Below are positions 1-64,000 of a stretch of DNA of 64,000 nucleotides, piece by piece. Numbering within the stretch: position 1 is the first letter of the stretch; each line of letters starts with the position of its first letter. The notes under the pieces are model-generated. The model saw only the letters and a program-made list of their open reading frames with translations, was not told where the DNA came from and ran no database searches. This stretch comes from Erythrobacter sp. F6033 (lineage in GTDB: Bacteria > Pseudomonadota > Alphaproteobacteria > Sphingomonadales > Sphingomonadaceae): the NCBI RefSeq assembly GCF_023016005.1, contig NZ_JALKAZ010000001.1, positions 1,736,001-1,800,000 of the forward strand. Direction: 5' to 3'. Both the position numbers and the translations under genes were made by a program.

Positions 1-1927
1 TTTCAAAATGCTGGGCCACTTTTGTGACAGCATCGGCCACCGGATTGATGGCATGGCCGCCCACCCATTTGGCGATAGACAACTTCAACGTTTCTTTGTG
101 AGGAACCGTTTGTGGCTCTTCAATCGCCTGCTCTTCATCGGGGGCCGCTTTTGGCAGTGGGGTTTCCTCACCAAGCGAATAATCGATGGTCCAGCCTTCG
201 CGCTGCGCAAGTTTTTCAACCGCGCGTTCGGCCACGGCGGTGATCGTTAGCAACGGATTGACGCCGACCGCGCCGGGAATTGCCGCACCGTCGCACACGT
301 ATAGGCCCGGATACACATCGGTGCCACTATTGCCCGCAAAGACACGGCAGCTGTCGTCAACGACGCCGGAAGCGGCATCATCGCCCATGCCGCACCCACC
401 AATCGGGTGCACTGTGATCAGCTTTTGCCCCATCGGTTCTGACCAGAGCGGGTCGGAGAAATACTGAGCTTCGATCGCCTCAGCCGCTTCGCGCATTTTG
501 TCATCATCGCGGCGATAGGTGCGCTGCTCACCGGCATTGGCCCATTGAATGGTGATACGATCATCTTCGAGGGAGAGCTGACCGCCGGAATCATCCACGC
601 TCATCACCAGATAGGTCAAGGTGCGCGCCATTGGTCCCTTATAGGCCCATTCGGCGATACTGCCGGGATCAGCCTGAACCGCTTCGCCCATCGCCTTTGC
701 ATCCAGCAAACGCGGCTTCACCTGATCGAGACCGAAGCGGGTAAAGCCATCGGCAAGTGCTTCGCCGAAGAAGAATGCAGGGCCCAATCCGGCGGCTAGA
801 ATGCCGGGGGCCACACCCTCTTCGATAACCAGACCTTTGGCAGGATCTTCATTGTCACGCATGTCGATGACGCCGGTAATGCACGGGCCAGGATAGGCCT
901 CTTCCCCAACTTCATTGGTGCCGACACCCATCGCGTAAATCGGGTTTGCGGTGACCACATCACCTTCTTTTTCCGATTTGAAATAGCTGTCATAAGCAAA
1001 GCCAAGAGCATCGCCATTACCAGAGAAATGCGTCCCCAATCGATCGGAAAGAGCCAGACCCTTTTCGCGCGATCTGAGGAGGATCTCGGTTGAGCCAATC
1101 GCGCCAGCCCCCAAGATCACGTGATCGGCGGAAATGGTCGTCGATTGACCTGAGGCATCGTCTCCATTGTGCTCGACATGGACACGCCAGACATCACCGT
1201 CTCGCGCAATCCAGCGCACTTTCGCCTGCGTGAAGATCTCTGCGCCGTGGTTTGAAGCATCGGGCAGATAGTTCATCAGAGTGGTGTTCTTCGCGCCGAC
1301 ATTGCAGCCGGATGTGCAATCGCCGCAATTGGTGCATGCTGGTTGCGGCACGCCAAACTTATTTGTCTTATCCTCAAAATTCACATTGATCGGAGTTTTG
1401 TAGAAGCGCTTATCCATGGTCTTTGCCGAGTGCTCGAGCGCTTCGAGTTTACCCAGCGTGGGGTGTGTTTCAGGATAGACGTTTGGCGAAAGCATCTCTC
1501 TCGCGCGCTCATAATATTGGTCAATCGCGTGAGGATCTTCGCGGAATGCCGCGGGCCAATGTTCGTAGCCGAGCAATCGCTTATCCAGTTCCAGCGATAC
1601 GTTCGCGTTAATCAGCGAAGTCCCGCCAAGGCCGCATCCGACAAGCGCATATTGATCATCGTTCACATGCACTTCGAACATGGCGTCCGGCGAACCGATC
1701 CGCCCGCCTTTGACGCTAAATTGCATGGCACCTTGAGCATCGGATATCTTGTTCGGATATTCACCCGGCAGCATTTCCTTGCCGCGTTCCAGGATACAGA
1801 CATCCTGCCCGGCCCGGGCCAAGCGGGATGCGGCTACGCCTGCACCATAGCCGGAACCGACAACCAAAACGGTGTAGTGCGATTTCGCCTGATCGAGGCT
1901 GCGAGCGATACGTTTTTGAAAAGTCAT
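1..1927 (-). CDS. GMC-family FAD oxidoreductase, cholesterol-oxidase-like (3' end outside window)
   Basis: The protein is a probable FAD-dependent alcohol or sterol dehydrogenase of the glucose-methanol-choline family. An N-terminal dinucleotide motif GSGYGAG lies near residues 24-30. It is followed by the GCGLGGTSLINANV segment typical of GMC enzymes and a four-cysteine cluster (C198, C201, C204, C208, CTNCGDCTSGC) before GAKNT, as in ChoD-type members. The usual GMC C-terminal signature (DGAAIPGAVGVNPLLT) appears around plus-strand position 290-250. The frame then stays open to the window edge, so at least about 70 residues follow the canonical end. The ATG at 1927 overlaps the stop of the upstream phosphoesterase by 4 nt (ATGA), so the two are translationally coupled. 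The substrate is unknown. Confidence 0.88.
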   Translation of the reverse strand, partial: MTFQKRIARSLDQAKSHYTVLVVGSGYGAGVAASRLARAGQDVCILERGKEMLPGEYPNKISDAQGAMQFSVKGGRIGSPDAMFEVHVNDDQYALVGCGLGGTSLINANVSLELDKRLLGYEHWPAAFREDPHAIDQYYERAREMLSPNVYPETHPTLGKLEALEHSAKTMDKRFYKTPINVNFEDKTNKFGVPQPACTNCGDCTSGCNVGAKNTTLMNYLPDASNHGAEIFTQAKVRWIARDGDVWRVHVEHNGDDASGQSTTISADHVILGAGAIGSTEILLRSREKGLALSDRLGTHFSGNGDALGFAYDSYFKSEKEGDVVTANPIYAMGVGTNEVGEEAYPGPCITGVIDMRDNEDPAKGLVIEEGVAPGILAAGLGPAFFFGEALADGFTRFGLDQVKPRLLDAKAMGEAVQADPGSIAEWAYKGPMARTLTYLVMSVDDSGGQLSLEDDRITIQWANAGEQRTYRRDDDKMREAAEAIEAQYFSDPLWSEPMGQKLITVHPIGGCGMGDDAASGVVDDSCRVFAGNSGTDVYPGLYVCDGAAIPGAVGVNPLLTITAVAERAVEKLAQREGWTIDYSLGEETPLPKAAPDEEQAIEEPQTVPHKETLKLSIAKWVGGHAINPVADAVTKVAQHFE

Positions 1928-3360
1928 TCTGCGGCCTCCCGAAGCTCTGCATCTGATCGTGCGAGTATTTTGCGAACGCGGACATCGGCTTCCTCGACAA
2001 TGCGAGCGTGAACGACGTTAGAGAAATTGGCCCAATGGTCAGCAGCGCGTTCAACAGCTGCGGAAGCTTCGTCGACCAATCGGCTTGCTCGGCCGCTGCC
2101 TTCGACGCGCACCGGCGTGATTTTGCCATCGGTCGGATCATTGAACAGACGCAGTGAGGCGACTTCGAGCTCGTCAGAGACAAGCATCGCAGCACAGCCT
2201 TGCACTGGCATCAAAGTCGGCTCGTCGAGCACCCAGCCGCCTGTATTGAAGACGCCGACGGGTACGTCATAGCCATCGACAAGGAGTTCATCCTGAAACG
2301 GTTTGTGGGTGTGTCCAAAAATAAATGAAAGCTCGCGCGGCATATCCGAGATTTCTTCGCGCACTTGATGCGCCAGCGGCGTCCCGAGATACCAACCGAG
2401 ATCTTCGATCTCGTCTTCACCCAAGACATGGCCGTAACCATCGCGTTGCCGTTCTGCCGCGCGACCCGCCGTCAGGTCGACTGCGGCGCGGATCAGATTG
2501 TCCAGCGTGACACCGTATTTAAGCGGCATTTTCGGATTGATGCCGAGCTTTGCATGCAGGCCGCCAGTGATCCGGCGGGCAATGCTCTCAGCAAAATCGT
2601 GGCTTGCACCCGCGCTAAGCATGACTTCGTAAAGCGAGCCTGCTTCATCGCCGATTTCGCCTGCGCTACCCAGATCGGACCACAGGAAATCAATCCATGG
2701 ACCGTTCTCCTGCTCCAGCTGACGCATAGTGTCAGGACGTGCTTCGCCATCGCCCAGGAACGCGCGCATATTCGAAAGAGCGCGGTACATCCCATCAAGG
2801 TAGTGCCCGTGATGCATAACCACCGCACGCTTGGTCTCGCCGTTTGACAGCCCCCAATTTGGGTAGGCAATTTTGACAGACGCGCCCTGCAAATGCGGGC
2901 GATGGGCAAAAAGAGATTCCATCAGGCGGCAGCGATGCGTGGGTGTGCCGAAAATCTTTGTAACCGAGTCCAGATCACCCGGGACCTGGCCCGCCTCTAG
3001 CGCCGAAAGAAAACCGTTGTCCTGCGCCATGCGCCACAAGTGATGATCGTGATTGCCGGCGACATAGATGATTTCCCGATCGAACAATTCGATGCCATCA
3101 ACCGGGAAGAAAGCATCCAAGAGTTGTAGGAAGCTTTTCGAGACATCACCAAACGGTGAAAGACCAAGGTCCAAAGCGTCGCCAAGCAGAACAAGCTGCG
3201 GCTTCTCCTGATCGCGCAGCGTTTCCCTCATACCATTGGCAAAAGCGGCGAGCACTTCTGAAGGGCCATCGGCGATTTCACCGCTGCCATGGACATGAGT
3301 CAGCAAGCTGTCACGCGCGCCGAGGTGAAGATCAGATAATACTACATGGCGGATGCTCAT
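1924..3360 (-). CDS. Calcineurin-like metallophosphoesterase
   Basis: A 478-residue protein with the full metallophosphoesterase motif set: DLHLG near residue 10, GDALDL near 60, GNHDHH near 100, a further HHGHY and the terminal GHTHK near 355. These residues bind the dinuclear metal centre. The C-terminal 100 residues beyond GHTH are acidic and helical and have no clear match. It is larger than the UDP-diacylglucosamine pyrophosphatase LpxH, and I do not assign a substrate. No signal peptide is evident. It is the middle gene of a three-gene operon and overlaps both neighbours by 4 nt. Confidence 0.85.
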   Translation of the reverse strand: MSIRHVVLSDLHLGARDSLLTHVHGSGEIADGPSEVLAAFANGMRETLRDQEKPQLVLLGDALDLGLSPFGDVSKSFLQLLDAFFPVDGIELFDREIIYVAGNHDHHLWRMAQDNGFLSALEAGQVPGDLDSVTKIFGTPTHRCRLMESLFAHRPHLQGASVKIAYPNWGLSNGETKRAVVMHHGHYLDGMYRALSNMRAFLGDGEARPDTMRQLEQENGPWIDFLWSDLGSAGEIGDEAGSLYEVMLSAGASHDFAESIARRITGGLHAKLGINPKMPLKYGVTLDNLIRAAVDLTAGRAAERQRDGYGHVLGEDEIEDLGWYLGTPLAHQVREEISDMPRELSFIFGHTHKPFQDELLVDGYDVPVGVFNTGGWVLDEPTLMPVQGCAAMLVSDELEVASLRLFNDPTDGKITPVRVEGSGRASRLVDEASAAVERAADHWANFSNVVHARIVEEADVRVRKILARSDAELREAAE

Positions 3361-4607
3361 GAGCGGTTCTCCAGACAGGTGTAAAACGCATCGCGCACCA
3401 GTTTTTCGCGGGCATCATCCCACTTTGCGGTGCCAAGTTGATTGGTGATCCAGGCGTAAGCTACGCCGTCTTCGGGATCGCAAAAGGCGAGCGAACCGCC
3501 CACTGCGAAGCTTCCGAAGGCGCTGCGAGTCCGTGCAAATTCCCACGCGCTGAACGGCTTTTCGAAACAGTGCGAATAATACATGTCAGCGGTAAGGACT
3601 TTGTCTTTCAGCCCCTTGTGCGGATGCCGATGCCCTTTTGTGAGGATGGCCATGACCTCAGGCGTGACGCCCAGTTTCTCGCCACCTTCTGCAAAGGCAT
3701 TGTACAGTGTCGCCAATCCGCGCGCCGACGCCATGCCGCCAGCAGCGCCCTGCCCGATGCGCCAATAGTCCTCATTGTCGAGTGCCTGCGGTCCTTCAAG
3801 GACAAGCGGATTGTTCAACGTGCGGAATGCGAGCGTACCTGGCAGACACATCTTGAATGTGAGAGCCCACGGCATCGTGGTGTGGCGAATGAAGAGGTCC
3901 TGCATTCCGAACCCTTCGATCTTTGCAATACGATCGCGATCAAAGCTTTCGGGGAGACCAATGAAAACGTCTTGCCCAAGCGGGCCGGCCACTTCCTCAG
4001 CAAAGAACTGCGGCAGTCGCCGCCCTTGTGGATCACGGCGGTGGATCAATTCACTCGCGATCCAGCCGAGCGTGTAAGCGTGGTTCCCGGCGTAGTCGCC
4101 GGGTTTCCAATTGGGTTTCTGACCAGCGATGGCAGCGCAGATCGCTTCCTCATCGCCGATATTCTTAAGGGTGAGCTTTAAATCGATCGCCGCAAGCCCG
4201 GCTTGTTCGGACAAGGCCTCGCCTACCGTTACTGCTTCTTTCCCATGCGCGCCAAACTCGGGCCAGATATCGGAGACGCGCTCATCATAGGAAAAAAGGC
4301 CCTGCGAAACCGCGACAGCACTGGCCATTCCCGTAAGCCCCTTGGTGAGCGAGTAGACCAGCGCGATATCATCGGCGCCCCACGCTTCCGTTCGCGCAGA
4401 ATCTCTCCATCCACCGTGCAAATCCACCACGGTCTTTCCGCGATGCATAATCGTGCAAGCCGCACCCAGTGCCTCGCCAGACATGATCGATGCCTGAAAA
4501 GCATGCGCAACCGGCTCGAAGCCTTCAGCGACATAGCCGTGACCCGATACGTTTGAACTGGCCTCTTGCTGCCCGCTATCCTGTGGCGCGCGATTTGACG
4601 ATTGCAT
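3357..4607 (-). CDS. Serine hydrolase, class C beta-lactamase / EstB-like family
   Basis: A 416-residue beta-lactamase-fold hydrolase. The catalytic S-x-x-K is visible as SLTK near residue 85 and a YAGNH segment probably supplies the Y-x-N tyrosine near 175. Such proteins are usually esterases or D-aminopeptidases rather than antibiotic resistance enzymes. The frame is open to 4634, but the ATG at 4607 is preferred because AGGGGTG lies just upstream. A 6-bp inverted repeat (4640-4655) sits upstream of the gene. No signal peptide is seen, so it is probably cytoplasmic. It is the first gene of the hydrolase-phosphoesterase-GMC operon, and its stop overlaps the next start (ATGA). Confidence 0.85.
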   Translation of the reverse strand: MQSSNRAPQDSGQQEASSNVSGHGYVAEGFEPVAHAFQASIMSGEALGAACTIMHRGKTVVDLHGGWRDSARTEAWGADDIALVYSLTKGLTGMASAVAVSQGLFSYDERVSDIWPEFGAHGKEAVTVGEALSEQAGLAAIDLKLTLKNIGDEEAICAAIAGQKPNWKPGDYAGNHAYTLGWIASELIHRRDPQGRRLPQFFAEEVAGPLGQDVFIGLPESFDRDRIAKIEGFGMQDLFIRHTTMPWALTFKMCLPGTLAFRTLNNPLVLEGPQALDNEDYWRIGQGAAGGMASARGLATLYNAFAEGGEKLGVTPEVMAILTKGHRHPHKGLKDKVLTADMYYSHCFEKPFSAWEFARTRSAFGSFAVGGSLAFCDPEDGVAYAWITNQLGTAKWDDAREKLVRDAFYTCLENRS

Positions 4608-4987
4608 TGCAACACCCCTGCTCGCGCAAGGCAAACGGCCTCGCGCTTTCGCGAGCAGAGCTAAGGAAGAATGGTTAATAGCGAGTTAGTGATAATCCAA
4701 CGCGCTGCTTTTCCATGCAGCAAAGCAACGGCCTTTACTTGTGAAGTTAGTTGCCAGTTTGGCGATCGTTTGAATATTATTAATAGAATTACACAAGTCG
4801 CAAATGGAGCGATCTATCGATTTGAATTTATGATTGGTGATTGAGCAAGATTCTGCGCACCTAAATCGCCATGAGTGCTGTTGATGGATGGCCACACACT
4901 TCGGCTTCCAATGCCATCTGATGCCGCCCGAGGTAGCAAGCGCGGAATTGGTCCACGACTCATTGGGGCAATTGGCTTGCTGGATTT
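4608..4987. other. Intergenic region without a supported gene
   Basis: The region is AT-rich between about 4730 and 4870. It holds an inverted repeat CTCGCG-CTTT-CGCGAG at 4640-4655 just upstream of the hydrolase start and a weaker stem GCTGC...GCAGC around 4707-4724. These could be promoter, operator or leader elements of the operon to the left. Short open frames here have no coding character. Confidence 0.5.
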
Positions 4988-5064
4988 TGGTAGCGGAGGA
5001 GGGACTCGAACCCCCGACACATGGATTATGATTCCACTGCTCTAACCACCTGAGCTACTCCGCC
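4988..5064 (-). tRNA. tRNA-Met (CAT anticodon)
   Basis: A complete cloverleaf on the minus strand. The acceptor is GGCGGAG paired with CTCCGCT (one G-T pair), the D arm is GCTC...GAGC, and the anticodon stem GTGGA/TCCAT has loop ATCATAA giving CAT. The T arm is GGGGG-TTCGAGT-CCCTC, followed by A73 and an encoded CCA at 4988-4990. Elongator tRNA-Met is the best reading. A CAT anticodon could also be the lysidine-modified tRNA-Ile2, which cannot be excluded by eye. Confidence 0.93.
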
Positions 5065-5152
5065 CCATTGGGGATTCGCGAGGACAATTGCCTCAAGCGA
5101 GCGGCGCATTTAGGGCGCGGCTGCGCGCGGGTCAACCGTTGATGCGCGTGTT

Positions 5153-5671
5153 TTAAAGCCGCTCTCGTCCGCGGAACACGCAGGTCTTCACCAGATCCCA
5201 TGGCCCGCCTTGATACAGATGCAGTTCCAAAGCCGGAAACTCAAAGCGGACATGTTCGATCGCAGGCGCCAATTCAGCCTGGAGCGCCCTCGCCTCGCGC
5301 TTGGTCACCTTGTTTTGGATCGTAATGTGCGGGCGCGGCTCATACAAATCTTGCGCGGTCAGGCTGCCATGGAAATGCTCCGCAATGAATTCCCGCAATG
5401 ACAGCAATTGCGGGCTGTGCAACGCGATGGCTGTGCCGGTGTGCAGGTCCATTACACCGCTCATCTCTGCCTCTGGCGCCGAAAATTCTCCTGCAACACG
5501 CGGCAGGAAGTCCTTCAATTCATCGAGCAACGACGGTGCAAAGGAATGGAACATTGTGACATGCGCATGCAGATGATTGCGCTCTGCCGGATAGTGCGCG
5601 CGGCGCAGGCGATCAGCCCAGCCTTGAATGTTAGACGGCAGTTTTGCAGTGACGATAAACGGGTTGGCCAT
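5153..5671 (-). CDS. 2'-5' RNA ligase / cyclic phosphodiesterase family protein
   Basis: A 172-residue protein of the 2H phosphoesterase superfamily. The two H-x-T/S-x motifs are visible as HVTM near residue 37 and HITI near residue 115, at the spacing expected for the bilobed LigT/ThpR fold. It probably acts on RNA 2',3'-cyclic phosphates or similar nucleotides in the cytoplasm. It lies 11 bp downstream of mltG on the same strand and may be the last gene of the acpP-fabF-mltG transcript. Confidence 0.85.
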   Translation of the reverse strand: MANPFIVTAKLPSNIQGWADRLRRAHYPAERNHLHAHVTMFHSFAPSLLDELKDFLPRVAGEFSAPEAEMSGVMDLHTGTAIALHSPQLLSLREFIAEHFHGSLTAQDLYEPRPHITIQNKVTKREARALQAELAPAIEHVRFEFPALELHLYQGGPWDLVKTCVFRGRERL

Positions 5672-5682
5672 TCGGGTTTGGC

Positions 5683-6651
5683 CTACATTTCGCCCCGCTC
5701 ACGGCGGAGGCGATACCATTTGTCGACAGCGGCATTATGCCCCTCAAGCGTCTCGTTAAACTCATGCCCACCCGTGCCATCGGCCACCATAAACAGGTAG
5801 CTATGCCGTTCCGGGTTCAACACCGCGGCGATGCTCTCGCGCCCCGGATTGGTGATCGGCCCGTCGGGCAAGCCAACACGTGTATAAGTGTTGTAGCCGT
5901 TCACAGCCGCAATCTCGGATTGGCGGATGCGGCGGCCTAACGGCTTACCTTTGGTGATCGGATAGATGATCGTAGGGTCTGCTTGCAGCAACATGCCCGT
6001 TTTCACGCGGTTGGAATACAGCCCTGCAACAGTGCCCCGCTCTGACGCTGTGCCGGTTTCTTTCTCCACAATAGAGGCGAGGATCAACGCCTCTCGCATC
6101 GTTTCGACAGCGATATCCGGACCGCGCTTCGCCCATGCTTCGGCGAGATATGTGTCCATCGCGCTTTGCATCTGTTCGATGATTTCACCGCGATCTTGTC
6201 CGCGTTCATACGAATAGGTATCCGGCAACACAGACCCTTCGAGAGGAACCTCGATTTCGCCAGTAAGCAATTCTTCTGCCATCAGTTTTTCATAAACGAG
6301 GATCGACGGCATGCCCTCTGGAATGGTCACAAACCGGCGGATCACATCTCCGTTTTGAAAGGCTTCCAGAATGTCACCCTGGCTCATTTCCGGCTTGAGC
6401 GAAAACTCGCCTGCCTGAATGGGGTCAGACGATCCCAGCACCCGAGCATACATCAGGAAACCGTCGGCTGATACGATCAGGCTTTCGTCTTCCAGCTTGT
6501 TCGCCACCGCGCTCAGCGATGATCCTGCTGGAATAACAAATGGCGTTTCCTGCTTGATCGTGGTGCTGCCCATCAGGGAGCCGCCAAGATACAGACCCGC
6601 TGCCAGAGCAATTGCGAGCAGCAGCCCGACGATGCAGCCGAGCTTTTTCAT
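5683..6651 (-). CDS. mltG: Endolytic murein transglycosylase MltG
   Basis: A 322-residue YceG/MltG protein. A single N-terminal membrane anchor (residues 5-27) is followed by a periplasmic LysM-like subdomain and the catalytic domain. The catalytic glutamate is in ASIVEKETG near residue 193, with the conserved LQADPTIIY and GPITNPG segments behind it. It cleaves nascent glycan strands and is thought to set glycan length. It starts 4 bp after the fabF stop, an arrangement common in proteobacteria. Confidence 0.95.
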   Translation of the reverse strand: MKKLGCIVGLLLAIALAAGLYLGGSLMGSTTIKQETPFVIPAGSSLSAVANKLEDESLIVSADGFLMYARVLGSSDPIQAGEFSLKPEMSQGDILEAFQNGDVIRRFVTIPEGMPSILVYEKLMAEELLTGEIEVPLEGSVLPDTYSYERGQDRGEIIEQMQSAMDTYLAEAWAKRGPDIAVETMREALILASIVEKETGTASERGTVAGLYSNRVKTGMLLQADPTIIYPITKGKPLGRRIRQSEIAAVNGYNTYTRVGLPDGPITNPGRESIAAVLNPERHSYLFMVADGTGGHEFNETLEGHNAAVDKWYRLRRERGEM

Positions 6652-6655
6652 GCGC

Positions 6656-7918
6656 TTACCCGTCCACCTTTTGCATAATCAGCGATGCGTTGGTGCCGCC
6701 AAAGCCGAAGCTGTTGTTGAGCACTGCGCGCACTTCGCGCTTTTTCGCGGTAAGCGGCACAAGGTCGATCCCTTCGGTGCCGTCGTCCGGATTGTGCAAG
6801 TTCAGCGTCGGCGGAACAATGCCATCGCGCATGGCCAGGATACAGAACACCGCCTCAACCGCGCCAGCGCCGCCCAGAAGGTGCCCGATGGCCGATTTGG
6901 TCGAGCTCATAGACGCACCGCCCAAATCTTTGCCCAGCACACGCATCACAGCGGCGAGTTCGATTGTGTCGGCCATTGTGCTGGTGCCGTGGGCGTTGAC
7001 GTAATCAATGTCGCCCGAGCTGAGGCCAGCCTTCTTCAAAGCCATTCGCATAGCAAGTTCCGCGCCCTTGCCTTCAGGATGCGGCGCCGTGACGTGGTAC
7101 GCATCGCCCGAAAGGCCGTATCCGGTCACTTCGGCATAGATCGTCGCGCCGCGTGCTTTGGCACGTTCGTATTCTTCTAGCACAACGACACCGGCGCCCT
7201 CACCCATGACAAAGCCAGCGCGGTCTTTGTCATAGGGACGGCTCGCCTCGGTAGGCCGGTCGTTCATATCGGTGTTAAGCGCACGCGCCTGAGCGAAACC
7301 AGCAATGCCAAGCGGATTGATGGTGCTTTCCGCGCCGCCAGCCAGCATCACATCGGCATCATCCATCATGATCATCCGCGCGGCGTCGCCAATCGAATGC
7401 GCTCCGGTGGAACATGCAGTAACAACCGCGTGGTTAGGCCCCATAAAGCCGTATTTGATCTGCACCTGTCCGGTGACAAGGTTGATCAGGCGTCCGTGCA
7501 CAAAGTGCGGAGACACTCGCGCAGGGCCGCGATTGGCCAGTACTAGGCTTTCGCTTTCAATCCCCGGAAGCCCGCCGATCCCTGCGCCGATGGAACAACC
7601 GGTGCGCTCTTTTTCCGCATCGGTCATATCGGTCAGGCCTGCGTCTTCGAGAGCCTGACCCGCCGCGTCGATACCGTAGACGATAAAGGGATCGACTTGC
7701 CGCTGAACCTTGTGATCGACGCGCCTATCCGCGTCGAAGCCCCAAGGGTGGTCTTTGTCTTTCACCTCGCACGCAATGGTGCATTTCTGGTCTGACGTGT
7801 CGAAGCGCGTGATCTGGCCCGCGCCGCTTTCGCCAGCAATCAGGTTTTTCCAAGAGGTTTCGACATCGCCGCCCAGCGGGGTGACAAGTCCAAGTCCGGT
7901 TACAACAACGCGGCGCAT
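6656..7918 (-). CDS. fabF: 3-oxoacyl-ACP synthase II (FabF)
   Basis: A 420-residue condensing enzyme for fatty acid elongation. The Cys-His-His triad is visible: C169 in VVTACSTGAHS, H310 in NAHGTST and H346 in IGHLLGGAG. The frame is open upstream to 7990, but the ATG at 7918 begins with MRRVVVTGLG, the normal FabF start. It lies downstream of acpP, separated by a strong hairpin (7971-8005), and upstream of mltG. Confidence 0.97.
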   Translation of the reverse strand: MRRVVVTGLGLVTPLGGDVETSWKNLIAGESGAGQITRFDTSDQKCTIACEVKDKDHPWGFDADRRVDHKVQRQVDPFIVYGIDAAGQALEDAGLTDMTDAEKERTGCSIGAGIGGLPGIESESLVLANRGPARVSPHFVHGRLINLVTGQVQIKYGFMGPNHAVVTACSTGAHSIGDAARMIMMDDADVMLAGGAESTINPLGIAGFAQARALNTDMNDRPTEASRPYDKDRAGFVMGEGAGVVVLEEYERAKARGATIYAEVTGYGLSGDAYHVTAPHPEGKGAELAMRMALKKAGLSSGDIDYVNAHGTSTMADTIELAAVMRVLGKDLGGASMSSTKSAIGHLLGGAGAVEAVFCILAMRDGIVPPTLNLHNPDDGTEGIDLVPLTAKKREVRAVLNNSFGFGGTNASLIMQKVDG

Positions 7919-7970
7919 ACCATTCTCCAAAAGCCCCGAACGGGCGTTATTTGTGTGACGCAGAAACACT

Positions 7971-8005
7971 ACAGGCCCGCGACCCTGCAAAGGGCTCGGG
8001 CCTGT
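7971..8005 (-). terminator. Hairpin between acpP and fabF (possible attenuator)
   Basis: A perfect 9-bp stem ACAGGCCCG/CGGGCCTGT encloses a second small stem CCCT-GCAA-AGGG. It lies 37 bp after the acpP stop and 52 bp before the fabF start on the transcribed minus strand. There is no long T-run, so partial termination or an mRNA processing and stability element is as likely as full termination. Confidence 0.55.
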
Positions 8006-8042
8006 TGGTCAGCCGCCCGCCATGCGGGCATGCCGGGGGCAA

Positions 8043-8279
8043 TTAGCCCTTATGTTCTTCGATGAACTTGGTCGCATCGCCAACGGTGCTGATTTTTTCA
8101 GCCGCATCGTCAGGAATTTCGACGCCGAATTCTTCTTCGAAAGCCATCACGAGCTCAACGATGTCGAGGCTGTCTGCGCCCAGATCATCAATGAAGCTGG
8201 CTTCTTGAGTTACTTTGTCGCCTTCAACACCAAGGTGCTCGACAACAATTTTCTGCACGCGGTCGGCAGTATCGCTCAT
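8043..8279 (-). CDS. acpP: Acyl carrier protein
   Basis: A 78-residue acidic four-helix protein that carries acyl chains on phosphopantetheine. The attachment serine is in the DSL motif ([11 protein letters not shown], near residue 36). An AAGAGGG ribosome-binding site precedes the ATG. It is followed by a hairpin and fabF, the classic fatty-acid gene order. Confidence 0.98.
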
Positions 8280-8379
8280 GTGTATCCCTCTTAAATTGGG
8301 TTTTGAATAACAAGGATGGCCCTAATGGCCCGTTCGATTGAGCGCAAGTGCCGATCACTTTTGCCCCCGTCTGCGCCCT

Positions 8380-9177
8380 TCAATCGAACAGCGAACGGGC
8401 CGGTAACAGCTCGATATCGCTGCGCATTATCAAGGCGCGCTCGATCATGTATTTATGCCATGAGCCGAAGATCACAAGGGCTTTGAGCCCCTTTCCCGCT
8501 ACGGAATCGAGTGTTTCCCCAATCAAATCATTGTGCGCACGGTTGATCTGTGTCCATCCGCCGGAGCCAAGATCCGCGTCAAAATATGTCTGATACGGGG
8601 TTTGCGCGCGCTCGACGATGGCATCGTATTCCGGTGTATGGATAAAGTGCGGATCATCGCCGCGACCATCCAACTCACGAGAATATGCGGCTCGCGCGGC
8701 CAAATGCTCGGCCCATTGCGATGCGCGCACCGGGTCATTCTCAATTCTTTCCAGCGCAGCCGTGCGATTGGCGGCCAATTCACGGCTCCAGCCGGCATTG
8801 CCAGTGATTCTGAAACCCATGAGTTTCGACAGCGGAAATGCGACCTCGGTAAGTTCAGGGAACACGCGGGCACGCGGCGCTGTGATCTTGCCCGTCTCGG
8901 CAAAGCTGCAGCGGGCTTCTTCGATTTGATCCGGCGGCAATTCGCTGAGCACTATGTCGGGTTCTGCGCGCATGATCGCGCGGCGCAGGACATCCAAAGA
9001 ATAGCGCTTGCTGTCTCGGTGACGTCCGTGGATCGCGCCGATTACCGTGACTTTGGTCAGTGCCGGGTCTGCATTTCCGTCAGCGGCAGAACACCCTGTG
9101 AGCGGAAACGCAGCTGCGCCCGCGCCAAAAGCAAGGCCGCCCAAAACCGCATCTCGCCGCGTGGTGTTCATACTCAC
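8380..9177 (-). CDS. Exported TraB/TIKI-like protein, putative lipoprotein
   Basis: A 265-residue protein with a twin-arginine-like N terminus (TTRRDAVLGG) running into a hydrophobic stretch and a lipobox-like LTGC near residue 29. Export by Tat with lipidation is therefore plausible. The mature part has GAIHG near residue 47, EPDIVLSELPP near 72 and a C-terminal GSWH near residue 242. Their placement resembles the TraB/TIKI/ChaN fold (an N-terminal GxxH, an acidic E, a distal GxxH). The family call is an inference from these spaced motifs and the function is not known. It lies 100 bp upstream of acpP on the same strand. Confidence 0.6.
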   Translation of the reverse strand: MSMNTTRRDAVLGGLAFGAGAAAFPLTGCSAADGNADPALTKVTVIGAIHGRHRDSKRYSLDVLRRAIMRAEPDIVLSELPPDQIEEARCSFAETGKITAPRARVFPELTEVAFPLSKLMGFRITGNAGWSRELAANRTAALERIENDPVRASQWAEHLAARAAYSRELDGRGDDPHFIHTPEYDAIVERAQTPYQTYFDADLGSGGWTQINRAHNDLIGETLDSVAGKGLKALVIFGSWHKYMIERALIMRSDIELLPARSLFD

Positions 9178-9207
9178 CGGTTCGAGTTGATCGGATAAGT
9201 CGTTACA

Positions 9208-10191
9208 CTATTCAGCTGGTGCCTCCGCCGCATCAGCGGGTTCGGCATAGCGCGCGGCGATTATCTCTGCCCGCATGGCAACCTGATTGCGCCCGCGCTC
9301 CCAACTATCGACCCGGTCAAATGCCTCAAGCGTCATCGGCTTATCTGGCGAAGCATTGAGCGCCCGCTGATACGTTTCGCGAGCCATGTCATAATCACCG
9401 AAACGCTCATAACACAGCGCAACGTTGAACAGGACAGATGCATGATCCGGCGCATGCAGTTCAATCGCTTTAAACGCTTCGCAGGCGGCATCCTCGTTGC
9501 TCTTGGTCAGTTTTACAGCCGCTTTGAACGCGTTGCGATCGGCCTTCTCCAATCCCTTGCGGCGTTCCAGAATGCGATAATCTTGCCGGTAGGTGCGCGG
9601 GGCAAGCGCCCTTCGAACACGGTTTGCGAAACTGCGCACCAATCCGTTTGTCATTTCGCTGCGTGATGGACGCGATCCGGAATCGTCGCAGTGATCTTCT
9701 GTGCGAGACAGCTCGTCACGCTCGTAATAGAGCACCTCCCCATCACGCCCGACCAATTCAATATCGGGGTAAAGCGACACTTCGAACCGATTGCAGTCGT
9801 AATAGGTCGTTTTGTACAGGATGCATTTCTTGTCCTCGTTCTTTTTCTCGCAAGACCGGACTTCTTTATCTTCAAGCTGCGTGATGGAGGATTGAGAATC
9901 GGCCGACCCTTGGATCACCGCATCAACGGGCGTGTTCCGGCCCGGCGCCACATCAAACCACCGGTTGTTATCGACACCAGCGCGTTCGAGGACTTTCTTC
10001 AATTCAAAGCCGAGCTTCCCCCCCTGATTGCCATCCAGCGGATCGACCGCAATCACTTCAAGCTCGATGCCCGCGTCGCTTGATGCCGGGAGATACCCTT
10101 CGACTGAGATCGTTTCAGCCTGGGCAAGGCCCGTGGTCATCATCGCCGCCAATGCAGCTGCACCTGACCCGATACGAAAACCCGATTTCAT
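9208..10191 (-). CDS. Periplasmic TPR-containing protein
   Basis: A 327-residue protein with a clear Sec signal peptide ending in GLAQA-ET near residue 25. A middle domain (30-210) contains four cysteines (SCEKK, KCILY, DCNRF, HCDD) that may form disulfides. Two TPR-like repeats occupy about residues 225-290 (FNVALCYERFGDYDMARETY is the clearest). The function is unknown; a scaffold or stress-related envelope role is a guess. It reads in the same direction as the preceding exported protein, 30 bp upstream of it. Confidence 0.75.
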   Translation of the reverse strand: MKSGFRIGSGAAALAAMMTTGLAQAETISVEGYLPASSDAGIELEVIAVDPLDGNQGGKLGFELKKVLERAGVDNNRWFDVAPGRNTPVDAVIQGSADSQSSITQLEDKEVRSCEKKNEDKKCILYKTTYYDCNRFEVSLYPDIELVGRDGEVLYYERDELSRTEDHCDDSGSRPSRSEMTNGLVRSFANRVRRALAPRTYRQDYRILERRKGLEKADRNAFKAAVKLTKSNEDAACEAFKAIELHAPDHASVLFNVALCYERFGDYDMARETYQRALNASPDKPMTLEAFDRVDSWERGRNQVAMRAEIIAARYAEPADAAEAPAE

Positions 10192-10439
10192 TACTTCATT
10201 CCCCCTTGAATAGGCTTTTCCCTATCGGAGACTGCGCCTTAGGGTAAGATGAATTGCGAGACGCTAAGCTGCTCGTTCGGCATCAATTTCATACGATCAT
10301 GAGCGACCCAACAGCCCATCTCAGCTCATGAACGGCTCAGCGGTCGATCGGAACGATTTGCGCCGCCACCCATTAAGTTATTGAAAGCGCGACGCAATCA
10401 GCGCAGCGCAATGCACACAAAACTCTCTCAAGGAGAACC

Positions 10440-10886
10440 ATGACTAACACTGTTGAAACATTGAAAGAACTTACACAGACAACTTTTGACTCGGTCGAAG
10501 GATATCGCAAGGCAGCCGAAAAATCGGAAAGCCCGGCCCTGACCAGAGCACTCGAACAACGCGTCGGAATGCGCCAGCAGACGCTTTCGAAATTGAACAC
10601 CGCGCTGACAAACCATGGCGAAGAAGCCATTTCAGAAGTCAGTATGACGGGTTCAGCACACCAGACTTTCCTAACGATCACCGAAGCATTTTCGGATGGC
10701 GACGAGGCAGCGGTCGAGCGCGTGGATGAAGGCGAAGAATACATCGCCCAGAAGTTCCGGGACGCATTGAATGACGACGACATCCAATCGATGGATATGT
10801 CGGTCCGCACGCTGCTCCAGGATGCTTATGCGGAGATCAGCAAGGGCGAGAAATTCGCCGATATGCTGGAAGATCAATATGCATGA
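10440..10886 (+). CDS. PA2169-like four-helix-bundle protein (DUF2383)
   Basis: A 148-residue, all-helical, acidic protein matching the ferritin-like PA2169/DUF2383 pattern (TLKELTQTTFDSVEGYRKAAE at the N terminus, an AEISKGEKFADML tail). Members are often stress-induced, but the biochemical role is not established. A good AAGGAGAA ribosome-binding site precedes the ATG. The gene stands alone, with a bidirectional terminator at its 3' side. Confidence 0.8.
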   Translation: MTNTVETLKELTQTTFDSVEGYRKAAEKSESPALTRALEQRVGMRQQTLSKLNTALTNHGEEAISEVSMTGSAHQTFLTITEAFSDGDEAAVERVDEGEEYIAQKFRDALNDDDIQSMDMSVRTLLQDAYAEISKGEKFADMLEDQYA

Positions 10887-10989
10887 CGTGACAGAGTGAC
10901 GCTGGGGGAAGCGTCAGGGCGTGAGCGCCCGTTACACATGTGACCGTAGCGCAGTGCGCTCCGCCCCCTCCCCGGTAACATCACACAAA

Positions 10990-11029
10990 GAAAAGGCCGC
11001 TTCGCGTAAAGTGCGAGGCGGCCTTTTTC
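10990..11029. terminator. Bidirectional Rho-independent terminator
   Basis: The stem AAAAGGCCGCTTCGC / GCGAGGCGGCCTTTT (one G-T pair, 7-nt loop) has T-runs on both strands. It lies between the convergent DUF2383 gene and aspS and can serve both. Confidence 0.85.
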
Positions 11030-11052
11030 GTGTTCGCTATGTAGAGGAGCGT

Positions 11053-12843
11053 TTACTGCTCGCCCTCTTTCTTAGGCGGCTCTATCGTGCGTAGGAACAG
11101 CTCGCGCAATTGCGCAGGCTCGGCCTTGCTCGGCGCGCTCATCATCAGGTCTTCGCCCTTCTGGTTCATCGGGAAAGCGATCACTTCGCGGATCGCTTCC
11201 TCGCCAGCGAGCAGCATCACGATCCGGTCAATACCCGGAGCCGATCCGCCATGCGGCGGCGCGCCCAACTTGAACGCTTCGATCATGCCGCCAAATTCGC
11301 GGTCCACATCTTCCTTGCTGTATCCAGCGAGTTCAAACGCTTTGTACATGATATCCGGACGGTGGTTCCGGATCGCGCCCGATGACAGTTCATAGCCGTT
11401 GCAGACGATATCGTACTGCCACGCTTTGATCTCCAGCGGGTCCATGTTTTCGAGCGCTTCCATCTCGCCCTGCGGCATGGAGAACGGGTTGTGGCTGAAA
11501 TCGACCTTCTTGTTGTCTTCGTCCCACTCATACATCGGGAAATCGACGATCCAGCAAAACTTGAAGCAATCCTGCTCGATCAGATCGAGTTGCTCGGCGA
11601 TCTGGGTGCGCGCAGCACCGGCGAGTTTCGCCGCGTCCTTTTCCTTGCCAGCGGCGAAGAACAATCCGTCATCCGCGCCAAGGCCAAGCTCGTCATACAG
11701 CTGAGCCATCAGGTCAGGGCCGTGGTTCTTCGCGATAGGCCCGCCAAACTCGCCGCCCTTGCGGGTCACATAGCCGAGACCCGCAAAACCTTCGCTGCGT
11801 GCCCAATTGTTCATATCATCGAAGAACTTGCGGCTCTTCTCATTCGTCTTCGGCGCAGGGATCACGCGGACCACGCCGCCGCCTCCCACGATCTTCTCGA
11901 ACAGGCCAAAACCCGATTTTTCGAAATGGCTGGTCACATCGCTGATGATCAGCGGATTGCGCAGATCGGGCTTATCCGTGCCGTATTTCATCATCGCTTC
12001 GGCGTATGGAATACGCGGGAAGCTGCCCGATGGGGTTACGCTGTAGCCGCCCGAGAATTCCTCAAATGTGCCAGCAAGCACGGGTTCAAGCGCTTGGAAC
12101 ACATCTTCCTGCGTGACAAAGCTCATTTCGAAGTCGAGTTGATAAAACTCAAGCGAGCGATCAGCGCGCAAATCTTCGTCGCGGAAACACGGCGCGATCT
12201 GGAAGTAACGATCAAAGCCGGAAACCATCAGCATCTGTTTGAACATCTGCGGCGCCTGCGGCAGCGCGTAGAAATTACCCGGATGCATGCGGCTCGGCAC
12301 GAGGAAGTCGCGCGCGCCCTCCGGGCTTGATGCAGTGAGGATCGGGGTCTGGAATTCTGTAAAGCCCTGCGCCGTCATACGGTTGCGCAGCGAAGTGATG
12401 ACATGGCTGCGCAGCACAATGTTGCGGTGCATGGTTTCGCGCCGCAAATCGAGGAAGCGATATTTGAGGCGGATTTCCTCGGGATATTCCTGCTCGCCAG
12501 CAACCGGCATAGGCAATTCTTCCGCCGCGCTCTGGATTGTGATCGAGCGAACGAACACTTCGATTGCGCCGGTGGGCAGGTCTTTGTTCACGGTTTCGGG
12601 CGTGCGGGCCTTCACATCGCCATCAATGGTAACAACGGATTCGGCGCGAAGGCGTTCAAACACCGAAAGCGCGGGCGAATCTTCGTCTGCGACGAGTTGG
12701 GTGATTCCATAATGATCGCGCAGGTCGACGAACAAAACGCCGCCATGATCGCGTTTACGGTGGACCCAACCCGACAAACGGACCGATTCTCCGACATTTT
12801 CAGCGGAAAGCTGTGCGCAAGTGTGTGTGCGATAAGCGTGCAT
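11053..12843 (-). CDS. aspS: Aspartate--tRNA ligase
   Basis: A 596-residue class II aminoacyl-tRNA synthetase of the bacterial AspRS type. The N-terminal OB-fold anticodon-binding domain ([10 protein letters not shown]) is followed by the catalytic core with [10 protein letters not shown] (motif 2), the bacterial GAD insertion at about 280-420, and motif 3 as GIDRIVMLL near residue 545. It starts [12 protein letters not shown]. It may charge tRNA-Asn as well in organisms lacking AsnRS, which cannot be judged here. Confidence 0.97.
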
Positions 12844-12994
12844 GGTAATCTTTCACAAATTTGTTGTGTGTTAAGGCCAACCGAAACCAACTGACCGCCA
12901 CTTGCCCCGGCATGCAGGGCACAATGGTGCGCCAATCGCCGCATCGACCGCAAAATGCAAGCCACAGCTACGCCTGTGAATGAAGGAAGCGCCG

Positions 12995-14152
12995 ATGAAT
13001 GAAGCCAATCGCAGACTTTTTATAAGGCTGCACGAACGTGTAATCCATTTCAGGTGGCTTGAGGGAAAGCTGATCCAGGGCCAGGCTGATGCGGTTTGGG
13101 GTGAGCTTCAAGATATGCTGCGCCACCATCAGCAAATCGATTCACTTGCTCCAATGCGATCAACGATCGAAGCGGCGCGCGCGCTGGACCGTGATGCACT
13201 GGACATCAAAAATTGGGATACCCTTTGCCAAGCCGTAGAGAGATACGAAGCCGAAGTCGGCTCGCTGCACGGCATCAAAGTAATCCGACATGCGCCACTA
13301 TATTTTGAACCCTCCCCCGATGAACCCTTTGAGCCCTTCATAAATATCAGTCTTAGCGGTGGAGAGGACTTCAACTTGCAATCCCTTTGCTATCGTTACG
13401 GGGCGAACATGATTGGCGGTCCTCCAAGAGCTCTACCGCAAGGGCCAACGCGCCGCCTTCACGATAAGGTTTCCACCGATGGCCTCGCCGAGCTGTCACG
13501 GGCAACTTGGGAATTCAAGATTGGCGAAGGTCCGATCAAAGCGCGGGAAGCAATGGCTTCTGGTGAATTGTTAGCCACGCTTTCCATGCTCATTTCCACC
13601 GGGACGCATATCGCATTTCGCAACGCGCTGCGCCGCAATGGATTGCCGTGCCCGGCTCATTTCATTCTCGCCAATGACGGAGAAAGCCCTGAATTTGGTT
13701 CTCCCATCGTAACAAAGGAAGAATACGGGCCAGTAACCGGCGGCCGCTACTTTGCGCTAGGGCGAGAGCCGCAATACGCTGCGCCAAAAATCTGGTCTGA
13801 GGAAGAAACCTCCCGCATGGCCAACCCACGCCAATTGATGATGGCGAACTTGCTCAACCATGCGGGGGCACTGGAATATGACGAACTCAGCAACAAGCGC
13901 GATGCAGCTTTCATTGCGCGCGGTGTTCGGTTGCGCTTTGTCCAAGATCATGTCGAAGAAACCTACGATGAGCGCGAAGCAAAGCGCAAAGGCGCCAATC
14001 CGTTTGGGATAGACCTAGGGATAAAGCCCAAGCAGGCCGAAGCTGCTGCAAATTTCGTTTTGCGAGACGTGCTTCGAACCAGTCCAAACAGAATGAAAGA
14101 CCCCGCATTGCGCGAAGCGGTAAAGCTGTTTGGCGACATCTTTCGCAAATAA
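12995..14152 (+). CDS. Hypothetical protein, 385 residues
   Basis: I do not recognise this family. The N-terminal third is helical (FIRLHERVIHFRWLEG; LIQGQADAVWGELQDML) and the rest is mixed. No signal peptide or membrane segment is seen, and the mildly charged composition suggests a soluble cytoplasmic protein. The frame opens at 12980, but the ATG at 12995 is better placed behind GGAAG. Codon use looks like its neighbours. It is flanked by divergent aspS and downstream rnd, without a shared operon. Confidence 0.7.
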   Translation: MNEANRRLFIRLHERVIHFRWLEGKLIQGQADAVWGELQDMLRHHQQIDSLAPMRSTIEAARALDRDALDIKNWDTLCQAVERYEAEVGSLHGIKVIRHAPLYFEPSPDEPFEPFINISLSGGEDFNLQSLCYRYGANMIGGPPRALPQGPTRRLHDKVSTDGLAELSRATWEFKIGEGPIKAREAMASGELLATLSMLISTGTHIAFRNALRRNGLPCPAHFILANDGESPEFGSPIVTKEEYGPVTGGRYFALGREPQYAAPKIWSEEETSRMANPRQLMMANLLNHAGALEYDELSNKRDAAFIARGVRLRFVQDHVEETYDEREAKRKGANPFGIDLGIKPKQAEAAANFVLRDVLRTSPNRMKDPALREAVKLFGDIFRK

Positions 14153-14315
14153 CGGCGCCTTAAACCCTTCCATCTGTGGGAAGACGAGGGTTGCCCCCTA
14201 AACTCTTTTGCTAAACAGGCGTATCGGGTTAAGCGCGGCAGCGCTGCATTGACGCAGCGTCCTGATGGGCATTGAGCCCGAGAGCGGTACTCCGCTCCAA
14301 CGAACAAGAAGAACA

Positions 14316-15530
14316 ATGAAAATACACGATCTGATTACCACCACCGAAGCTCTCACCGAATTGTGCGAGCGCCTCTCCAAATCCGAATTTGTTGCCGTGG
14401 ACACAGAGTTCATGCGCGAGAACACCTATTGGCCGGAACTCTGCCTCGTGCAGATCGCCAACACGGAAGAAGCCGCCGCGATTGATCCGCTGGCCGATGG
14501 CATCGACCTGACCCCGCTGCTCGATCTGATGTGCGAGAATGACGAGGTTTTGAAGGTGTTTCACGCCGGCGGTCAGGATGTCGAGATTATCGTCAATCTG
14601 ACGGGCAAGACCCCCTACCCGATCTTTGACACGCAAATCTCAATGATGGCGATCAGCCAGTCTGAACAGATCGGCTATGCCAACCTCGTTGAAACATGGC
14701 TGGGCATTACGGTCGATAAAGGCGCGCGCTTCACCGATTGGAGCCGCCGTCCGCTCACCGACCGCCAGATTGAATATGCGATTGGCGATGTGACGCATTT
14801 GTCAGTCATCTTCCCGAAGATCCTGCAAAAGCTGATCAAGACAGAGCGCGGCAACTGGCTCAATGCGGAGATGGAAAAATTGGCTGATGCGAGCAATTAC
14901 ATCGTCGATGCGGACAATTCGTGGAAACGCATCCGCTCGCCGGGGCGCAATCCGACCGTTCTGGGCCGGTTGAAAGCTTTGGCGGCATGGCGCGAAGGCG
15001 AAGCGCAACATAAGAATATTCCGCGCGGCCGGATCATGCGCGACGAAACGCTCGCCGACATCGCGAGCCACCCGCCAAAGAAACAGGCCGATCTGGCCAA
15101 AGTGCGCGGTCTTTCCGCCGCATGGAAAGACAATGACATCGGCAAACGCATGATGAAGATCATCGCCGATGCAGAACCGCTTTCCAAAGAAGAAATGCCG
15201 CAGAAAATGAAACGCGGCGCGCCACTGGGCAAAGAAGGCGCTCTGGTCGCTGACTTGCTCAAACTGCTGCTCAAAATCCGCGCGCGCGAAATCGATGTGG
15301 CGCCGCGCTTGCTAACCCGTGCAGACGAGATGGAAGCACTCGCCGCCGGAGTTCGCGAGCTGAAAGTGCTCGAAGGCTGGCGTTATGAAGTGTTTGGCAA
15401 AGACGCGCTGGAGCTCGTCGAAGGCAGGCTCGCCTTCGCAGTTCAAGGCGGCAAGCTGAAGATGACCCATATCGACGACATGCAAGCGAGCATGGAAGAG
15501 TCGCAAGCCGACGCCGAAGCGGCGGAGTAA
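14316..15530 (+). CDS. rnd: Ribonuclease D
   Basis: A 404-residue 3'-5' exoribonuclease acting in tRNA 3' maturation. The DEDD catalytic set is recognisable: D29 and E31 in AVDTEF, the aspartate of GGQDVEII near residue 88, and YAIGDVTHL near 155 for the Y-x3-D motif. An HRDC domain follows at about 215-290. The frame is open from 14265, but MKIHDLI at 14316 is the natural start. It is followed 10 bp later by oxyR. Confidence 0.93.
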   Translation: MKIHDLITTTEALTELCERLSKSEFVAVDTEFMRENTYWPELCLVQIANTEEAAAIDPLADGIDLTPLLDLMCENDEVLKVFHAGGQDVEIIVNLTGKTPYPIFDTQISMMAISQSEQIGYANLVETWLGITVDKGARFTDWSRRPLTDRQIEYAIGDVTHLSVIFPKILQKLIKTERGNWLNAEMEKLADASNYIVDADNSWKRIRSPGRNPTVLGRLKALAAWREGEAQHKNIPRGRIMRDETLADIASHPPKKQADLAKVRGLSAAWKDNDIGKRMMKIIADAEPLSKEEMPQKMKRGAPLGKEGALVADLLKLLLKIRAREIDVAPRLLTRADEMEALAAGVRELKVLEGWRYEVFGKDALELVEGRLAFAVQGGKLKMTHIDDMQASMEESQADAEAAE

Positions 15531-15540
15531 AGCGGGCATT

Positions 15541-16437
15541 ATGTCCACTTACCTCCCCACCATCAAACAGCTGCAATATCTCGTTGCGCTGCATGAGCAT
15601 GGCCATTTTGGCCGCGCTGCAGATGCCAGCTTTGTTTCGCAATCCACGTTATCAGCGGGCATTCGCGAACTGGAATCCCTGCTTGGTGTGACACTTGTGG
15701 AGCGCAGCCGGCGCGTGGTTCGTTTTACCGCTCTGGGCGAGCAGGTCGTGACCAAAGCGAACAAGCTGCTGCGTGAGGCGGAGGAGCTTTCCGATCTGGT
15801 TCAGGCTGCGGGCAAGCCTTTATCGGGTCAGCTTCGTATGAGCGTGATCCCAACCATCGCTCCATTTATGATCCCGCGTCTGTTGCCTCGCCTGCGCAAT
15901 GAGCGCCCCGACCTGCAATTGATGCTGCGCGAAGAGACCAGTCAGGACGCGATGGATTCGCTCCAGCATGGCCGCGTTGATTGCGTCCTGCTCGCGCTGC
16001 CTTTTGATACGGCAGAGGCGGAATACGAACATATCGCGGATGACAGGCTGTTTGTCGCATTCCCGAAAGACGATCCGCGCGATCCGCCTGCGAGTATTCC
16101 GCCAGAAATGATCGACCAGGGGCGGCTGTTGCTGCTTGAGGATGGGCATTGCCTGCGCGATCACGCTCTCGCCGCCTGCAACCGCAGCGAATTGCGCGCC
16201 AGCGCCGCGATGATCGGCACCAGTCTTCATACATTGGTGCAAATGGTCGATCACGATCTTGGCCTGACCATGCTGCCTGAAATGGCGATCGATGCGGGCA
16301 TTCTGACTGGCACCGAAGTTGTCGCCCGCCCGGTTGAAAGCGACACGGCCAAGCGAGAGATTGTGCTTGTGTGGCGGAAGAACTCCCCGCGCGAGGCAGA
16401 TTTCAAGCTTCTCGCAGAAGAACTGCGCGCCGGTTAA
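15541..16437 (+). CDS. oxyR: LysR-type peroxide-sensing regulator OxyR
   Basis: A 298-residue LysR-type regulator with an N-terminal winged helix-turn-helix (residues 8-66, KQLQYLVALHEHGHFGRAA) and a C-terminal sensor domain. The two redox cysteines of OxyR are conserved as C204 and C213 in GHCLRDHALAAC, with the same 9-residue spacing as C199/C208 in E. coli, so it should respond to hydrogen peroxide. It sits 10 bp behind rnd and is probably cotranscribed with it. No katG or ahpC is adjacent. Confidence 0.93.
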   Translation: MSTYLPTIKQLQYLVALHEHGHFGRAADASFVSQSTLSAGIRELESLLGVTLVERSRRVVRFTALGEQVVTKANKLLREAEELSDLVQAAGKPLSGQLRMSVIPTIAPFMIPRLLPRLRNERPDLQLMLREETSQDAMDSLQHGRVDCVLLALPFDTAEAEYEHIADDRLFVAFPKDDPRDPPASIPPEMIDQGRLLLLEDGHCLRDHALAACNRSELRASAAMIGTSLHTLVQMVDHDLGLTMLPEMAIDAGILTGTEVVARPVESDTAKREIVLVWRKNSPREADFKLLAEELRAG

Positions 16438-16464
16438 TCTTAGCTCCCCCGAGTACTGAGAACG

Positions 16465-16478
16465 CGGCTTTAAAGCCG
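16465..16478. repeat. Perfect 14-bp palindrome
   Basis: CGGCTTTAAAGCCG is self-complementary with no loop, 28 bp after the oxyR stop. It could be a regulator site. The lack of a loop and T-tract argues against a terminator. Confidence 0.5.
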
Positions 16479-16644
16479 GCACAGGCGCAAATCCTCACCT
16501 TCAATACCCGACAAAAAATTTGCGTCCGAACACTCACGCATAGTGCAAAAGAGCTACGCGACATTTTTATACAATACCCAACTGGTGGAATTACGTAAAC
16601 CGATTCGCACAGAGGGGAAAGTTCAAAATAGTTTGAGCTATTCA

Positions 16645-16659
16645 CATGCATTTTGCATG
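16645..16659. promoter_or_regulatory. Spaced palindrome, possible operator
   Basis: CATGCA-TTT-TGCATG is a perfect 6-bp inverted repeat with a 3-bp spacer in the AT-rich spacer, about 115 bp upstream of the first gene of the LysM operon. It suits a dimeric DNA-binding protein, but no regulator can be named. Confidence 0.4.
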
Positions 16660-16775
16660 CGATAATTCACGCATTTAACAATTCAAAAATCAAATCTGCG
16701 GGTATTATTTGTATAAACTCGCCAATAAAACAAAAAATGCAGGTCGCAGCCCTTATTTACTAATAGGAGTCTGCA

Positions 16776-18479
16776 ATGCCCGAGAATGAATTCAAAGCCG
16801 TAACCATGAGTCAACTTGTGGACACACTATACGGCTCAATCGCAAACTTCGTGACGCCATCGGGAAAACGCGCCGAAAGCGAGTTCGCGACCTATGTCAC
16901 GCCCACCATTCCGCTCGCCGATGATGATCTGTTTTTCCTGACGGGCGAAATACCTGACGGCAGCGCAGAAGGCGGCGACAATGCCCGCGCCGATGCCTTC
17001 AAGAAACGCCGTGAAAGCGCGTTCTATTTCTCCAATCTCGTCAATTTCGTACCTTCGGTTGAACCAAACACCGTGTTCGTGACCGATGTCGACGAAAACG
17101 AAGAGACGCTCGCTGGAACGCGCAAGCTCAAGAGCTTTGAGGAATTCCGGACAAAGGGCCAGTCGCTCGACAAAATCTTCTTCGAAGTCATCAATTCGGC
17201 CCGTGTTCTCGACCGCCCACGGTCTGCTGCGGAACAAGAGAAGATTGATCAACTGCGCGCTCTTCTGGAAGTGCCGGTCGAAGACGAAGTTACCGATGAC
17301 GATCTGGCAGCGGCTGATCTCACCGATGATCCGCTCGCGGGCCTCGATGATCTGGGCGACCTCGATGACTTGGATCTCGATGGCCTGGACGGTCTTGATG
17401 ATATCGATCTGGGTGATCTTGGTGGCAGCACCTTTTTGGAAGGCGGCGACCCGCCAGAGCCGACCAAATTGATGCAGAACTACAATTACTTCCGCAATCT
17501 CTATGAGAACGCAGAAGCAGCGATGATCGAGAAGCTGATCGATATCGAGCGCGATCCTGCCAATGCGCGGTACCGCGCAAAACTGACTGCCATTGAAAAG
17601 AAGAAACTGCACCGTTTGATGCAGCTTTGGAACACCGTCGGCAAACGCGGCAAGGTCAACAAGATCATCAACATCATCAATGCTCTGGAGCAAGGGGGCA
17701 TGGTCGAATACCGCGCCCGCCTTCAGGAAGTGATGGAGAACACAAAGTTTGATGTCGACCTGATCGCCGATGCAACAACCGCGAGCCATTTCACGTCAAT
17801 CACTCCAGCCAATCTGTTCAAACAGGAAAGTTGGCAGAAGTTCTCGCTGAACAACAAATCGACCTACGATGAATTTTCGAGCGAGACGAAATCGTTCCAC
17901 GGCAAGGTCGGGTTCGTTCTGCCAATCGGCATGACCGGCGCTGGAAAAATGTCAAAATCGAGCACCGATTCCGAAGAGGAAACATTTTCTGATGAAGTGT
18001 CGATCTCGTTCGAAATCGCTCAGGGTATCCTTGTCCGCCCGTGGTTCGATCCGGCGTTCTTGATGTGCCGAAAGTACACGATGACTGATCCGGCAACCGG
18101 AGACTCGCTTGCCGCGCTTGAGGATGATGATTTCGTATTGTCTGATGGCGGCAAGCCGCCAAAGGGCATTCTGCCTGCCTACACAACTTCGGTCATCTTC
18201 ATCCGTAACCTGAAGATCAAGTCCGAACAGATTCTGGACTATGTCGAGAAATCGAAAAGCGACAGCAGCTTTTCTGGTCGGACGACTCTGCCGTTCTTAC
18301 CAGCTGCAATCGGCGGCGGCAGGGATACATCCAAGGAAGACGAGCTGGTCACGACCGACCGTTCAACCGGCGAAATAACCATCGGCGGCACGCACATCGT
18401 CGCATTCCGGGGCACCTATCTGAACAAGGCGCCCAATCCCGATCTGGAAGAGCACTCTGACCCGTCGCACTGGGTCTGA
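16776..18479 (+). CDS. Uncharacterised protein A of the LysM operon (567 aa)
   Basis: I do not recognise this family. No signal peptide or membrane helix is seen. Four parts are visible: an N-terminal region (1-150); an acidic Leu/Asp/Gly repeat tract (188-217); a charged helical stretch (230-335); and a C-terminal mixed region (340-550) with RPWFDP at 421-426 and SDG...GILP at 456-467. The RxW, SDG and GILP block recurs in the next gene product, so the two proteins probably share a homologous domain. TAGGAGT precedes the start, and the next gene begins 3 bp after the stop. The protein is probably cytoplasmic unless exported by a specialised route. Confidence 0.8.
   Translation: MPENEFKAVTMSQLVDTLYGSIANFVTPSGKRAESEFATYVTPTIPLADDDLFFLTGEIPDGSAEGGDNARADAFKKRRESAFYFSNLVNFVPSVEPNTVFVTDVDENEETLAGTRKLKSFEEFRTKGQSLDKIFFEVINSARVLDRPRSAAEQEKIDQLRALLEVPVEDEVTDDDLAAADLTDDPLAGLDDLGDLDDLDLDGLDGLDDIDLGDLGGSTFLEGGDPPEPTKLMQNYNYFRNLYENAEAAMIEKLIDIERDPANARYRAKLTAIEKKKLHRLMQLWNTVGKRGKVNKIINIINALEQGGMVEYRARLQEVMENTKFDVDLIADATTASHFTSITPANLFKQESWQKFSLNNKSTYDEFSSETKSFHGKVGFVLPIGMTGAGKMSKSSTDSEEETFSDEVSISFEIAQGILVRPWFDPAFLMCRKYTMTDPATGDSLAALEDDDFVLSDGGKPPKGILPAYTTSVIFIRNLKIKSEQILDYVEKSKSDSSFSGRTTLPFLPAAIGGGRDTSKEDELVTTDRSTGEITIGGTHIVAFRGTYLNKAPNPDLEEHSDPSHWV
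17337..17426 (+). repeat. Leu-Asp/Gly-rich repeat tract within protein A
   Basis: Residues 188-217 are built from short LDDLGDLDDLD-type units, giving an Asp/Leu periodic sequence with almost no other residues. It may be a flexible acidic or calcium-binding linker between the N-terminal and helical parts. Confidence 0.7.
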
Positions 18480-18482
18480 TCG

Positions 18483-20519
18483 ATGGACGCTCTTGCTCTA
18501 GTAAGAGGCGTCGAGGCACTGATCGCGCAGGAGGTAAGCAAGTCTTACCGCCTGCCGATCGCCGAAGTCGCCCAACCCGATGCCGAAGGACGCGCCTTCA
18601 CCCTTGCCGGCTCGCTCGAACTCAATGAATTTATCGTTGATTCCGGCATGCTGCTTGTCCTGAGCGAATGGGTTGAGGCCGCGCGCGAAGGGCGGCCGGT
18701 AATCGATCCTGAAACGTCGTCGTCCACTCCCGATTTCTGGGAGAATTTCGACCGCGTCCAGGATGATTTCATGATGATGGTGCTGAACCGTCTTCTGGAG
18801 CTGAAGATCCGGAGCGAACGTGTCTCGCCCAACAAGACCGTTGCCTCGGTCTATTCGAGGATCATTGAGGGAGCCGACTTTGATCGCGGCGGAAGCGATG
18901 AGGTTCCCGGGGAAGTTCAGAAAGCGAAATCGCTGCTCTACGATGACGACGGATCAGAATTTCCGCCACAAACCCCCGGATACACCAAGTTTATCGAGTT
19001 AAGCGACGCATTGTTCGATGCCCAAATGGAACTCTTCGAACTGCCGCAGGACGCTCCGCCGCCGCTTAGAAACGCGCTTGAAGAGAAAGTCCTGCGCGCG
19101 GAAACGGCGCTTAATGTTCAGGGGAACAAGGCCGAATTTGACCGTGCGCAGCGCCTCATCAAAGAATTTGAGGACGATGGCACTGGAGAGGACGAACGCA
19201 GTCAACTGCGTGAAACCCTTTCCCAATCGGAAATTGACAGTATCGCCGAACCGGGGCGGGTTTATCATCGGACCACTTTGGAAGGGATCGAAGCGCTCAG
19301 CTCTCCTGATCCGGAAAGCGGCTGGCAATATTTCGAACTGACCGCGCAAGAGGTTCTGGATACGATCGATTGGAGCTTGCTCGATCGGCTCGGCGTCAAC
19401 CGACAGTCTGTGGTCAATCAGCTGCCCTATGTGCACCGTGTGCGCGCGACTTTTCGTGAGTTCCAGATCAGGCGCAACTGGCTCGATTTCGATCTCTTTA
19501 AGGCCGATTATTGGGACCATGATGAACTGGTTTCTGATGGCGCCGGAGGCGGTATCCTTCCAGTGATTCCAGAGAGTATTGTTCTGGTCCCCAGTTACCA
19601 GGTGACCCGCCTCAAATGCTCCTGCAAATTGGCGAGTTCAGGCGACACAACAATCGTTGCCAATATTGCTGTGCCCGAAAAACAGCAGCCCAAGATCAAG
19701 GAATCGTCAAAAAATCTGATCCGGCTCGCAAAGGCCCGGATTGGCGGGAAAAAGCAGCTCGCCTTTGCGAAGGGCTTTGGCGCGAATGCCGCGATCAAGA
19801 GCATGATCTCACCCAAGAAGATCAGCAAGACACGCTTGATGCAGCGCGGCGGGATGCTGCGTGCGTTAAGGCAAACCGATCTATCCAAGATCGCAGCCAT
19901 GCAGCAAGCCGGGCCTCAGGTTCAGGCACGGCGCGGAGGCGGGCACAGGAGCGCAGTGGCGCTAGGCCGCGGGCGAGGCGGAGCGGCTGCCAATCCCAAA
20001 GGGCTTGCGGCGATGATCGGCAAGCGTGGCGGTATCGGCGCGATGGCGTTTGGTTTCAAGAATAAGGACCGCATTGCCAAACTGATTAAGCAACAACAGG
20101 CAGAAGCAGAGCGCGCCAAGCGGAACCGCAAAAAGCATCTCCAAGGCACTTTTATCGTGGAATCCATCGATTCTGACGCGATCAATCACCTGCAAATCGG
20201 AATGACCCCGCTGCGCAATGGCTCCCCCTCCGGTTCAACGGTCATGGTGGCCAATTTTGGGCAAGGCGAAACCGAAAAGCCTTTTTCGCAAGAAGTCATG
20301 CCGGGAAACTACCGCTTCAACGCATTCTTCAAGGGCGAGGAAGTGTTCAAGCATACAGTCAGCGTGTCCGCCAATGCCGAACCGCCAGCCTTGGATCTGA
20401 TCTTCGCGATTGAGGAAGATTTGATAGCGGGCCGATCATTCGATCCGGCCGATGACGGATCAGGCTTCTTCTCAGTCTTTGGATATGGGGTCCGAGCCGT
20501 ACCCCAATGCCCGAAATGA
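18483..20519 (+). CDS. Uncharacterised protein B of the LysM operon (678 aa)
   Basis: I do not recognise this family. The N-terminal region is acidic and helical (1-250). Residues 320-375 repeat the motif block of protein A: RRNWLDFDLF at 330-339, SDG at 351-353 and GILP at 357-360, followed by a beta-strand pattern. Residues about 400-555 are strongly basic and rich in Lys, Arg, Gly and Ala (GLGRGRGGAA-like runs), unlike the acidic remainder. A compact beta-rich C-terminal domain follows (555-678). There is no signal peptide or clear membrane anchor. It starts 3 bp after protein A, so the two are probably made together. Confidence 0.8.
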   Translation: MDALALVRGVEALIAQEVSKSYRLPIAEVAQPDAEGRAFTLAGSLELNEFIVDSGMLLVLSEWVEAAREGRPVIDPETSSSTPDFWENFDRVQDDFMMMVLNRLLELKIRSERVSPNKTVASVYSRIIEGADFDRGGSDEVPGEVQKAKSLLYDDDGSEFPPQTPGYTKFIELSDALFDAQMELFELPQDAPPPLRNALEEKVLRAETALNVQGNKAEFDRAQRLIKEFEDDGTGEDERSQLRETLSQSEIDSIAEPGRVYHRTTLEGIEALSSPDPESGWQYFELTAQEVLDTIDWSLLDRLGVNRQSVVNQLPYVHRVRATFREFQIRRNWLDFDLFKADYWDHDELVSDGAGGGILPVIPESIVLVPSYQVTRLKCSCKLASSGDTTIVANIAVPEKQQPKIKESSKNLIRLAKARIGGKKQLAFAKGFGANAAIKSMISPKKISKTRLMQRGGMLRALRQTDLSKIAAMQQAGPQVQARRGGGHRSAVALGRGRGGAAANPKGLAAMIGKRGGIGAMAFGFKNKDRIAKLIKQQQAEAERAKRNRKKHLQGTFIVESIDSDAINHLQIGMTPLRNGSPSGSTVMVANFGQGETEKPFSQEVMPGNYRFNAFFKGEEVFKHTVSVSANAEPPALDLIFAIEEDLIAGRSFDPADDGSGFFSVFGYGVRAVPQCPK

Positions 20520-20581
20520 TCGAAGAAATTGGGAGCTAACCCATTAAAATTGAATATTTTCACACTTTAAGGGAGGGACAT

Positions 20582-21832
20582 ATGTCAAACGAAACCTACA
20601 CCGTGAAATCCGGTGATACATTGCAGAAAATCGCTGACCAGTTCGATGTCGATATGCAGGATTTGGCGCTGCGCAATAACATCCGCGATCCAAACCTGAT
20701 CCATGTCGGGCAAGTCATCACGGTTCGCGAGGCAAGCAATGTCTATCTCGTGAAGTCAGGCGACAGCTTGTCCAAAATTGCGAACGCGCATGGCACAACA
20801 GTCGATGCAATCATGGCGGCGAATCCGCGCATTCGCAATCCAAACCTTATCTCGGTCGGGCAATCGATTGTGATCCCGACCGGATCAAGTTCGAGCTCAA
20901 GCAGCACCGGTGGCAGCACCACTTCGAGTGGCGGGACCAGTGGGCACCTGAGCCTTACCGAAAAAGACATTCGCGACATCAAAAAGACGTTGCAAACCGA
21001 ATGGGTGCAATTCGCCGGCGATGATCAGGCGAAAGGGATCGTCGATACGATCCTGAACCGGCTTGCTTCCGATCACTGGGGATCAACCATCGCCAGCGTC
21101 GTGAATGCCCGCAACCAGTTTTCCGACATTAACGGCCCGGTTTCGCGGCGCGATGGTCGCAGCTCGGTCGATCAGATCGCAATGAGTCTTGTGAGCAGCC
21201 GCGTGAACGATTTCGTCGATGACTATCTTCAGGCGCGCTCAACCGGGACAGGATCATTCGTGGACTCGCATCTCAACTACGCGAACCCGCATTTCTCCGA
21301 TGCACGTAATCTGGCGTGGATCATGGCTCTGGACGGACCTGTGCTGGGACGCGGCAACGCGATCCACCGCCATGGCACCGTGCCGGAATTGCAGCGCTTT
21401 CGCCCTGACCCGTTCCAAGTCGTTCTGCCGGGCGGCACCGCGCCATCGGCATCGCAATCCGTGACCAGTACATCGGTCGATGGCCGGGCCATCGCGGCTC
21501 AGCATAATGTCGATGTGAAAAGCCGCGCTGTGAAGATCAGCACTCTGCACCCATCCATGGAGGCAGTCATTGTTGCAGTATCTCAGGCCGCAAACGAGCT
21601 GGGACTGCCCCGCCCTGTTATCACATCGGGCAATGATAGCCGCCACAGCCGCAATTCGCTGCACTACTCAAATCGCGCACTGGATTTCCGCGGGCGCAAC
21701 ATCACTCGCGATCAAGGCTTTGCGCTGGACAGCCGTGTCGAACAGAAGCTGGGCGATGATTACGATGTGATTTTTGAAACGTTCTCGAACTCGAGCAACA
21801 ATCACCTTCATGTCGAGTACGATCCACGGTAA
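20582..21832 (+). CDS. LysM protein with SleB-like and M15-like peptidoglycan hydrolase domains
   Basis: A 416-residue modular cell-wall enzyme. Two LysM repeats (4-49 and 53-98) bind N-acetylglucosamine polymers, and a Ser/Gly/Thr linker follows (100-120). Residues 122-280 resemble SleB-type cell wall hydrolases: E140 in QTEWVQ as candidate acid, then ILNRLASDHWG and NQFSDINGP. Residues 310-416 resemble M15 D,D- or L,D-peptidases, with zinc ligands suggested by SLHYSNRALDF (H361, D368) and HLHVEYD (H408, H410). Both glycan and peptide bonds could thus be cut. It has no signal peptide, although its substrate is periplasmic. A strong AAGGGAGGG ribosome-binding site lies upstream. It resembles phage or injection-tail hydrolases, but no phage genes are nearby. 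Confidence 0.85.
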   Translation: MSNETYTVKSGDTLQKIADQFDVDMQDLALRNNIRDPNLIHVGQVITVREASNVYLVKSGDSLSKIANAHGTTVDAIMAANPRIRNPNLISVGQSIVIPTGSSSSSSSTGGSTTSSGGTSGHLSLTEKDIRDIKKTLQTEWVQFAGDDQAKGIVDTILNRLASDHWGSTIASVVNARNQFSDINGPVSRRDGRSSVDQIAMSLVSSRVNDFVDDYLQARSTGTGSFVDSHLNYANPHFSDARNLAWIMALDGPVLGRGNAIHRHGTVPELQRFRPDPFQVVLPGGTAPSASQSVTSTSVDGRAIAAQHNVDVKSRAVKISTLHPSMEAVIVAVSQAANELGLPRPVITSGNDSRHSRNSLHYSNRALDFRGRNITRDQGFALDSRVEQKLGDDYDVIFETFSNSSNNHLHVEYDPR

Positions 21833-21841
21833 GGAACGGAC

Positions 21842-22354
21842 ATGAAAGCACATTACAAAACAGGGATTGCGATCCCAGCCGCTCTTCTTGTCCTAACTGC
21901 GGCATGTTCCAATCAGCCCGAGGCCTCTGCGCCTCGGGCTGATGAGGATACGGCGGCAGCAACTTCTGATCCGCCATTGGCCCAGTCGAGCATCATTGAC
22001 CCAGCGGATGATGCCGGACCTTCGGAAGCGATCGCGACCGAGACCGCGATCTCCAGCAAGAAAGATATGAAGCAAGGCGATAAGCCGGCCTGCATGATCG
22101 AATTCGCTTACGAGGGATACAACCCGGAAACGCTCATCTGGGAAGGCGAAACCTGCGATAATGTGAAAGCGAGCCTGCTCGATCCAAAGGGCCTAAAGTC
22201 GCTCGGCAAATGGGATCGGTTGGACGAATTCGCTCAGGGGCATGTGGAGAAACTGCCTGACGACAAAGTGCTGTATGTCGAAGGCGAATTCACTGCGTCG
22301 ATCTATCCAGTGGGAACGACACGCGAGAGTTACGAGGTAACCGTCGCGGATTAG
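21842..22354 (+). CDS. Small lipoprotein of the LysM operon
   Basis: A 170-residue protein with a lipoprotein signal peptide: basic start, hydrophobic core (AIPAALLVLTAA) and lipobox LTAAC with C22. A disordered Ala/Ser/Asp/Pro-rich spacer (23-75) and a small domain with two cysteines (C84 in ACMIEF, C104 in TCDN) follow. The function is unknown. It starts 9 bp behind the LysM hydrolase with an AAGGA site, so it is the fourth gene of the operon. An inhibitor, immunity or docking role toward the hydrolase is possible but unproven. Confidence 0.75.
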   Translation: MKAHYKTGIAIPAALLVLTAACSNQPEASAPRADEDTAAATSDPPLAQSSIIDPADDAGPSEAIATETAISSKKDMKQGDKPACMIEFAYEGYNPETLIWEGETCDNVKASLLDPKGLKSLGKWDRLDEFAQGHVEKLPDDKVLYVEGEFTASIYPVGTTRESYEVTVAD

Positions 22355-22416
22355 AGTGCTGCTCCGCATCACAAGCCTTTTTAGTTTAGCCCATATCGGG
22401 CATAGCGGCACTCGCA

Positions 22417-23403
22417 ATGACTGAAGAGCCGTTTACGCCCCCGAACACTGCCGGAGCCGGCTTTCTACTGGGCATGCTGGCGACGATGCTGGGCGCGTTT
22501 GCTTACCTCGTTTACGGCCCCGGTATCGACAATGGCTATGCCGGGTTCGGCGTGTTGGTTGCCATACCATTTGCTTTGGGAGCGTTGGTTGGCGGGCTAG
22601 GCTGGGCGCAATACAACACGGTTGGCTGCATCCTCGCGCCGATCGCTCTTTTCGCGGTGCTTTTCCCGTTCGTCTATTTCGGTCTTGCCGAGGGACTTGT
22701 GTGCATCATGATGGTGCTGCCCTTCTGGCTCGTCGGCGGAATAGGTGGGGCGCTTGCGGGCCTGATAATCAGGATCCGGCGAGAAGAAGCCGAACGTGAA
22801 GCAAGTTCGGGCATGCGCCTGAAAATCTCCGCCGCCCTCACACTGCCATTCGCGCTGATCTATGCCGAGGAAATGAGCCCAGCGCAGTGGCAGGAGCGGT
22901 CCGTGACGCGCACCGTCACAATCGCTGCGAGCGCGGAGGACGTGTGGCCCATGCTGATCGCGATCCCCGATATTGCGGAGAGCGAAGGCAAGGCCACTTT
23001 CACCCATGATGTGGTCGGCATCCCCCGCCCCAGCGATGCTGCTCTGGTCCAGCGCGAAACCGGCTTGGTTCGCGAAGCCGAATGGGGCCCGAATATCCGT
23101 TTTGAAGAGCACGTTGACGAGATCGTCGAAGGCGAGCGGATCGCATGGTCCTTCGTATTCCCAGACGGTTCCGTTCAAGCGCATACAGATAGGCATATCG
23201 ACCCCGACGGCCCCGTCGTGAAGATCGCGCGCGGAGGCTATACGCTCATCGAAAATGGTCCGGACGAGGTCACGCTGGAGCTGACCACTCACTACCAGAT
23301 GCGCACCCGGCTCGGCTGGTATTTCGGCCTATGGGGCGAAGTGCTGCTCGGTGATGTTCACGACAATGTGCTCGAGGTAATCAAGGCGCGGGCTGAGGGG
23401 TAG
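22417..23403 (+). CDS. Membrane protein with C-terminal SRPBCC domain
   Basis: A 328-residue protein. Three to four N-terminal transmembrane segments (about 14-35, 48-66, 73-92, 97-118) are followed by a cytoplasmic SRPBCC/polyketide-cyclase-like domain (165-325), recognised by VTIAASAEDVWPML and the closing GDVHDNVLEVIKAR helix. Such domains bind hydrophobic ligands in a helix-grip fold. The ligand is unknown. It is 62 bp downstream of the lipoprotein gene on the same strand, but no ribosome-binding overlap links it clearly to that operon. Confidence 0.75.
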   Translation: MTEEPFTPPNTAGAGFLLGMLATMLGAFAYLVYGPGIDNGYAGFGVLVAIPFALGALVGGLGWAQYNTVGCILAPIALFAVLFPFVYFGLAEGLVCIMMVLPFWLVGGIGGALAGLIIRIRREEAEREASSGMRLKISAALTLPFALIYAEEMSPAQWQERSVTRTVTIAASAEDVWPMLIAIPDIAESEGKATFTHDVVGIPRPSDAALVQRETGLVREAEWGPNIRFEEHVDEIVEGERIAWSFVFPDGSVQAHTDRHIDPDGPVVKIARGGYTLIENGPDEVTLELTTHYQMRTRLGWYFGLWGEVLLGDVHDNVLEVIKARAEG

Positions 23404-23430
23404 AGGCACGAGCACTTCTACGTGCAGATG

Positions 23431-23455
23431 ACGGGCCAGCATTATACTGGCCCGT
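23431..23455. terminator. Hairpin between convergent genes
   Basis: A perfect 9-bp stem ACGGGCCAG/CTGGCCCGT with a 7-nt loop lies between the convergent SRPBCC and GNAT genes. The T-tract is weak, so it is a probable rather than a certain terminator. Confidence 0.65.
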
Positions 23456-23461
23456 CCCCAT

Positions 23462-23926
23462 TCAAGTCAGTACTTTGCGAAAAGTGACCTTGTCGTCACC
23501 TGACGTCCAATAGTCCCGAATGCACGCTTCCCGATCATATCCGAGCATATCGTAGAAAGATCGCGTTCGTTCGAACTCATCTTTACCTGATGTGTCGACA
23601 AGTAGGATACGATTACCAGCTGCGGCGAGTTCCGCTTCGACAAATCGCATCAGTTGCGTTCCGAGACCCTGACCATGCCTCTTCGGGTCAACGGCAATCA
23701 TCAGGAGATTCCAAACGCCTTCTGCCATTTGCTCGGGCAGATAATATGCAATGCCATCAACCGCCCCGTCATCGAATACGACCCATCTTTGATCAGGGTC
23801 ATTTTCGAAGAACGGGGCAGTCATATCTTCGAGCATTTCCGGCGGAAACATCTCGTTCTCACCAACGAGATAACGCGCGCGCTCAAGGTCCCGGCTTTCA
23901 AGCGGCCGAATATTGTGATTTTTCAT
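23462..23926 (-). CDS. GNAT-family N-acetyltransferase
   Basis: A 154-residue acetyltransferase. The acetyl-CoA loop is visible as VDPKRHGQGLGTQLM (the R/Q-x-x-G-x-G motif A, about residues 76-90), followed by the LLVDTSGKDEFERTRSFYDMLGY strand-helix that completes the GNAT fold. The substrate is unknown. The frame continues upstream to 23971, but MKNHNIRPLE at 23926 is the natural start. Confidence 0.85.
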   Translation of the reverse strand: MKNHNIRPLESRDLERARYLVGENEMFPPEMLEDMTAPFFENDPDQRWVVFDDGAVDGIAYYLPEQMAEGVWNLLMIAVDPKRHGQGLGTQLMRFVEAELAAAGNRILLVDTSGKDEFERTRSFYDMLGYDREACIRDYWTSGDDKVTFRKVLT

Positions 23927-24122
23927 TGTTAGACTTTCGAGTAATTTTGAATGCAAAAAACCATGCACCAAAGCTCACTTTGGTGACGGTTGGATTTCAA
24001 ATGCCAATCACAAAAGGATCAGCGAATTGTCGCAATCGTTTTCAAAAAAACTCCATGCCCACAGTGGGCTTAGAAGCAAATACTCAAGTCGTAGAGCGCA
24101 TGCAAGCTAGAGCGCCAACAAC

Positions 24123-24731
24123 TCAATCCATATGCTTCAAACCGACCCGGAGGTAATCCCAACCAGTGATCACGGTCAGCACGGCTGCTGCCCATAGGCT
24201 GCCTAGGCCGATTACGTGGACCCAGCTCTCCGCGAAGGTCAGGCAACCTGCGTCGGGTGACTGGCATGGCTGTCCATGCACTGCGCCGCCAGCGATCAGC
24301 GCGCCCAGAGCGATCAGTTGAAACGTCGTCTTCCACTTCGCCAGCGCCGAGACCGGCACTGACACCTGCAATCCGCCCAAAAATTCGCGCAGACCCGATA
24401 CCGCGATCTCCCGGATCAGGATCACAAGACCCGCGATCACATGCATATCGCCGACATATGGCCCGCGCAGATATCCTTGCGCGGTCAGGATCAGCAGCAC
24501 GGTCGCCACCATAATCTTGTCCGCAATCGGATCGAGGAAGATGCCGAGCTTCGACACCGTCCCCTGCGCACGCGCCAGATAGCCGTCAAAGAAGTCTGTG
24601 ATCGCAATCAGCGCATAGAGCGCAAACCCGATCGCATATCCCAGCCGCCATTCCGGCCACCACAGGAAGAACGCCAGCAATGGCAGGGCGAATATACGCG
24701 AAAGCGTAAGGATGTTGGGTAACGTCAACAT
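24123..24731 (-). CDS. pgsA: CDP-diacylglycerol--glycerol-3-phosphate 3-phosphatidyltransferase
   Basis: A 202-residue integral membrane enzyme that makes phosphatidylglycerol phosphate from CDP-diacylglycerol. The CDP-alcohol phosphotransferase motif D-G-x2-A-R-x8-G-x3-D-x3-D is complete (DFFDGYLARA ... GIFLDPIADK, about residues 46-72). The start at 24731 (MLTLPNILTLSR) is preferred over the upstream frame extension to 24947, which runs into the divergent gene. It shares a 124-bp divergent promoter region with the MFS transporter. Confidence 0.95.
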   Translation of the reverse strand: MLTLPNILTLSRIFALPLLAFFLWWPEWRLGYAIGFALYALIAITDFFDGYLARAQGTVSKLGIFLDPIADKIMVATVLLILTAQGYLRGPYVGDMHVIAGLVILIREIAVSGLREFLGGLQVSVPVSALAKWKTTFQLIALGALIAGGAVHGQPCQSPDAGCLTFAESWVHVIGLGSLWAAAVLTVITGWDYLRVGLKHMD

Positions 24732-24855
24732 ATGGATGGATGCTCTAGCGTCACTTTTATCCGCGCAAAAGTCACCTTGCTGGTTTGTGAACGCTCTTGT
24801 GCATACCAGCGCAGCCGCTATCTGGGAATCAGAGGAGCGATTTCGAACACCATTT

Positions 24856-26253
24856 ATGACAACTTCGACGCGTCTCCTGACCCGTAAGCGGTTTATGCCG
24901 CTGATGGTCACGCAATTTTTCAATGCGTTCAATGACAACCTGTACAAGACCGCTTTGGTCCTGTTCGTCGTCTATTCCGTTTATAATGATGAGAAACAGG
25001 AAGCCTTCTTCAGCGGCGTAGCCTCGCTGTTGTTTATCCTGCCATTCGTATTGTTCTCTGCGCTCGCTGGTCAGTTGGCCGATACGCGGGACAAGGCCGC
25101 GATCATTCGTATCGTCAAACTGTGCGAGATCGGCTGGGCGAGCCTAGGTGCGGCGGGCCTGTTTATGGCATGGCAGGGCATCGCCGTGCACACCGTAGCG
25201 ATACCATTACTGCTTGCTGTCGTGTTCCTTGCCGCAGTGCAATCGGCGTTTCTCGGCCCGATCAAATACGCGATCCTTCCTCAGCACCTAAGGAAGGATG
25301 AGGTCCTGCCCGGCACTGGCCTGGTCGAAGCCGGGACATATATTGCGATCCTGATGGGGACGATCCTCGCCGGATTTATCGATATCGAATATGCGATAGT
25401 CCTCGTCGTGTTGACCTCTATCGTCGGATATATCGTTTGCCGCTGGGTTCCGGATGCGCCGCCACAGGGCAATCACGAACTGCATTTCCCACTGTTGGAG
25501 CCCTATAACGAAAAGACCCGCAATCCGATTTTGCGCTGGCTGGGCATTGTACCGGTTGCTCTGGCCGATCAGGTTGTGATGAGCTGGCGTCTGGTCAAGA
25601 AGACCCGCGATATTCGAGAGATTTGGTACGCGATTATCGCGATCAGCTTTTTCTGGACCATCGGTGCGGTGTTGTTCATCCAGTTTCCGCCGCTCGCGAA
25701 AAATCAGCTGCTCGCCACTCCCGAGGTTGCCAGCCTGTTTCTGGTGATTTTCTCAGTCGGCATTGCGGTCGGTTCGATGGTGATCAACACGCTGCTTAAA
25801 GGCGAGGTATCCGCTCGCTACGCACCGATCTGCGTTGTGTTTATGGGTATATTCCTTGTCGGCTTTTACTTCGTATGCCGCGCATGGATCCCCAATGAAG
25901 CGGGCGAATTGCTGCCAATTCAGGAATGGATTCTTGAGCCGCTGGCGATACCGCTTTCTCTGATCCTGCTGGGCATCTCGACCGCCGGCGGAATGTTCGT
26001 CGTGCCGCTCTATGCGTTCCTGACCACACGCTGCGCGCCCGATGCCGCCAGCCGCACGATTGCGGCGAACAATATCGTCAATTCACTCGCAATGGTGACT
26101 GGTTCTGTTGTTGCACTCGGCATGACCGCGCTGGGAATACCCGTAGCCGAGCAACTGCTGTTCGCAGCATTGATGACGGTAATCTCTGCCTGGTTGGGCA
26201 AGAAATTGCACAAGGCTGAGATAGAGGCCGCTCCCGCAAGAGCCGCCGTGTAA
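24856..26253 (+). CDS. LplT-like MFS transporter
   Basis: A 465-residue polytopic protein of about 12 membrane segments. The N-terminal signature (FMPLMVTQFFNAFNDNLYKTA) is that of the MFS module found in lysophospholipid transporter LplT and in Aas-type fusion proteins. The acyltransferase and AMP-ligase parts of such fusions are absent here. A role in lysophospholipid flipping fits its position next to pgsA. The frame is open from 24712, but the ATG at 24856 is where recognisable sequence begins; a GAGGAG lies about 18 bp upstream. Confidence 0.8.
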   Translation: MTTSTRLLTRKRFMPLMVTQFFNAFNDNLYKTALVLFVVYSVYNDEKQEAFFSGVASLLFILPFVLFSALAGQLADTRDKAAIIRIVKLCEIGWASLGAAGLFMAWQGIAVHTVAIPLLLAVVFLAAVQSAFLGPIKYAILPQHLRKDEVLPGTGLVEAGTYIAILMGTILAGFIDIEYAIVLVVLTSIVGYIVCRWVPDAPPQGNHELHFPLLEPYNEKTRNPILRWLGIVPVALADQVVMSWRLVKKTRDIREIWYAIIAISFFWTIGAVLFIQFPPLAKNQLLATPEVASLFLVIFSVGIAVGSMVINTLLKGEVSARYAPICVVFMGIFLVGFYFVCRAWIPNEAGELLPIQEWILEPLAIPLSLILLGISTAGGMFVVPLYAFLTTRCAPDAASRTIAANNIVNSLAMVTGSVVALGMTALGIPVAEQLLFAALMTVISAWLGKKLHKAEIEAAPARAAV

Positions 26254-26445
26254 TCAGAAGATAAAGACGAGCACCGCCGCTGTTACCGCCACATATGTGG
26301 TAGCAAAACCGCGCACGTCCTCGGCCGTCAAACGCCAGAGCGCTTCTGCCGGGATATCATGCAAGTCGGCCTTTACGCTCGGCGGCAAAGTTGCGCGGAA
26401 CGGGTGACGGCTTGTTTCATCGGTAAGGACAAGGCTGCGACGCAT
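26254..26445 (-). CDS. Small single-pass membrane protein (63 aa)
   Basis: A short protein with a basic N terminus (MRRSLVL), a polar middle and a C-terminal hydrophobic segment (TTYVAVTAAVLVFIF), so a tail-anchored or single-pass protein is predicted. Its stop directly abuts the stop of the convergent MFS gene. No family is recognised. I accept it for its clean structure and neat fit, with moderate confidence. Confidence 0.5.
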   Translation of the reverse strand: MRRSLVLTDETSRHPFRATLPPSVKADLHDIPAEALWRLTAEDVRGFATTYVAVTAAVLVFIF

Positions 26446-26661
26446 ATTCTCTCTCGAGTTGTGTTGTTTTCTGATGCCCGCCTACGCCATTTTAACGTTT
26501 TCTTAACCCCTTCCCCCGCGCTCGCTTATCCCCTGTCACACAGCGGGACAGAACTGGCGCTTCGCTAACCATATTGGCATCGCCCACATCACTGTAATTG
26601 CCTCTGGTGCCCTGCCCCGCTAAGCGCCGGTGACAGGTCCGGATAATGGGAGAAACGGGAC

Positions 26662-28335
26662 ATGAAGAGCGCAGCTGAACTGCTGGTGGAATGCCTTGCC
26701 GAACAAGGCACCGACCGCGTCTTCACCGTTCCGGGCGAGAGCTTTCTTGCAGTGCTTGATGCGCTCCATGACACCGCAACAATCGAAACCGTCACTTGCC
26801 GTCAGGAAGGCGGCGCGGCGTTTATGGCCTGCGCGGATGGCGCAATGGGTGCGGCAGGTTCTGGCCGCCCTGGTGTAGCGTTCGTAACGCGCGGCCCTGG
26901 CGCGACAAATGCCAGCATCGGCGTGCATGTTGCGCATCAGGACAGCCAGCCGATGATCCTGTTTGTGGGCGATGTCGCGCGCGGGATGCGGGACCGCGAA
27001 GGCTTTCAGGAAGTCGATTTCAGCGCCTATTTCGGACCGATCTGCAAATGGGCAACGCGCATCGACGATCCAGCGCGCATCCCCGAATACATCGCACGAG
27101 CATATTCGGTCGCGATCAGCGGACGCCCCGGCCCCGTTGTCATCGCTTTACCCGAAGACATGCTGTGCGATGCAGTTGATCCGGCGAAAAAACCGCGTCC
27201 GCTTACTCACCGCCCTGCTCAGGCCGCGTGCCCTGATGCGATGCAGGCATTGTTCGGCCTGATCGCGGATGCCGCAAGCCCAGTTGCAATTATCGGCGGC
27301 GCAGGCTGGAATGCGAAGGCGCGGGATCATTTTCAGCAATTCGCCGAGAACATCGGCCTTCCCGTGGCAACCGCATTTCGTAGGCAGGACGCGATTGCGC
27401 CGTCCTCCTCCGTCTATGCCGGCAATATGGGATACGGCCCCAACCCGAAGCTGGTCCAGCGGGTGAAAGACGCCGATCTGATAATCGCAGTCGGTGCGCG
27501 GTTGGGTGAAGCGACAACCGACGGATACGAGGTGCCGACACTGGAGCATCCCGATCAATTGCTCGTCCACATTCATCCCGATGCCAATGAGTTGGGGCGC
27601 GTTTACAAAACCGATCTCGAAATGTGCTGCAGCGTCGATGAATTTGCGGAGGCAGCCGCATTGTGGGAGGACAGCAGTGTCATCCCGTTCGATGCAGGCG
27701 CAGAAGCAAACCGCGAATGGAGCGAGTGGGCGACGCCTAAGCCGTCAGACAACGCGCCCGCGCTCGATATGGCCGCCTGTGTCGCTCACATGCGCGAAGT
27801 GCTCCCCGAAGACAGCATCATCTGCAACGGCGCCGGCAACTTCGCCGGCTGGTGGCACCGATATTGGCGCTATGCCGGCTATCCCAGCCAGCTTGCGCCG
27901 ACCGCGGGCGCGATGGGCTACGGCGTGCCAGCCGCAGTCGCAGCCGCCCTTCGCCATCCCGAGCGTCAGGTTGTTGCAGTGGCCGGAGACGGGGACTTTC
28001 TGATGAATGGGCAAGAGCTCGCCACGGCGGTTCAGCACGGCGCGAACATGCTGGTGCTGGTGATCGATAACGGCGCCTACGGCACGATCCGCATGCATCA
28101 GGAGCGCGAATATCCTGCCCGCGTATCCGGCACGAAGCTCGCCAATCCTGACTTTGCCATACTTGGTGCAGCATTCGGCGGTTGGAGCGCCACGGCAACG
28201 ACCACGCAGGAATTCACCGACGCCTTAGCCGATGCGCAAACCCGCACCGGTCTGCGCCTCATTCATATGAAGATTGACATCGAACAACTCGCCGCGAGCG
28301 GCGCAACGATCAGCGGACTTCGCGCAAAGGCTTAA
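26662..28335 (+). CDS. Thiamine pyrophosphate-dependent enzyme, acetolactate-synthase-like
   Basis: A 557-residue ThDP enzyme with the three expected domains. The N-terminal pyrimidine-binding domain has the catalytic glutamate in CRQEGGAAFMA near residue 50, a central domain spans about 190-320, and the C-terminal pyrophosphate domain has the metal motif GDGDFLMN ... NGAYGT near 435-475. It resembles acetolactate synthase large subunit and related decarboxylases. No ilvN small subunit is adjacent, so another substrate is likely. GGGAGAAACGGG precedes the ATG. Confidence 0.88.
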   Translation: MKSAAELLVECLAEQGTDRVFTVPGESFLAVLDALHDTATIETVTCRQEGGAAFMACADGAMGAAGSGRPGVAFVTRGPGATNASIGVHVAHQDSQPMILFVGDVARGMRDREGFQEVDFSAYFGPICKWATRIDDPARIPEYIARAYSVAISGRPGPVVIALPEDMLCDAVDPAKKPRPLTHRPAQAACPDAMQALFGLIADAASPVAIIGGAGWNAKARDHFQQFAENIGLPVATAFRRQDAIAPSSSVYAGNMGYGPNPKLVQRVKDADLIIAVGARLGEATTDGYEVPTLEHPDQLLVHIHPDANELGRVYKTDLEMCCSVDEFAEAAALWEDSSVIPFDAGAEANREWSEWATPKPSDNAPALDMAACVAHMREVLPEDSIICNGAGNFAGWWHRYWRYAGYPSQLAPTAGAMGYGVPAAVAAALRHPERQVVAVAGDGDFLMNGQELATAVQHGANMLVLVIDNGAYGTIRMHQEREYPARVSGTKLANPDFAILGAAFGGWSATATTTQEFTDALADAQTRTGLRLIHMKIDIEQLAASGATISGLRAKA

Positions 28336-28339
28336 GTGG

Positions 28340-28756
28340 TCAGCCTTCTGCCATTGCGCAGATCAGCGTCCACTCGTCCGGCTTTATCGAGGCGACGGAT
28401 AGGCGCGACAGGCGCACAAGTTCGCAATCGGCCAGTTTCGGTTCGGCCTTGATCTGTTTGAGAGATACGAAATTATCGAACTTGCGCGTCGGCTTCACCT
28501 TAACCGCCGCCCATTTGCCGGTTTCGTCCGTCGGATCGAGAATGTCTGCGACACTGACCGTGCAGATGCCGACAATCTCCAAGCCCTCACGCGAGTGGTA
28601 GAAAAAACATTCATCGCCGACTTTCATGGCTTTCAAATTGTTCTTGGCCAGATGGTTGCGTACGCCATCCCATGTGCCTTCTTTCTCGGCGACCAGATCA
28701 TCCCAGCTGTATTTGAAAGGCTCGGACTTGATCAGCCAGTAGTTCTTTTCAGCCAT
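28340..28756 (-). CDS. EVE domain protein
   Basis: A 138-residue PUA-like EVE domain protein (YWLIKSEP at the N terminus, WDGVRNHLAKNNLKAMK, then GDECFFYHS near residue 50). EVE domains bind modified bases in DNA or RNA. The function in bacteria is only partly known, and no restriction genes are adjacent. It is convergent with the ThDP enzyme, the two stops being 4 bp apart with no terminator between them. Confidence 0.9.
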   Translation of the reverse strand: MAEKNYWLIKSEPFKYSWDDLVAEKEGTWDGVRNHLAKNNLKAMKVGDECFFYHSREGLEIVGICTVSVADILDPTDETGKWAAVKVKPTRKFDNFVSLKQIKAEPKLADCELVRLSRLSVASIKPDEWTLICAMAEG

Positions 28757-28936
28757 GAAATTCTCTCCTGATCACAGGTAATATTGCAGCGCTGCGTAGT
28801 TTTTCGGTCAATACGAGGCCACCCTAATGCACCATATACAATCGAATTAACCCGATTTTTAGAGGCTGCCCGCATACCTGCGCAACTATTGCTTCAAGCC
28901 TTGGAGCATCAGTCCATCGGGGAGGGCGCGCAATCT

Positions 28937-30622
28937 GTGCGTAAGGCAGAGACGGTGACCGACAATAAAAACACGGATCGCTTCGGCAGAGCCGAAAAAG
29001 ATCTAATCGCACTGGGCATCGCAACAGCTGCGATCATCATGTTCGTCGGCACCGGCGGCAGTGTTCTGCCGAGCGTCATCGATGCAGTCTTTGCCAATGG
29101 CCGCGGTCCGGACAAGCTGCTGGTCAACGCTATGTTGCTTAACATCGCGCTGATCATTTTCGGATGGCGCCGCTATTCCCAACTCACAATTGAAATCACC
29201 GAGCGGAAACGTGCCGAGGCCCATGCCCGCGAACTTGCCGAAATCGATCCGCTGACGGGCCGTCTCAACCGTCGCAGTATGGCCATCGCAACAGACAACT
29301 TGCGCGAACAGGCAATGGAAAAAGGCCAAGCTGTCGCTTACGCCATGATTGATCTGGATAATTTCAAACAGATCAATGATATGCACGGGCACTCTATCGG
29401 CGATCAGGTATTGGTGAGCCTTTCCGAACGGATCGTGTCTCATCTTCCCGATGATGCCCTATGCGCCCGCCTTGGCGGAGACGAATTCGCGTTCGTCATG
29501 GCTTATGATCCGAACATGCGCAGCCGCATAGACGAGCTTGTCATTCGCTTGTTTGATCATGTGATCCTGCCATTCAGGCTGGAATCGCTCGTGATCGACG
29601 CGACGATGTCGATCGGTATCGCAACGGACCATGACGAAGCCGTCCAGAACAAGAGCGTAAACAACGCCGCAGAATTGATGCACCGCGCTGACATCGCGAT
29701 GTACCACGCCAAAAAGCAAGGCAAGAACCGGTATTTCTGGTTTGAACCAAGCATGGAAAACGAATTGCGTTTCCGCAACGAATTGGAAGCCGGCATCCGG
29801 CGCGGCGTTGCCGAAGGCGAGTTTGTCCCGTTCTATGAGCAACAGGTCGACATCGCCACTGGCGAATTGGCCGGATTTGAAATGCTCGCGCGTTGGCAAT
29901 CCCCGCAACTCGGCCTCGTCAGCCCCGAAGTCTTCATTCCGATTGCAGAAGAAATCGGCCTGATTGCCGAAGTCTCCGAACAATTGATCAAGCGCGCTTT
30001 TGCCGACGCGCGGCATTGGGACGAGAATCTGACCCTATCAGTCAATATCTCACCGGTTCAGCTGCGTGATCCATGGTTTGCGCAGAAACTTCTCAAGATG
30101 CTGGTCGAACATAAGTTCCCGGCGAACCGCCTCGAAATCGAAGTCACCGAAAGCTGTCTGCATGACAATATCGGCATGGTGCGCTCTATGATCACCAGCC
30201 TCCGAAATCAGGGCATAGCGATCAGTCTCGACGATTTCGGCACCGGCTATTCCAGTCTTGAGCAACTGCGGACCTTGCCATTTGACCGGCTCAAGATTGA
30301 TCGGTCATTCGTCAACGAGCTTCGCAATTCAGACGGCAACAGCACGATTGTAGACGCAATTGTCTCTCTTGGACGAGGGTTGAATATGCCGATCACCGCC
30401 GAAGGCATCGAGAGTGAAGACGTCCTCGAGATGCTAAAGAAAATGGGTGATCTCAAAGGCCAAGGGTACTTGTACGGCAAGCCAGAATGCGCTGAGGAAG
30501 TGCTAGAGCGTCTGCGCCGCCTCAACAAACTGGCGCGCTCGATTGAGCCCAATGCCGATGGAGCCGCGACAGAGGCGGATATCCGCGCGGAGCATCCTCT
30601 CCTTCAAAGCGCCAGCAAATAG
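28937..30622 (+). CDS. GGDEF-EAL cyclic-di-GMP turnover protein
   Basis: A membrane-anchored diguanylate cyclase/phosphodiesterase. Two transmembrane helices (about residues 25-45 and 65-82 from this start) precede a GGDEF domain with an intact LGGDEFAFV and an EAL domain with EML in place of EAL (FEMLARW), VNISPVQ, EVTES, LDDFGTGYSSL, KIDRSFV and AEGIE. The catalytic residues are present, so both activities are possible. The frame is open from an ATG at 28784, but the GTG at 28937 has GGGAGGG about 12 bp upstream and removes an unusual N-terminal tail. The true start is not certain. Confidence 0.88.
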   Translation: MRKAETVTDNKNTDRFGRAEKDLIALGIATAAIIMFVGTGGSVLPSVIDAVFANGRGPDKLLVNAMLLNIALIIFGWRRYSQLTIEITERKRAEAHARELAEIDPLTGRLNRRSMAIATDNLREQAMEKGQAVAYAMIDLDNFKQINDMHGHSIGDQVLVSLSERIVSHLPDDALCARLGGDEFAFVMAYDPNMRSRIDELVIRLFDHVILPFRLESLVIDATMSIGIATDHDEAVQNKSVNNAAELMHRADIAMYHAKKQGKNRYFWFEPSMENELRFRNELEAGIRRGVAEGEFVPFYEQQVDIATGELAGFEMLARWQSPQLGLVSPEVFIPIAEEIGLIAEVSEQLIKRAFADARHWDENLTLSVNISPVQLRDPWFAQKLLKMLVEHKFPANRLEIEVTESCLHDNIGMVRSMITSLRNQGIAISLDDFGTGYSSLEQLRTLPFDRLKIDRSFVNELRNSDGNSTIVDAIVSLGRGLNMPITAEGIESEDVLEMLKKMGDLKGQGYLYGKPECAEEVLERLRRLNKLARSIEPNADGAATEADIRAEHPLLQSASK

Positions 30623-30684
30623 CCGCTTTCAAGAGCCGCTCACACTAGACGGAGCGCCTGCGGGTGCATAAATGCGCAATCACT

Positions 30685-31494
30685 ATGCGCGTTCCCTTCA
30701 TCAAAATGCATGGCCTCGGCAATGATTTCGTGGTGCTCGATGCACGCAAAACCGCCCTGCCCGCTATCTCGGGAGCATTCGCGTCGCGGATTGCCGACCG
30801 GCGCGAAGGGATAGGCTGCGACCAGATGATCGTTCTGGAGCCCAGCCAGGCAGCCGATTTCAAGATGCGCATTTTCAATTCCGATGGCGGCGAAGTCGAA
30901 GCCTGCGGCAATGCAAGCCGCGCGGTCGCATTGCTGCACGGAACAGCTGCAAGCGTGGAAACCGCTGGCGGTACAATTGCGCTTGAGCCTGCAGCTGGCG
31001 GCGCAAGCGTCGATATGGGCATTCCGAAATTTGAATGGGACGCAATCCCGCTCGCATACCCGATGGACACGATGAGTATGCCAGTGGGTTGGGACGGTTT
31101 AGCCGCGCCGATGGCCGTGAATGTCGGCAATCCGCATGTCATCTTCTTCGTCGATGATGCCGATGCCGTGGACCTTGCAGCAATCGGTCCTGTCATCGAA
31201 ACCGACGAGCTTTTCCCCGAACGGATCAATGTGAATGTCGCAAGCCGTGCTGGCGAGGATCACCTCACATTGCATGTGTGGGAACGCGGCGCCGGCCTTA
31301 CGCGGGCCTGCGGCACGGGGGCCTGCGCAACGGCGGTTGCGGCCATCCGCAAGGGCATCGCGCAAAGTCCCGTCACAGTCACCCTGCCCGGCGGCGATCT
31401 CACGATTGCGTGGGAGCAAGGCGGCTCCATCCGCATGACCGGCCCCGCGACCGAAGCCTATCGCGGATCATTCGAATGGGATGACTATTCGTGA
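30685..31494 (+). CDS. dapF: Diaminopimelate epimerase
   Basis: A 269-residue enzyme converting LL- to meso-diaminopimelate for lysine and peptidoglycan. Both catalytic cysteines are present: C74 in EACGNASR and the second in RACGTGACAT near residue 216. MRVPFIKMHGLGNDF at 30685 is the standard N terminus; a GTG at 30664 is an alternative with a better-spaced ribosome-binding site. The stop overlaps the mtaB start (GTGA), making a coupled pair. Confidence 0.96.
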   Translation: MRVPFIKMHGLGNDFVVLDARKTALPAISGAFASRIADRREGIGCDQMIVLEPSQAADFKMRIFNSDGGEVEACGNASRAVALLHGTAASVETAGGTIALEPAAGGASVDMGIPKFEWDAIPLAYPMDTMSMPVGWDGLAAPMAVNVGNPHVIFFVDDADAVDLAAIGPVIETDELFPERINVNVASRAGEDHLTLHVWERGAGLTRACGTGACATAVAAIRKGIAQSPVTVTLPGGDLTIAWEQGGSIRMTGPATEAYRGSFEWDDYS

Positions 31495-32681
31495 GCGCGC
31501 CGGTTGATGTGAAGCCTGAAATTATCTCGCTCGGCTGCCGCCTGAATATCGCCGAAAGCGAGCGGATGCGCGCGATGCTGGCCGATAGCGGCGATGTCAT
31601 TGTCGTAAACTCCTGCGCCGTCACATCCGAAGCCGTGCGCCAAACCCGCCAAGCCATCCGCAAGGCTCGCCGCGCGCGCCCCGATGCTCGGCTGATCGTC
31701 ACAGGCTGCGCCGCCGATATTGAACGCGACCAGATCGCCGATATGCCCGAAGTCGACGGGTTGGTCGCAAATGAGCGCAAGCTTGATCCGCGAGCATGGA
31801 ACGTCCCTGTCGCGGAAACACCCATCGCGCCGACAAAGACCCGCGCCTTCATCGCGGTGCAAAACGGCTGCGATCACGACTGCACATTCTGCGTCATCCC
31901 TCAGGGACGCGGCAAAAGCCGTTCGCTGTCGGTTGCAGAGGCACTGCGCCAGGTGGAACAGCACCTTGCCCAAGGCGCAAAGGAAGCCATCCTGACCGGC
32001 GTTGACCTCACCAGTTGGGGGCATGATCTGCCGGGCGAGCCCAAACTCGGCACATTGGCGACCGCGATCTTGGGGGAATTTCCCGAGCTCACCCGCCTGC
32101 GCCTGTCCTCACTCGACGGGATCGAAATTGACGAGGAGCTGTTTGAACTCTTCGCGGGCGAGCAGCGCGTCATGCCGCATCTGCACCTTTCCCTTCAGCA
32201 CGGTGCGGATTTGATCCTGAAACGGATGAAGCGACGCCATTTGCGCGGTGACGCGGTCGATCTGGTGCTCGGCCTGAAAGCGCGCCGCCCTGAAATCACC
32301 GTGGGTGCTGACCTGATGGCGGGCTTCCCGACCGAAACCGACGCGCATCATGCGGAGAATCTCTCGATCATCCACGAGCTTGGCATTGCGCATGGACACA
32401 TCTTTCCGTTCTCGCCCCGCCCCGGCACGCCAGCTGCGCGGATGCCGCAAATGGACCGCTCAATCATAAAAGCACGCGCCGCTGAATTGCGCACCGCCGT
32501 CGCCGAAGTGCGCAGCGCGTGGCTCGACAGTCTTGTGGGCGAAACGCTGCCCGTCCTCGCCGAGCGCGACGGAACGGGCTATGCGCCGAACTATGCCCGC
32601 GTGCGCCTTTCCAAAGGCACCGAAGCCGGGCAAATCGTCAATGTGACCGTGCGCGGTATCGAGGAAGGCCTGCTGGTATGA
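31491..32681 (+). CDS. mtaB: tRNA t6A37 methylthiotransferase MtaB
   Basis: A 396-residue radical-SAM methylthiotransferase that converts t6A37 to ms2t6A37 in tRNA. The radical-SAM C-x3-C-x2-C cluster is GCDHDCTFC near residue 125. The N-terminal cluster-binding cysteines lie in SLGCRLN and NSCAVTS, and a third in VTGCA. A short TRAM-like region closes the protein. The GTG start overlaps the dapF stop, and the stop overlaps the ftsY start. Confidence 0.93.
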   Translation: MSAPVDVKPEIISLGCRLNIAESERMRAMLADSGDVIVVNSCAVTSEAVRQTRQAIRKARRARPDARLIVTGCAADIERDQIADMPEVDGLVANERKLDPRAWNVPVAETPIAPTKTRAFIAVQNGCDHDCTFCVIPQGRGKSRSLSVAEALRQVEQHLAQGAKEAILTGVDLTSWGHDLPGEPKLGTLATAILGEFPELTRLRLSSLDGIEIDEELFELFAGEQRVMPHLHLSLQHGADLILKRMKRRHLRGDAVDLVLGLKARRPEITVGADLMAGFPTETDAHHAENLSIIHELGIAHGHIFPFSPRPGTPAARMPQMDRSIIKARAAELRTAVAEVRSAWLDSLVGETLPVLAERDGTGYAPNYARVRLSKGTEAGQIVNVTVRGIEEGLLV

Positions 32682-33604
32682 GCGAGACAAGTTGGAGCGA
32701 CAGGCTGCTTGGCGGCTTTCGCAAAACCTCCGACCGGCTCAGCGAAAACCTCACTGGTCTTGCTGGCGGCGGCAAGCTGGATGATGCGACACTGGACGAT
32801 ATCGAAGACGCGTTGATCATTTCAGACCTTGGCCCTGCGGCCGCGGGCCGTATCCGCGCAAAACTCTCCGAAAAACAGTTCGGCACGACGATTACTCAGG
32901 AACAGCTGAAAGAGGCCGTGGCCGAGGAAATTGCAGAGATTCTGCGACCCGTTGCCAAACCTCTCGAAGTCACAGCCTTCCCCCGCCCACAAGTGATCTT
33001 AGTGATCGGCGTAAACGGATCGGGCAAGACCACGACCATCGCAAAGCTCGCACATCTCTTCACCGAAGATGATTACGGCGTGCTGCTTGCGGCGGGCGAC
33101 ACATTCCGTGCCGCCGCCATCGGTCAGCTCGCGACATGGGCAGAGCGCGCGGGCGTAGACATCGTGCGCGGTCCTGAAGGCGGCGACCCCGCCTCCATCG
33201 TGTTCGACGCGGTAAAGCAAGCAACCGACACTGGCATCGATGCGCTGGTGGTCGACACAGCCGGACGGCTTCAGAATAAACGCGAGCTGATGGACGAGCT
33301 GGAGAAAATCCGCCGGGTCCTTGGTCGGCTCAACCCGGAGGCTCCGCACGATGTTGTCCTCGTACTAGATGCCACAAACGGACAAAACGCGCTTTCACAG
33401 ATCGACGTGTTTAAAGAAGTCGCGGGAGTGACGGGCCTGATCATGACCAAGCTGGACGGCACAGCGCGCGGCGGCGTGCTCGTCGCAGCAGCGGAGCAAT
33501 ATGGCCTGCCGATCCACGCCATTGGAGTGGGTGAGAAAATGGAAGATTTGCGCCCGTTCGATCCCGATCTGGTCGCGCGCGTTATCGCAGGGGTCGCACA
33601 ATGA
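32678..33604 (+). CDS. ftsY: Signal recognition particle receptor FtsY
   Basis: A 308-residue SRP GTPase that docks ribosome-SRP complexes at the membrane. The N domain (1-85) is followed by the G domain with G1 GVNGSGKTT (111-119), then DTFRAAA, DTAGR and TKLDG. It lacks the long acidic A domain of E. coli FtsY, so membrane attachment must depend on the N-terminal amphipathic helix. It starts by a 4-nt overlap with mtaB and ends by a 4-nt overlap with the yciB gene. Confidence 0.96.
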   Translation: MSETSWSDRLLGGFRKTSDRLSENLTGLAGGGKLDDATLDDIEDALIISDLGPAAAGRIRAKLSEKQFGTTITQEQLKEAVAEEIAEILRPVAKPLEVTAFPRPQVILVIGVNGSGKTTTIAKLAHLFTEDDYGVLLAAGDTFRAAAIGQLATWAERAGVDIVRGPEGGDPASIVFDAVKQATDTGIDALVVDTAGRLQNKRELMDELEKIRRVLGRLNPEAPHDVVLVLDATNGQNALSQIDVFKEVAGVTGLIMTKLDGTARGGVLVAAAEQYGLPIHAIGVGEKMEDLRPFDPDLVARVIAGVAQ

Positions 33605-34275
33605 CTGAAGAAAACACCGCAGTAGACGCTATCGAAGCGGCCAGCGCAAAACCGAAAGCGGGCTGGCTCAACATGCTGGTCGATTACGGGCCGCTGATCA
33701 TATTCCTCACAGTGTTTAAGCTCTATCCTGTGCCGGCGGATTCCCAGTTCGGCGATATCGCACCGGTCATTTACGGCACTATCGCTTTTATGGTCGCAGC
33801 GGTTATCGCGCTTGGTTTCAGCAAGTTCAAACTCGGCCATGTTTCACCGATGTTGATGCTTTCGACCGCGCTTATCGTGGGGTTCGGAGCGCTCACAGTA
33901 TTCTTCGGCGATCCGCGCTTTGTGCAATTGAAGCCGACAATCATTTACGGCTTTTTCGGTGTCATGCTGCTCGGCGGCTTTGTCATGGGCAAAGCTTTGC
34001 TCAAGATCCTGCTTGAGGCTGCGTTTGAAGGTGTGGACGAGCAAGGTTGGCTGAAAATATCGCGCAATTTCGGCATCTTCTTCCTCGCACTCGCAGGCCT
34101 CAATGAAGCGCTGGTCGCCTACATGTCATTCGAGGGATGGCTCTGGGCGAAAATATGGGTGTTCATGCCGCTCAGCCTGATCTTCACGATGCTCAACCTG
34201 CCGATGCTGCTCAAACACGGGCTCGATATCGGGCAGGAAGGTGATGCCGCAGAAAACGCGCCGCCCAGACCTTAG
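33601..34275 (+). CDS. yciB: Inner-membrane septation protein YciB/IspZ
   Basis: A 224-residue polytopic membrane protein of the IspZ/YciB family (five to six helices; LIIFLTVFKLYPV and GFFGVMLLGGFVMGKALLK are characteristic). It helps keep envelope integrity and septation. It is the last gene of dapF-mtaB-ftsY-yciB, coupled to ftsY by an ATGA overlap. The C terminus is a short acidic tail. Confidence 0.9.
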   Translation: MTEENTAVDAIEAASAKPKAGWLNMLVDYGPLIIFLTVFKLYPVPADSQFGDIAPVIYGTIAFMVAAVIALGFSKFKLGHVSPMLMLSTALIVGFGALTVFFGDPRFVQLKPTIIYGFFGVMLLGGFVMGKALLKILLEAAFEGVDEQGWLKISRNFGIFFLALAGLNEALVAYMSFEGWLWAKIWVFMPLSLIFTMLNLPMLLKHGLDIGQEGDAAENAPPRP

Positions 34276-34529
34276 GCGTGATGTTTTCAGGGCCGATCCG
34301 TATCAACACAGTCTAGTCCGTCAGACTGAAATCTCTTTCCGAGTTCCCTAAATAGGCCGGACAGCGCATTGATGCCCGCATCAGGGAAGAGACCTATTTG
34401 AAGGCATGACCGTGCGATACATTGGTGCGTGGCAACCAGAAATAACTGTAATCGCTGAGAAACGAGAGCCGGGCTGATTGGACGGGCACTGTAAGTGTAG
34501 CTAGTCTGAAAAGAAAAGGCCTGCGAACG

Positions 34530-35420
34530 ATGCTCCGTACCATTCCGTTTATCATGTCTCACCCGCTGAACAGAAATGGGAAAGCGAGGGCATTGAGCCG
34601 GTATCTAGGTTGGCAAATCACGTCACGATTGTCCTCCAAACCCAAAATTGTCCCGTTTGTCGACGACACTTTATTGAGCATGGAACGCGGAATGACCGGG
34701 GCAACGGGCAATTACTATTGCGGCCTGCACGAACCCGACGAAATGGCATTCGTCCTGCATTTTTTGCGCGAAGATGATCTGTTCCTCGATATCGGTGCGA
34801 ATATCGGCACATACACCGTGCTTGCATCGGGGGCGGTCGGCGCGCGCACCATGACGTTTGAACCCATTCCAGAAACCTTCAGCAAGCTCGAGAGAAACGT
34901 CGCAGCGAACGGGATCGAAACGCAAACCCAGCGTCACAATATCGGGCTTGGCGCAGAGGATGGGACGCTGAAATTCACCGCTGATAACGACACGATGAAC
35001 CATGTTGTTTCTGCAGAAGAAGCCAAGCGCGTCGCGACGATCGATGTGCCTGTGCGCCGCGCGGATGATATTGTTGGATCAGAATCGCCCAGCCTCGCCA
35101 AAATCGATGTCGAAGGGTGGGAGGCAAATGTTTTGCGCGGCATGACACGCACTCTTGCCAACCCGTCGCTGGCGGCGATTGTGATGGAGACCAACGACAG
35201 CGCAGACCGGTATGATGATGATGCGCAGGATGAAGCCGCCGAGATCGTAACCGGCGCGGGCTTCGTCCCGCATTCCTACAACCCGTTCACGCGTAAGCTT
35301 ACCCAAGTCCAGCTAGGCCAAAGCGAGCTGCACAACGTCATCTTTGTCCGCGGCATGGAAAGCGTGCAGGCCCGCGTCAAACAAAGCCGCAAGTTCAAGC
35401 TGATAAACGGAGAGATTTAG
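34530..35420 (+). CDS. FkbM-family methyltransferase
   Basis: A 296-residue SAM-dependent methyltransferase. The SAM-binding glycine motif is LDIGANIGTYT near residue 88, followed by FEPIPETF, and the FkbM-type acidic KIDVEGWEANVLRGM lies near 191. Such enzymes often methylate sugars or polysaccharides. The ATG at 34530 and one at 34554 are both possible starts. The 254-bp spacer upstream (34276-34529) holds no gene that I can support. Confidence 0.85.
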   Translation: MLRTIPFIMSHPLNRNGKARALSRYLGWQITSRLSSKPKIVPFVDDTLLSMERGMTGATGNYYCGLHEPDEMAFVLHFLREDDLFLDIGANIGTYTVLASGAVGARTMTFEPIPETFSKLERNVAANGIETQTQRHNIGLGAEDGTLKFTADNDTMNHVVSAEEAKRVATIDVPVRRADDIVGSESPSLAKIDVEGWEANVLRGMTRTLANPSLAAIVMETNDSADRYDDDAQDEAAEIVTGAGFVPHSYNPFTRKLTQVQLGQSELHNVIFVRGMESVQARVKQSRKFKLINGEI

Positions 35421-35461
35421 CGCAAATTTCTCACCTGCGAAGGGTACCAGCCCGGCTTTTT

Positions 35462-36364
35462 CTAGGCGGGAAAGAGCCTTTCCGAAACCGGCGGATTGCC
35501 ATCGCTAGCCTCCCGCCGATCCTGCGACGATGTCTTTCCCGAATGCGAAAATATCCGCGGCCCAGCAAACGCGACGCTCAGAAAGTATCCGATAATCGCG
35601 CTTGATCCATAGCCGACGATTGGCGTTGGATAGGCGCCTATGGCCGCCGCGCCAACCAAGGCAACCCAGCAGAGCGCAAATGTGTAGTGTGCCTGCGTCC
35701 GTTCTTTTCCGGCGATTACGAATGCCGGCAGCACCAGCAACGCGGAACCCAGCCAGAGCGACAATCCGACCAAGGGATTGACGTCAAACGCCGTCCATAA
35801 AATGTGATCAACATAGGGTACAGCTGGCAGACGGTCGGGCAGCAGGAGCGTAGCTCCAAATGCCATGCCACAGAACGCCAAAAGCGCTGCACTGCGCATA
35901 CTGCGCTGCATCGCGAACACGCCCAATGCGATCAAACACAACATCCCCGCCCCAGCCCGGTCCGGCTGAAACGCAATGGCCAAAGCCGCAATGACTACGG
36001 CGATCACAGATGTGATGTTTTGAACTCGCGCATAGGCAAGCGCGATCACTGGCAACAAAATTAAACTGGTCTGGACAAAAAACGGGCCGACCAGAACCCA
36101 ACGTGAAGCCCCTTCGATAGCGTATCCAAACGCCGCGGTTCCGGCCAGAACAAGCGCTCCGCCCAGGGCAATCGCCGCCGCCAAGCGATCCGTCATCGGC
36201 ACAGTGAAACGCATGACGGCCAGCAGTAACAGGCCGATTACGAGCGAACCAAAATTGACAATGATCATGCTGGCCGGCGCGCTGGCAACATAGAGATAAG
36301 CGAGACCGATCAAGCAGGCCAAAAGGCCGCCGATTGCTGCGGTTAAAGTGAATTTGTCTTTCAT
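35462..36364 (-). CDS. Polytopic membrane protein with SEDS-like features
   Basis: A 300-residue protein with about nine transmembrane segments. A stretch near residues 85-105 (EGASRWVLVGPFFVQ) and one near 130 (AFQPDRAGAG) are reminiscent of the loops of FtsW/RodA (SEDS) glycosyltransferases, but the overall length is short and key catalytic parts cannot be confirmed. The function is therefore unassigned. A GAGGG site precedes the ATG at 36364; the frame opens at 36397. It is convergent with the FkbM gene. Confidence 0.65.
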   Translation of the reverse strand: MKDKFTLTAAIGGLLACLIGLAYLYVASAPASMIIVNFGSLVIGLLLLAVMRFTVPMTDRLAAAIALGGALVLAGTAAFGYAIEGASRWVLVGPFFVQTSLILLPVIALAYARVQNITSVIAVVIAALAIAFQPDRAGAGMLCLIALGVFAMQRSMRSAALLAFCGMAFGATLLLPDRLPAVPYVDHILWTAFDVNPLVGLSLWLGSALLVLPAFVIAGKERTQAHYTFALCWVALVGAAAIGAYPTPIVGYGSSAIIGYFLSVAFAGPRIFSHSGKTSSQDRREASDGNPPVSERLFPA

Positions 36365-36593
36365 GATCTCAGCCCTCTTCGCTCGGGCCAATCTCAAACT
36401 TTCCTACTCGAATGTCCAGCGTCAAACTGCGCGCGGCTCTTTGAAAATTGCATCCCGGCACACGGTAAAAGTTGGACAAGTGTCAACGGCGTCCGATCAG
36501 GCCAAAGCGTTCAATTTTATACCAAAAAGCGTGTAGGCACCGGATGACATGTTGGAGAATGTGTCAACCGAATCCAACAACGCTAAGGCCTAG

Positions 36594-38528
36594 CTAGATT
36601 TCCACCTGACTGCCCAATTCCACCACGCGGTTAGTGGGCAGTTTGAAGAAATCCATCGCGCTGGCCGAGTTTCTCAGCAGCCATGCGAATATTTTCTCTC
36701 GCCAGATCGGCATGCCCGGCTTGTCACTCGCCAGCAGCGTCTGCCGCGACAAGAAGAAGCTGGTGTGCATCATATCGAACTCGCCGCCGCACCGTTCCAT
36801 CTTCTTCAGACCGATCGGCACGTTGGTTTCTTCCATAAAGCCGTAATGCAGCACCGCGCGATAAAACCCGTCGCCCATATCGGTGTATTCGCACCTCTTC
36901 TCGGGATCGACGTAAGGCACATCCTGAATATCGACCGTCAGGATCACGACCCGCTCGTGCAGCACTTTGTTGTGCTTGATATTGTGAAGCAGTGCGGATG
37001 GCACGCCAGAGCTGCTGGAGGCCATAAAGATCGCGGTGCCGGGCACGCGCAAGGCCGAGTTTTTGGCGCTCTTGGCAAAGATTTCCATCGGCAGCGCGTG
37101 CTCGCTCATCCTCTCCCGCATCAGCTTGCGGCCGCGTGCCCATGTGGTGAGCAGAAGGAAGGCGATAAAGCCGACCATTAGAGGGAACCAGCCGCCCTCT
37201 GGCACCTTGGTCAGGTTCGCCGCGAAGTAAGCGCCATCGACGATCAGGAAGACCAGCACAATCGGCAGCGCGTACCACCATTTCCATTTCCACACGCCGA
37301 CGAAAAGGACAGCCATCAATAGCGTATCAATCGTCACCGCACCCGTCACCGCGATACCGTATGCGCTGGCGAGGTTGGACGAGTTCTGGAACGTCAGCAC
37401 CAGAATGATGACCGCGACCATAAGCGCCCAGTTGATGAACGGAATGTAAATCTGGCCACCCTCGGTCTCGCTAGTGTGAAGAGTTTTCAAGCGAGGAATA
37501 TAGCCCATCTGGATCGCTTGGTGGGTGATCGAGAATGCGCCGGAGATCACGGCCTGGCTCGCAATGAATGTCGCGATTGTGGCGAGTAAGACGAGCGGCA
37601 GGCGGTATTCCTCCGATGCGAGGAAGAAGAACGGGCTTTGGATGGCTTCGGCAGCTTGTTCGGGCGGCAGGCCGATAATCATCGCGCCTTGGCCGAAATA
37701 GTTGAGCAGAAGGCACGGCATGACAAAGCCGAACCAACTGAGCCGCATCGGGCCGCGGCCAAAGTGGCCCATGTCGGAATACAGCGCTTCCGAGCCGGTC
37801 ACTGCGAGAACCACGGAACCCAGCGCAAGGAAGGCGAGCCAGCCGTCGATCACAAAGAAGTTGATCGCGTAATACGGGTTCAGCGCCCACAGAATCTCCG
37901 GCGTGTTGATGATCTGCCACGATCCCATGCCCGCAATCACCGTGAAGTAGACGATCATCACCGGCGCAAACAGCGCGCCGACCTTTGCCGTGCCGCGTTT
38001 TTGCAGGACAAACAGGAAGACAAGAAGAGCGAGCGCAATGGGGATCACATATTGTTCAAGCCCCTGATCGACGACCGTCAAACCCTCAACCGCAGAAAGG
38101 ACCGAAATCGCTGGCGTGATCATGCTGTCGCCGTAGAACAGCGATGTCGCAAACACCCCGAGCAGAATGGCCACCCAGCCATATTTTGTCTTGGTAATGC
38201 TGCGCGAAATCAGAGCAACGAGAGCGAGGCTGCCGCCCTGCCCTTTGTTATCGGCGCGCATCAGGATCGAGACATACTGGATCGACACGACCAGCGTCAT
38301 CGACCAGAAAATCAGGCTGATCACGCCAAGAACATGCGGGGTATCCAGCGCCAGAGGGTGCGGGCCGACAAAGGTTTCGCGGAAGGCATAAAGCGGGCTG
38401 GTGCCGATATCGCCGAACACAACGCCAATGGCGCCAACCGCCAGTGCAGACTTGGACGCGCTGTGCCCATGGCCCCCGCTGGGAGCCTGGTGCGCAGGTG
38501 CCGCTTTTGCCGGTGCTGTGTCGCTCAT
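36594..38528 (-). CDS. kup: Low-affinity potassium transporter Kup
   Basis: A 644-residue K+/H+ symporter with twelve membrane helices and a C-terminal cytoplasmic domain. The N-terminal signature ([17 protein letters not shown] near residue 38) and [12 protein letters not shown] are those of Kup/TrkD. A single-gene unit with 154 bp of spacer on its upstream side. Confidence 0.96.
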
Positions 38529-38682
38529 ATCAGCTGGATTTCCCGATCCTCGGTACTGCCCTAAAACACATCGTAAATTACCAACGACGATGCGCCCATC
38601 GAAATGCGGTTTACCGCAAGGTCGCGGCCCCTAGCACCGCGTTTTCGCGCCTGCAACATTTCGCCTCGTTCGCACTGTGACA

Positions 38683-39321
38683 CTATTGCAGCATCGGTGC
38701 GTTGGCGATCATGTCATCAAGCTGTGTCACGCGCGCTTCCAGGTCTTCACGCCAAGGCGCATCTTCGGGCGAACGCGCAAGCAAACTTGCCCAAATGTTG
38801 CGGGCTTGCCGGACTTCGCCCGATTGCAGGAATGAGAAACCAAGGAAGAAATCAGCCGCCGGATTGGTCGGATCGATTGAGCGAGCCCTGTCGTAAGCAT
38901 GGACAGCGGCCGGGGTAACGAAACCATCGGCATGAGCGGTCAGCGACATGGCGAGTGCCAGCCAACCCTCAATGTGTTCGGGATTATCAGTTAGCCCCTT
39001 ACGCAGCAGACCCGCCGCATCGTCAAACTGTCCGCGCCGGGCAAAGGCATCGGACGTGACAAGATAGTTCGGCTTTGGTTGGGTCGCATCGAACAATGCG
39101 GAGCGCGCTTGGACCATGTCTTCGCCAGAGCGCGGCTCTTGCACCATCGCAGCCTTAGGGCTCCCGGATTGCGCAGGGGAGCCTTGCCACGCATATCCGG
39201 CAAGGCCGAACAGCAGAACCGATCCGAACAGCGCGTATCCCTCTTTGGGCAGGCGCAGCATAAACGCCGCGAGCGCAAAGGACGCGAGCGCCAGTGCGGC
39301 AACTGCCAGCCAACCGCCCAT
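38683..39321 (-). CDS. CcmI/NrfG-like TPR protein of cytochrome c maturation
   Basis: A 212-residue protein with an N-terminal membrane segment pair (residues 4-20 and 28-44) and a periplasmic TPR region (about 80-200, GLLRKGLTDNPEHIEGWLALA). CcmI-type subunits bind apocytochrome c and present it to the haem-ligation complex. The ATG at 39321 overlaps the ccmH stop (TAATG), which fixes the start. It is the last gene of the ccm operon. Confidence 0.82.
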   Translation of the reverse strand: MGGWLAVAALALASFALAAFMLRLPKEGYALFGSVLLFGLAGYAWQGSPAQSGSPKAAMVQEPRSGEDMVQARSALFDATQPKPNYLVTSDAFARRGQFDDAAGLLRKGLTDNPEHIEGWLALAMSLTAHADGFVTPAAVHAYDRARSIDPTNPAADFFLGFSFLQSGEVRQARNIWASLLARSPEDAPWREDLEARVTQLDDMIANAPMLQ

Positions 39322-39740
39322 TACGCGCTCTCGTCCTTGCGCCGGCGGCCCAAACGCCGAAGCAGCACGAACAAAGCAATCAGGATCAGGAACACAGGAA
39401 CGGCAAAGAGCGGCCATGTGGTCGAGCTGACCTTGGGCTCATAGCTTACATAGTCTCCGTAACGGTCGATCAACCACGCCCTGATCTCCTCCGGCTCTTC
39501 ACCAGCAAGGATCTTGGTACGAACCTGATGCCGCATATCGCCCGCCATCGGCGCATCGCTGTCATTGATAGCCTGCGACTGGCATTTGAGGCAGCGAAGC
39601 GTGCTCATCAACTCGGTCGCCTTCGCCTCAAGCGCGGGGTCTTCAAGTTGCGTGTAAGCATAAGGCGCGGGCGGCATCGTATCCTGAGCCGACAATGGAG
39701 CTGCGACAAACGCTAGAAAGAGGAGTGCTAAACGGATCAT
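39321..39740 (-). CDS. ccmH: Cytochrome c maturation protein CcmH
   Basis: A 139-residue membrane-anchored thiol protein. A signal peptide or anchor (1-19) precedes the L-R-C-x-x-C motif (LRCLKCQSQ near residue 50) that reduces the apocytochrome haem-binding site. A C-terminal membrane segment lies at about 110-128. It starts by a 4-nt overlap with the ccmG stop. Confidence 0.92.
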   Translation of the reverse strand: MIRLALLFLAFVAAPLSAQDTMPPAPYAYTQLEDPALEAKATELMSTLRCLKCQSQAINDSDAPMAGDMRHQVRTKILAGEEPEEIRAWLIDRYGDYVSYEPKVSSTTWPLFAVPVFLILIALFVLLRRLGRRRKDESA

Positions 39741-40261
39741 CGCACATCTTCCAAGATCTGGAGCAGCTTGGGCACATCATCCGCGCGGATATCGCCAATA
39801 TGCTGATAGCGGATATTGCCCGCCGCATCGATCACGAAGGTCTCCGGCACACCGGCAGCGCCGATCTCGATTTGCAGCTGTGAAATGTCGTCAGCCCCAA
39901 TGCGAGTGTACGGATTGCCGTAACGGTTGAGGAAGTTAGCAACGTCCTCTGGCTTGTCACGGATCGCGATGCCGATCACTTCAACGCCCTCTTCCTTCAA
40001 CGCTTCAAGCTGCGGAGCCTCAGCGATGCAAGGCAGGCACCAACTCGCCCAGACATTGAGCAGCTTGGGCTCTCCACCGACAAAGTTTGCGCGTGACACT
40101 CCTGGCAGACCGTCAACTGCTGGTGGCAGGCTGAATTCCGGCAGAGGCTTGTCGACCATATGCGACGGCACCGATTCAAACCGTCCATTTGCCAGCATGT
40201 ACGCCGCCAGCCCTGCAAAGAACAGGAACAGCGCGAGCGGAATGAAAAAGACTGGGCGCAT
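39737..40261 (-). CDS. ccmG: Thiol:disulfide interchange protein CcmG/DsbE
   Basis: A 174-residue membrane-anchored thioredoxin-fold protein. The N-terminal helix (3-22) is followed by a periplasmic domain with the active site WCLPC near residue 80 and GVPETFVID carrying the cis-proline region. It delivers reductant for apocytochrome cysteines. The start overlaps the ccmF stop by 1 nt, and the stop overlaps the ccmH start. Confidence 0.93.
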   Translation of the reverse strand: MRPVFFIPLALFLFFAGLAAYMLANGRFESVPSHMVDKPLPEFSLPPAVDGLPGVSRANFVGGEPKLLNVWASWCLPCIAEAPQLEALKEEGVEVIGIAIRDKPEDVANFLNRYGNPYTRIGADDISQLQIEIGAAGVPETFVIDAAGNIRYQHIGDIRADDVPKLLQILEDVR

Positions 40262-42246
40262 TATTCAGCTGGCTCCGGCAAAGGTTCATTCGACAGCGCT
40301 GCTTTGTCGTCTCGGCGTTCCTTACCCTTACGGATCGCAGTTCGACGCTTGAGGTCAACGCGCACGCGGCCAACGATCGAGAGGATTCCGCCAAGCGAAA
40401 TCAGCAATCCACCATACCAGATGAAGGTGACAAACGGTTTCCACCACACACGCAGTTGCCAGCGGCCATCCTGCGCCTGATCACCGATCACAGCGTAAAG
40501 CTGGCCATCCCAGCGCGTAACCAGCGCGCTTTCGCTAGTCGCCTGGGCGGGCGCCCAAAAATTGCGTGCTTGAGGAGTAATGACAATGGGCTCTTCCCCG
40601 CCGCGTGAAACGGCAATGCGCGCTTCAACAGCAGTCCAGTTTGGCCCTGCAATTGGGTCTACACTGCGAAGCTCAATGTTCCAGTCGCCAAGCTGCTCGG
40701 TCGAGCCGGGCGTTACTGCAGCAAGCCGTTCCTGTGTAAACGCGCTTTCGCTGGCCATACCAAACAGCGACACTGCAACGCCGAAATGAGCCATAATCAT
40801 ACCCCAGGTCGCAAGCGGAACCGTGCGAATGTTACGTCCCCTCAGCGGCAGCAATGCGCCAATGCCAAGCGCGACTGAAAGGGCCAGTCCCAGAACCGCA
40901 AGGATCGAATAATCCCCAATGATCGCAACCAGCGAGACAACCGCGATCGCCACAGCTGCAATCAACGAGATTTCAAATTGGATGCGCGCCGGCTTGTCTT
41001 TCTTCCAGCGGAGCAGCGGTCCAATTGCCATGACAATGAACATCGGGATCGCGAAGATCGCACTGGCTGGATTGAAGTATGGCGGACCGACGGAAACGCG
41101 AACATCGAACGCTTCGGTCAAAAGAGGGTAAAGCGTGCCAAGCAGCACAATTGCGAGAATTGCCGACAGCATCACGTTGTTGAACACGAGCGCGCCTTCG
41201 CGGCTCGTCGCGGTGAAGCGTTTGCCTTCTGCAATCGAACCAGCCCGAACTGCAAAGATCGCGAGCGCGCCGCCGATATACAGGCCAAGCAGGATAAGGA
41301 TGAAACTGCCGCGCTCAGGGTCAACAGCAAAAGCATGCACACTTGTCAAAACGCCAGAGCGGACAAGGAAGGTGCCGAGCATCGACATTGAAAACGCCAG
41401 AACGCCGAGCATTATCGTCCATGTTCGCAGCGCATCGCGCGCGGCGAGCACACTGACCGAATGCAGCAAAGCGGTTGCTGCGAGCCACGGCATTAGAGAG
41501 GAATTCTCAACCGGGTCCCAAAACCACCAGCCGCCCCAGCCAAGCTCATAATAGGCCCAGTAAGACCCGGCGGTAATGCCGAGCGTCAAAAACACCCATG
41601 CGAAAAGCACCCACGGGCGCATAACTTTCGCAAAATCTGGTGTGACCTGCTTCGAAATCAGCGCGCCCATAGCAAGGCTAAACGCGACCGACAGACCAAC
41701 ATAACCGACATACAAAGTCGGCGGATGGATCGCGAGACCGATATCCTGAAGCAGGGGATTGAGACCCGTCCCTTCAACAGCAGGAATAGGCAAACGTTCA
41801 AATGGGTTCGAACTGAGCAGAAGAAACGCGTAAAAGCCGAGCGCCACAAAGCCCTGTACGGCCAGAGTGGCGCTCATCGTTTTATGCGGGAGCCTCTTCT
41901 CAAGCCCAGCAAGCAAGCCGCCCGACAAAGCGAGAACGGCGACCCACAACAGCATCGAGCCCTCGTGATTTCCCCAAGTGCCCGTCAGCTTATACAGCAT
42001 CGGCTTCATCGAGTGCGAGTTCGTCGCGACGAGTTTGATCGACAGATCAGTGATCGCGAACGCCCATAGCAAAAGACAGAAGGCCAATACCGCAAGGAAC
42101 GCTTGAACCACCGCAGCAGGCCGCGCGTAAATCGCCAGCGCCGAAGCTTTGTCGCCGCCGCGCAAGCCCATCACGCCGGAAAGAATTTGCAGCACTGCCA
42201 GCGCAGTTGCGAGCCATAGAGCAGCGAGACCGAGTTCAGCGAGCAT
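40261..42246 (-). CDS. ccmF: Cytochrome c haem lyase subunit CcmF
   Basis: A 661-residue polytopic protein with about fifteen helices. The WWD haem-handling motif is WGGWWFWDPVE near residue 235, and several periplasmic histidines expected for haem ligation are present. It ligates haem to apocytochrome c together with CcmH and the TPR subunit. It lies 5 bp downstream of ccmE. Confidence 0.95.
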   Translation of the reverse strand: MLAELGLAALWLATALAVLQILSGVMGLRGGDKASALAIYARPAAVVQAFLAVLAFCLLLWAFAITDLSIKLVATNSHSMKPMLYKLTGTWGNHEGSMLLWVAVLALSGGLLAGLEKRLPHKTMSATLAVQGFVALGFYAFLLLSSNPFERLPIPAVEGTGLNPLLQDIGLAIHPPTLYVGYVGLSVAFSLAMGALISKQVTPDFAKVMRPWVLFAWVFLTLGITAGSYWAYYELGWGGWWFWDPVENSSLMPWLAATALLHSVSVLAARDALRTWTIMLGVLAFSMSMLGTFLVRSGVLTSVHAFAVDPERGSFILILLGLYIGGALAIFAVRAGSIAEGKRFTATSREGALVFNNVMLSAILAIVLLGTLYPLLTEAFDVRVSVGPPYFNPASAIFAIPMFIVMAIGPLLRWKKDKPARIQFEISLIAAVAIAVVSLVAIIGDYSILAVLGLALSVALGIGALLPLRGRNIRTVPLATWGMIMAHFGVAVSLFGMASESAFTQERLAAVTPGSTEQLGDWNIELRSVDPIAGPNWTAVEARIAVSRGGEEPIVITPQARNFWAPAQATSESALVTRWDGQLYAVIGDQAQDGRWQLRVWWKPFVTFIWYGGLLISLGGILSIVGRVRVDLKRRTAIRKGKERRDDKAALSNEPLPEPAE

Positions 42247-42251
42247 AGGAG

Positions 42252-42713
42252 CTAATCCACTCCGATCGTCGTCTCAGCGGCGTAATCCGCGGCCTGATGC
42301 GCTTCCAACCCTTCGAGCTCACGCGGGACGTAATTCTCGTCATGCTTGGCTAAGAGGTTGGTCGCCTGAAACACCCCGTCCGGGCCAAGACTACCCTCGG
42401 CGACCACGCCAGAACCTTCCACAAACAAGTCAGGCAGGATGCCGCTATATTGGACGGGAATGGTGCTGGCTTCGTTGCCTGTGACAACGAATTTGACGGT
42501 GATGCCGTCTGGTTGCGGCGCAATTGACCCGGCTTGAACCATTCCGCCCAAACGCACAGCCTGGCCGACCGCAGGCGGCTCAGCCGCCATCTGTTCGGGC
42601 AAATAGAAATAGTTCGCCTGATTGCGCAGCGTCCACGTCGCAATCAGCCCTGCGGCGATGATCGCCACCAGCGCAAGGACAACCAGCGCCAGCCTTTGAT
42701 GCTTGGCTTTCAT
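42252..42713 (-). CDS. ccmE: Cytochrome c maturation haem chaperone CcmE
   Basis: A 153-residue periplasmic OB-fold protein with one N-terminal anchor (8-29). The haem-binding histidine is H124 in AKHDENY, with Y128 as the second conserved residue. It carries haem from CcmC to CcmF. Its start overlaps the ccmD stop (ATGA). Confidence 0.95.
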   Translation of the reverse strand: MKAKHQRLALVVLALVAIIAAGLIATWTLRNQANYFYLPEQMAAEPPAVGQAVRLGGMVQAGSIAPQPDGITVKFVVTGNEASTIPVQYSGILPDLFVEGSGVVAEGSLGPDGVFQATNLLAKHDENYVPRELEGLEAHQAADYAAETTIGVD

Positions 42714-42850
42714 CGGCGTTTCACCTCATCCCTACGTTTCTCGGCTTTGCGCATCGTCAGCCAGCTCCACGCGATTAGCAATGCAAGCGCGCCCAGCCCG
42801 ATTGCATAGGCTGCGACCACAAAATCCCAATGATCCAGCGCCTCACGCAT
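42710..42850 (-). CDS. ccmD: Haem exporter protein CcmD (46 aa)
   Basis: A 46-residue single-pass protein: a short acidic N terminus (MREALDHWDF), one membrane helix (VVAAYAIGLGALALLIAWSW) and a basic cytoplasmic tail (RKAEKRRDEVKRR). It assists release of haem-loaded CcmE from CcmC. The reading frame was found by reading the gap between ccmC and ccmE; it overlaps ccmC by 1 nt (TGATG) and ccmE by 4 nt. Confidence 0.92.
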   Translation of the reverse strand: MREALDHWDFVVAAYAIGLGALALLIAWSWLTMRKAEKRRDEVKRR

Positions 42851-43608
42851 CAGGCAGTCTCCGCTTTAGGCGTTACTGCACGCGGCGCATCGTCGTCCAA
42901 AGCCCGGCGACGAAGCCGTGCCTCAACCTGTTGTTCGGCTATCAAAGCGCGCATTCGCATCAAGACTATCCCGCCGAACAGCAGGGAAAAGCCGATGACC
43001 GCAGCAAGCAACGGCCACAGATAACTTGCATCAATCGATGATCCGCCTGCAGTGATGCTGGGCGGTTGATGCAGAGAATTCCACCATACAACGCTGCGAT
43101 TGATGATCGGTATATTGACCGCGCCGACAATCCCGAAAATCGCAGCAATCTTGGTCGATCCGCCTTCGCGCGCAGTCGCCTGAGCCAGTGCGATATATCC
43201 GGCATAGAGGAACAACAGCACCAACATGCTGGTCAACCTTCCGTCCCACACCCACCACGCGCCCCATGTGGGCCGCCCCCAGATCGAACCGGTGGCAAGA
43301 CAGATAGCGGTGAATGTCATGCCCGGCAGCGCAATCGCGCGCGCTGCGATGCTCGCGAGTGGATGCTTCCAGATCAGCAGCATAGCAGAGGAGATCGCGA
43401 TGCCAGCCCATCCGCCCATACCAAGCCACGCAGACGGCACATGGATAAACAGAATGCGAACGCTTTCGCCCATTAAGCGGTCTGGGGAGACGTTCATCAT
43501 CCCCCATGCAATCGCACCTAACGACAAAACCAAACCGCTCCAGAAGAGAAGCGGTGTCAGCCACTTTGCTAGTGACAGGAATCGTTTGGGGTTGGCGTAA
43601 ATATGCAT
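42850..43608 (-). CDS. ccmC: Haem exporter protein CcmC
   Basis: A 252-residue protein with six helices and the WWD haem-handling motif WGAWWVWDGRL near residue 120, flanked by periplasmic histidines. It loads haem onto CcmE. The frame is open from 43653, but MHIYANPKRF at 43608 is the normal start. It is the first gene of the operon, and no ccmA or ccmB precedes it. Confidence 0.95.
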   Translation of the reverse strand: MHIYANPKRFLSLAKWLTPLLFWSGLVLSLGAIAWGMMNVSPDRLMGESVRILFIHVPSAWLGMGGWAGIAISSAMLLIWKHPLASIAARAIALPGMTFTAICLATGSIWGRPTWGAWWVWDGRLTSMLVLLFLYAGYIALAQATAREGGSTKIAAIFGIVGAVNIPIINRSVVWWNSLHQPPSITAGGSSIDASYLWPLLAAVIGFSLLFGGIVLMRMRALIAEQQVEARLRRRALDDDAPRAVTPKAETA

Positions 43609-43702
43609 TGTTTGGCCTGACCGCCGTTCTAATGCCCCCTGCGCCGCCTGCAAGGGCGGAAATTGCGCAATACCCTATCTCAAATCGTGCAACCGCAGCG
43701 TT

Positions 43703-44776
43703 TTATCCGCGCCCGATCAAATCCTGAGCCATGCGGTCTGCAACGACATCTGGCGAAACACGTGTTTCATCGCTCTTCTGCCAGACTTGCTCAAGCTTTT
43801 CCGGGATCGTTGCAATGCGTGTGTTCACTTCGCTTACGCGCGCAGTTTTCCCGTCACGGCGAGCAAGATATTCTGTTGCGACCGAGATAATACCGCCCGC
43901 ATTGATGACATAATCTGGAGCAAACAGGATGTCGCGCTCAAACAGAGCCTTGCCATGATGCGCGCGCGCCAGTTGATTATTCGCCCCGCCCGCAACAATT
44001 GCCGTGTCGAGCGATGCGATGGATTTTTCGTCCAAGATAGCGCCCAGCGCGTTCGGGCTGAGCACGTCGCACGGTGTCGTCAGGATGGCCTCGGCATCGA
44101 CAGCCTTACCGCCGATTTCCTCAGCAAGCGCTGCGGCGCGATCGGCATTGATATCTGCAAGCGTTAATTTCGCGCCGTCCTTGGCGAGCAATTTGGCGAC
44201 ACCGCCGCCGACACTGCCAGTGCCTTGCACCGCGACATGCACGCCCTCGACGCTGTCCTTGCCGAGCTTATGTCGGACGGCGGCTTTGATGCCGAGATAA
44301 ATGCCCATCGCCGTGAACGGGCCGGGATCGCCGCCCGCTGCGTTGTTGCCAGACACTGGAAGGCCGGAAACATGCGCGGTGCGTTTTGCCACGGCAACCA
44401 TATCGGCTTCGCTAATGCCAACATCTTCTGCGGTCACATATTTGCCGCCCAACCCTTCGACTGCATCGCCGAACGCAGCGAGCAACTCCGGTGTCTTGGT
44501 GCGGGCATCATCGGCAAGGATCACTGCTTTGCCGCCGCCCATGGGCAGGCCAGCCATCGCGTTCTTGTAACTCATGCCCCGCGACAGGCGCAACGCATCG
44601 CGAACAGCGTCCTTTGGCTCGGGATAGTGCCAGAACCGTGTGCCGCCAGCACCTGGGCCGAGATGAGTTGAATGGACCGCAATAATCGCCATCAGACCAC
44701 TGGCTCGATCGCGCACGATGTGCACCATCTCGTGATCGTCAAAATCCGGTTCTGTCCAGAATGCGGTCATATACAA
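43703..44776 (-). CDS. Leu/Phe/Val (Glu-family) amino-acid dehydrogenase
   Basis: A 357-residue NAD-dependent oxidative deaminase. The catalytic lysine region is MSYKNAMAGLPMGGGKAVI (residues about 65-85) and the Rossmann motif is GTGSVGGGVAKLL near 175. Substrate choice between leucine, phenylalanine and valine cannot be read with confidence. The ATG at 44776 and the one two codons in are both possible. It is probably monocistronic, with tRNA-His upstream. Confidence 0.9.
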   Translation of the reverse strand: MYMTAFWTEPDFDDHEMVHIVRDRASGLMAIIAVHSTHLGPGAGGTRFWHYPEPKDAVRDALRLSRGMSYKNAMAGLPMGGGKAVILADDARTKTPELLAAFGDAVEGLGGKYVTAEDVGISEADMVAVAKRTAHVSGLPVSGNNAAGGDPGPFTAMGIYLGIKAAVRHKLGKDSVEGVHVAVQGTGSVGGGVAKLLAKDGAKLTLADINADRAAALAEEIGGKAVDAEAILTTPCDVLSPNALGAILDEKSIASLDTAIVAGGANNQLARAHHGKALFERDILFAPDYVINAGGIISVATEYLARRDGKTARVSEVNTRIATIPEKLEQVWQKSDETRVSPDVVADRMAQDLIGRG

Positions 44777-44845
44777 AAACGCCCCAATGATACGCGCACA
44801 CAGAACAGCAGACCCACAGAGGGATCATCGGGAAGAGTGGGAAAA

Positions 44846-44923
44846 TGGGGCGACCGAGGGGACTTGAACCCCCGACCTCCGGTACCACAAACCGGCGCTC
44901 TAACCAACTGAGCTACGATCGCC
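44846..44923 (-). tRNA. tRNA-His (GTG anticodon)
   Basis: The acceptor GCGATCG pairs with CGGTCGC, T8 and A9 are normal, and the anticodon stem CCGGT/ACCGG has loop TTGTGGT (GTG). A G lies at position -1, opposite C73, and CCA is encoded (44846-44848). This is the canonical tRNA-His identity pair. Confidence 0.95.
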
Positions 44924-45153
44924 ACATGCCCATCCCGGTGCAACCTTTTGAGTTGCTGCCAAGCCCGTGCAAGGGGGGCGTGATACGCCTGTTGCGTGGG
45001 CCGTCAAGGCTACGCTTGGGCGGCGCGAGCCAATTGCACAAAGTGCCGCCGTTGGGAAGCGAAAACTGATTCAAATGCCAGTTCACGCAATATTCTTACG
45101 CGGGTCTCTTGGGCAGCCTTGGCGAGAAGGGCTTGCTTGGCTATCCCGATACC

Positions 45154-45786
45154 ATGCCTGTACCCGGTGATTCCTCAATAGAAGTTCTGCGATCGCACCC
45201 TGGCGTGCGCCGCGTACCGTCTCCGAAAATCGAAATGGTTGTGGTGCCAAAGTTTCTACCGGCCGATCTGTGCGCCGATCTGATTCACCTGATCGAAACC
45301 GACCGCCGCCCTTCCACTCTGGCCGATTACAACGGAGACGCTTTATTCCGCACCAGCGAGACATGCGACATGAAGGCCGAAGAGCCCGCCGTGCGGGAAG
45401 TCGAGCGATTGCTCCATGAATTGACGGGTATTGACCCGGCGCATGGCGAGACGTTGCAAGGACAACGCTATGAAGTTGGGCAAGAGTTCAAGCAGCACAC
45501 CGACTGGTTCAATCCCGATGGCCCCGATTGGGAGAAGTTTTGCAGTACGGCAGGCCAACGCACGTGGACATTTATGGCGTACCTCAACACTGTCGAAGCA
45601 GGCGGAACCACACGGTTCAAGTCAATTGGCAAGAAGATTGAGCCAGAGCTGGGTAAGCTGGTTGGCTGGAACAACCGCAACCCCGATGGAAGCGGTAATG
45701 TGAACACGCTCCATCACGCGATGAAGGTCCGCAAGGGCATGAAGTACGTGATCACAAAGTGGTATCGTGAAAAGCCTTGGGGGTAA
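45154..45786 (+). CDS. Prolyl 4-hydroxylase-like 2OG-Fe(II) oxygenase
   Basis: A 210-residue double-stranded beta-helix oxygenase. The iron motif HTD (in QHTDWF near residue 122) and the distal HHAMKVRKGMKYVITKWY (histidine and 2-oxoglutarate-binding lysine near 190-200) match the P4Hc pattern. Prolyl hydroxylation of a protein target is likely; the target is unknown. The ATG at 45154 is preferred over an upstream TTG at 45109. Confidence 0.85.
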   Translation: MPVPGDSSIEVLRSHPGVRRVPSPKIEMVVVPKFLPADLCADLIHLIETDRRPSTLADYNGDALFRTSETCDMKAEEPAVREVERLLHELTGIDPAHGETLQGQRYEVGQEFKQHTDWFNPDGPDWEKFCSTAGQRTWTFMAYLNTVEAGGTTRFKSIGKKIEPELGKLVGWNNRNPDGSGNVNTLHHAMKVRKGMKYVITKWYREKPWG

Positions 45787-45827
45787 GGGCGAATTTGAGC
45801 CCACTTTTGCAGCCCGCCCCCAAACAG

Positions 45828-45857
45828 AAAAAGGCGAGCCCGTCAGCCCGCCTTTCC
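45828..45857 (-). terminator. Rho-independent terminator after rpmE
   Basis: The stem AAAGGCG/CGCCTTT (45830-45855) with an internal paired region gives GCCTTTTTCTG on the minus strand, a clear T-run just past the hairpin. It suits rpmE and could serve the convergent oxygenase gene too. Confidence 0.75.
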
Positions 45858-45900
45858 CTTACAGCACGAGGCTGCAAACTGGTGTTTTGCTTACTTCGTA

Positions 45901-45936
45901 AGCGCCACTTATTTCTTGAGCGCCAATTACTTCTTG
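45901..45936. repeat. 18-bp imperfect tandem duplication at the rpmE 3' end
   Basis: Two 18-bp units (AGCGCCACTTATTTCTTG and AGCGCCAATTACTTCTTG) lie head to tail with two mismatches. The second holds the final codons and stop of rpmE and the first repeats them downstream, with a second in-frame stop. A more degenerate third copy may lie just beyond. Confidence 0.75.
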
Positions 45937-46151
45937 AGGCTGAGTCCGCCAAAGCGCTTGTTGAACGCGGCAACACGGCCACCTTCTTGAAGCTGCTGTT
46001 TGCCACCGGTCCATGCCGGGTGGCTGGTTGGGTCGATTTCAAGAGCGAGAGTGTCGCCTTCGCTGCCCCAAGTCGAGCGGGTTTCAAACTCGGTACCATC
46101 GGTCATTTTGACCTTGATGGTGTGATATTGTGGGTGCCCTTCGGCTTTCAT
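45927..46151 (-). CDS. rpmE: 50S ribosomal protein L31
   Basis: A 74-residue L31 of the zinc-independent (C-minus) form: the CxxC cysteines are absent, while [16 protein letters not shown] and [10 protein letters not shown] are present. It ends SLKK. It follows fabZ on the same strand after about 100 bp and has its own terminator. Confidence 0.95.
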
Positions 46152-46255
46152 AACTCTGGTCCTTCTTAGCGTTCACCGGTTCCGACCGGCGGTGCTATAA
46201 AATAGGGAAGCGGCGCATTTAGCGGGATTCGGGGGAATTGCAAGCAGAGTCGCGA

Positions 46256-46747
46256 TCAGCCCTGAGGCGGATCAGCGATCATTGCGGTGAATTCAGTCTC
46301 GCAGGTTGTCTTGCCCTCGACGCTCGCTTTGCCTTTGAATTTGTAGATCGTCCGGCGTTGCTGGAGGAATTCCACTTCAAGGTCGAGTAAACAGCCCGGC
46401 GTGACCGGAGCGCGGAACTTTGCGCCGTCGATACCCATGAAGATGACGAGCTTGCCGGTGCCGGAAAGCTCCAGCGTTTCAATGCCAAGTATCGCGGCCG
46501 CCTGAGCCAAAGCCTCAATCTGAAGCACACCAGGCATAATCGGAGCGCCAGGGAAATGCCCCTGAAAAAACTCCTCGTTCATGCTGACGGCTTTCACCGC
46601 ATGGATGCGTTCGTTGAGGTGGATCGATTTGACCCGATCCACCAGCAAAAGCGGGTAACGGTGAGGCAGAGCCTTCAGAATTTTGTGAATGTCATAATCC
46701 ACAATTGGCTCTTTTGGCGTTTCCGATGTTTCCGGTTGGTCGCTCAT
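46256..46747 (-). CDS. fabZ: 3-hydroxyacyl-ACP dehydratase FabZ
   Basis: A 163-residue hot-dog-fold dehydratase of fatty acid synthesis. The catalytic histidine and glutamate are in [20 protein letters not shown] (near residues 65-82). It is 36 bp downstream of the OmpH/Skp gene. The lpxD gene that usually lies between them in Gram-negatives is missing, and no lpxA follows. Confidence 0.96.
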
Positions 46748-46783
46748 ACCCTGCCCCCGTTATGCGCTTGGTCTCGCGGAGCC

Positions 46784-47476
46784 TTAGCGGCCCTGCGGCG
46801 TTTCCGTGCTTGGCTGCTGTTGCTGCTGAGCCGCTTGCTGCTGTTGAATCAGCTGTGCAGTGATCAAAGTCTGCTGGATCTCCTGAAAGATCGTAGCACC
46901 CTGACGGCTTGGACGATAATTTGCAGGCGGAACGATACCGGCTGTCGGGATCTTGGTGTTCAGCGAAGTTACGATGAGCGGGGTGATGTCAAGATTCTCA
47001 CCTCCGAATTGAATTGCTTCCGGTTCGAAGACGACTTGGATTTGCTGAGCCGTCGCGATCTCTTGAAGGGCGATAGGATACTGACGAAGGATCTGTTCAA
47101 CAGCAAAGATGCGCGCGTTGTTCACCTGCTGGTTGATCGTCGCAATTTCCGCTTCAAGCGTGCCGATCTGTGTGACGTTCGGAGAACTCTGAACCGCTGG
47201 AAGCTCTGCATCTTCGATCTGGCCATTGCCATTGGTATCGAACGGCTGCAGCAACGTAGAGAGCTCCTGCTGCTTGGTCCGGCGCGTTTCCAATTGTGCC
47301 GCATAGGTCGTGTTGACCTGCTGGTAGGCGGTTTGCAGGGCAGTCGTGCCGAGGATGGCGCGGGCGACATTTGCCGTGGCAATCTTGCCCTCTACCTGAG
47401 CGACTGCTGGCGCGGTGGTGGCAAGAGCTGCGAGCGCAAGGCCAGCAGGAGCGAGAAGTTTGACTACTGATTTCAT
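46784..47476 (-). CDS. OmpH/Skp-family periplasmic chaperone with EF-hand loop
   Basis: A 230-residue periplasmic protein with a Sec signal peptide ending APAVAQ (residue 27) and a coiled-coil-rich body typical of Skp, which carries unfolded outer-membrane proteins to BamA. A 12-residue loop DTNGNGQIEDAE (80-91) has D80, N82, N84, G85, Q86, I87, E88 and E91 in canonical EF-hand positions, so calcium binding is possible. The C terminus is glutamine-rich. It overlaps the bamA stop by 1 nt (TAATG-type junction). Confidence 0.85.
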   Translation of the reverse strand: MKSVVKLLAPAGLALAALATTAPAVAQVEGKIATANVARAILGTTALQTAYQQVNTTYAAQLETRRTKQQELSTLLQPFDTNGNGQIEDAELPAVQSSPNVTQIGTLEAEIATINQQVNNARIFAVEQILRQYPIALQEIATAQQIQVVFEPEAIQFGGENLDITPLIVTSLNTKIPTAGIVPPANYRPSRQGATIFQEIQQTLITAQLIQQQQAAQQQQQPSTETPQGR

Positions 47477-50217
47477 TAGAACTGAGTTCCTACGTTAAAC
47501 GTGAATTGTTTCTCATCATCGCCCTCGACACTGCGGATCGATTGAGCGAGATCGATACGGAACGGCCCGAATGGCGAGTTCCAGTTTACCCCGATGCCCG
47601 CGGTAATACGCGGAGTGGGTGAATTTCCGAGGAATACCTCGCGGATCGCGCTGTTCGCGCGAATACTTGGGACGTTAGCGGTCACGCCGTCAGCTGCGAT
47701 CGGATTGATCGTCGCGACCTGTGTGGTCGATGTCGTACCGTCAGTATTTGTAGTTGTGACAGTTTCGATAAAGATCGGATCACCGTTACCATCAACATTC
47801 TGAAGACCGTTGGGGTTATCTTGAAGCAATGGCGCATCAACGCCCCACAGCGCGCCGACATCCAACCAGATAGAAGGACGCAGGCCAAGCTCACGTGCTC
47901 CAGTGCCAAGCGGCAATTCGAGTTCAGCGCGTGCAAGATAATAATTGCGACCACCGATTGCGTCATCACGAACCGAATCGCGGTCTGTGATTGGCACACG
48001 ATTACCATCACCATCGGTCACATATGGCTGGGTCAGAATACGCGGACCTACACCGCGAATGTCAAACCCGCGGAACTGGGGTTCGCCAAGGAAGAAACGG
48101 TCTGTAAGCAACACATCGTCGACGCCCGGACCGCGATCGGCAAGCGGGATAACAGTGCCACCCTCAGCCGAGAGCGAGAAGATAAAGCCGCTATTGCGTA
48201 CATTCCAGAACTGCTGGGCACGGCCACGGAAACGCAGATAGCGCACATCGCCGCCAAGACCTGCAAACTCGGTGCTGAGCGATACATTGCGACCGCGTGT
48301 TGGGCGCAGGCGCGAGTTGAGTGTGTTGTAGCTCAGGCTAACGCCCAAGATTGAGCTAAGCCGATCACCGAGCGCATCACACAGGAACCGTCCAGCCAGA
48401 AGCGGGTCGCATTCTCTGATACCGTCGCCGTTCAAATCGGAGAAGAAGAGGTTCTCGTCCAGACCAACTTCATCATAATTCAACGTGTAGCTGCCTACGA
48501 GAGACATAAACTCGGTCAGCGGCACACCAAGACGAACCGCGAAACCAGTGGTCGCCTGTTCGAAGGTTGTATTCCGGTCCCGGTTGTTGAAGTTGAAGCT
48601 GCTGATATCGCGGCGGTAAATATCGATACCAGCCGAGATGTTGCGATCAAACACATACGGTTCAGTAAAGCTGATCTGCGCTGAGCGCGAGAACTGCGAA
48701 TAGTTCAGGCTCAGCCCGATTGTCTGACCGCGCCCACGGAAGTTTCTCTGGCGGATTGAACCGGCAAGAATGAACTGTTCGATCGACGAGAAGCCAGCGG
48801 AGAATTGCAATTCGCCGGTCGGCTGTTCTTCCACGTTCGCTTCGAGAATAATCCGGTCAGGCGCGCTGCCCTCAGTCTGGGTGACCTCGAAGTTTTCCTG
48901 GAAGTACCCGAGCGAGTTGATACGCGCAGTCGTACGCTGGACACCCAACGAGTTAAACGCATCGCCTTCCGACAGGCGGAACTCACGGCGCAGAACTTTG
49001 TCCTGCGTCAGCGTGTTGCCGTTCACATCGACCCGCTCAACATAGGTGCGGTCCGCTTGACGAAGGATAAAGGTGATATCCATCGTTTTATCGTCTTTGT
49101 TGCGATTAAAACGTGGCTGCACGTCTGCGAAAGCATAACCAAACCGACCCGCTAGCTCGGTCAGTTGCTCTACCGTGTCTTCAACCGATTTCGCGTTGTA
49201 GAAATCGCCGCTTTGCATCGGCAGCTGCGTGCTCATCAAATCGCTGTCAAAGTCGCGAAGCTGGCTTTCCACTTCGACATTGCCGAAATTGTAGCGTTCA
49301 CCTTCTTCAACGACATAGGTGATGATGAAGTCTTCTTGATCCGGCGTAAGCTCAGCTACCGCAGAAACCACGCGGAAATCGGCATAACCTTCGGTCAGGT
49401 AGAATTGGCGCAGTTTCTGTTGGTCAAACGCGAGACGATCGGGATCGTAGCTGGTATTTGAGCTAAAGAAGCGAGAGAAGCGTGCTTGCTTGGTGACCAT
49501 TTCACCGCGCAGCTTGCTGTCAGAAAACACCTCGTTGCCGATAATGTTGATCTGACGGACCTTAGATTTCGGCCCCTCGGTAATTTCAAACACAACATCA
49601 ACGCGGTTCTGCGGAAGCTGAACCATTTTTGGCTCGACCACAGCGGCAAAGCGCCCTTGGCGTTTGTAAAGCTCAACAATCCGGGCCACGTCGGCGCGAA
49701 CCTTGGAGCGGGTAAAAATCTGGCGCGGCGACAATTTGATCTCTGGCAGGATCTTGTCGCTCTTCAGCCGATCATTACCTTCCAAAACGATCCGGTTTAT
49801 GACCGGATTTTCTGTGACGGTAATGACAACATTCCCGCTGTCGTTTCGGATCGAGAAGCTTGAGAAAAGTTCAGTCGCGCCGAGATCTTTGAGAGCCTCA
49901 TCCGCTGCTGCCGAGGTATATTCCTGGCCGACGCGCATACGGATGTAGCTCAGGATCGTTGTCGGCTCCAACCGCTCGGCACCCGATACGCTGATCGTGC
50001 GAATGACGTTTGCTGATGGAGCAGGCGCCGGTGCAGGTGCTGGCGCAGGCTGCGCTGTACCGGCAGCCGTAGCATCGCCAGTCGTATCCTGTGCGGATGC
50101 AGAATACGGCACGCCAGCAAGCATCGTCGCACCTGACAGCGCGAGAGCATAACGGCCAGCATTGCCGTATTTTTGGGGGGTGACAGGTTTGCTGCCCGTC
50201 TGGTTGCGTCGATTCAT
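47476..50217 (-). CDS. bamA: Outer membrane protein assembly factor BamA
   Basis: A 913-residue Omp85 protein. The signal peptide ends near SASAQD (residue 41) and an Ala-Pro repeat linker follows. Five POTRA domains occupy roughly 70-470 and a 16-stranded beta-barrel occupies the rest, ending in the terminal aromatic FNVGTQF. It inserts beta-barrel proteins. The extracellular loop near residues 800-850 is Thr/Asn-rich and long. The frame is open to 50334, but MNRRNQTGSK at 50217 starts the signal peptide. Confidence 0.95.
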   Translation of the reverse strand: MNRRNQTGSKPVTPQKYGNAGRYALALSGATMLAGVPYSASAQDTTGDATAAGTAQPAPAPAPAPAPSANVIRTISVSGAERLEPTTILSYIRMRVGQEYTSAAADEALKDLGATELFSSFSIRNDSGNVVITVTENPVINRIVLEGNDRLKSDKILPEIKLSPRQIFTRSKVRADVARIVELYKRQGRFAAVVEPKMVQLPQNRVDVVFEITEGPKSKVRQINIIGNEVFSDSKLRGEMVTKQARFSRFFSSNTSYDPDRLAFDQQKLRQFYLTEGYADFRVVSAVAELTPDQEDFIITYVVEEGERYNFGNVEVESQLRDFDSDLMSTQLPMQSGDFYNAKSVEDTVEQLTELAGRFGYAFADVQPRFNRNKDDKTMDITFILRQADRTYVERVDVNGNTLTQDKVLRREFRLSEGDAFNSLGVQRTTARINSLGYFQENFEVTQTEGSAPDRIILEANVEEQPTGELQFSAGFSSIEQFILAGSIRQRNFRGRGQTIGLSLNYSQFSRSAQISFTEPYVFDRNISAGIDIYRRDISSFNFNNRDRNTTFEQATTGFAVRLGVPLTEFMSLVGSYTLNYDEVGLDENLFFSDLNGDGIRECDPLLAGRFLCDALGDRLSSILGVSLSYNTLNSRLRPTRGRNVSLSTEFAGLGGDVRYLRFRGRAQQFWNVRNSGFIFSLSAEGGTVIPLADRGPGVDDVLLTDRFFLGEPQFRGFDIRGVGPRILTQPYVTDGDGNRVPITDRDSVRDDAIGGRNYYLARAELELPLGTGARELGLRPSIWLDVGALWGVDAPLLQDNPNGLQNVDGNGDPIFIETVTTTNTDGTTSTTQVATINPIAADGVTANVPSIRANSAIREVFLGNSPTPRITAGIGVNWNSPFGPFRIDLAQSIRSVEGDDEKQFTFNVGTQF
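50023..50062. repeat. GC-rich Ala-Pro coding repeat in bamA
   Basis: A short stretch of near-repeated GCAGGYGCYGGY-type units encodes the Ala-Pro repeats (PAPAPAPAPAPS) just after the BamA signal peptide. It is a likely site of length variation between strains. Confidence 0.6.
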
Positions 50218-50394
50218 GGAGTAAAAGTTCCCGTCTAACCCGTCTAAATTACGCACGCCTTCCCCGCGACGCGTATTCTCACGGCCCATATTCGGTCCGC
50301 ACTTGCCTCTGCCCCATGCAGCGTTCTCAATCAAGCGGAGTCCCTGGCCAAAGCCAGATCGTCCGTTTCCTGTCCCCGACTAACTGCCAATCAG

Positions 50395-51549
50395 CTAGCC
50401 AAAGATCGCCCCGAAGATAGACAACGACGTTACATCGTTGAACGTGACCACCACCATAAACACCAACACCAGCGCAATGCCTGTGCGGTATGCCCATTCT
50501 GTTGCTTGCGGTCCCACCGGCTTTTTCCGCACCGCTTCGGCTGCGTAGAAAGCGAGATGGCCTCCGTCGAGAGCGGGGATTGGCAAGATGTTGATGAATG
50601 CCAAGTTAAGCGAGATCAAAGCAACGAAATTCACAAAGGTCGTAAGGCCAAGGCTCATCTGCTCGCCAGAGTATTTTGCGATCTTGATCGGACCGCCCAA
50701 TTCCTTGATCGAGCGCTCGCCAGTTAGGATTTGCTTGATGCCTGTCAGCATCATTGAAAATACATCACCGGTGTGCGCAACTGCTACGGGAACCGATTCA
50801 AGAACGCCCACTTCTTCAAGCACATATTCGCCGCCATAAGGGCCGACGCCAAGCAAGCCGATGTCGCTCGTATTGCCAAATGTGTCCGTCTGCGTGACCC
50901 GCGCAGTGGTGAGCGGAAAGTCCATTGTCGCACCGTCACGCTCGACAGTTACGACCATCGCGCGTTCTGGATAAAGAGCAACTTCGCGTCGGATAGATTC
51001 GAAATCCTCAACCGGCTCTTTGTCGATAGCAACGATTTTATCGCCGAGTTCAATGCCAGCCGCCTTCGCAACAGACGTCTCAGAAAACTCACCGACAATG
51101 CGCGAATCCTCAGCACCAACGATGGTCACTTTGCCGTAAACAGCAAAAAGCGTCGCAAAGAGCGCGAAGGTAATGAGTAAGTTTGTGACCGGCCCAGCAG
51201 CAACAATCAGCGCGCGCTTCCATAGTGCCGCGTGATGGAAATTGCCTTCGCTCTGTTCCGGAGTGGCATTGGCATTACCCTGAGTATCGGGCGCAGAAGC
51301 GGGATTCATATCGCCTTTGAACTGAACATATCCGCCCAGCGGCAATGCGGACAACTTCCAGCGTGTGCCGTGTTTATCGGTGCGCCCCCAAATCTCTTTG
51401 CCGAACCCGACCGAGAATGCTTCTGCCTTCACGCCGAACCAGCGCCCGACGAGATAATGACCGAGTTCGTGAAGCGTGATGAGCGGACCCAACACAAACA
51501 GGAACCCGACGATGTACATCCAGAAAGGGGGCGATTCAAACAAGGGCAT
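50395..51549 (-). CDS. rseP: Site-2 protease RseP
   Basis: A 384-residue intramembrane metalloprotease. The zinc motif HELGH (H27, E28, H31) and the distal LPIPALDGGH (about 330-340) are present, and a PDZ domain lies between them (GIELGDKIVAIDKEPV). It cleaves anti-sigma factors in envelope stress. It overlaps the dxr 3' end by 14 nt and sits upstream of bamA, as in many proteobacteria. Confidence 0.95.
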   Translation of the reverse strand: MPLFESPPFWMYIVGFLFVLGPLITLHELGHYLVGRWFGVKAEAFSVGFGKEIWGRTDKHGTRWKLSALPLGGYVQFKGDMNPASAPDTQGNANATPEQSEGNFHHAALWKRALIVAAGPVTNLLITFALFATLFAVYGKVTIVGAEDSRIVGEFSETSVAKAAGIELGDKIVAIDKEPVEDFESIRREVALYPERAMVVTVERDGATMDFPLTTARVTQTDTFGNTSDIGLLGVGPYGGEYVLEEVGVLESVPVAVAHTGDVFSMMLTGIKQILTGERSIKELGGPIKIAKYSGEQMSLGLTTFVNFVALISLNLAFINILPIPALDGGHLAFYAAEAVRKKPVGPQATEWAYRTGIALVLVFMVVVTFNDVTSLSIFGAIFG

Positions 51550-52708
51550 GGCTCTCTAATGATTGGCGGGCGCGGATGCGCGCTTCCGCGTCGATGGCCA
51601 GCACATCTTCCAGATTGGCTGGCGCGGTGGCCGTATAACGGCTCAACGTGTCCTCTACCACTGCCGTAATGCGCATGAACCCGATCTGACCATCGAGAAA
51701 TGCAGCAACGGCGATCTCGTTTGCCGCATTGAGGATTGCGGGAGCGGCCCCGCCTGCTTCGATCGCATTGCGGGCCAGCCGCGTCGCAGGAAAGCGGGTT
51801 TCATCGGTTGGGTGGAAAGTCAGTTCGCCGATTGCCGCCAAATCCAATGGCTCAAGCGGCGTCTCCATCCGCGTTGGCCAAGCAAGGCAGGACGCAATCG
51901 GCACGCGCATATCGGATGGACCTAGCTGTGCCAGAGTTGAGCGGTCCTGATACTCAACCATCGAATGAATCACGCTTTGCGGATGCACAACGATACGCAG
52001 CTTATCGAGACCAACCGGGAAAAGGTGATGAGCTTCGATAAATTCGAGGCCCTTGTTCATCATCGTCGCCGAATCGACGCTGATCTTTGCGCCCATGGAC
52101 CAGTTAGGATGCGCGACCGCCTGCTCAGGGGTCGCGGCCTCAAGCTGCTCAGGCGTCCAGGTCCGCAGCGGACCACCACTTGCGGTAAGGGTGATCCGCG
52201 ACACTTCGCTTAAGTCATTGCCCGCAAGGCACTGGAAAATGGCATTGTGCTCGCTGTCTGTCGGAAGCAGCGTCGCGCCATGCTTCGTAACCGCCGCCGT
52301 CAGGACTTCACCAGCAGAGACAAGTGCCTCTTTGTTGGCCAATGCAATGGTACCGCCGCGTTCGACTGCCGCCATAACCGGACCTAGCCCTGCACAGCCT
52401 ACAATAGCGGCGACGCACATATCGACTGGACGTGCCGCTGCCTCGCAAAGCGCTGTCGCACCGCCAGCGGTTTCAGTATCGGCGCCCGCCAACGCAGAAC
52501 GCAGTTCACCGAGACAACTCTCGTCACCGACGGCCGCCCACTTTGCACCAAATTCGCGCGCTAGGCTCGCAAGCTCCGCCGCTGAACAATTCGCCGTGAG
52601 CGTATCAACCTGCCATTTGTCCGGATTGCGCCGGATCAGATCGAGTGTCGATGCACCAATTGATCCAGTAGCGCCGAGAATTGTGATTGAACGTTTCACC
52701 CGGATCAC
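51536..52708 (-). CDS. dxr: 1-deoxy-D-xylulose-5-phosphate reductoisomerase
   Basis: A 390-residue enzyme of the MEP isoprenoid pathway. The N-terminal NADPH motif is GATGSIGASTLD. SEHNAIFQ and the SGGP loop carry metal and substrate residues, and GAKISVDSATMMNKGLEFIEA supplies the central helix. The first codon is a GTG overlapping the cdsA stop (GTGA); a second GTG three codons later is an alternative. Confidence 0.96.
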   Translation of the reverse strand: MIRVKRSITILGATGSIGASTLDLIRRNPDKWQVDTLTANCSAAELASLAREFGAKWAAVGDESCLGELRSALAGADTETAGGATALCEAAARPVDMCVAAIVGCAGLGPVMAAVERGGTIALANKEALVSAGEVLTAAVTKHGATLLPTDSEHNAIFQCLAGNDLSEVSRITLTASGGPLRTWTPEQLEAATPEQAVAHPNWSMGAKISVDSATMMNKGLEFIEAHHLFPVGLDKLRIVVHPQSVIHSMVEYQDRSTLAQLGPSDMRVPIASCLAWPTRMETPLEPLDLAAIGELTFHPTDETRFPATRLARNAIEAGGAAPAILNAANEIAVAAFLDGQIGFMRITAVVEDTLSRYTATAPANLEDVLAIDAEARIRARQSLESHALV

Positions 52709-53481
52709 ATCCCCAGCAAAGCTGGCGCTACCGCCACCACAAACAGCACGAAGTATACAGCAAGAAACCCGTCTGCCCGATCAAACACGCCGCCATGCCC
52801 AGGGATCAAATTGCTCGAATCCTTCACCCCGGCGCGGCGTTTCATCCAGCTTTCAAAGAAATCGCCAGTTTGCGCGAGCACAGCGATGAGCGTGCCTGCT
52901 ACGATAGCCGTTCCGACACTGAGCCAAGCAAAGCCATCACCGGCGGCCGGGCCAAAATCAGCTAGCTCGATACCAATTCCAAGCGCGCTCGCGGCGAGTG
53001 CACCGCCAAGCAATCCTGCCCATGTTTTCGAAGGGCTGATCGAGGGGGCAATCTTCGGCCCGCCAACAGCGCGCCCCATGAAATATGCGCCCACGTCTAC
53101 GGCCACCACGGGGGCAAGGAAGACCAACAGAACCTCAATTGGACTGTGTGTCATTCGGACTTGGATCAAGGCTAAGCCCGCAGCACTGACATAAGCCGCG
53201 CCAAAAAACAGCCATGTCACCTCTGACAAGGCCGAAACGCCAAATTTGTGAACCAGTCGGTTCCATTCCCAAAGAACCAGACCTGCCAATAGCGATACAA
53301 ATCCAACCCAGAACCAGCCGCCGAGCCACAGCGCTACGCTGACTACCAGGACCATCAGGACACCGGAGACGAGACGTAGCGGTAAGTCGGCCACGCCCTT
53401 CACTTCTCGGGCGGGCTTTGCACCCGAAGCTTCGAGTGCTTTGTTGGTAATTTCGTCCAAACGGTCTTTAACGCCCGCCAT
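52705..53481 (-). CDS. cdsA: Phosphatidate cytidylyltransferase CdsA
   Basis: A 258-residue polytopic enzyme making CDP-diacylglycerol, the precursor for pgsA and pssA products. The C-terminal signature (NLIPGHGGVFDRADGFL) with SPSKTWAGLLGG is conserved. The ATG at 53481 overlaps the uppS 3' end by 14 nt; the frame extends further upstream but into uppS. Confidence 0.95.
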   Translation of the reverse strand: MAGVKDRLDEITNKALEASGAKPAREVKGVADLPLRLVSGVLMVLVVSVALWLGGWFWVGFVSLLAGLVLWEWNRLVHKFGVSALSEVTWLFFGAAYVSAAGLALIQVRMTHSPIEVLLVFLAPVVAVDVGAYFMGRAVGGPKIAPSISPSKTWAGLLGGALAASALGIGIELADFGPAAGDGFAWLSVGTAIVAGTLIAVLAQTGDFFESWMKRRAGVKDSSNLIPGHGGVFDRADGFLAVYFVLFVVAVAPALLGM

Positions 53482-54163
53482 AACGTCGCTCCCGCTTGGC
53501 AAAATCATCGAGCGCTTCGGCGAGATGCTCGGGTTTGAAGTCCGGCCATAGTGTGTCGACAAACAGCATTTCAGCATAGGCAGCTTGCCACAAGAGGAAG
53601 TTGGACAGCCTTATTTCACCGCTGGTGCGGATCAACAGATCCAGCGGCGGAAGATCATGCGTATCTAGGTTAGCCGCGATGGATTGCGCCGTGACTTCGC
53701 CGATCTCGGCGGCTTTGGCCGCGGCTCGAACGATTTCGTCTTGCCCACCATAGTTCAAAGCGACCGCAAGTGTTTTCGTGCCTTTCGACGTCTGCTCCAG
53801 CGCGTCTTCAAGCATTGCCACGATGTCCGGAGCAAGACCGCGCCAGTCGCCGATAATCTTGAGCTTCACGTCATTGGCGACAAAATCTGGCAGGTCCGAT
53901 TTAATGAACTTGCGCATCAAGTTCATTAAATCATCGACTTCATCTTCAGATCGCTTCCAGTTTTCCGAAGAGAACGCATACAGCGTTATGCAATCGAGGC
54001 CCATCGGCTCAAGCCCGCGAACAAGCCGGCGCACTGCCTCAACTCCGCGCTGATGCCCGACAGCGCGAGGTAGCGCGCGTTTCTTCGCCCACCGGCCATT
54101 CCCATCCATAATGATGGCAACATGGCGCGCACGTCCGTCTGTCTGAGCGGGACCCTCGCCCAT
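53468..54163 (-). CDS. uppS: Undecaprenyl diphosphate synthase
   Basis: A 231-residue cis-prenyltransferase that makes the lipid carrier for peptidoglycan. The catalytic aspartate lies in IIMDGNGRWAK near residue 20, with VGHQRGVEA and the C-terminal LIRTSGEIRLSNFLLWQ segment that lines the active site. GGGGAG precedes the ATG. Confidence 0.96.
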   Translation of the reverse strand: MGEGPAQTDGRARHVAIIMDGNGRWAKKRALPRAVGHQRGVEAVRRLVRGLEPMGLDCITLYAFSSENWKRSEDEVDDLMNLMRKFIKSDLPDFVANDVKLKIIGDWRGLAPDIVAMLEDALEQTSKGTKTLAVALNYGGQDEIVRAAAKAAEIGEVTAQSIAANLDTHDLPPLDLLIRTSGEIRLSNFLLWQAAYAEMLFVDTLWPDFKPEHLAEALDDFAKRERRYGGR

Positions 54164-54188
54164 TGGCTCTCCCCTACCTGCCCGTGCC

Positions 54189-54746
54189 TTACTGGGTCAG
54201 GATTTCTTGTTCTTTTTTGACCGCTGCTTCGTCAGCATCGGCGACGAATTTATCGGTCAACTTCTGAACTTCATCTTCCAACCGCTTACGATCATCCTCG
54301 GAGATCTCTTTCTTCTTCTCGTCAGCTTTGAGATCTTCCATACCGTCGCGGCGTACATTGCGGATCGCAATCTTTGATTTCTCTGCATACTGACCGGCGA
54401 GCTTGGCAAGCTCCTTGCGCCGCTCTTCGGTGAGATCGGGCATCGGCAGGCGAATGGTCTGGCCATCCGTCATCGGATTGAGGCCGAGATTGGCTTTGGA
54501 GATGCCTTTTTCTACGGCAGAAACATTGGTTTTGTCCCACACCTGAACGCTGAGCATGCGCGCCTCTGGAGCGGACACTGTTGCGACCTGGCTTAGCGGC
54601 ATCATCGCACCATAGACTTCGCAGACTACGGGGTCGAGCAGGCTCACATTGGCACGGCCGGTACGCAGACCGCCCAAATCGCCTTTCAGCGCTTCAACGG
54701 CACCATTCATGCGGCGCTCGATATCGGCCTTGTCATATTGCGGCAT
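54189..54746 (-). CDS. frr: Ribosome recycling factor
   Basis: A 185-residue two-domain protein that splits post-termination ribosomes with EF-G. The long three-helix bundle and the RTGRANVSLLDPVVCEVYG segment match RRF. It is 3 bp downstream of pyrH, the standard order. Confidence 0.97.
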   Translation of the reverse strand: MPQYDKADIERRMNGAVEALKGDLGGLRTGRANVSLLDPVVCEVYGAMMPLSQVATVSAPEARMLSVQVWDKTNVSAVEKGISKANLGLNPMTDGQTIRLPMPDLTEERRKELAKLAGQYAEKSKIAIRNVRRDGMEDLKADEKKKEISEDDRKRLEDEVQKLTDKFVADADEAAVKKEQEILTQ

Positions 54747-54749
54747 GGC

Positions 54750-55472
54750 TTACGCTTCCTTCTGCACTATCGTCTGTGTGCCCTCGCCCGCGAGGACGGT
54801 GGCAACATTGCCTTTTTCACGGATCGAGAACACCACTATCGGAATGTCGTTCTCGCGGCAAAGTGCAACTGCGGTTGCATCCATTACCTTGAGATTGTCT
54901 GAAAGCACCTGATCGTAGGCGATCGTTTCGAAACGCTTCGCTTCCGGATTGTGCTTGGGATCGCTGTCGTAGACACCATCAACGCTGGTGCCTTTCAACA
55001 GAGCATCGCAATTCATCTCTGCTGCGCGCAAAGCCGCACCGGTGTCGGTGGTAAAAAACGGATTGCCCGTTCCCGCTGCGAAAATAACGATACGCCCTTT
55101 CTCAAGGTGACGTTCTGCACGGCGACGGATGTAAGGCTCGCACACGCTGCTCATCGGAATGGCTGATTGTACGCGCGTCTGCACGCCAGCCTGTTCCAGC
55201 GCGTTCTGCATCGCCAGCGCATTCATAACTGTTGCCAGCATGCCCATGTAATCGCCTGTCGTCCGATCAAGCCCGCGCGCTGCACCCGCAACCCCGCGAA
55301 AGATGTTGCCGCCGCCAATTACGAGGCAAACTTCCAGACCGGTTTCCTGCGCTGCCTTCACTTCTTCCGCGAGGCGCGCGACATAGGCCGGATCAATCCC
55401 GTATTCCTGCTCCCCCATCAAAACCTCGCCCGAGAGTTTCAGGAGAACGCGTTTGATTTTGGGAAGAGCCAT
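54750..55472 (-). CDS. pyrH: UMP kinase
   Basis: A 240-residue amino-acid-kinase-fold enzyme phosphorylating UMP to UDP. The [11 protein letters not shown] start, GGGNIFRG near residue 55 and [17 protein letters not shown] near 134 are diagnostic. It is normally next to tsf; here it is separated from tsf by two plus-strand genes. Confidence 0.97.
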
Positions 55473-55567
55473 GGCCTGAGGATACTCCGTGGTGGAATTT
55501 TTGCTTTGCCGCCCTTATCCGGCACATACCGCGCTGCCAAGGGGCTGCACGCTGATTGAGAGAAGTA

Positions 55568-56398
55568 ATGCTGCGCAAACTGATCATTGCCGGGTTCCTC
55601 GTCGCTGCAATCGGCGCGGTCAAAGCCGGGTACGATACGATGCGCGATCCGGTAATTGAGCGGGTTGCGATTACCAGTGATGAGCTGCCCGTAGGCTCTG
55701 AGCCACTTACCATAGCGTTTCTTACTGACATTCACGTGGCAGGCCCCGATATGCCGCCATCGCGGCTGGAAAGGATCGTCGAGCAGGTAAACGCGCTTGA
55801 ACCCGATTTGATCGCGATTGCAGGCGATCTGGTCAGCGAAAAACGCACGGCGACGCATATCTATTCACCCGAAGAGGTCGTCACGCCCCTTGGCAACCTG
55901 CAAGCAAAGCTAGGCGTTGTGATCGCGCCAGGAAATCATGATCATTGGTACGATTGGCCTGCCCTTAGCGCTGAGATAGCAAAGCATCCGAACCTTACCG
56001 TGTTGGCCAACGATGCCGCGCAGTTCGGGCCACTTGCTGTCGGTGGAGCGGACGATGCCTTTACCGGGCGTGATGATCTGGAGGCGACATTTGGGGCGAT
56101 GGCCCCGCTAACAGGCGCGCGCATTGTCGTTACGCATAGCCCCGACATATTCCCGCAGGTGCCGGTCGATGTCGATCTGACTCTTGCCGGACACACCCAT
56201 TGCGGCCAGATCGTCTACCCATGGGGCGGCTCACCAGCGACAATGTCGGATTACGGAGAGCTCTACGCCTGCGGGGTTTACGAGCAGCATGGCAAGACTT
56301 TGGTGACCAGCGCGGGGCTAGGAACCAGCCTGCTACCGATCCGCCTGTTCACGCATCCTGAGGTATGGCTGATAGAAATGCGGCCGCCGCCGAGTTGA
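55568..56398 (+). CDS. Membrane-anchored metallophosphoesterase (YkuE/YaeI-like)
   Basis: A 276-residue phosphoesterase with an N-terminal hydrophobic anchor (3-20). The metal motifs are DIHVAG near residue 54, GDLV near 87, GNHDHWYDW near 123, VTHSPD near 187 and GHTHCGQ near 205. Members include phosphodiesterases acting on envelope lipids. GAGAAG precedes the ATG at 55568. Its orientation is opposite to the translation cluster around it. Confidence 0.87.
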   Translation: MLRKLIIAGFLVAAIGAVKAGYDTMRDPVIERVAITSDELPVGSEPLTIAFLTDIHVAGPDMPPSRLERIVEQVNALEPDLIAIAGDLVSEKRTATHIYSPEEVVTPLGNLQAKLGVVIAPGNHDHWYDWPALSAEIAKHPNLTVLANDAAQFGPLAVGGADDAFTGRDDLEATFGAMAPLTGARIVVTHSPDIFPQVPVDVDLTLAGHTHCGQIVYPWGGSPATMSDYGELYACGVYEQHGKTLVTSAGLGTSLLPIRLFTHPEVWLIEMRPPPS

Positions 56399-56545
56399 TA
56401 TGAACCCGACAGCACGTTCTTGTTGCAGGCTTGTGTTCAACCGTTGGCCAAAATCCCGAGGTCGCCGAGGCGATTTCGCGTGATACTTGTCAAACCACTC
56501 GGATTTTTAGAGACTACAGTAAGGCGCAATTCTACGGAGAAGAAA

Positions 56546-57076
56546 TTGATCAAGCGGTGGATCGAAACAATCGGAGAGCACCCACTTGCGACAGGATTGT
56601 TAGCATTGCTCGGAATCGGGGGTTTTTGGGTTTCAATTGTTGGATATCAGCAGGATCGCTCGGATGCTCGGGCGACTTCAGATCAGATCGAAACCGGATT
56701 TTCTGAAACTGACACAAAGATTGACGACACAAGAACCAGCGTAGAATCGATCAAACGAAGTCTCGAACAAGAGCAATTGGAAAAGGAAGGTCAGTACCTA
56801 GAAGGCACGTTTTTATACGAAGATCCAGTTGAAGGCGTGTATTCTAATTTTTGGACAGCCTACCCGATCCGATCCGGAAGTTCGCCAGAATTGACAATCC
56901 GTGGTGAAGGCAAAACTGTAGAATTCTCGGGCGTGATCCAATTAAATTGTGAAAATGGAAAGTACTTTTGGCACAGCGGCAATCTGTTTCAAGAGCCGCT
57001 ATCAGATGAAGAGATTCGAAATCTCGTACCAAATCAAGCCGTACGCGCAATGGTTCGAATCTTCTGCAGATTCTAG
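56546..57076 (+). CDS. Hypothetical membrane protein of atypical composition
   Basis: About 176 residues from the TTG at 56546 (ACGGAG seven bases upstream); the frame opens at 56420. One hydrophobic segment (ATGLLALLGIGGFWVSIVGY) is followed by a coiled-coil (SVESIKRSLEQEQLEKEG) and a mixed C-terminal domain with GYFWHSGN-like aromatic content. The base composition is clearly more AT-rich than its neighbours, which suggests recent acquisition. No family is recognised. Confidence 0.6.
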   Translation: MIKRWIETIGEHPLATGLLALLGIGGFWVSIVGYQQDRSDARATSDQIETGFSETDTKIDDTRTSVESIKRSLEQEQLEKEGQYLEGTFLYEDPVEGVYSNFWTAYPIRSGSSPELTIRGEGKTVEFSGVIQLNCENGKYFWHSGNLFQEPLSDEEIRNLVPNQAVRAMVRIFCRF

Positions 57077-57175
57077 TTATCGCAGGTATTCAGTAGCGTT
57101 TTTATTACCACTGAACTCACTTCAAACGCCTCTCCCATCTCAGCGCTGCGTCCCTAATGCGGGATACTCAACAGA

Positions 57176-57210
57176 AAAAGGCCGCCGCAGCGATAAGCTG
57201 CGACGGCCGG
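57176..57210 (-). terminator. Rho-independent terminator after tsf
   Basis: The 12-bp stem GGCCGCCGCAGC / GCTGCGACGGCC (one mismatch) with a 5-nt loop is followed on the minus strand by TTTTTCTG. It ends the rpsB-tsf transcript. Confidence 0.85.
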
Positions 57211-57244
57211 AATTTCGTCTTCGACAGCGAAGAAACGCTGAGGC

Positions 57245-58171
57245 TTAGCCTTTGAGCGTAGCAGCGACTTCTGCGGCGAAGTCTTCTTCTTCGACTTCGA
57301 TGCCTTCGCCGAGCTGGAAGCGGACATAGTCAGTCAGTTTGACCGAGCCGCCATTGTCCTTGCCGAACTTGGCAACAGTGTCTTCGACCGAAGTCTTGTT
57401 GTCCATCACGAACATCTGGCTGAGCAGGGCGTTCTCTTTCGCGAACTTCTTGATAGCGCCTTCGACCATTTTTTCCTGCACGTTTTCAGGCTTGCCGCTT
57501 TCGGCTGCCTTTTCCTGTGCAACAGCACGCTCACGCTCGATCAGAGCAGCGTCAAGGCCGTCTGCATCGAGAGCCTGCGGAAACATCGAAGCGATGTGCA
57601 TCGCCAGCTGCTTGCCGAATGGCTCAAGCACGTCCGCACCAAGATCGCTTTCGAGAGCAACCAGAACGCCGATTTTGCCGAGGCCTTCAGCCGCTGCGTT
57701 GTGCATGTAGGAAACAACCGAGCCGCTGCCGACCGAGACGGTCTTCATACGGCGGATTTGCTGGTTCTCACCAATCGTCGCAACGTTGTCAGTCAGCTTG
57801 TCAGCAACGGTTCCGCCCTCTGGGTAGTCCGCTTCCTTGAGCGCTTCGACATCATCGCTGCCCAATGTGAGAGCAACCGAAGTGGTGTGGCGCACGAAGT
57901 CTTGAAACTTGTCGTTTTTCGCAACGAAGTCCGTTTCCGAGTTCACTTCAACGGCAACGCCTTTGGTGCCTTCAACGGCAACACCGACGAGACCTTCAGC
58001 AGCAGTGCGGCTGGATTTCTTTTGCGCGGTGGCGAGGCCCTTGGCGCGCAAGCCGTCGATAGCAGCTTCAATATCGCCGCCAGCTTCGACCAGTGCCTTC
58101 TTCGCATCCATCATACCCGCGCCGGTTTTTTCGCGCAGTTTCTTCACATCGGCGATAGAAAAATCAGCCAT
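57245..58171 (-). CDS. tsf: Elongation factor Ts
   Basis: A 308-residue nucleotide exchange factor for EF-Tu. The N-terminal UBA-like region ([19 protein letters not shown]) and the SETDFVAKN core motif near residue 80 are present. MADFSIADV at 58171 is the normal start. It follows rpsB by 116 bp and has its own terminator. Confidence 0.97.
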
Positions 58172-58287
58172 TATGAATTCCTTCAAATAGTAGTGAGGGC
58201 GCCGGGGCCCTATTGGGGGATACCCGGCGCGCTAGAGAATGATTGTGACACGCGATTTACGCATGTCTTGAAGTTCAGTCCGTAGAC

Positions 58288-59031
58288 TTAAGCTTCAGCA
58301 GGTGGCTCAGCCATCGCGCCAACATCTTGGCCCGAATCCGCAACCGCTCCGCCTTTACCAGCCATCGCAGCATCGCGAATCGCATCGCAATACATACGGA
58401 CGGCACGGCTTGCATCGTCATTGCCTGGAACAGGGAACGCGATGCCGGTCGGATCGGTGTTGGTGTCGAGAACTGCGATCACGGGAATACCCAGAACCGC
58501 CGCTTCTTTAATGGCGAGGTCTTCTTTGTTCGCGTCGATCACGAACATCACGTCCGGAACGCCGCCCATGTCACGGATACCGCCAAGCGACAGTTCAAGC
58601 TTGTCACGCTCACGCGTCAGCTGGAGAACTTCTTTCTTGGTGAGACCGCTTGTTTCGCCCGAAAGCTGCTCTTCAAGCGTTTTCAGGCGCTTGATCGAAC
58701 CGCTGATGGTTTTCCAGTTGGTGAGCATACCACCGAGCCAACGGTGGTTGACGAAGTGCTGGCCCGATGCGCGAGCAGCTTCAGCAATCGGCTCTTGCGC
58801 CTGACGCTTGGTACCAACGAACAGAACTTTGCCGCCCGAGCGAACGGTGGATTCAACGAAGTCGAGCGCACGCGCGAAAAGCGGAACAGTCTGCGACAGG
58901 TCGATGATGTGAACACCGTTGCGGTTGCCGAAGATGTACGGCTTCATCCGCGGGTTCCAGCGGTGGGTCTGGTGGCCGAAGTGTGCGCCGGCCTCAATCA
59001 ATTGCTGCATTGTGACGGTAGTGGCCGCCAT
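58288..59031 (-). CDS. rpsB: 30S ribosomal protein S2
   Basis: A 247-residue S2 protein ([20 protein letters not shown] start, [13 protein letters not shown], and DTNTDP near residue 195). The frame is open for 300 bases upstream, but the [11 protein letters not shown] start at 59031 is clear, with GGAAGGGAATT before it. A structured leader precedes it. Confidence 0.97.
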
Positions 59032-59058
59032 AGGTAATTCCCTTCCGGTTTGTCCTCT

Positions 59059-59116
59059 GGAAAGCATGGAACCGCTGGCGGAGATCCCGCTGCGGCACCG
59101 GTATGATGCGCTTTCC
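59059..59116 (-). promoter_or_regulatory. Structured rpsB leader
   Basis: On the transcribed strand a 7-bp outer stem GGAAAGC/GCTTTCC encloses an ACCG/CGGT stem and an inner GCGG/CCGC hairpin. It ends 28 bp before the rpsB start and could be an autoregulatory leader of the r-protein type. The pairing is read by eye. Confidence 0.5.
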
Positions 59117-59312
59117 ATGTGAATTTCACCGCGCCTGAAACCCGATGATTCGGGCGACCATTGCGGCGATGCGAGGGCACTTAGCCCCCTTCCTCCACAA
59201 AATCTAGTGCATTTCCGCCATTTGGAACACAAGTGGAACAAAAGTGCTTGACTGATGAGAACACTTATAGAACAAACGAGGCAGAACAAAGATCGAACGA
59301 AGGAATTACCCG

Positions 59313-59582
59313 ATGCTTGCGACCACACTTACAATCTTGTTTTCGGTAGTCGCCATAGCCACTGCGATCACATTGGTGGATTGCTGGCTGCGGGCCCGTT
59401 CGGCCTATTCTGCGCTCAAACGCCAAAGCGATTTGGTGAAAGCTGGGTTTGTACCTCAGGTGGAAGCGCACTTCGTCCGGTTGCGTCCGGCAGCGCCGCG
59501 TCCGCTGGGCACTACGCGTCCGTTTGCACGTCGCCTGCCGCGTCAGTCGGATGGTCCAGTTCGTGTGCTCGGCGCCGCTTGA
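59313..59582 (+). CDS. Small membrane-anchored protein (89 aa)
   Basis: An 89-residue protein with an N-terminal transmembrane helix (3-24) and a basic, proline-rich tail (ending RVLGAA). AAGGAATT precedes the ATG. Its last 71 bp overlap the 3' end of pssA on the other strand. The function is unknown. Confidence 0.6.
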
Positions 59583-60390
59583 TCGAACCGTATTTGATCA
59601 AAGCGTAAGGCATCAGCAGCAAATAGCCGGCGCTGATTACCGTTAGCGACCACCATGGCTCCTGAATGAGGGCTGCGAAGCCCAAACCGGTAAAGGCAAT
59701 CAGTCCCAGACGAATGCCTCTGCGCGGACGGATCGCCATCCAGCTAAGCGTGGCCATGTTTGAAATAAGCAAAATCGCGATCAGGCTTAGCCATACAGCA
59801 AGCAGGATTGGGTCGCGAAACGCCTCTATGTCGGTCGCCATCCAAAGATAGAACGGCATGAAGGCTAGCCCCGCCCCCACTGGCGCAGGAACGCCTGTCA
59901 AAAATCCCGCTGATTTATGTGGCTGTTCATCAACATCGATCTGCGCGTTAAACCGCGCCAGTCGCAATGCGCAGCAAATCGCAAATGCAAGAGCCGCAAA
60001 CCAGCCGAAGCGGTCAAGGTCTTGAAGCGACCACATATAAAGGATGATTGCGGGCGCCATGCCGAATGACAGCGAATCCGCCAGACTGTCCAATTCTGCA
60101 CCAAACCGTGATTGTGCATTCAGCAGCCGAGCGATGCGGCCATCGATCCCATCGAGAATGCCGGCAAGAAGAACCGCAAGTATAGCGTAAGCCCATTGCT
60201 CTTCGATAGCGAAGCGTATGCCGGTTAAGCCCGAACACAGCGCGGCCGCGGTGATCGCGTTGGGCAACATCGCGCGCAGGCTCAAACCTCGTACATCGCC
60301 TGGAGCAACCGCACCCTCATCCTCGGCCGCTTTGGGACCAACACGAGGCGCAGCCAAGCGCGCGGGTTTGCGAAAACTGGGTTTCTTCAA
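59512..60390 (-). CDS. pssA: CDP-diacylglycerol--serine O-phosphatidyltransferase
   Basis: About 292 residues of an integral membrane enzyme making phosphatidylserine. The CDP-alcohol phosphotransferase motif is complete (DGIDGRIARL ... GAELDSLADS). A TTG at 60390 (LKKPSFRKPA), with AAAGAG upstream, is the likely start, since a longer frame to 60453 overlaps psd by 41 nt. It follows psd by 22 bp, so both steps to phosphatidylethanolamine are encoded together. Confidence 0.9.
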   Translation of the reverse strand: MKKPSFRKPARLAAPRVGPKAAEDEGAVAPGDVRGLSLRAMLPNAITAAALCSGLTGIRFAIEEQWAYAILAVLLAGILDGIDGRIARLLNAQSRFGAELDSLADSLSFGMAPAIILYMWSLQDLDRFGWFAALAFAICCALRLARFNAQIDVDEQPHKSAGFLTGVPAPVGAGLAFMPFYLWMATDIEAFRDPILLAVWLSLIAILLISNMATLSWMAIRPRRGIRLGLIAFTGLGFAALIQEPWWSLTVISAGYLLLMPYALIKYGSIKRRRAHELDHPTDAAGDVQTDA

Positions 60391-60412
60391 TGCACGCTCT
60401 TTGCAATCAGGA

Positions 60413-61168
60413 TCACTGCGCAATCCCTTCGAGCAGGCCCGTCTGCGAACCAACTTCTGCTAAAATCGTCTCACCCGCGATACAGCGCTGCCCAAGCAGA
60501 ACTTTGGGCTCCATGCCCGCCGGAAGATACACGTCCACTCGGCTACCAAACCGGATAAGGCCTACTCGCTGCCCAACGGCGACGGTATCGCCCGGTTTCA
60601 CCGAGGGGATGATACGCCGCGCGACGAGCCCTGCAATCTGCGTAAAACCAACAGCCAAGCCATCAGTCCGCTCGATCAGAATATGCTGACGTTCGTTTTC
60701 CTCGCTCGCTTTGTCGAGGTCGGCATTCATGAACTTACCCGGAATATAAACCAACCGGCGCACCGTCCCAGCAATTGGTGCGCGGTTTATGTGAACATCG
60801 AAGACGCTCATAAAAATGGAGACGCGCGTCACTGGCCCATCGGGAAGACCGCGAAATCCCGAGCCATCATCGATCTTCAGCTCTTCGGGCGGTTCCATCT
60901 GAGTGATGAGCGAGACAATACCATCGGCAGGCGCGATAATCGCGTTGTCTGCTTGCGGCACCACCCGTTCGGGATCGCGAAAGAATGCAAATACTCCAGC
61001 TGAGAGAAGCAACATCGGCCAACCGATGATTTCCCAGTCGAATATCAGCAAGGGCACCAAGCTGATTGCAACCGCAATCACGCCATATTTGCGCCCTTCA
61101 GGATGGATCGCAGGCCAGCTCCATCCAGCTTCACCGCGCCCTTGGTTATCGAGAATTTCGCCTGTCAT
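60413..61168 (-). CDS. psd: Phosphatidylserine decarboxylase proenzyme
   Basis: A 251-residue proenzyme of the short type. The self-cleavage site is the GS within [11 protein letters not shown] near residue 211, which yields the pyruvoyl group. An N-terminal membrane region (33-65) and the [13 protein letters not shown] segment are typical. MTGEILDNQ at 61168 is taken as the start; the frame runs further upstream but with no family-like sequence. Confidence 0.92.
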
Positions 61169-61346
61169 AAGCTGGCATTTAGGGGCTGAACCGCTCCCCG
61201 GCAAGCAAGGTCGCACGGCTTTATCACTTAACTGGGCACATCGCAGTTCGGCCCAACGTCCGTTTTTGGGCTCCGCTTCGGCAGACGATGCACACTCCTC
61301 GCCTTCACCACTTAGTAAGATATTTACCTTAATTCCCGGCTCCGAA

Positions 61347-62447
61347 ATGGACACTTCCGCGAACATCCCTTCGGATAGCAATTCCGCGCAGAAACTCGCT
61401 GCGCGCTTGCTTGGTGAGATGCCGATCTATGTCATCGGTGTCGCAATCATGGCCCTTTGCATCGGGCTTCTACTTTCGCACGGGGTCTCCCCTAGCGTTA
61501 GCGGTGTCATTGAAAATGCCCGTATTTTCGGATTGTTTGTGCTGATCCTGGTAGCATTCGACGCAGCCTGGCAGCTTAACCGGAACCGCCCGAAAAGCCC
61601 GACCGCGTTTCTAAGAGAGCGTTACACTGCAAGGCCTCTGTGGCACGTCATTTCTTGCGGCCTTCCCATGATGGCAATCGCAATTGTCGTGCTGCCATTC
61701 TTCTCAAAAATGAAGTCCGCCATCCCGCTGTTCAATGACTATACGTGGGACCAGACATTCATCGAATGGGATCAGGCAATTTTTTTCGGATATGATGCTT
61801 GGGAAGTAATGCAACCGGTCCTCGGCTTTCCGATTATCACAGCCTTCCTCGCCTTCCTTTATCACATCTGGTTCTTGCTGCTCTATCCAGGCGTCATGTT
61901 CTTTGCGTTCTACAAGAACATGGACAGCCAACTGCGCCGCCAGTTTTTCCTCACTTACATGCTCAGCTGGTCACTGATTGGCGGAGCCATGGCGACATGG
62001 CTCGCTTCGGTCGGCCCCGTTTTCCTCGAACCGATGCTGGGCAATGGCCATTTCAATCCGCAAATGGACTATCTCAATGCCGCGAATGAACAGATCCCGA
62101 TCATGACGCTGCGTGTGCAGGGTCTGCTGCTTGAATGGCATGGAGCTTCATCGAGCGGCCTTGGCAGCGGCATCACTGCGATGCCCAGCATGCATTGCGC
62201 CATCGCTTTCATCTATTGGCTGGCAGTGCGCCAAATCCATAGTGGCTGGGGCAAGTTCTTCGGCGCGTTCTTCATCATCACATGGATCAGCAGCGTCCAC
62301 CTCGCCTACCACTATGCAGTAGACGGGCTGGTTTCGCTGATCGCCGTGATCGGCATCTGGTGGGCATCAGGCCGCATCATCGCAGCATGGGACGCTCTTG
62401 TTACCCGTCAGGCGACCTTGCGCACAAACACCGTGCCGGCCGAATAG
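61347..62447 (+). CDS. PAP2_3-type membrane enzyme, inositolphosphorylceramide-synthase-like
   Basis: A 366-residue polytopic protein with about seven helices. The phosphatase/transferase motifs are [11 protein letters not shown] near residue 274 and [13 protein letters not shown] near 314, with [10 protein letters not shown] earlier, as in the PAP2_3 (Aur1/Ipt1-related) branch. A sphingolipid head-group transferase is possible; a plain lipid phosphatase is the alternative. The ATG at 61347 begins the recognisable protein; the frame opens at 60903. Its 3' end overlaps the convergent KAS III gene by 40 bp. Confidence 0.8.
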
Positions 62448-63538
62448 CCCGCACCAAAGCTGCAGATTAGGCCGGTGTCGCCGCCGGCAAGATCGTCGCT
62501 GTTCAGGTGGAACGCGATAATCGAGCCTGCGCTCGACGTGTTGCCGTATGTGTCGAGCACAGTCGGGCTTTCATCGTCGTTGGCTTCGTGGCCCAAAACA
62601 CGTTGAGCGATCAGCCGGTTCATTCCTGCATTTGCCTGATGCAACCAGAGGCGGCGCAAAGTAGCCGGATCCATCTGAAGCTTCTCAGCTTCGTCGATGA
62701 TCATCTGGGCGACCATCGGGACCACTTCCTTGAACACCTTACGGCCTTCTTGAACGAAGAGCTTATCCGCCCCGTCCGCATTTTCGGGCGCAGCACGGTT
62801 CAAGAATCCAAAGTTATTGCGAATATTGTTGGAGAAAACAGTCTTCAGCTTGGTGCTGAGGATGTCCCAGTGTTTCTCCGGCGCGATAGCCGCATCCTCG
62901 ACCAGGACAGCAGTCGCCACATCACCAAAGATAAAGTGGCTGTCGCGGTCGCGCCAGTTCAGGTGACCAGATGTGATTTCTGGGCTGACGACAAGGACGC
63001 TCTTAGCATTGCCTGCACGAACATAGTCTGCGGCGGTTTGGATGCCGAATGTCGCGGAAGAGCACGCAACGTTCATATCGAAACCAAATCCGTCGATACC
63101 CAATGCCTGCTGAATTTCGATCGCCATCGCTGGATATGGCCGCTCCATATTGGAAGCCGCGCACAAGACCGCGTCAACGTCGCTTGCATCACGGCCAGCG
63201 CGTTCCAGTGCCTGCTTGGCAGCGATCACGCCGATCTCGGCCATCATAGACAGCTCATCATTGGTGCGCTCTTCCCAACGCGGGCTCATGGTTTCCGGGT
63301 TCAGCACCGGCTCTTTCGACATGACGTGCCGCGCCTTGATACCACTCGCCTTTTCGATGAATTCAACCGACGAATGGCTCAGCTCTTCGGCATCACCTGC
63401 AGCAATTGCATCTGCGTTCTGTTCATTGTGGCGGTCCACAAAAGAGTTGAAGCTAGCGACTAGCTCTTCGTTGGTGATCGACTCGCTCGGCGTAAAAAGC
63501 CCGGTGGATGAGATGACAGGTCGATGGGTAAGCTGCAT
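62408..63538 (-). CDS. 3-oxoacyl-ACP synthase III paralogue
   Basis: A 376-residue condensing enzyme of the FabH type. The triad is C159 (NVACSSATF), H300 (LWLHQANAG) and N333 (TYGNTSSAG). It is about 50 residues longer than E. coli FabH and has an extended N-terminal region (about 30-80), so a special substrate is possible. MQLTHRPVIS at 63538 is taken as the start. It is convergent with the PAP2 gene. Confidence 0.88.
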   Translation of the reverse strand: MQLTHRPVISSTGLFTPSESITNEELVASFNSFVDRHNEQNADAIAAGDAEELSHSSVEFIEKASGIKARHVMSKEPVLNPETMSPRWEERTNDELSMMAEIGVIAAKQALERAGRDASDVDAVLCAASNMERPYPAMAIEIQQALGIDGFGFDMNVACSSATFGIQTAADYVRAGNAKSVLVVSPEITSGHLNWRDRDSHFIFGDVATAVLVEDAAIAPEKHWDILSTKLKTVFSNNIRNNFGFLNRAAPENADGADKLFVQEGRKVFKEVVPMVAQMIIDEAEKLQMDPATLRRLWLHQANAGMNRLIAQRVLGHEANDDESPTVLDTYGNTSSAGSIIAFHLNSDDLAGGDTGLICSFGAGYSAGTVFVRKVA

Positions 63539-63665
63539 GCTGCCTAAGCCTTTATGTAACTGGGATGCGCGCAATAGGCCTCAGACCAACCGCTATCAAG
63601 AGCACGCGACTTGTCTTCGCACATCAGAAATTCGGCGAAACTGCTCTATTGGGAGAAAGCGGCGG

Positions 63666-63751
63666 TGGTGGACAGGATAGGATTCGAACCTATGTACGCT
63701 TGCGCGGGCAGATTTACAGTCTGCTGCCTTTAACCACTCGGCCACCTGTCC
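63666..63751 (-). tRNA. tRNA-Tyr (GTA anticodon)
   Basis: A class II tRNA with acceptor GGACAGG/CCTGTCC, anticodon stem GCAGA/TCTGC with loop CTGTAAA (GTA), a long variable arm and TTCGAAT T-loop, plus A73 and an encoded CCA (63666-63668). Confidence 0.96.
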
Positions 63752-63912
63752 ACACCATGCCATGCAGGATTTAATCGCTGCTTTGCCGGGAGTTGCGCAT
63801 CAACAAAAATTGCTATGCGCAGCCGAGAGGCGCCCCTTTGGCGAAGCGGCGCTTGCCTGTCAATGGGGCTGCTGGCAGGGGAGCCATATGAAATGCATTT
63901 GCAGGAGCAATT

Positions 63913-64000
63913 ATGACCAAGGGTGACCGCAAACGTGCGCTAAGAGGGCGCGCTGGTCGGATGAAGGGCGGACGCGGTTCTGGCAAAGGAACTTCGGGCC
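63913..64000 (+). CDS. Start of a very basic protein (3' end outside window)
   Basis: GCAGGAG precedes an ATG at 63913, and the frame is open to the end of the window. The first 29 residues are Lys/Arg/Gly-rich (KRALRGRAGRMKGGRG). Such N termini occur in RlmB/TrmH-type rRNA methyltransferases of sphingomonads, which would fit, but too little is present to decide. Confidence 0.45.
   Translation, partial: MTKGDRKRALRGRAGRMKGGRGSGKGTSG

Follow-up and report, generated by a model that had tools for sequence, protein, structure and literature searches.

A LysM dual hydrolase and its lipoprotein partner form a likely toxin–immunity pair beside two paralogues of an unnamed family in Erythrobacter sp. 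F6033

Results

Gene content and layout of the locus

The stretch of DNA analysed here (the window, 64,000 nucleotides) contains four genes, designated A to D, that all lie on the plus strand, with spacings of 3, 62 and 9 bp calculated from the ORF coordinates (Table 1). The region ahead of A is AT-rich (41.7% GC vs. 56.4% for the window). By eye, the A, B and C proteins begin without a hydrophobic signal segment, and D carries a lipobox-like AAC at residues 20–22, as a lipoprotein would. In all of these features the locus agreed with the initial annotation, which had also described A and B as unrecognised proteins and C as a LysM protein with two peptidoglycan-cleaving domains; in the profile searches presented below, A and B matched no known family, and the two catalytic domains of C are indicated by weak matches and conserved residues.

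Table 1. Positions of the genes and the leader region within the window
Feature	Coordinates	Strand	Description
Left flank	15541..16437	+	LysR-family (OxyR-like) regulator, profile match
AT-rich leader	16438..16775		LysR gene to gene A, 338 bp, GC 0.417
Gene A	16776..18479	+	567 aa ORF
Gene B	18483..20519	+	678 aa ORF
Gene C	20582..21832	+	416 aa ORF
Gene D	21842..22354	+	170 aa ORF
Right flank, gene E	22417..23403	+	Weak Polyketide_cyc2 (SRPBCC) similarity

A consensus scan of the leader gave no sigma-70-like site, and the intergenic gaps from A to D contained nothing terminator-like on the plus strand. A 32-column stretch of the leader matched the sequence ahead of C in Erythrobacter crassostrea, and in both genomes it begins 122 bp past the LysR stop codon. 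The local alignment score was 30 and the maximum among 500 single-base shuffles was 27, and this match is regarded as suggestive only.

Protein C carries LysM domains and two predicted catalytic domains

Profiles and conserved active-site residues indicated that C is a LysM protein with two predicted peptidoglycan-cleaving domains. Two LysM domains occupy about residues 5–100 (Pfam, E 8.8e-35). They are followed at about residues 121–290 by a domain that resembles the SleB/CwlJ Hydrolase_2 family (PF07486; hereafter Hyd2) with an E value of 9.9e-5, but scores 23.4 bits, below the Pfam cut-off of 27; the relatives at loci L042, L047 and L126 scored 27.0, 29.2 and 27.7 bits, respectively. The C-terminal part, about residues 298–416, is assigned as an M15/Hedgehog-type peptidase domain with the signature H-x6-D ... 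E ... H-x-H, comprising H361, D368, E399, H408 and H410. The zinc ligands of the H-x6-D and H-x-H motifs and the catalytic Glu are invariant in a 14-member alignment of the peptidase domain, and E140 of the Hyd2 domain as well as H361, D368, E399 and H408 are invariant in 17 LysM-type sequences. L050, a sequence outside the 14-member alignment, has an Arg at the position of H410, the second His of H-x-H.

The peptidase domain was called M15/Hedgehog-type (LAS) because Hedgehog N-domains were the top match, a weak one with a best E of 0.002, when the profile of the 14 domains was compared with the PDB. No Pfam M15 model matched the domain of C or the 14-domain set. Pfam HH_signal matched five of the 14 members under its cut-off (best E 0.004), and ATPgrasp_N likewise matched five weakly (best E 1.1e-4). 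Judged by these two assignments, C would cut glycan through the SleB-like domain and peptide through the peptidase domain. The part of C behind the LysM domains had matches in 6 of 398 genomes of the phylum, its own included, and within the genus its distribution is patchy, with C in 7 of 100 genomes, again counting its own.

Gene D is linked to the peptidase domain of C

A genome_contigs scan with the peptidase domain of C yielded 79 loci, in which D, A and B were sought by tblastn at an E value of 0.01. A D homologue was found behind the peptidase domain in 20 of them (L039–L058), and these represent 20 of the 21 loci with an identity of 54% or more; the exception, L059 (56%), is TraG-like by eye. 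Sixteen of the 20 pairs have the LysM, Hyd2 and peptidase arrangement, in L050 and L052 with a single LysM as judged by eye, and four pair D with another front half, namely L040, L041 and L044 with VgrG3-like_C and L054, which is similar by eye. In genome G045, a LysM-Hyd2 gene occupies the site that the gene has in G055, G052 and G505, and the peptidase domain and D are both missing there, with no remnant of either detected by tblastn.

The divergence of the D domain was compared with that of each domain of C in 14 of the 17 LysM-type sequences, L045, L055 and L057 being left out as near-duplicates. The D-domain distance correlated with that of the peptidase domain with an r of 0.71, vs. 0.53 for Hyd2 and 0.54 for LysM, with Mantel p values that were all 0.006 or less (LysM 0.002, Hyd2 0.006). 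The partial correlation with D, given here without a p value, was 0.57 for the peptidase domain given Hyd2 and −0.14 for Hyd2 given the peptidase domain. Because the LysM and Hyd2 distances correlate with D too, shared descent explains part of this relation. The exchanged front halves, the joint absence and the joint divergence together indicate that the peptidase domain of C is the probable target of D. C and D are a recurrent pair, in which a putative toxin domain and a predicted immunity gene travel together.

No family was recognised for D; five Pfam models each matched one of 21 relatives, with a best E of 0.007. In 21 sequences, C84, C105 and the last residue D170 are invariant, C84 and C105 being additional to the lipobox cysteine. 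The two invariant cysteines and the invariant final Asp suggest that D may have a disulfide bond and a tail reaching into the active site, and D is predicted to act in the periplasm as the immunity protein against the peptidase domain of C.

Related catalytic domains occur in other architectures

Relatives of both catalytic domains were found at the ends of other proteins. At L030 and L032, the peptidase domain ends Rhs proteins that are followed by an exported-looking protein of 175–178 aa. At L028, a Hyd2-like domain ends a 940-aa protein encoded behind a VgrG gene and followed by an LprI-type lysozyme inhibitor, and at L031 a related Hyd2 domain lies in a protein that is prophage-like by eye. 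Proteins with the peptidase domain are also encoded on the viral contigs L137–L139; the best segments of the five viral_contigs relatives have 50% identity or less. TraG-like conjugation proteins carry a C-terminal peptidase domain at L029 (Pfam) and at L059, L061–L063 and L069 (by eye), and no partner is evident for these C-termini, that of L059 included.

In several loci the peptidase domain is accompanied by other wall-directed domains or by export genes. At L065 (6749–10881), FliP- and FliR-family export genes immediately precede the gene for a protein with LysM, GH19 and the peptidase domain, and an exported-looking protein of 145 aa is encoded next. L070 encodes PG_binding_1, GH19 and the peptidase domain, and the partners at L065 and L070 are alike by eye (145 and 144 aa, exported-looking). 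At L064, a phage lysozyme domain, LysM and PG_binding_1 stand ahead of the peptidase domain. L060 (6257–10841) holds HlyD, a C39 ABC exporter, a peptidase protein of 189 aa whose leader is double-glycine-like by eye, and an exported-looking partner, and may represent a type I-secreted wall-cutting bacteriocin. Judged by these architectures, a putative glycan cutter combined with a peptidase domain of this type and an exported-looking partner is a repeated design.

Secretion-system genes among the carriers of C

Secretion-system markers were surveyed in 18 carriers, namely the window genome, G045 with its shortened C and 16 peptidase-locus genomes; they are mostly draft assemblies, 16 of the 18 without a completeness figure. 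TssC (PF05943) was present in 5 of the 18 and had no match in the other 13, the window genome among them. VirB4 (PF03135) was present in 14 as a raw count, twice in the window genome, and two carriers had neither marker. Therefore, neither a T6SS nor a VirB4-type T4SS explains all carriers. Two candidate routes were rejected for C in this genome for want of a match to the respective sheath gene, each judged by one Pfam model: cargo of a T6SS, since TssC had no match, and cargo of an eCIS or contractile phage tail, since Phage_sheath_1 (PF04984) had no match in the window genome. Pfam found no VgrG, PAAR or Hcp among the 10 proteins encoded from 12980 to 24947, and the Hyd2 relative at L028 is the only VgrG-linked one.

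Genes A and B belong to an unnamed family

Neither A nor B had a Pfam, NCBIfam or PADLOC match up to an E value of 1. PHROGs gave a single, non-significant match to A (E 0.13), and comparison with solved structures gave no convincing match for either protein. Relatives of A were found at loci L118, L132, L133, L134, L175 and L176; they lie in genome G221 (E 1.7e-9), on plasmids of Rhizobium, Sinorhizobium and Acuticoccus, and in genomes G592 and G587. The family-matched part of A covers residues 231–557 and includes RPWFDP at residues 421–426, and a family profile built without A recovered it with an i-E of 1.4e-23 in a two-sequence search. By these profile matches, A is a clear member of an unnamed family with an RPW motif region. 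For B, a profile comparison with the A family using hhalign gave a probability of 88.8, a P of 2.5e-6 and a score of 54.9, while the control scores reached at most 25.3 with 20 shuffled versions of B and 17.4 with 12 other proteins of the window. Since this comparison is well above the shuffled and unrelated controls, B is placed as a divergent member of the A family; it has by eye a basic Ala/Gly-rich stretch at about residues 400–550.

Members of the family mostly occur as tandem paralogues, with two in Rhizobium, three in S. meliloti, three in G592 and two in G587, and with a single clear copy in Acuticoccus and in G221, where a neighbour gene scores weakly. By locus, the copies are in tandem at L132, L133, L175 and L176 and single and clear at L118 and L134. 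At L133 (2817–6793), on an S. meliloti plasmid, the third of the three genes (5669–6793) is outside the gene table, and TIR-domain genes stand in a row at a distance of a few kilobases. The three paralogues at L175 (6698–10853) stand beside an ORF that is recombinase-like by eye, and two lie at L176 (7746–11009); both loci are alphaproteobacterial. Some relatives begin with a signal-like segment by eye, and A and B do not. From the tandem paralogy, we infer that the A-B family may form a heteromeric complex. Judged from its sequence, A might conceivably be a beta-pore protein.

The family is rare. Profile matches were found in 2 of 398 genomes of the phylum (own included) and in 3 of 106 genomes around G221, and A was found in just one of 100 relatives, its own genome; beyond its own genome and G221, matches to A occurred in five genomes (E 0.003 to 0.05). 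Matches to B in 19 of the 398 genomes beyond its own (E 1.7e-4 to 0.1, best at L003) were taken as noise, a call based on one case, L005, which by reading is a xanthine-dehydrogenase-like protein. Used as queries, B returned no relative from genome_contigs or viral_contigs, A none from viral_contigs, and neither of them any from plasmids or phages; nor did the S. meliloti relative of A find one in viral_contigs, or the Rhizobium relative in phages.

A-B and C-D are found apart in relatives

At the same site in E. crassostrea (L039, L127), Rnd, LysR, C, D and E are present without A-B, and the flanking genes have 97–98% protein identity to those of L039. A or B was found in 0 of the 79 peptidase-domain loci (E 0.01), some of which lie on short contigs where absence near the ends is uninformative. 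Reciprocally, neither C nor D was found at better than E 0.35 in the four A-family loci tested (L118 and L132–L134). The initial annotation had proposed a four-gene system, with recurrent four-gene cassettes as support and separate occurrence of the genes in relatives as refutation; A-B and C-D do occur separately in relatives, and the four-gene system is unsupported.

The LysR gene is present in 58 of 61 genus genomes, 30 of which gave loci, and none of A to D matched within about 1.5 kb of it in the 29 of these loci other than that of the window. Gene E lies behind the LysR gene in some relatives, and directly so in G018 (L143), where A to D are absent. In the Erythrobacter loci L126, L129, L130 and L131, C is found directly behind a CtrA-like response regulator gene that is preceded by an RpoN-like gene (by reading). 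C and D sit among what look like core genes.

The synonymous divergence from E. crassostrea (pS) was 0.62 for C and 0.66 for D, and 0.39–0.54 for Rnd, LysR, E and LplT. The elevation of C and D above their neighbours may reflect exchange of the pair between lineages, a weak indication since pS is near saturation. The dN/dS values from the same comparison were 0.077 for C, 0.080 for the conserved domain of D, 0.087 for E and 0.02 for Rnd and LysR; the value was 0.122 for whole D and 0.31 for the D linker. A search for diversifying selection found none on C or on the conserved domain of D, neither value being above that of E.

Discussion

We consider it rather probable that two modules lie side by side at this locus, a C-D toxin–immunity pair and the A-B paralogues of an unnamed family, which share the site with C-D in this genome only among the loci read. 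For C-D itself, a toxin–immunity function is likely, and is supported by the gene order, the domains and their conserved active sites, the linkage of D to the peptidase domain, and the toxin-like architectures with partners of their own. C, made in the cytoplasm with no Sec signal, would reach the periplasm of a target cell, where its LysM domains would bind peptidoglycan and it would cut twice, the SleB-like domain acting on glycan strands and the C-terminal zinc peptidase on peptide stems or cross-links. D, exported as a lipoprotein, would protect the producer and related cells by blocking the peptidase domain, and its conserved C-terminal tail with the invariant end Asp may plug the active site. 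Toxicity, immunity, the bonds cut, the tail plug and the route out of the producer and into the target are all proposed here from sequence. Of the earlier suggestion of an injected or exported hydrolase with its own partners, the immunity partner is retained, as it fits C-D, and A-B as a part of the system is not.

Several observations count against a toxin. No delivery system fits all carriers, C-D sits among core-looking genes, and the dN/dS of C is like that of E; the Arg that replaces the second His in L050 and the TraG-like C-termini with no evident partner would also speak against it. An enzyme with its own inhibitor would moreover give the same C-D linkage. C could then serve the cell itself in wall remodelling, scavenging or autolysis, with D as an anchor or regulatory inhibitor of C and no rival cell attacked, and the first three of these observations would suit that role, as would the position of C behind a CtrA-like regulator gene in four Erythrobacter loci and the report in PMC8052667 that some bacterial Hedgehog-like peptidases lie among wall-enzyme genes, with feeding or scavenging proposed. 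We nevertheless consider this unlikely: a self-acting enzyme without a signal peptide would need a route too, C is present in few genomes of its genus, and peptidase domains of this kind form the C-termini of Rhs proteins and of a protein encoded next to a C39 exporter. A domesticated device for phage lysis or self-lysis, in which an endolysin-like C is released when the inner membrane fails, would likewise account for the missing signal peptide, and the prophage-like Hyd2 relative and the viral-contig proteins with the peptidase domain are compatible with it. We give it little credence, since the linkage of D is to a single domain of C, the best segments of the viral relatives have 50% identity or less and no holin or spanin was seen by eye around C-D among ORFs of at least 80 aa, a size limit that would miss small holins. 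The sporulation- or lysis-like device suggested earlier finds little support beyond the missing signal peptide and some phage relatives of both catalytic domains.

The same strand, the short gaps and the lack of a plus-strand terminator-like site between the genes would also be expected if A to D were one operon in which A-B is a delivery or entry device for C, for example a two-part pore or adhesin. The mostly tandem arrangement of the paralogues and the signal-like start seen by eye in some of them are what a heteromeric secreted complex would show, and the lack of TssC and Phage_sheath_1 matches in the window genome leaves room for such a device. It is nonetheless quite improbable, given that A-B and C-D did not co-occur in the 79 peptidase-domain loci or the four A-family loci tested, that the corresponding site of E. 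crassostrea contains C-D but not A-B, and that A and B here lack a signal segment. A related and very improbable idea is that A-B is a two-part secreted or surface complex recruited upstream to carry the signal-less C across membranes; if true, this would be a new way of delivering a toxin, put together from two modules that move independently, in a genome with no match to a T6SS or contractile-tail sheath gene.

Among known systems, the closest in plan is Tae17 of Acinetobacter baumannii, a VgrG17-delivered T6SS effector described in PMC11796386 as a bifunctional peptidoglycan hydrolase that is toxic to E. coli only in the periplasm; T6SS cargo can thus take the form of a LysM protein that cuts the wall with two domains. 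C likewise has LysM ahead of two predicted peptidoglycan-cleaving domains, one for the glycan and one for the peptide side. Unlike C, however, Tae17 combines a lytic transglycosylase with an amidase, has an Ig-like domain in front and is delivered by VgrG17, and the window genome shows no TssC match. By this comparison, C resembles a Tae17-type effector in plan and is not filed as one. With the Hedgehog/M15 (LAS) zinc peptidases, which include the bacterial Hedgehog-like bacHh, C shares H-x6-D and H-x-H in a C-terminal domain, but its similarity is only weak, whereas bacHh are reported at over 50% identity (PMC6027127 and PMC8052667). The function of the bacterial Hedgehog-like peptidases is called unknown in PMC6027127, the main text of which has no occurrence of 'immunity'. 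The C-D arrangement is also like that of Rhs and other polymorphic toxins, with an exchangeable C-terminal domain and a matching downstream partner (PMC3482391), but the front part of C is neither Rhs nor of another polymorphic-toxin type. In the first 300,000 characters of that paper, Imm65 is called its only lipoprotein immunity family, and 'carboxypeptidase' and 'M15' do not occur. A literature search for M15/LysM toxins with immunity proteins, and for contact-dependent or T6SS systems of Erythrobacter, found none fitting.

The A-B family is a separate and unnamed one, whose members are mostly arranged in tandem and were found both on three alphaproteobacterial plasmids and in further genomes of that class. 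If the toxin–immunity reading of C-D is true, it would raise the question of how a signal-less wall hydrolase leaves the cell, and would hint at what some of the bacterial Hedgehog-like peptidases do. The Hedgehog/M15-type peptidase would then be an antibacterial warhead that is used repeatedly, each time with its own periplasmic immunity protein, and that occurs here mostly in sphingomonads, 13 of the 18 carriers examined showing no TssC.
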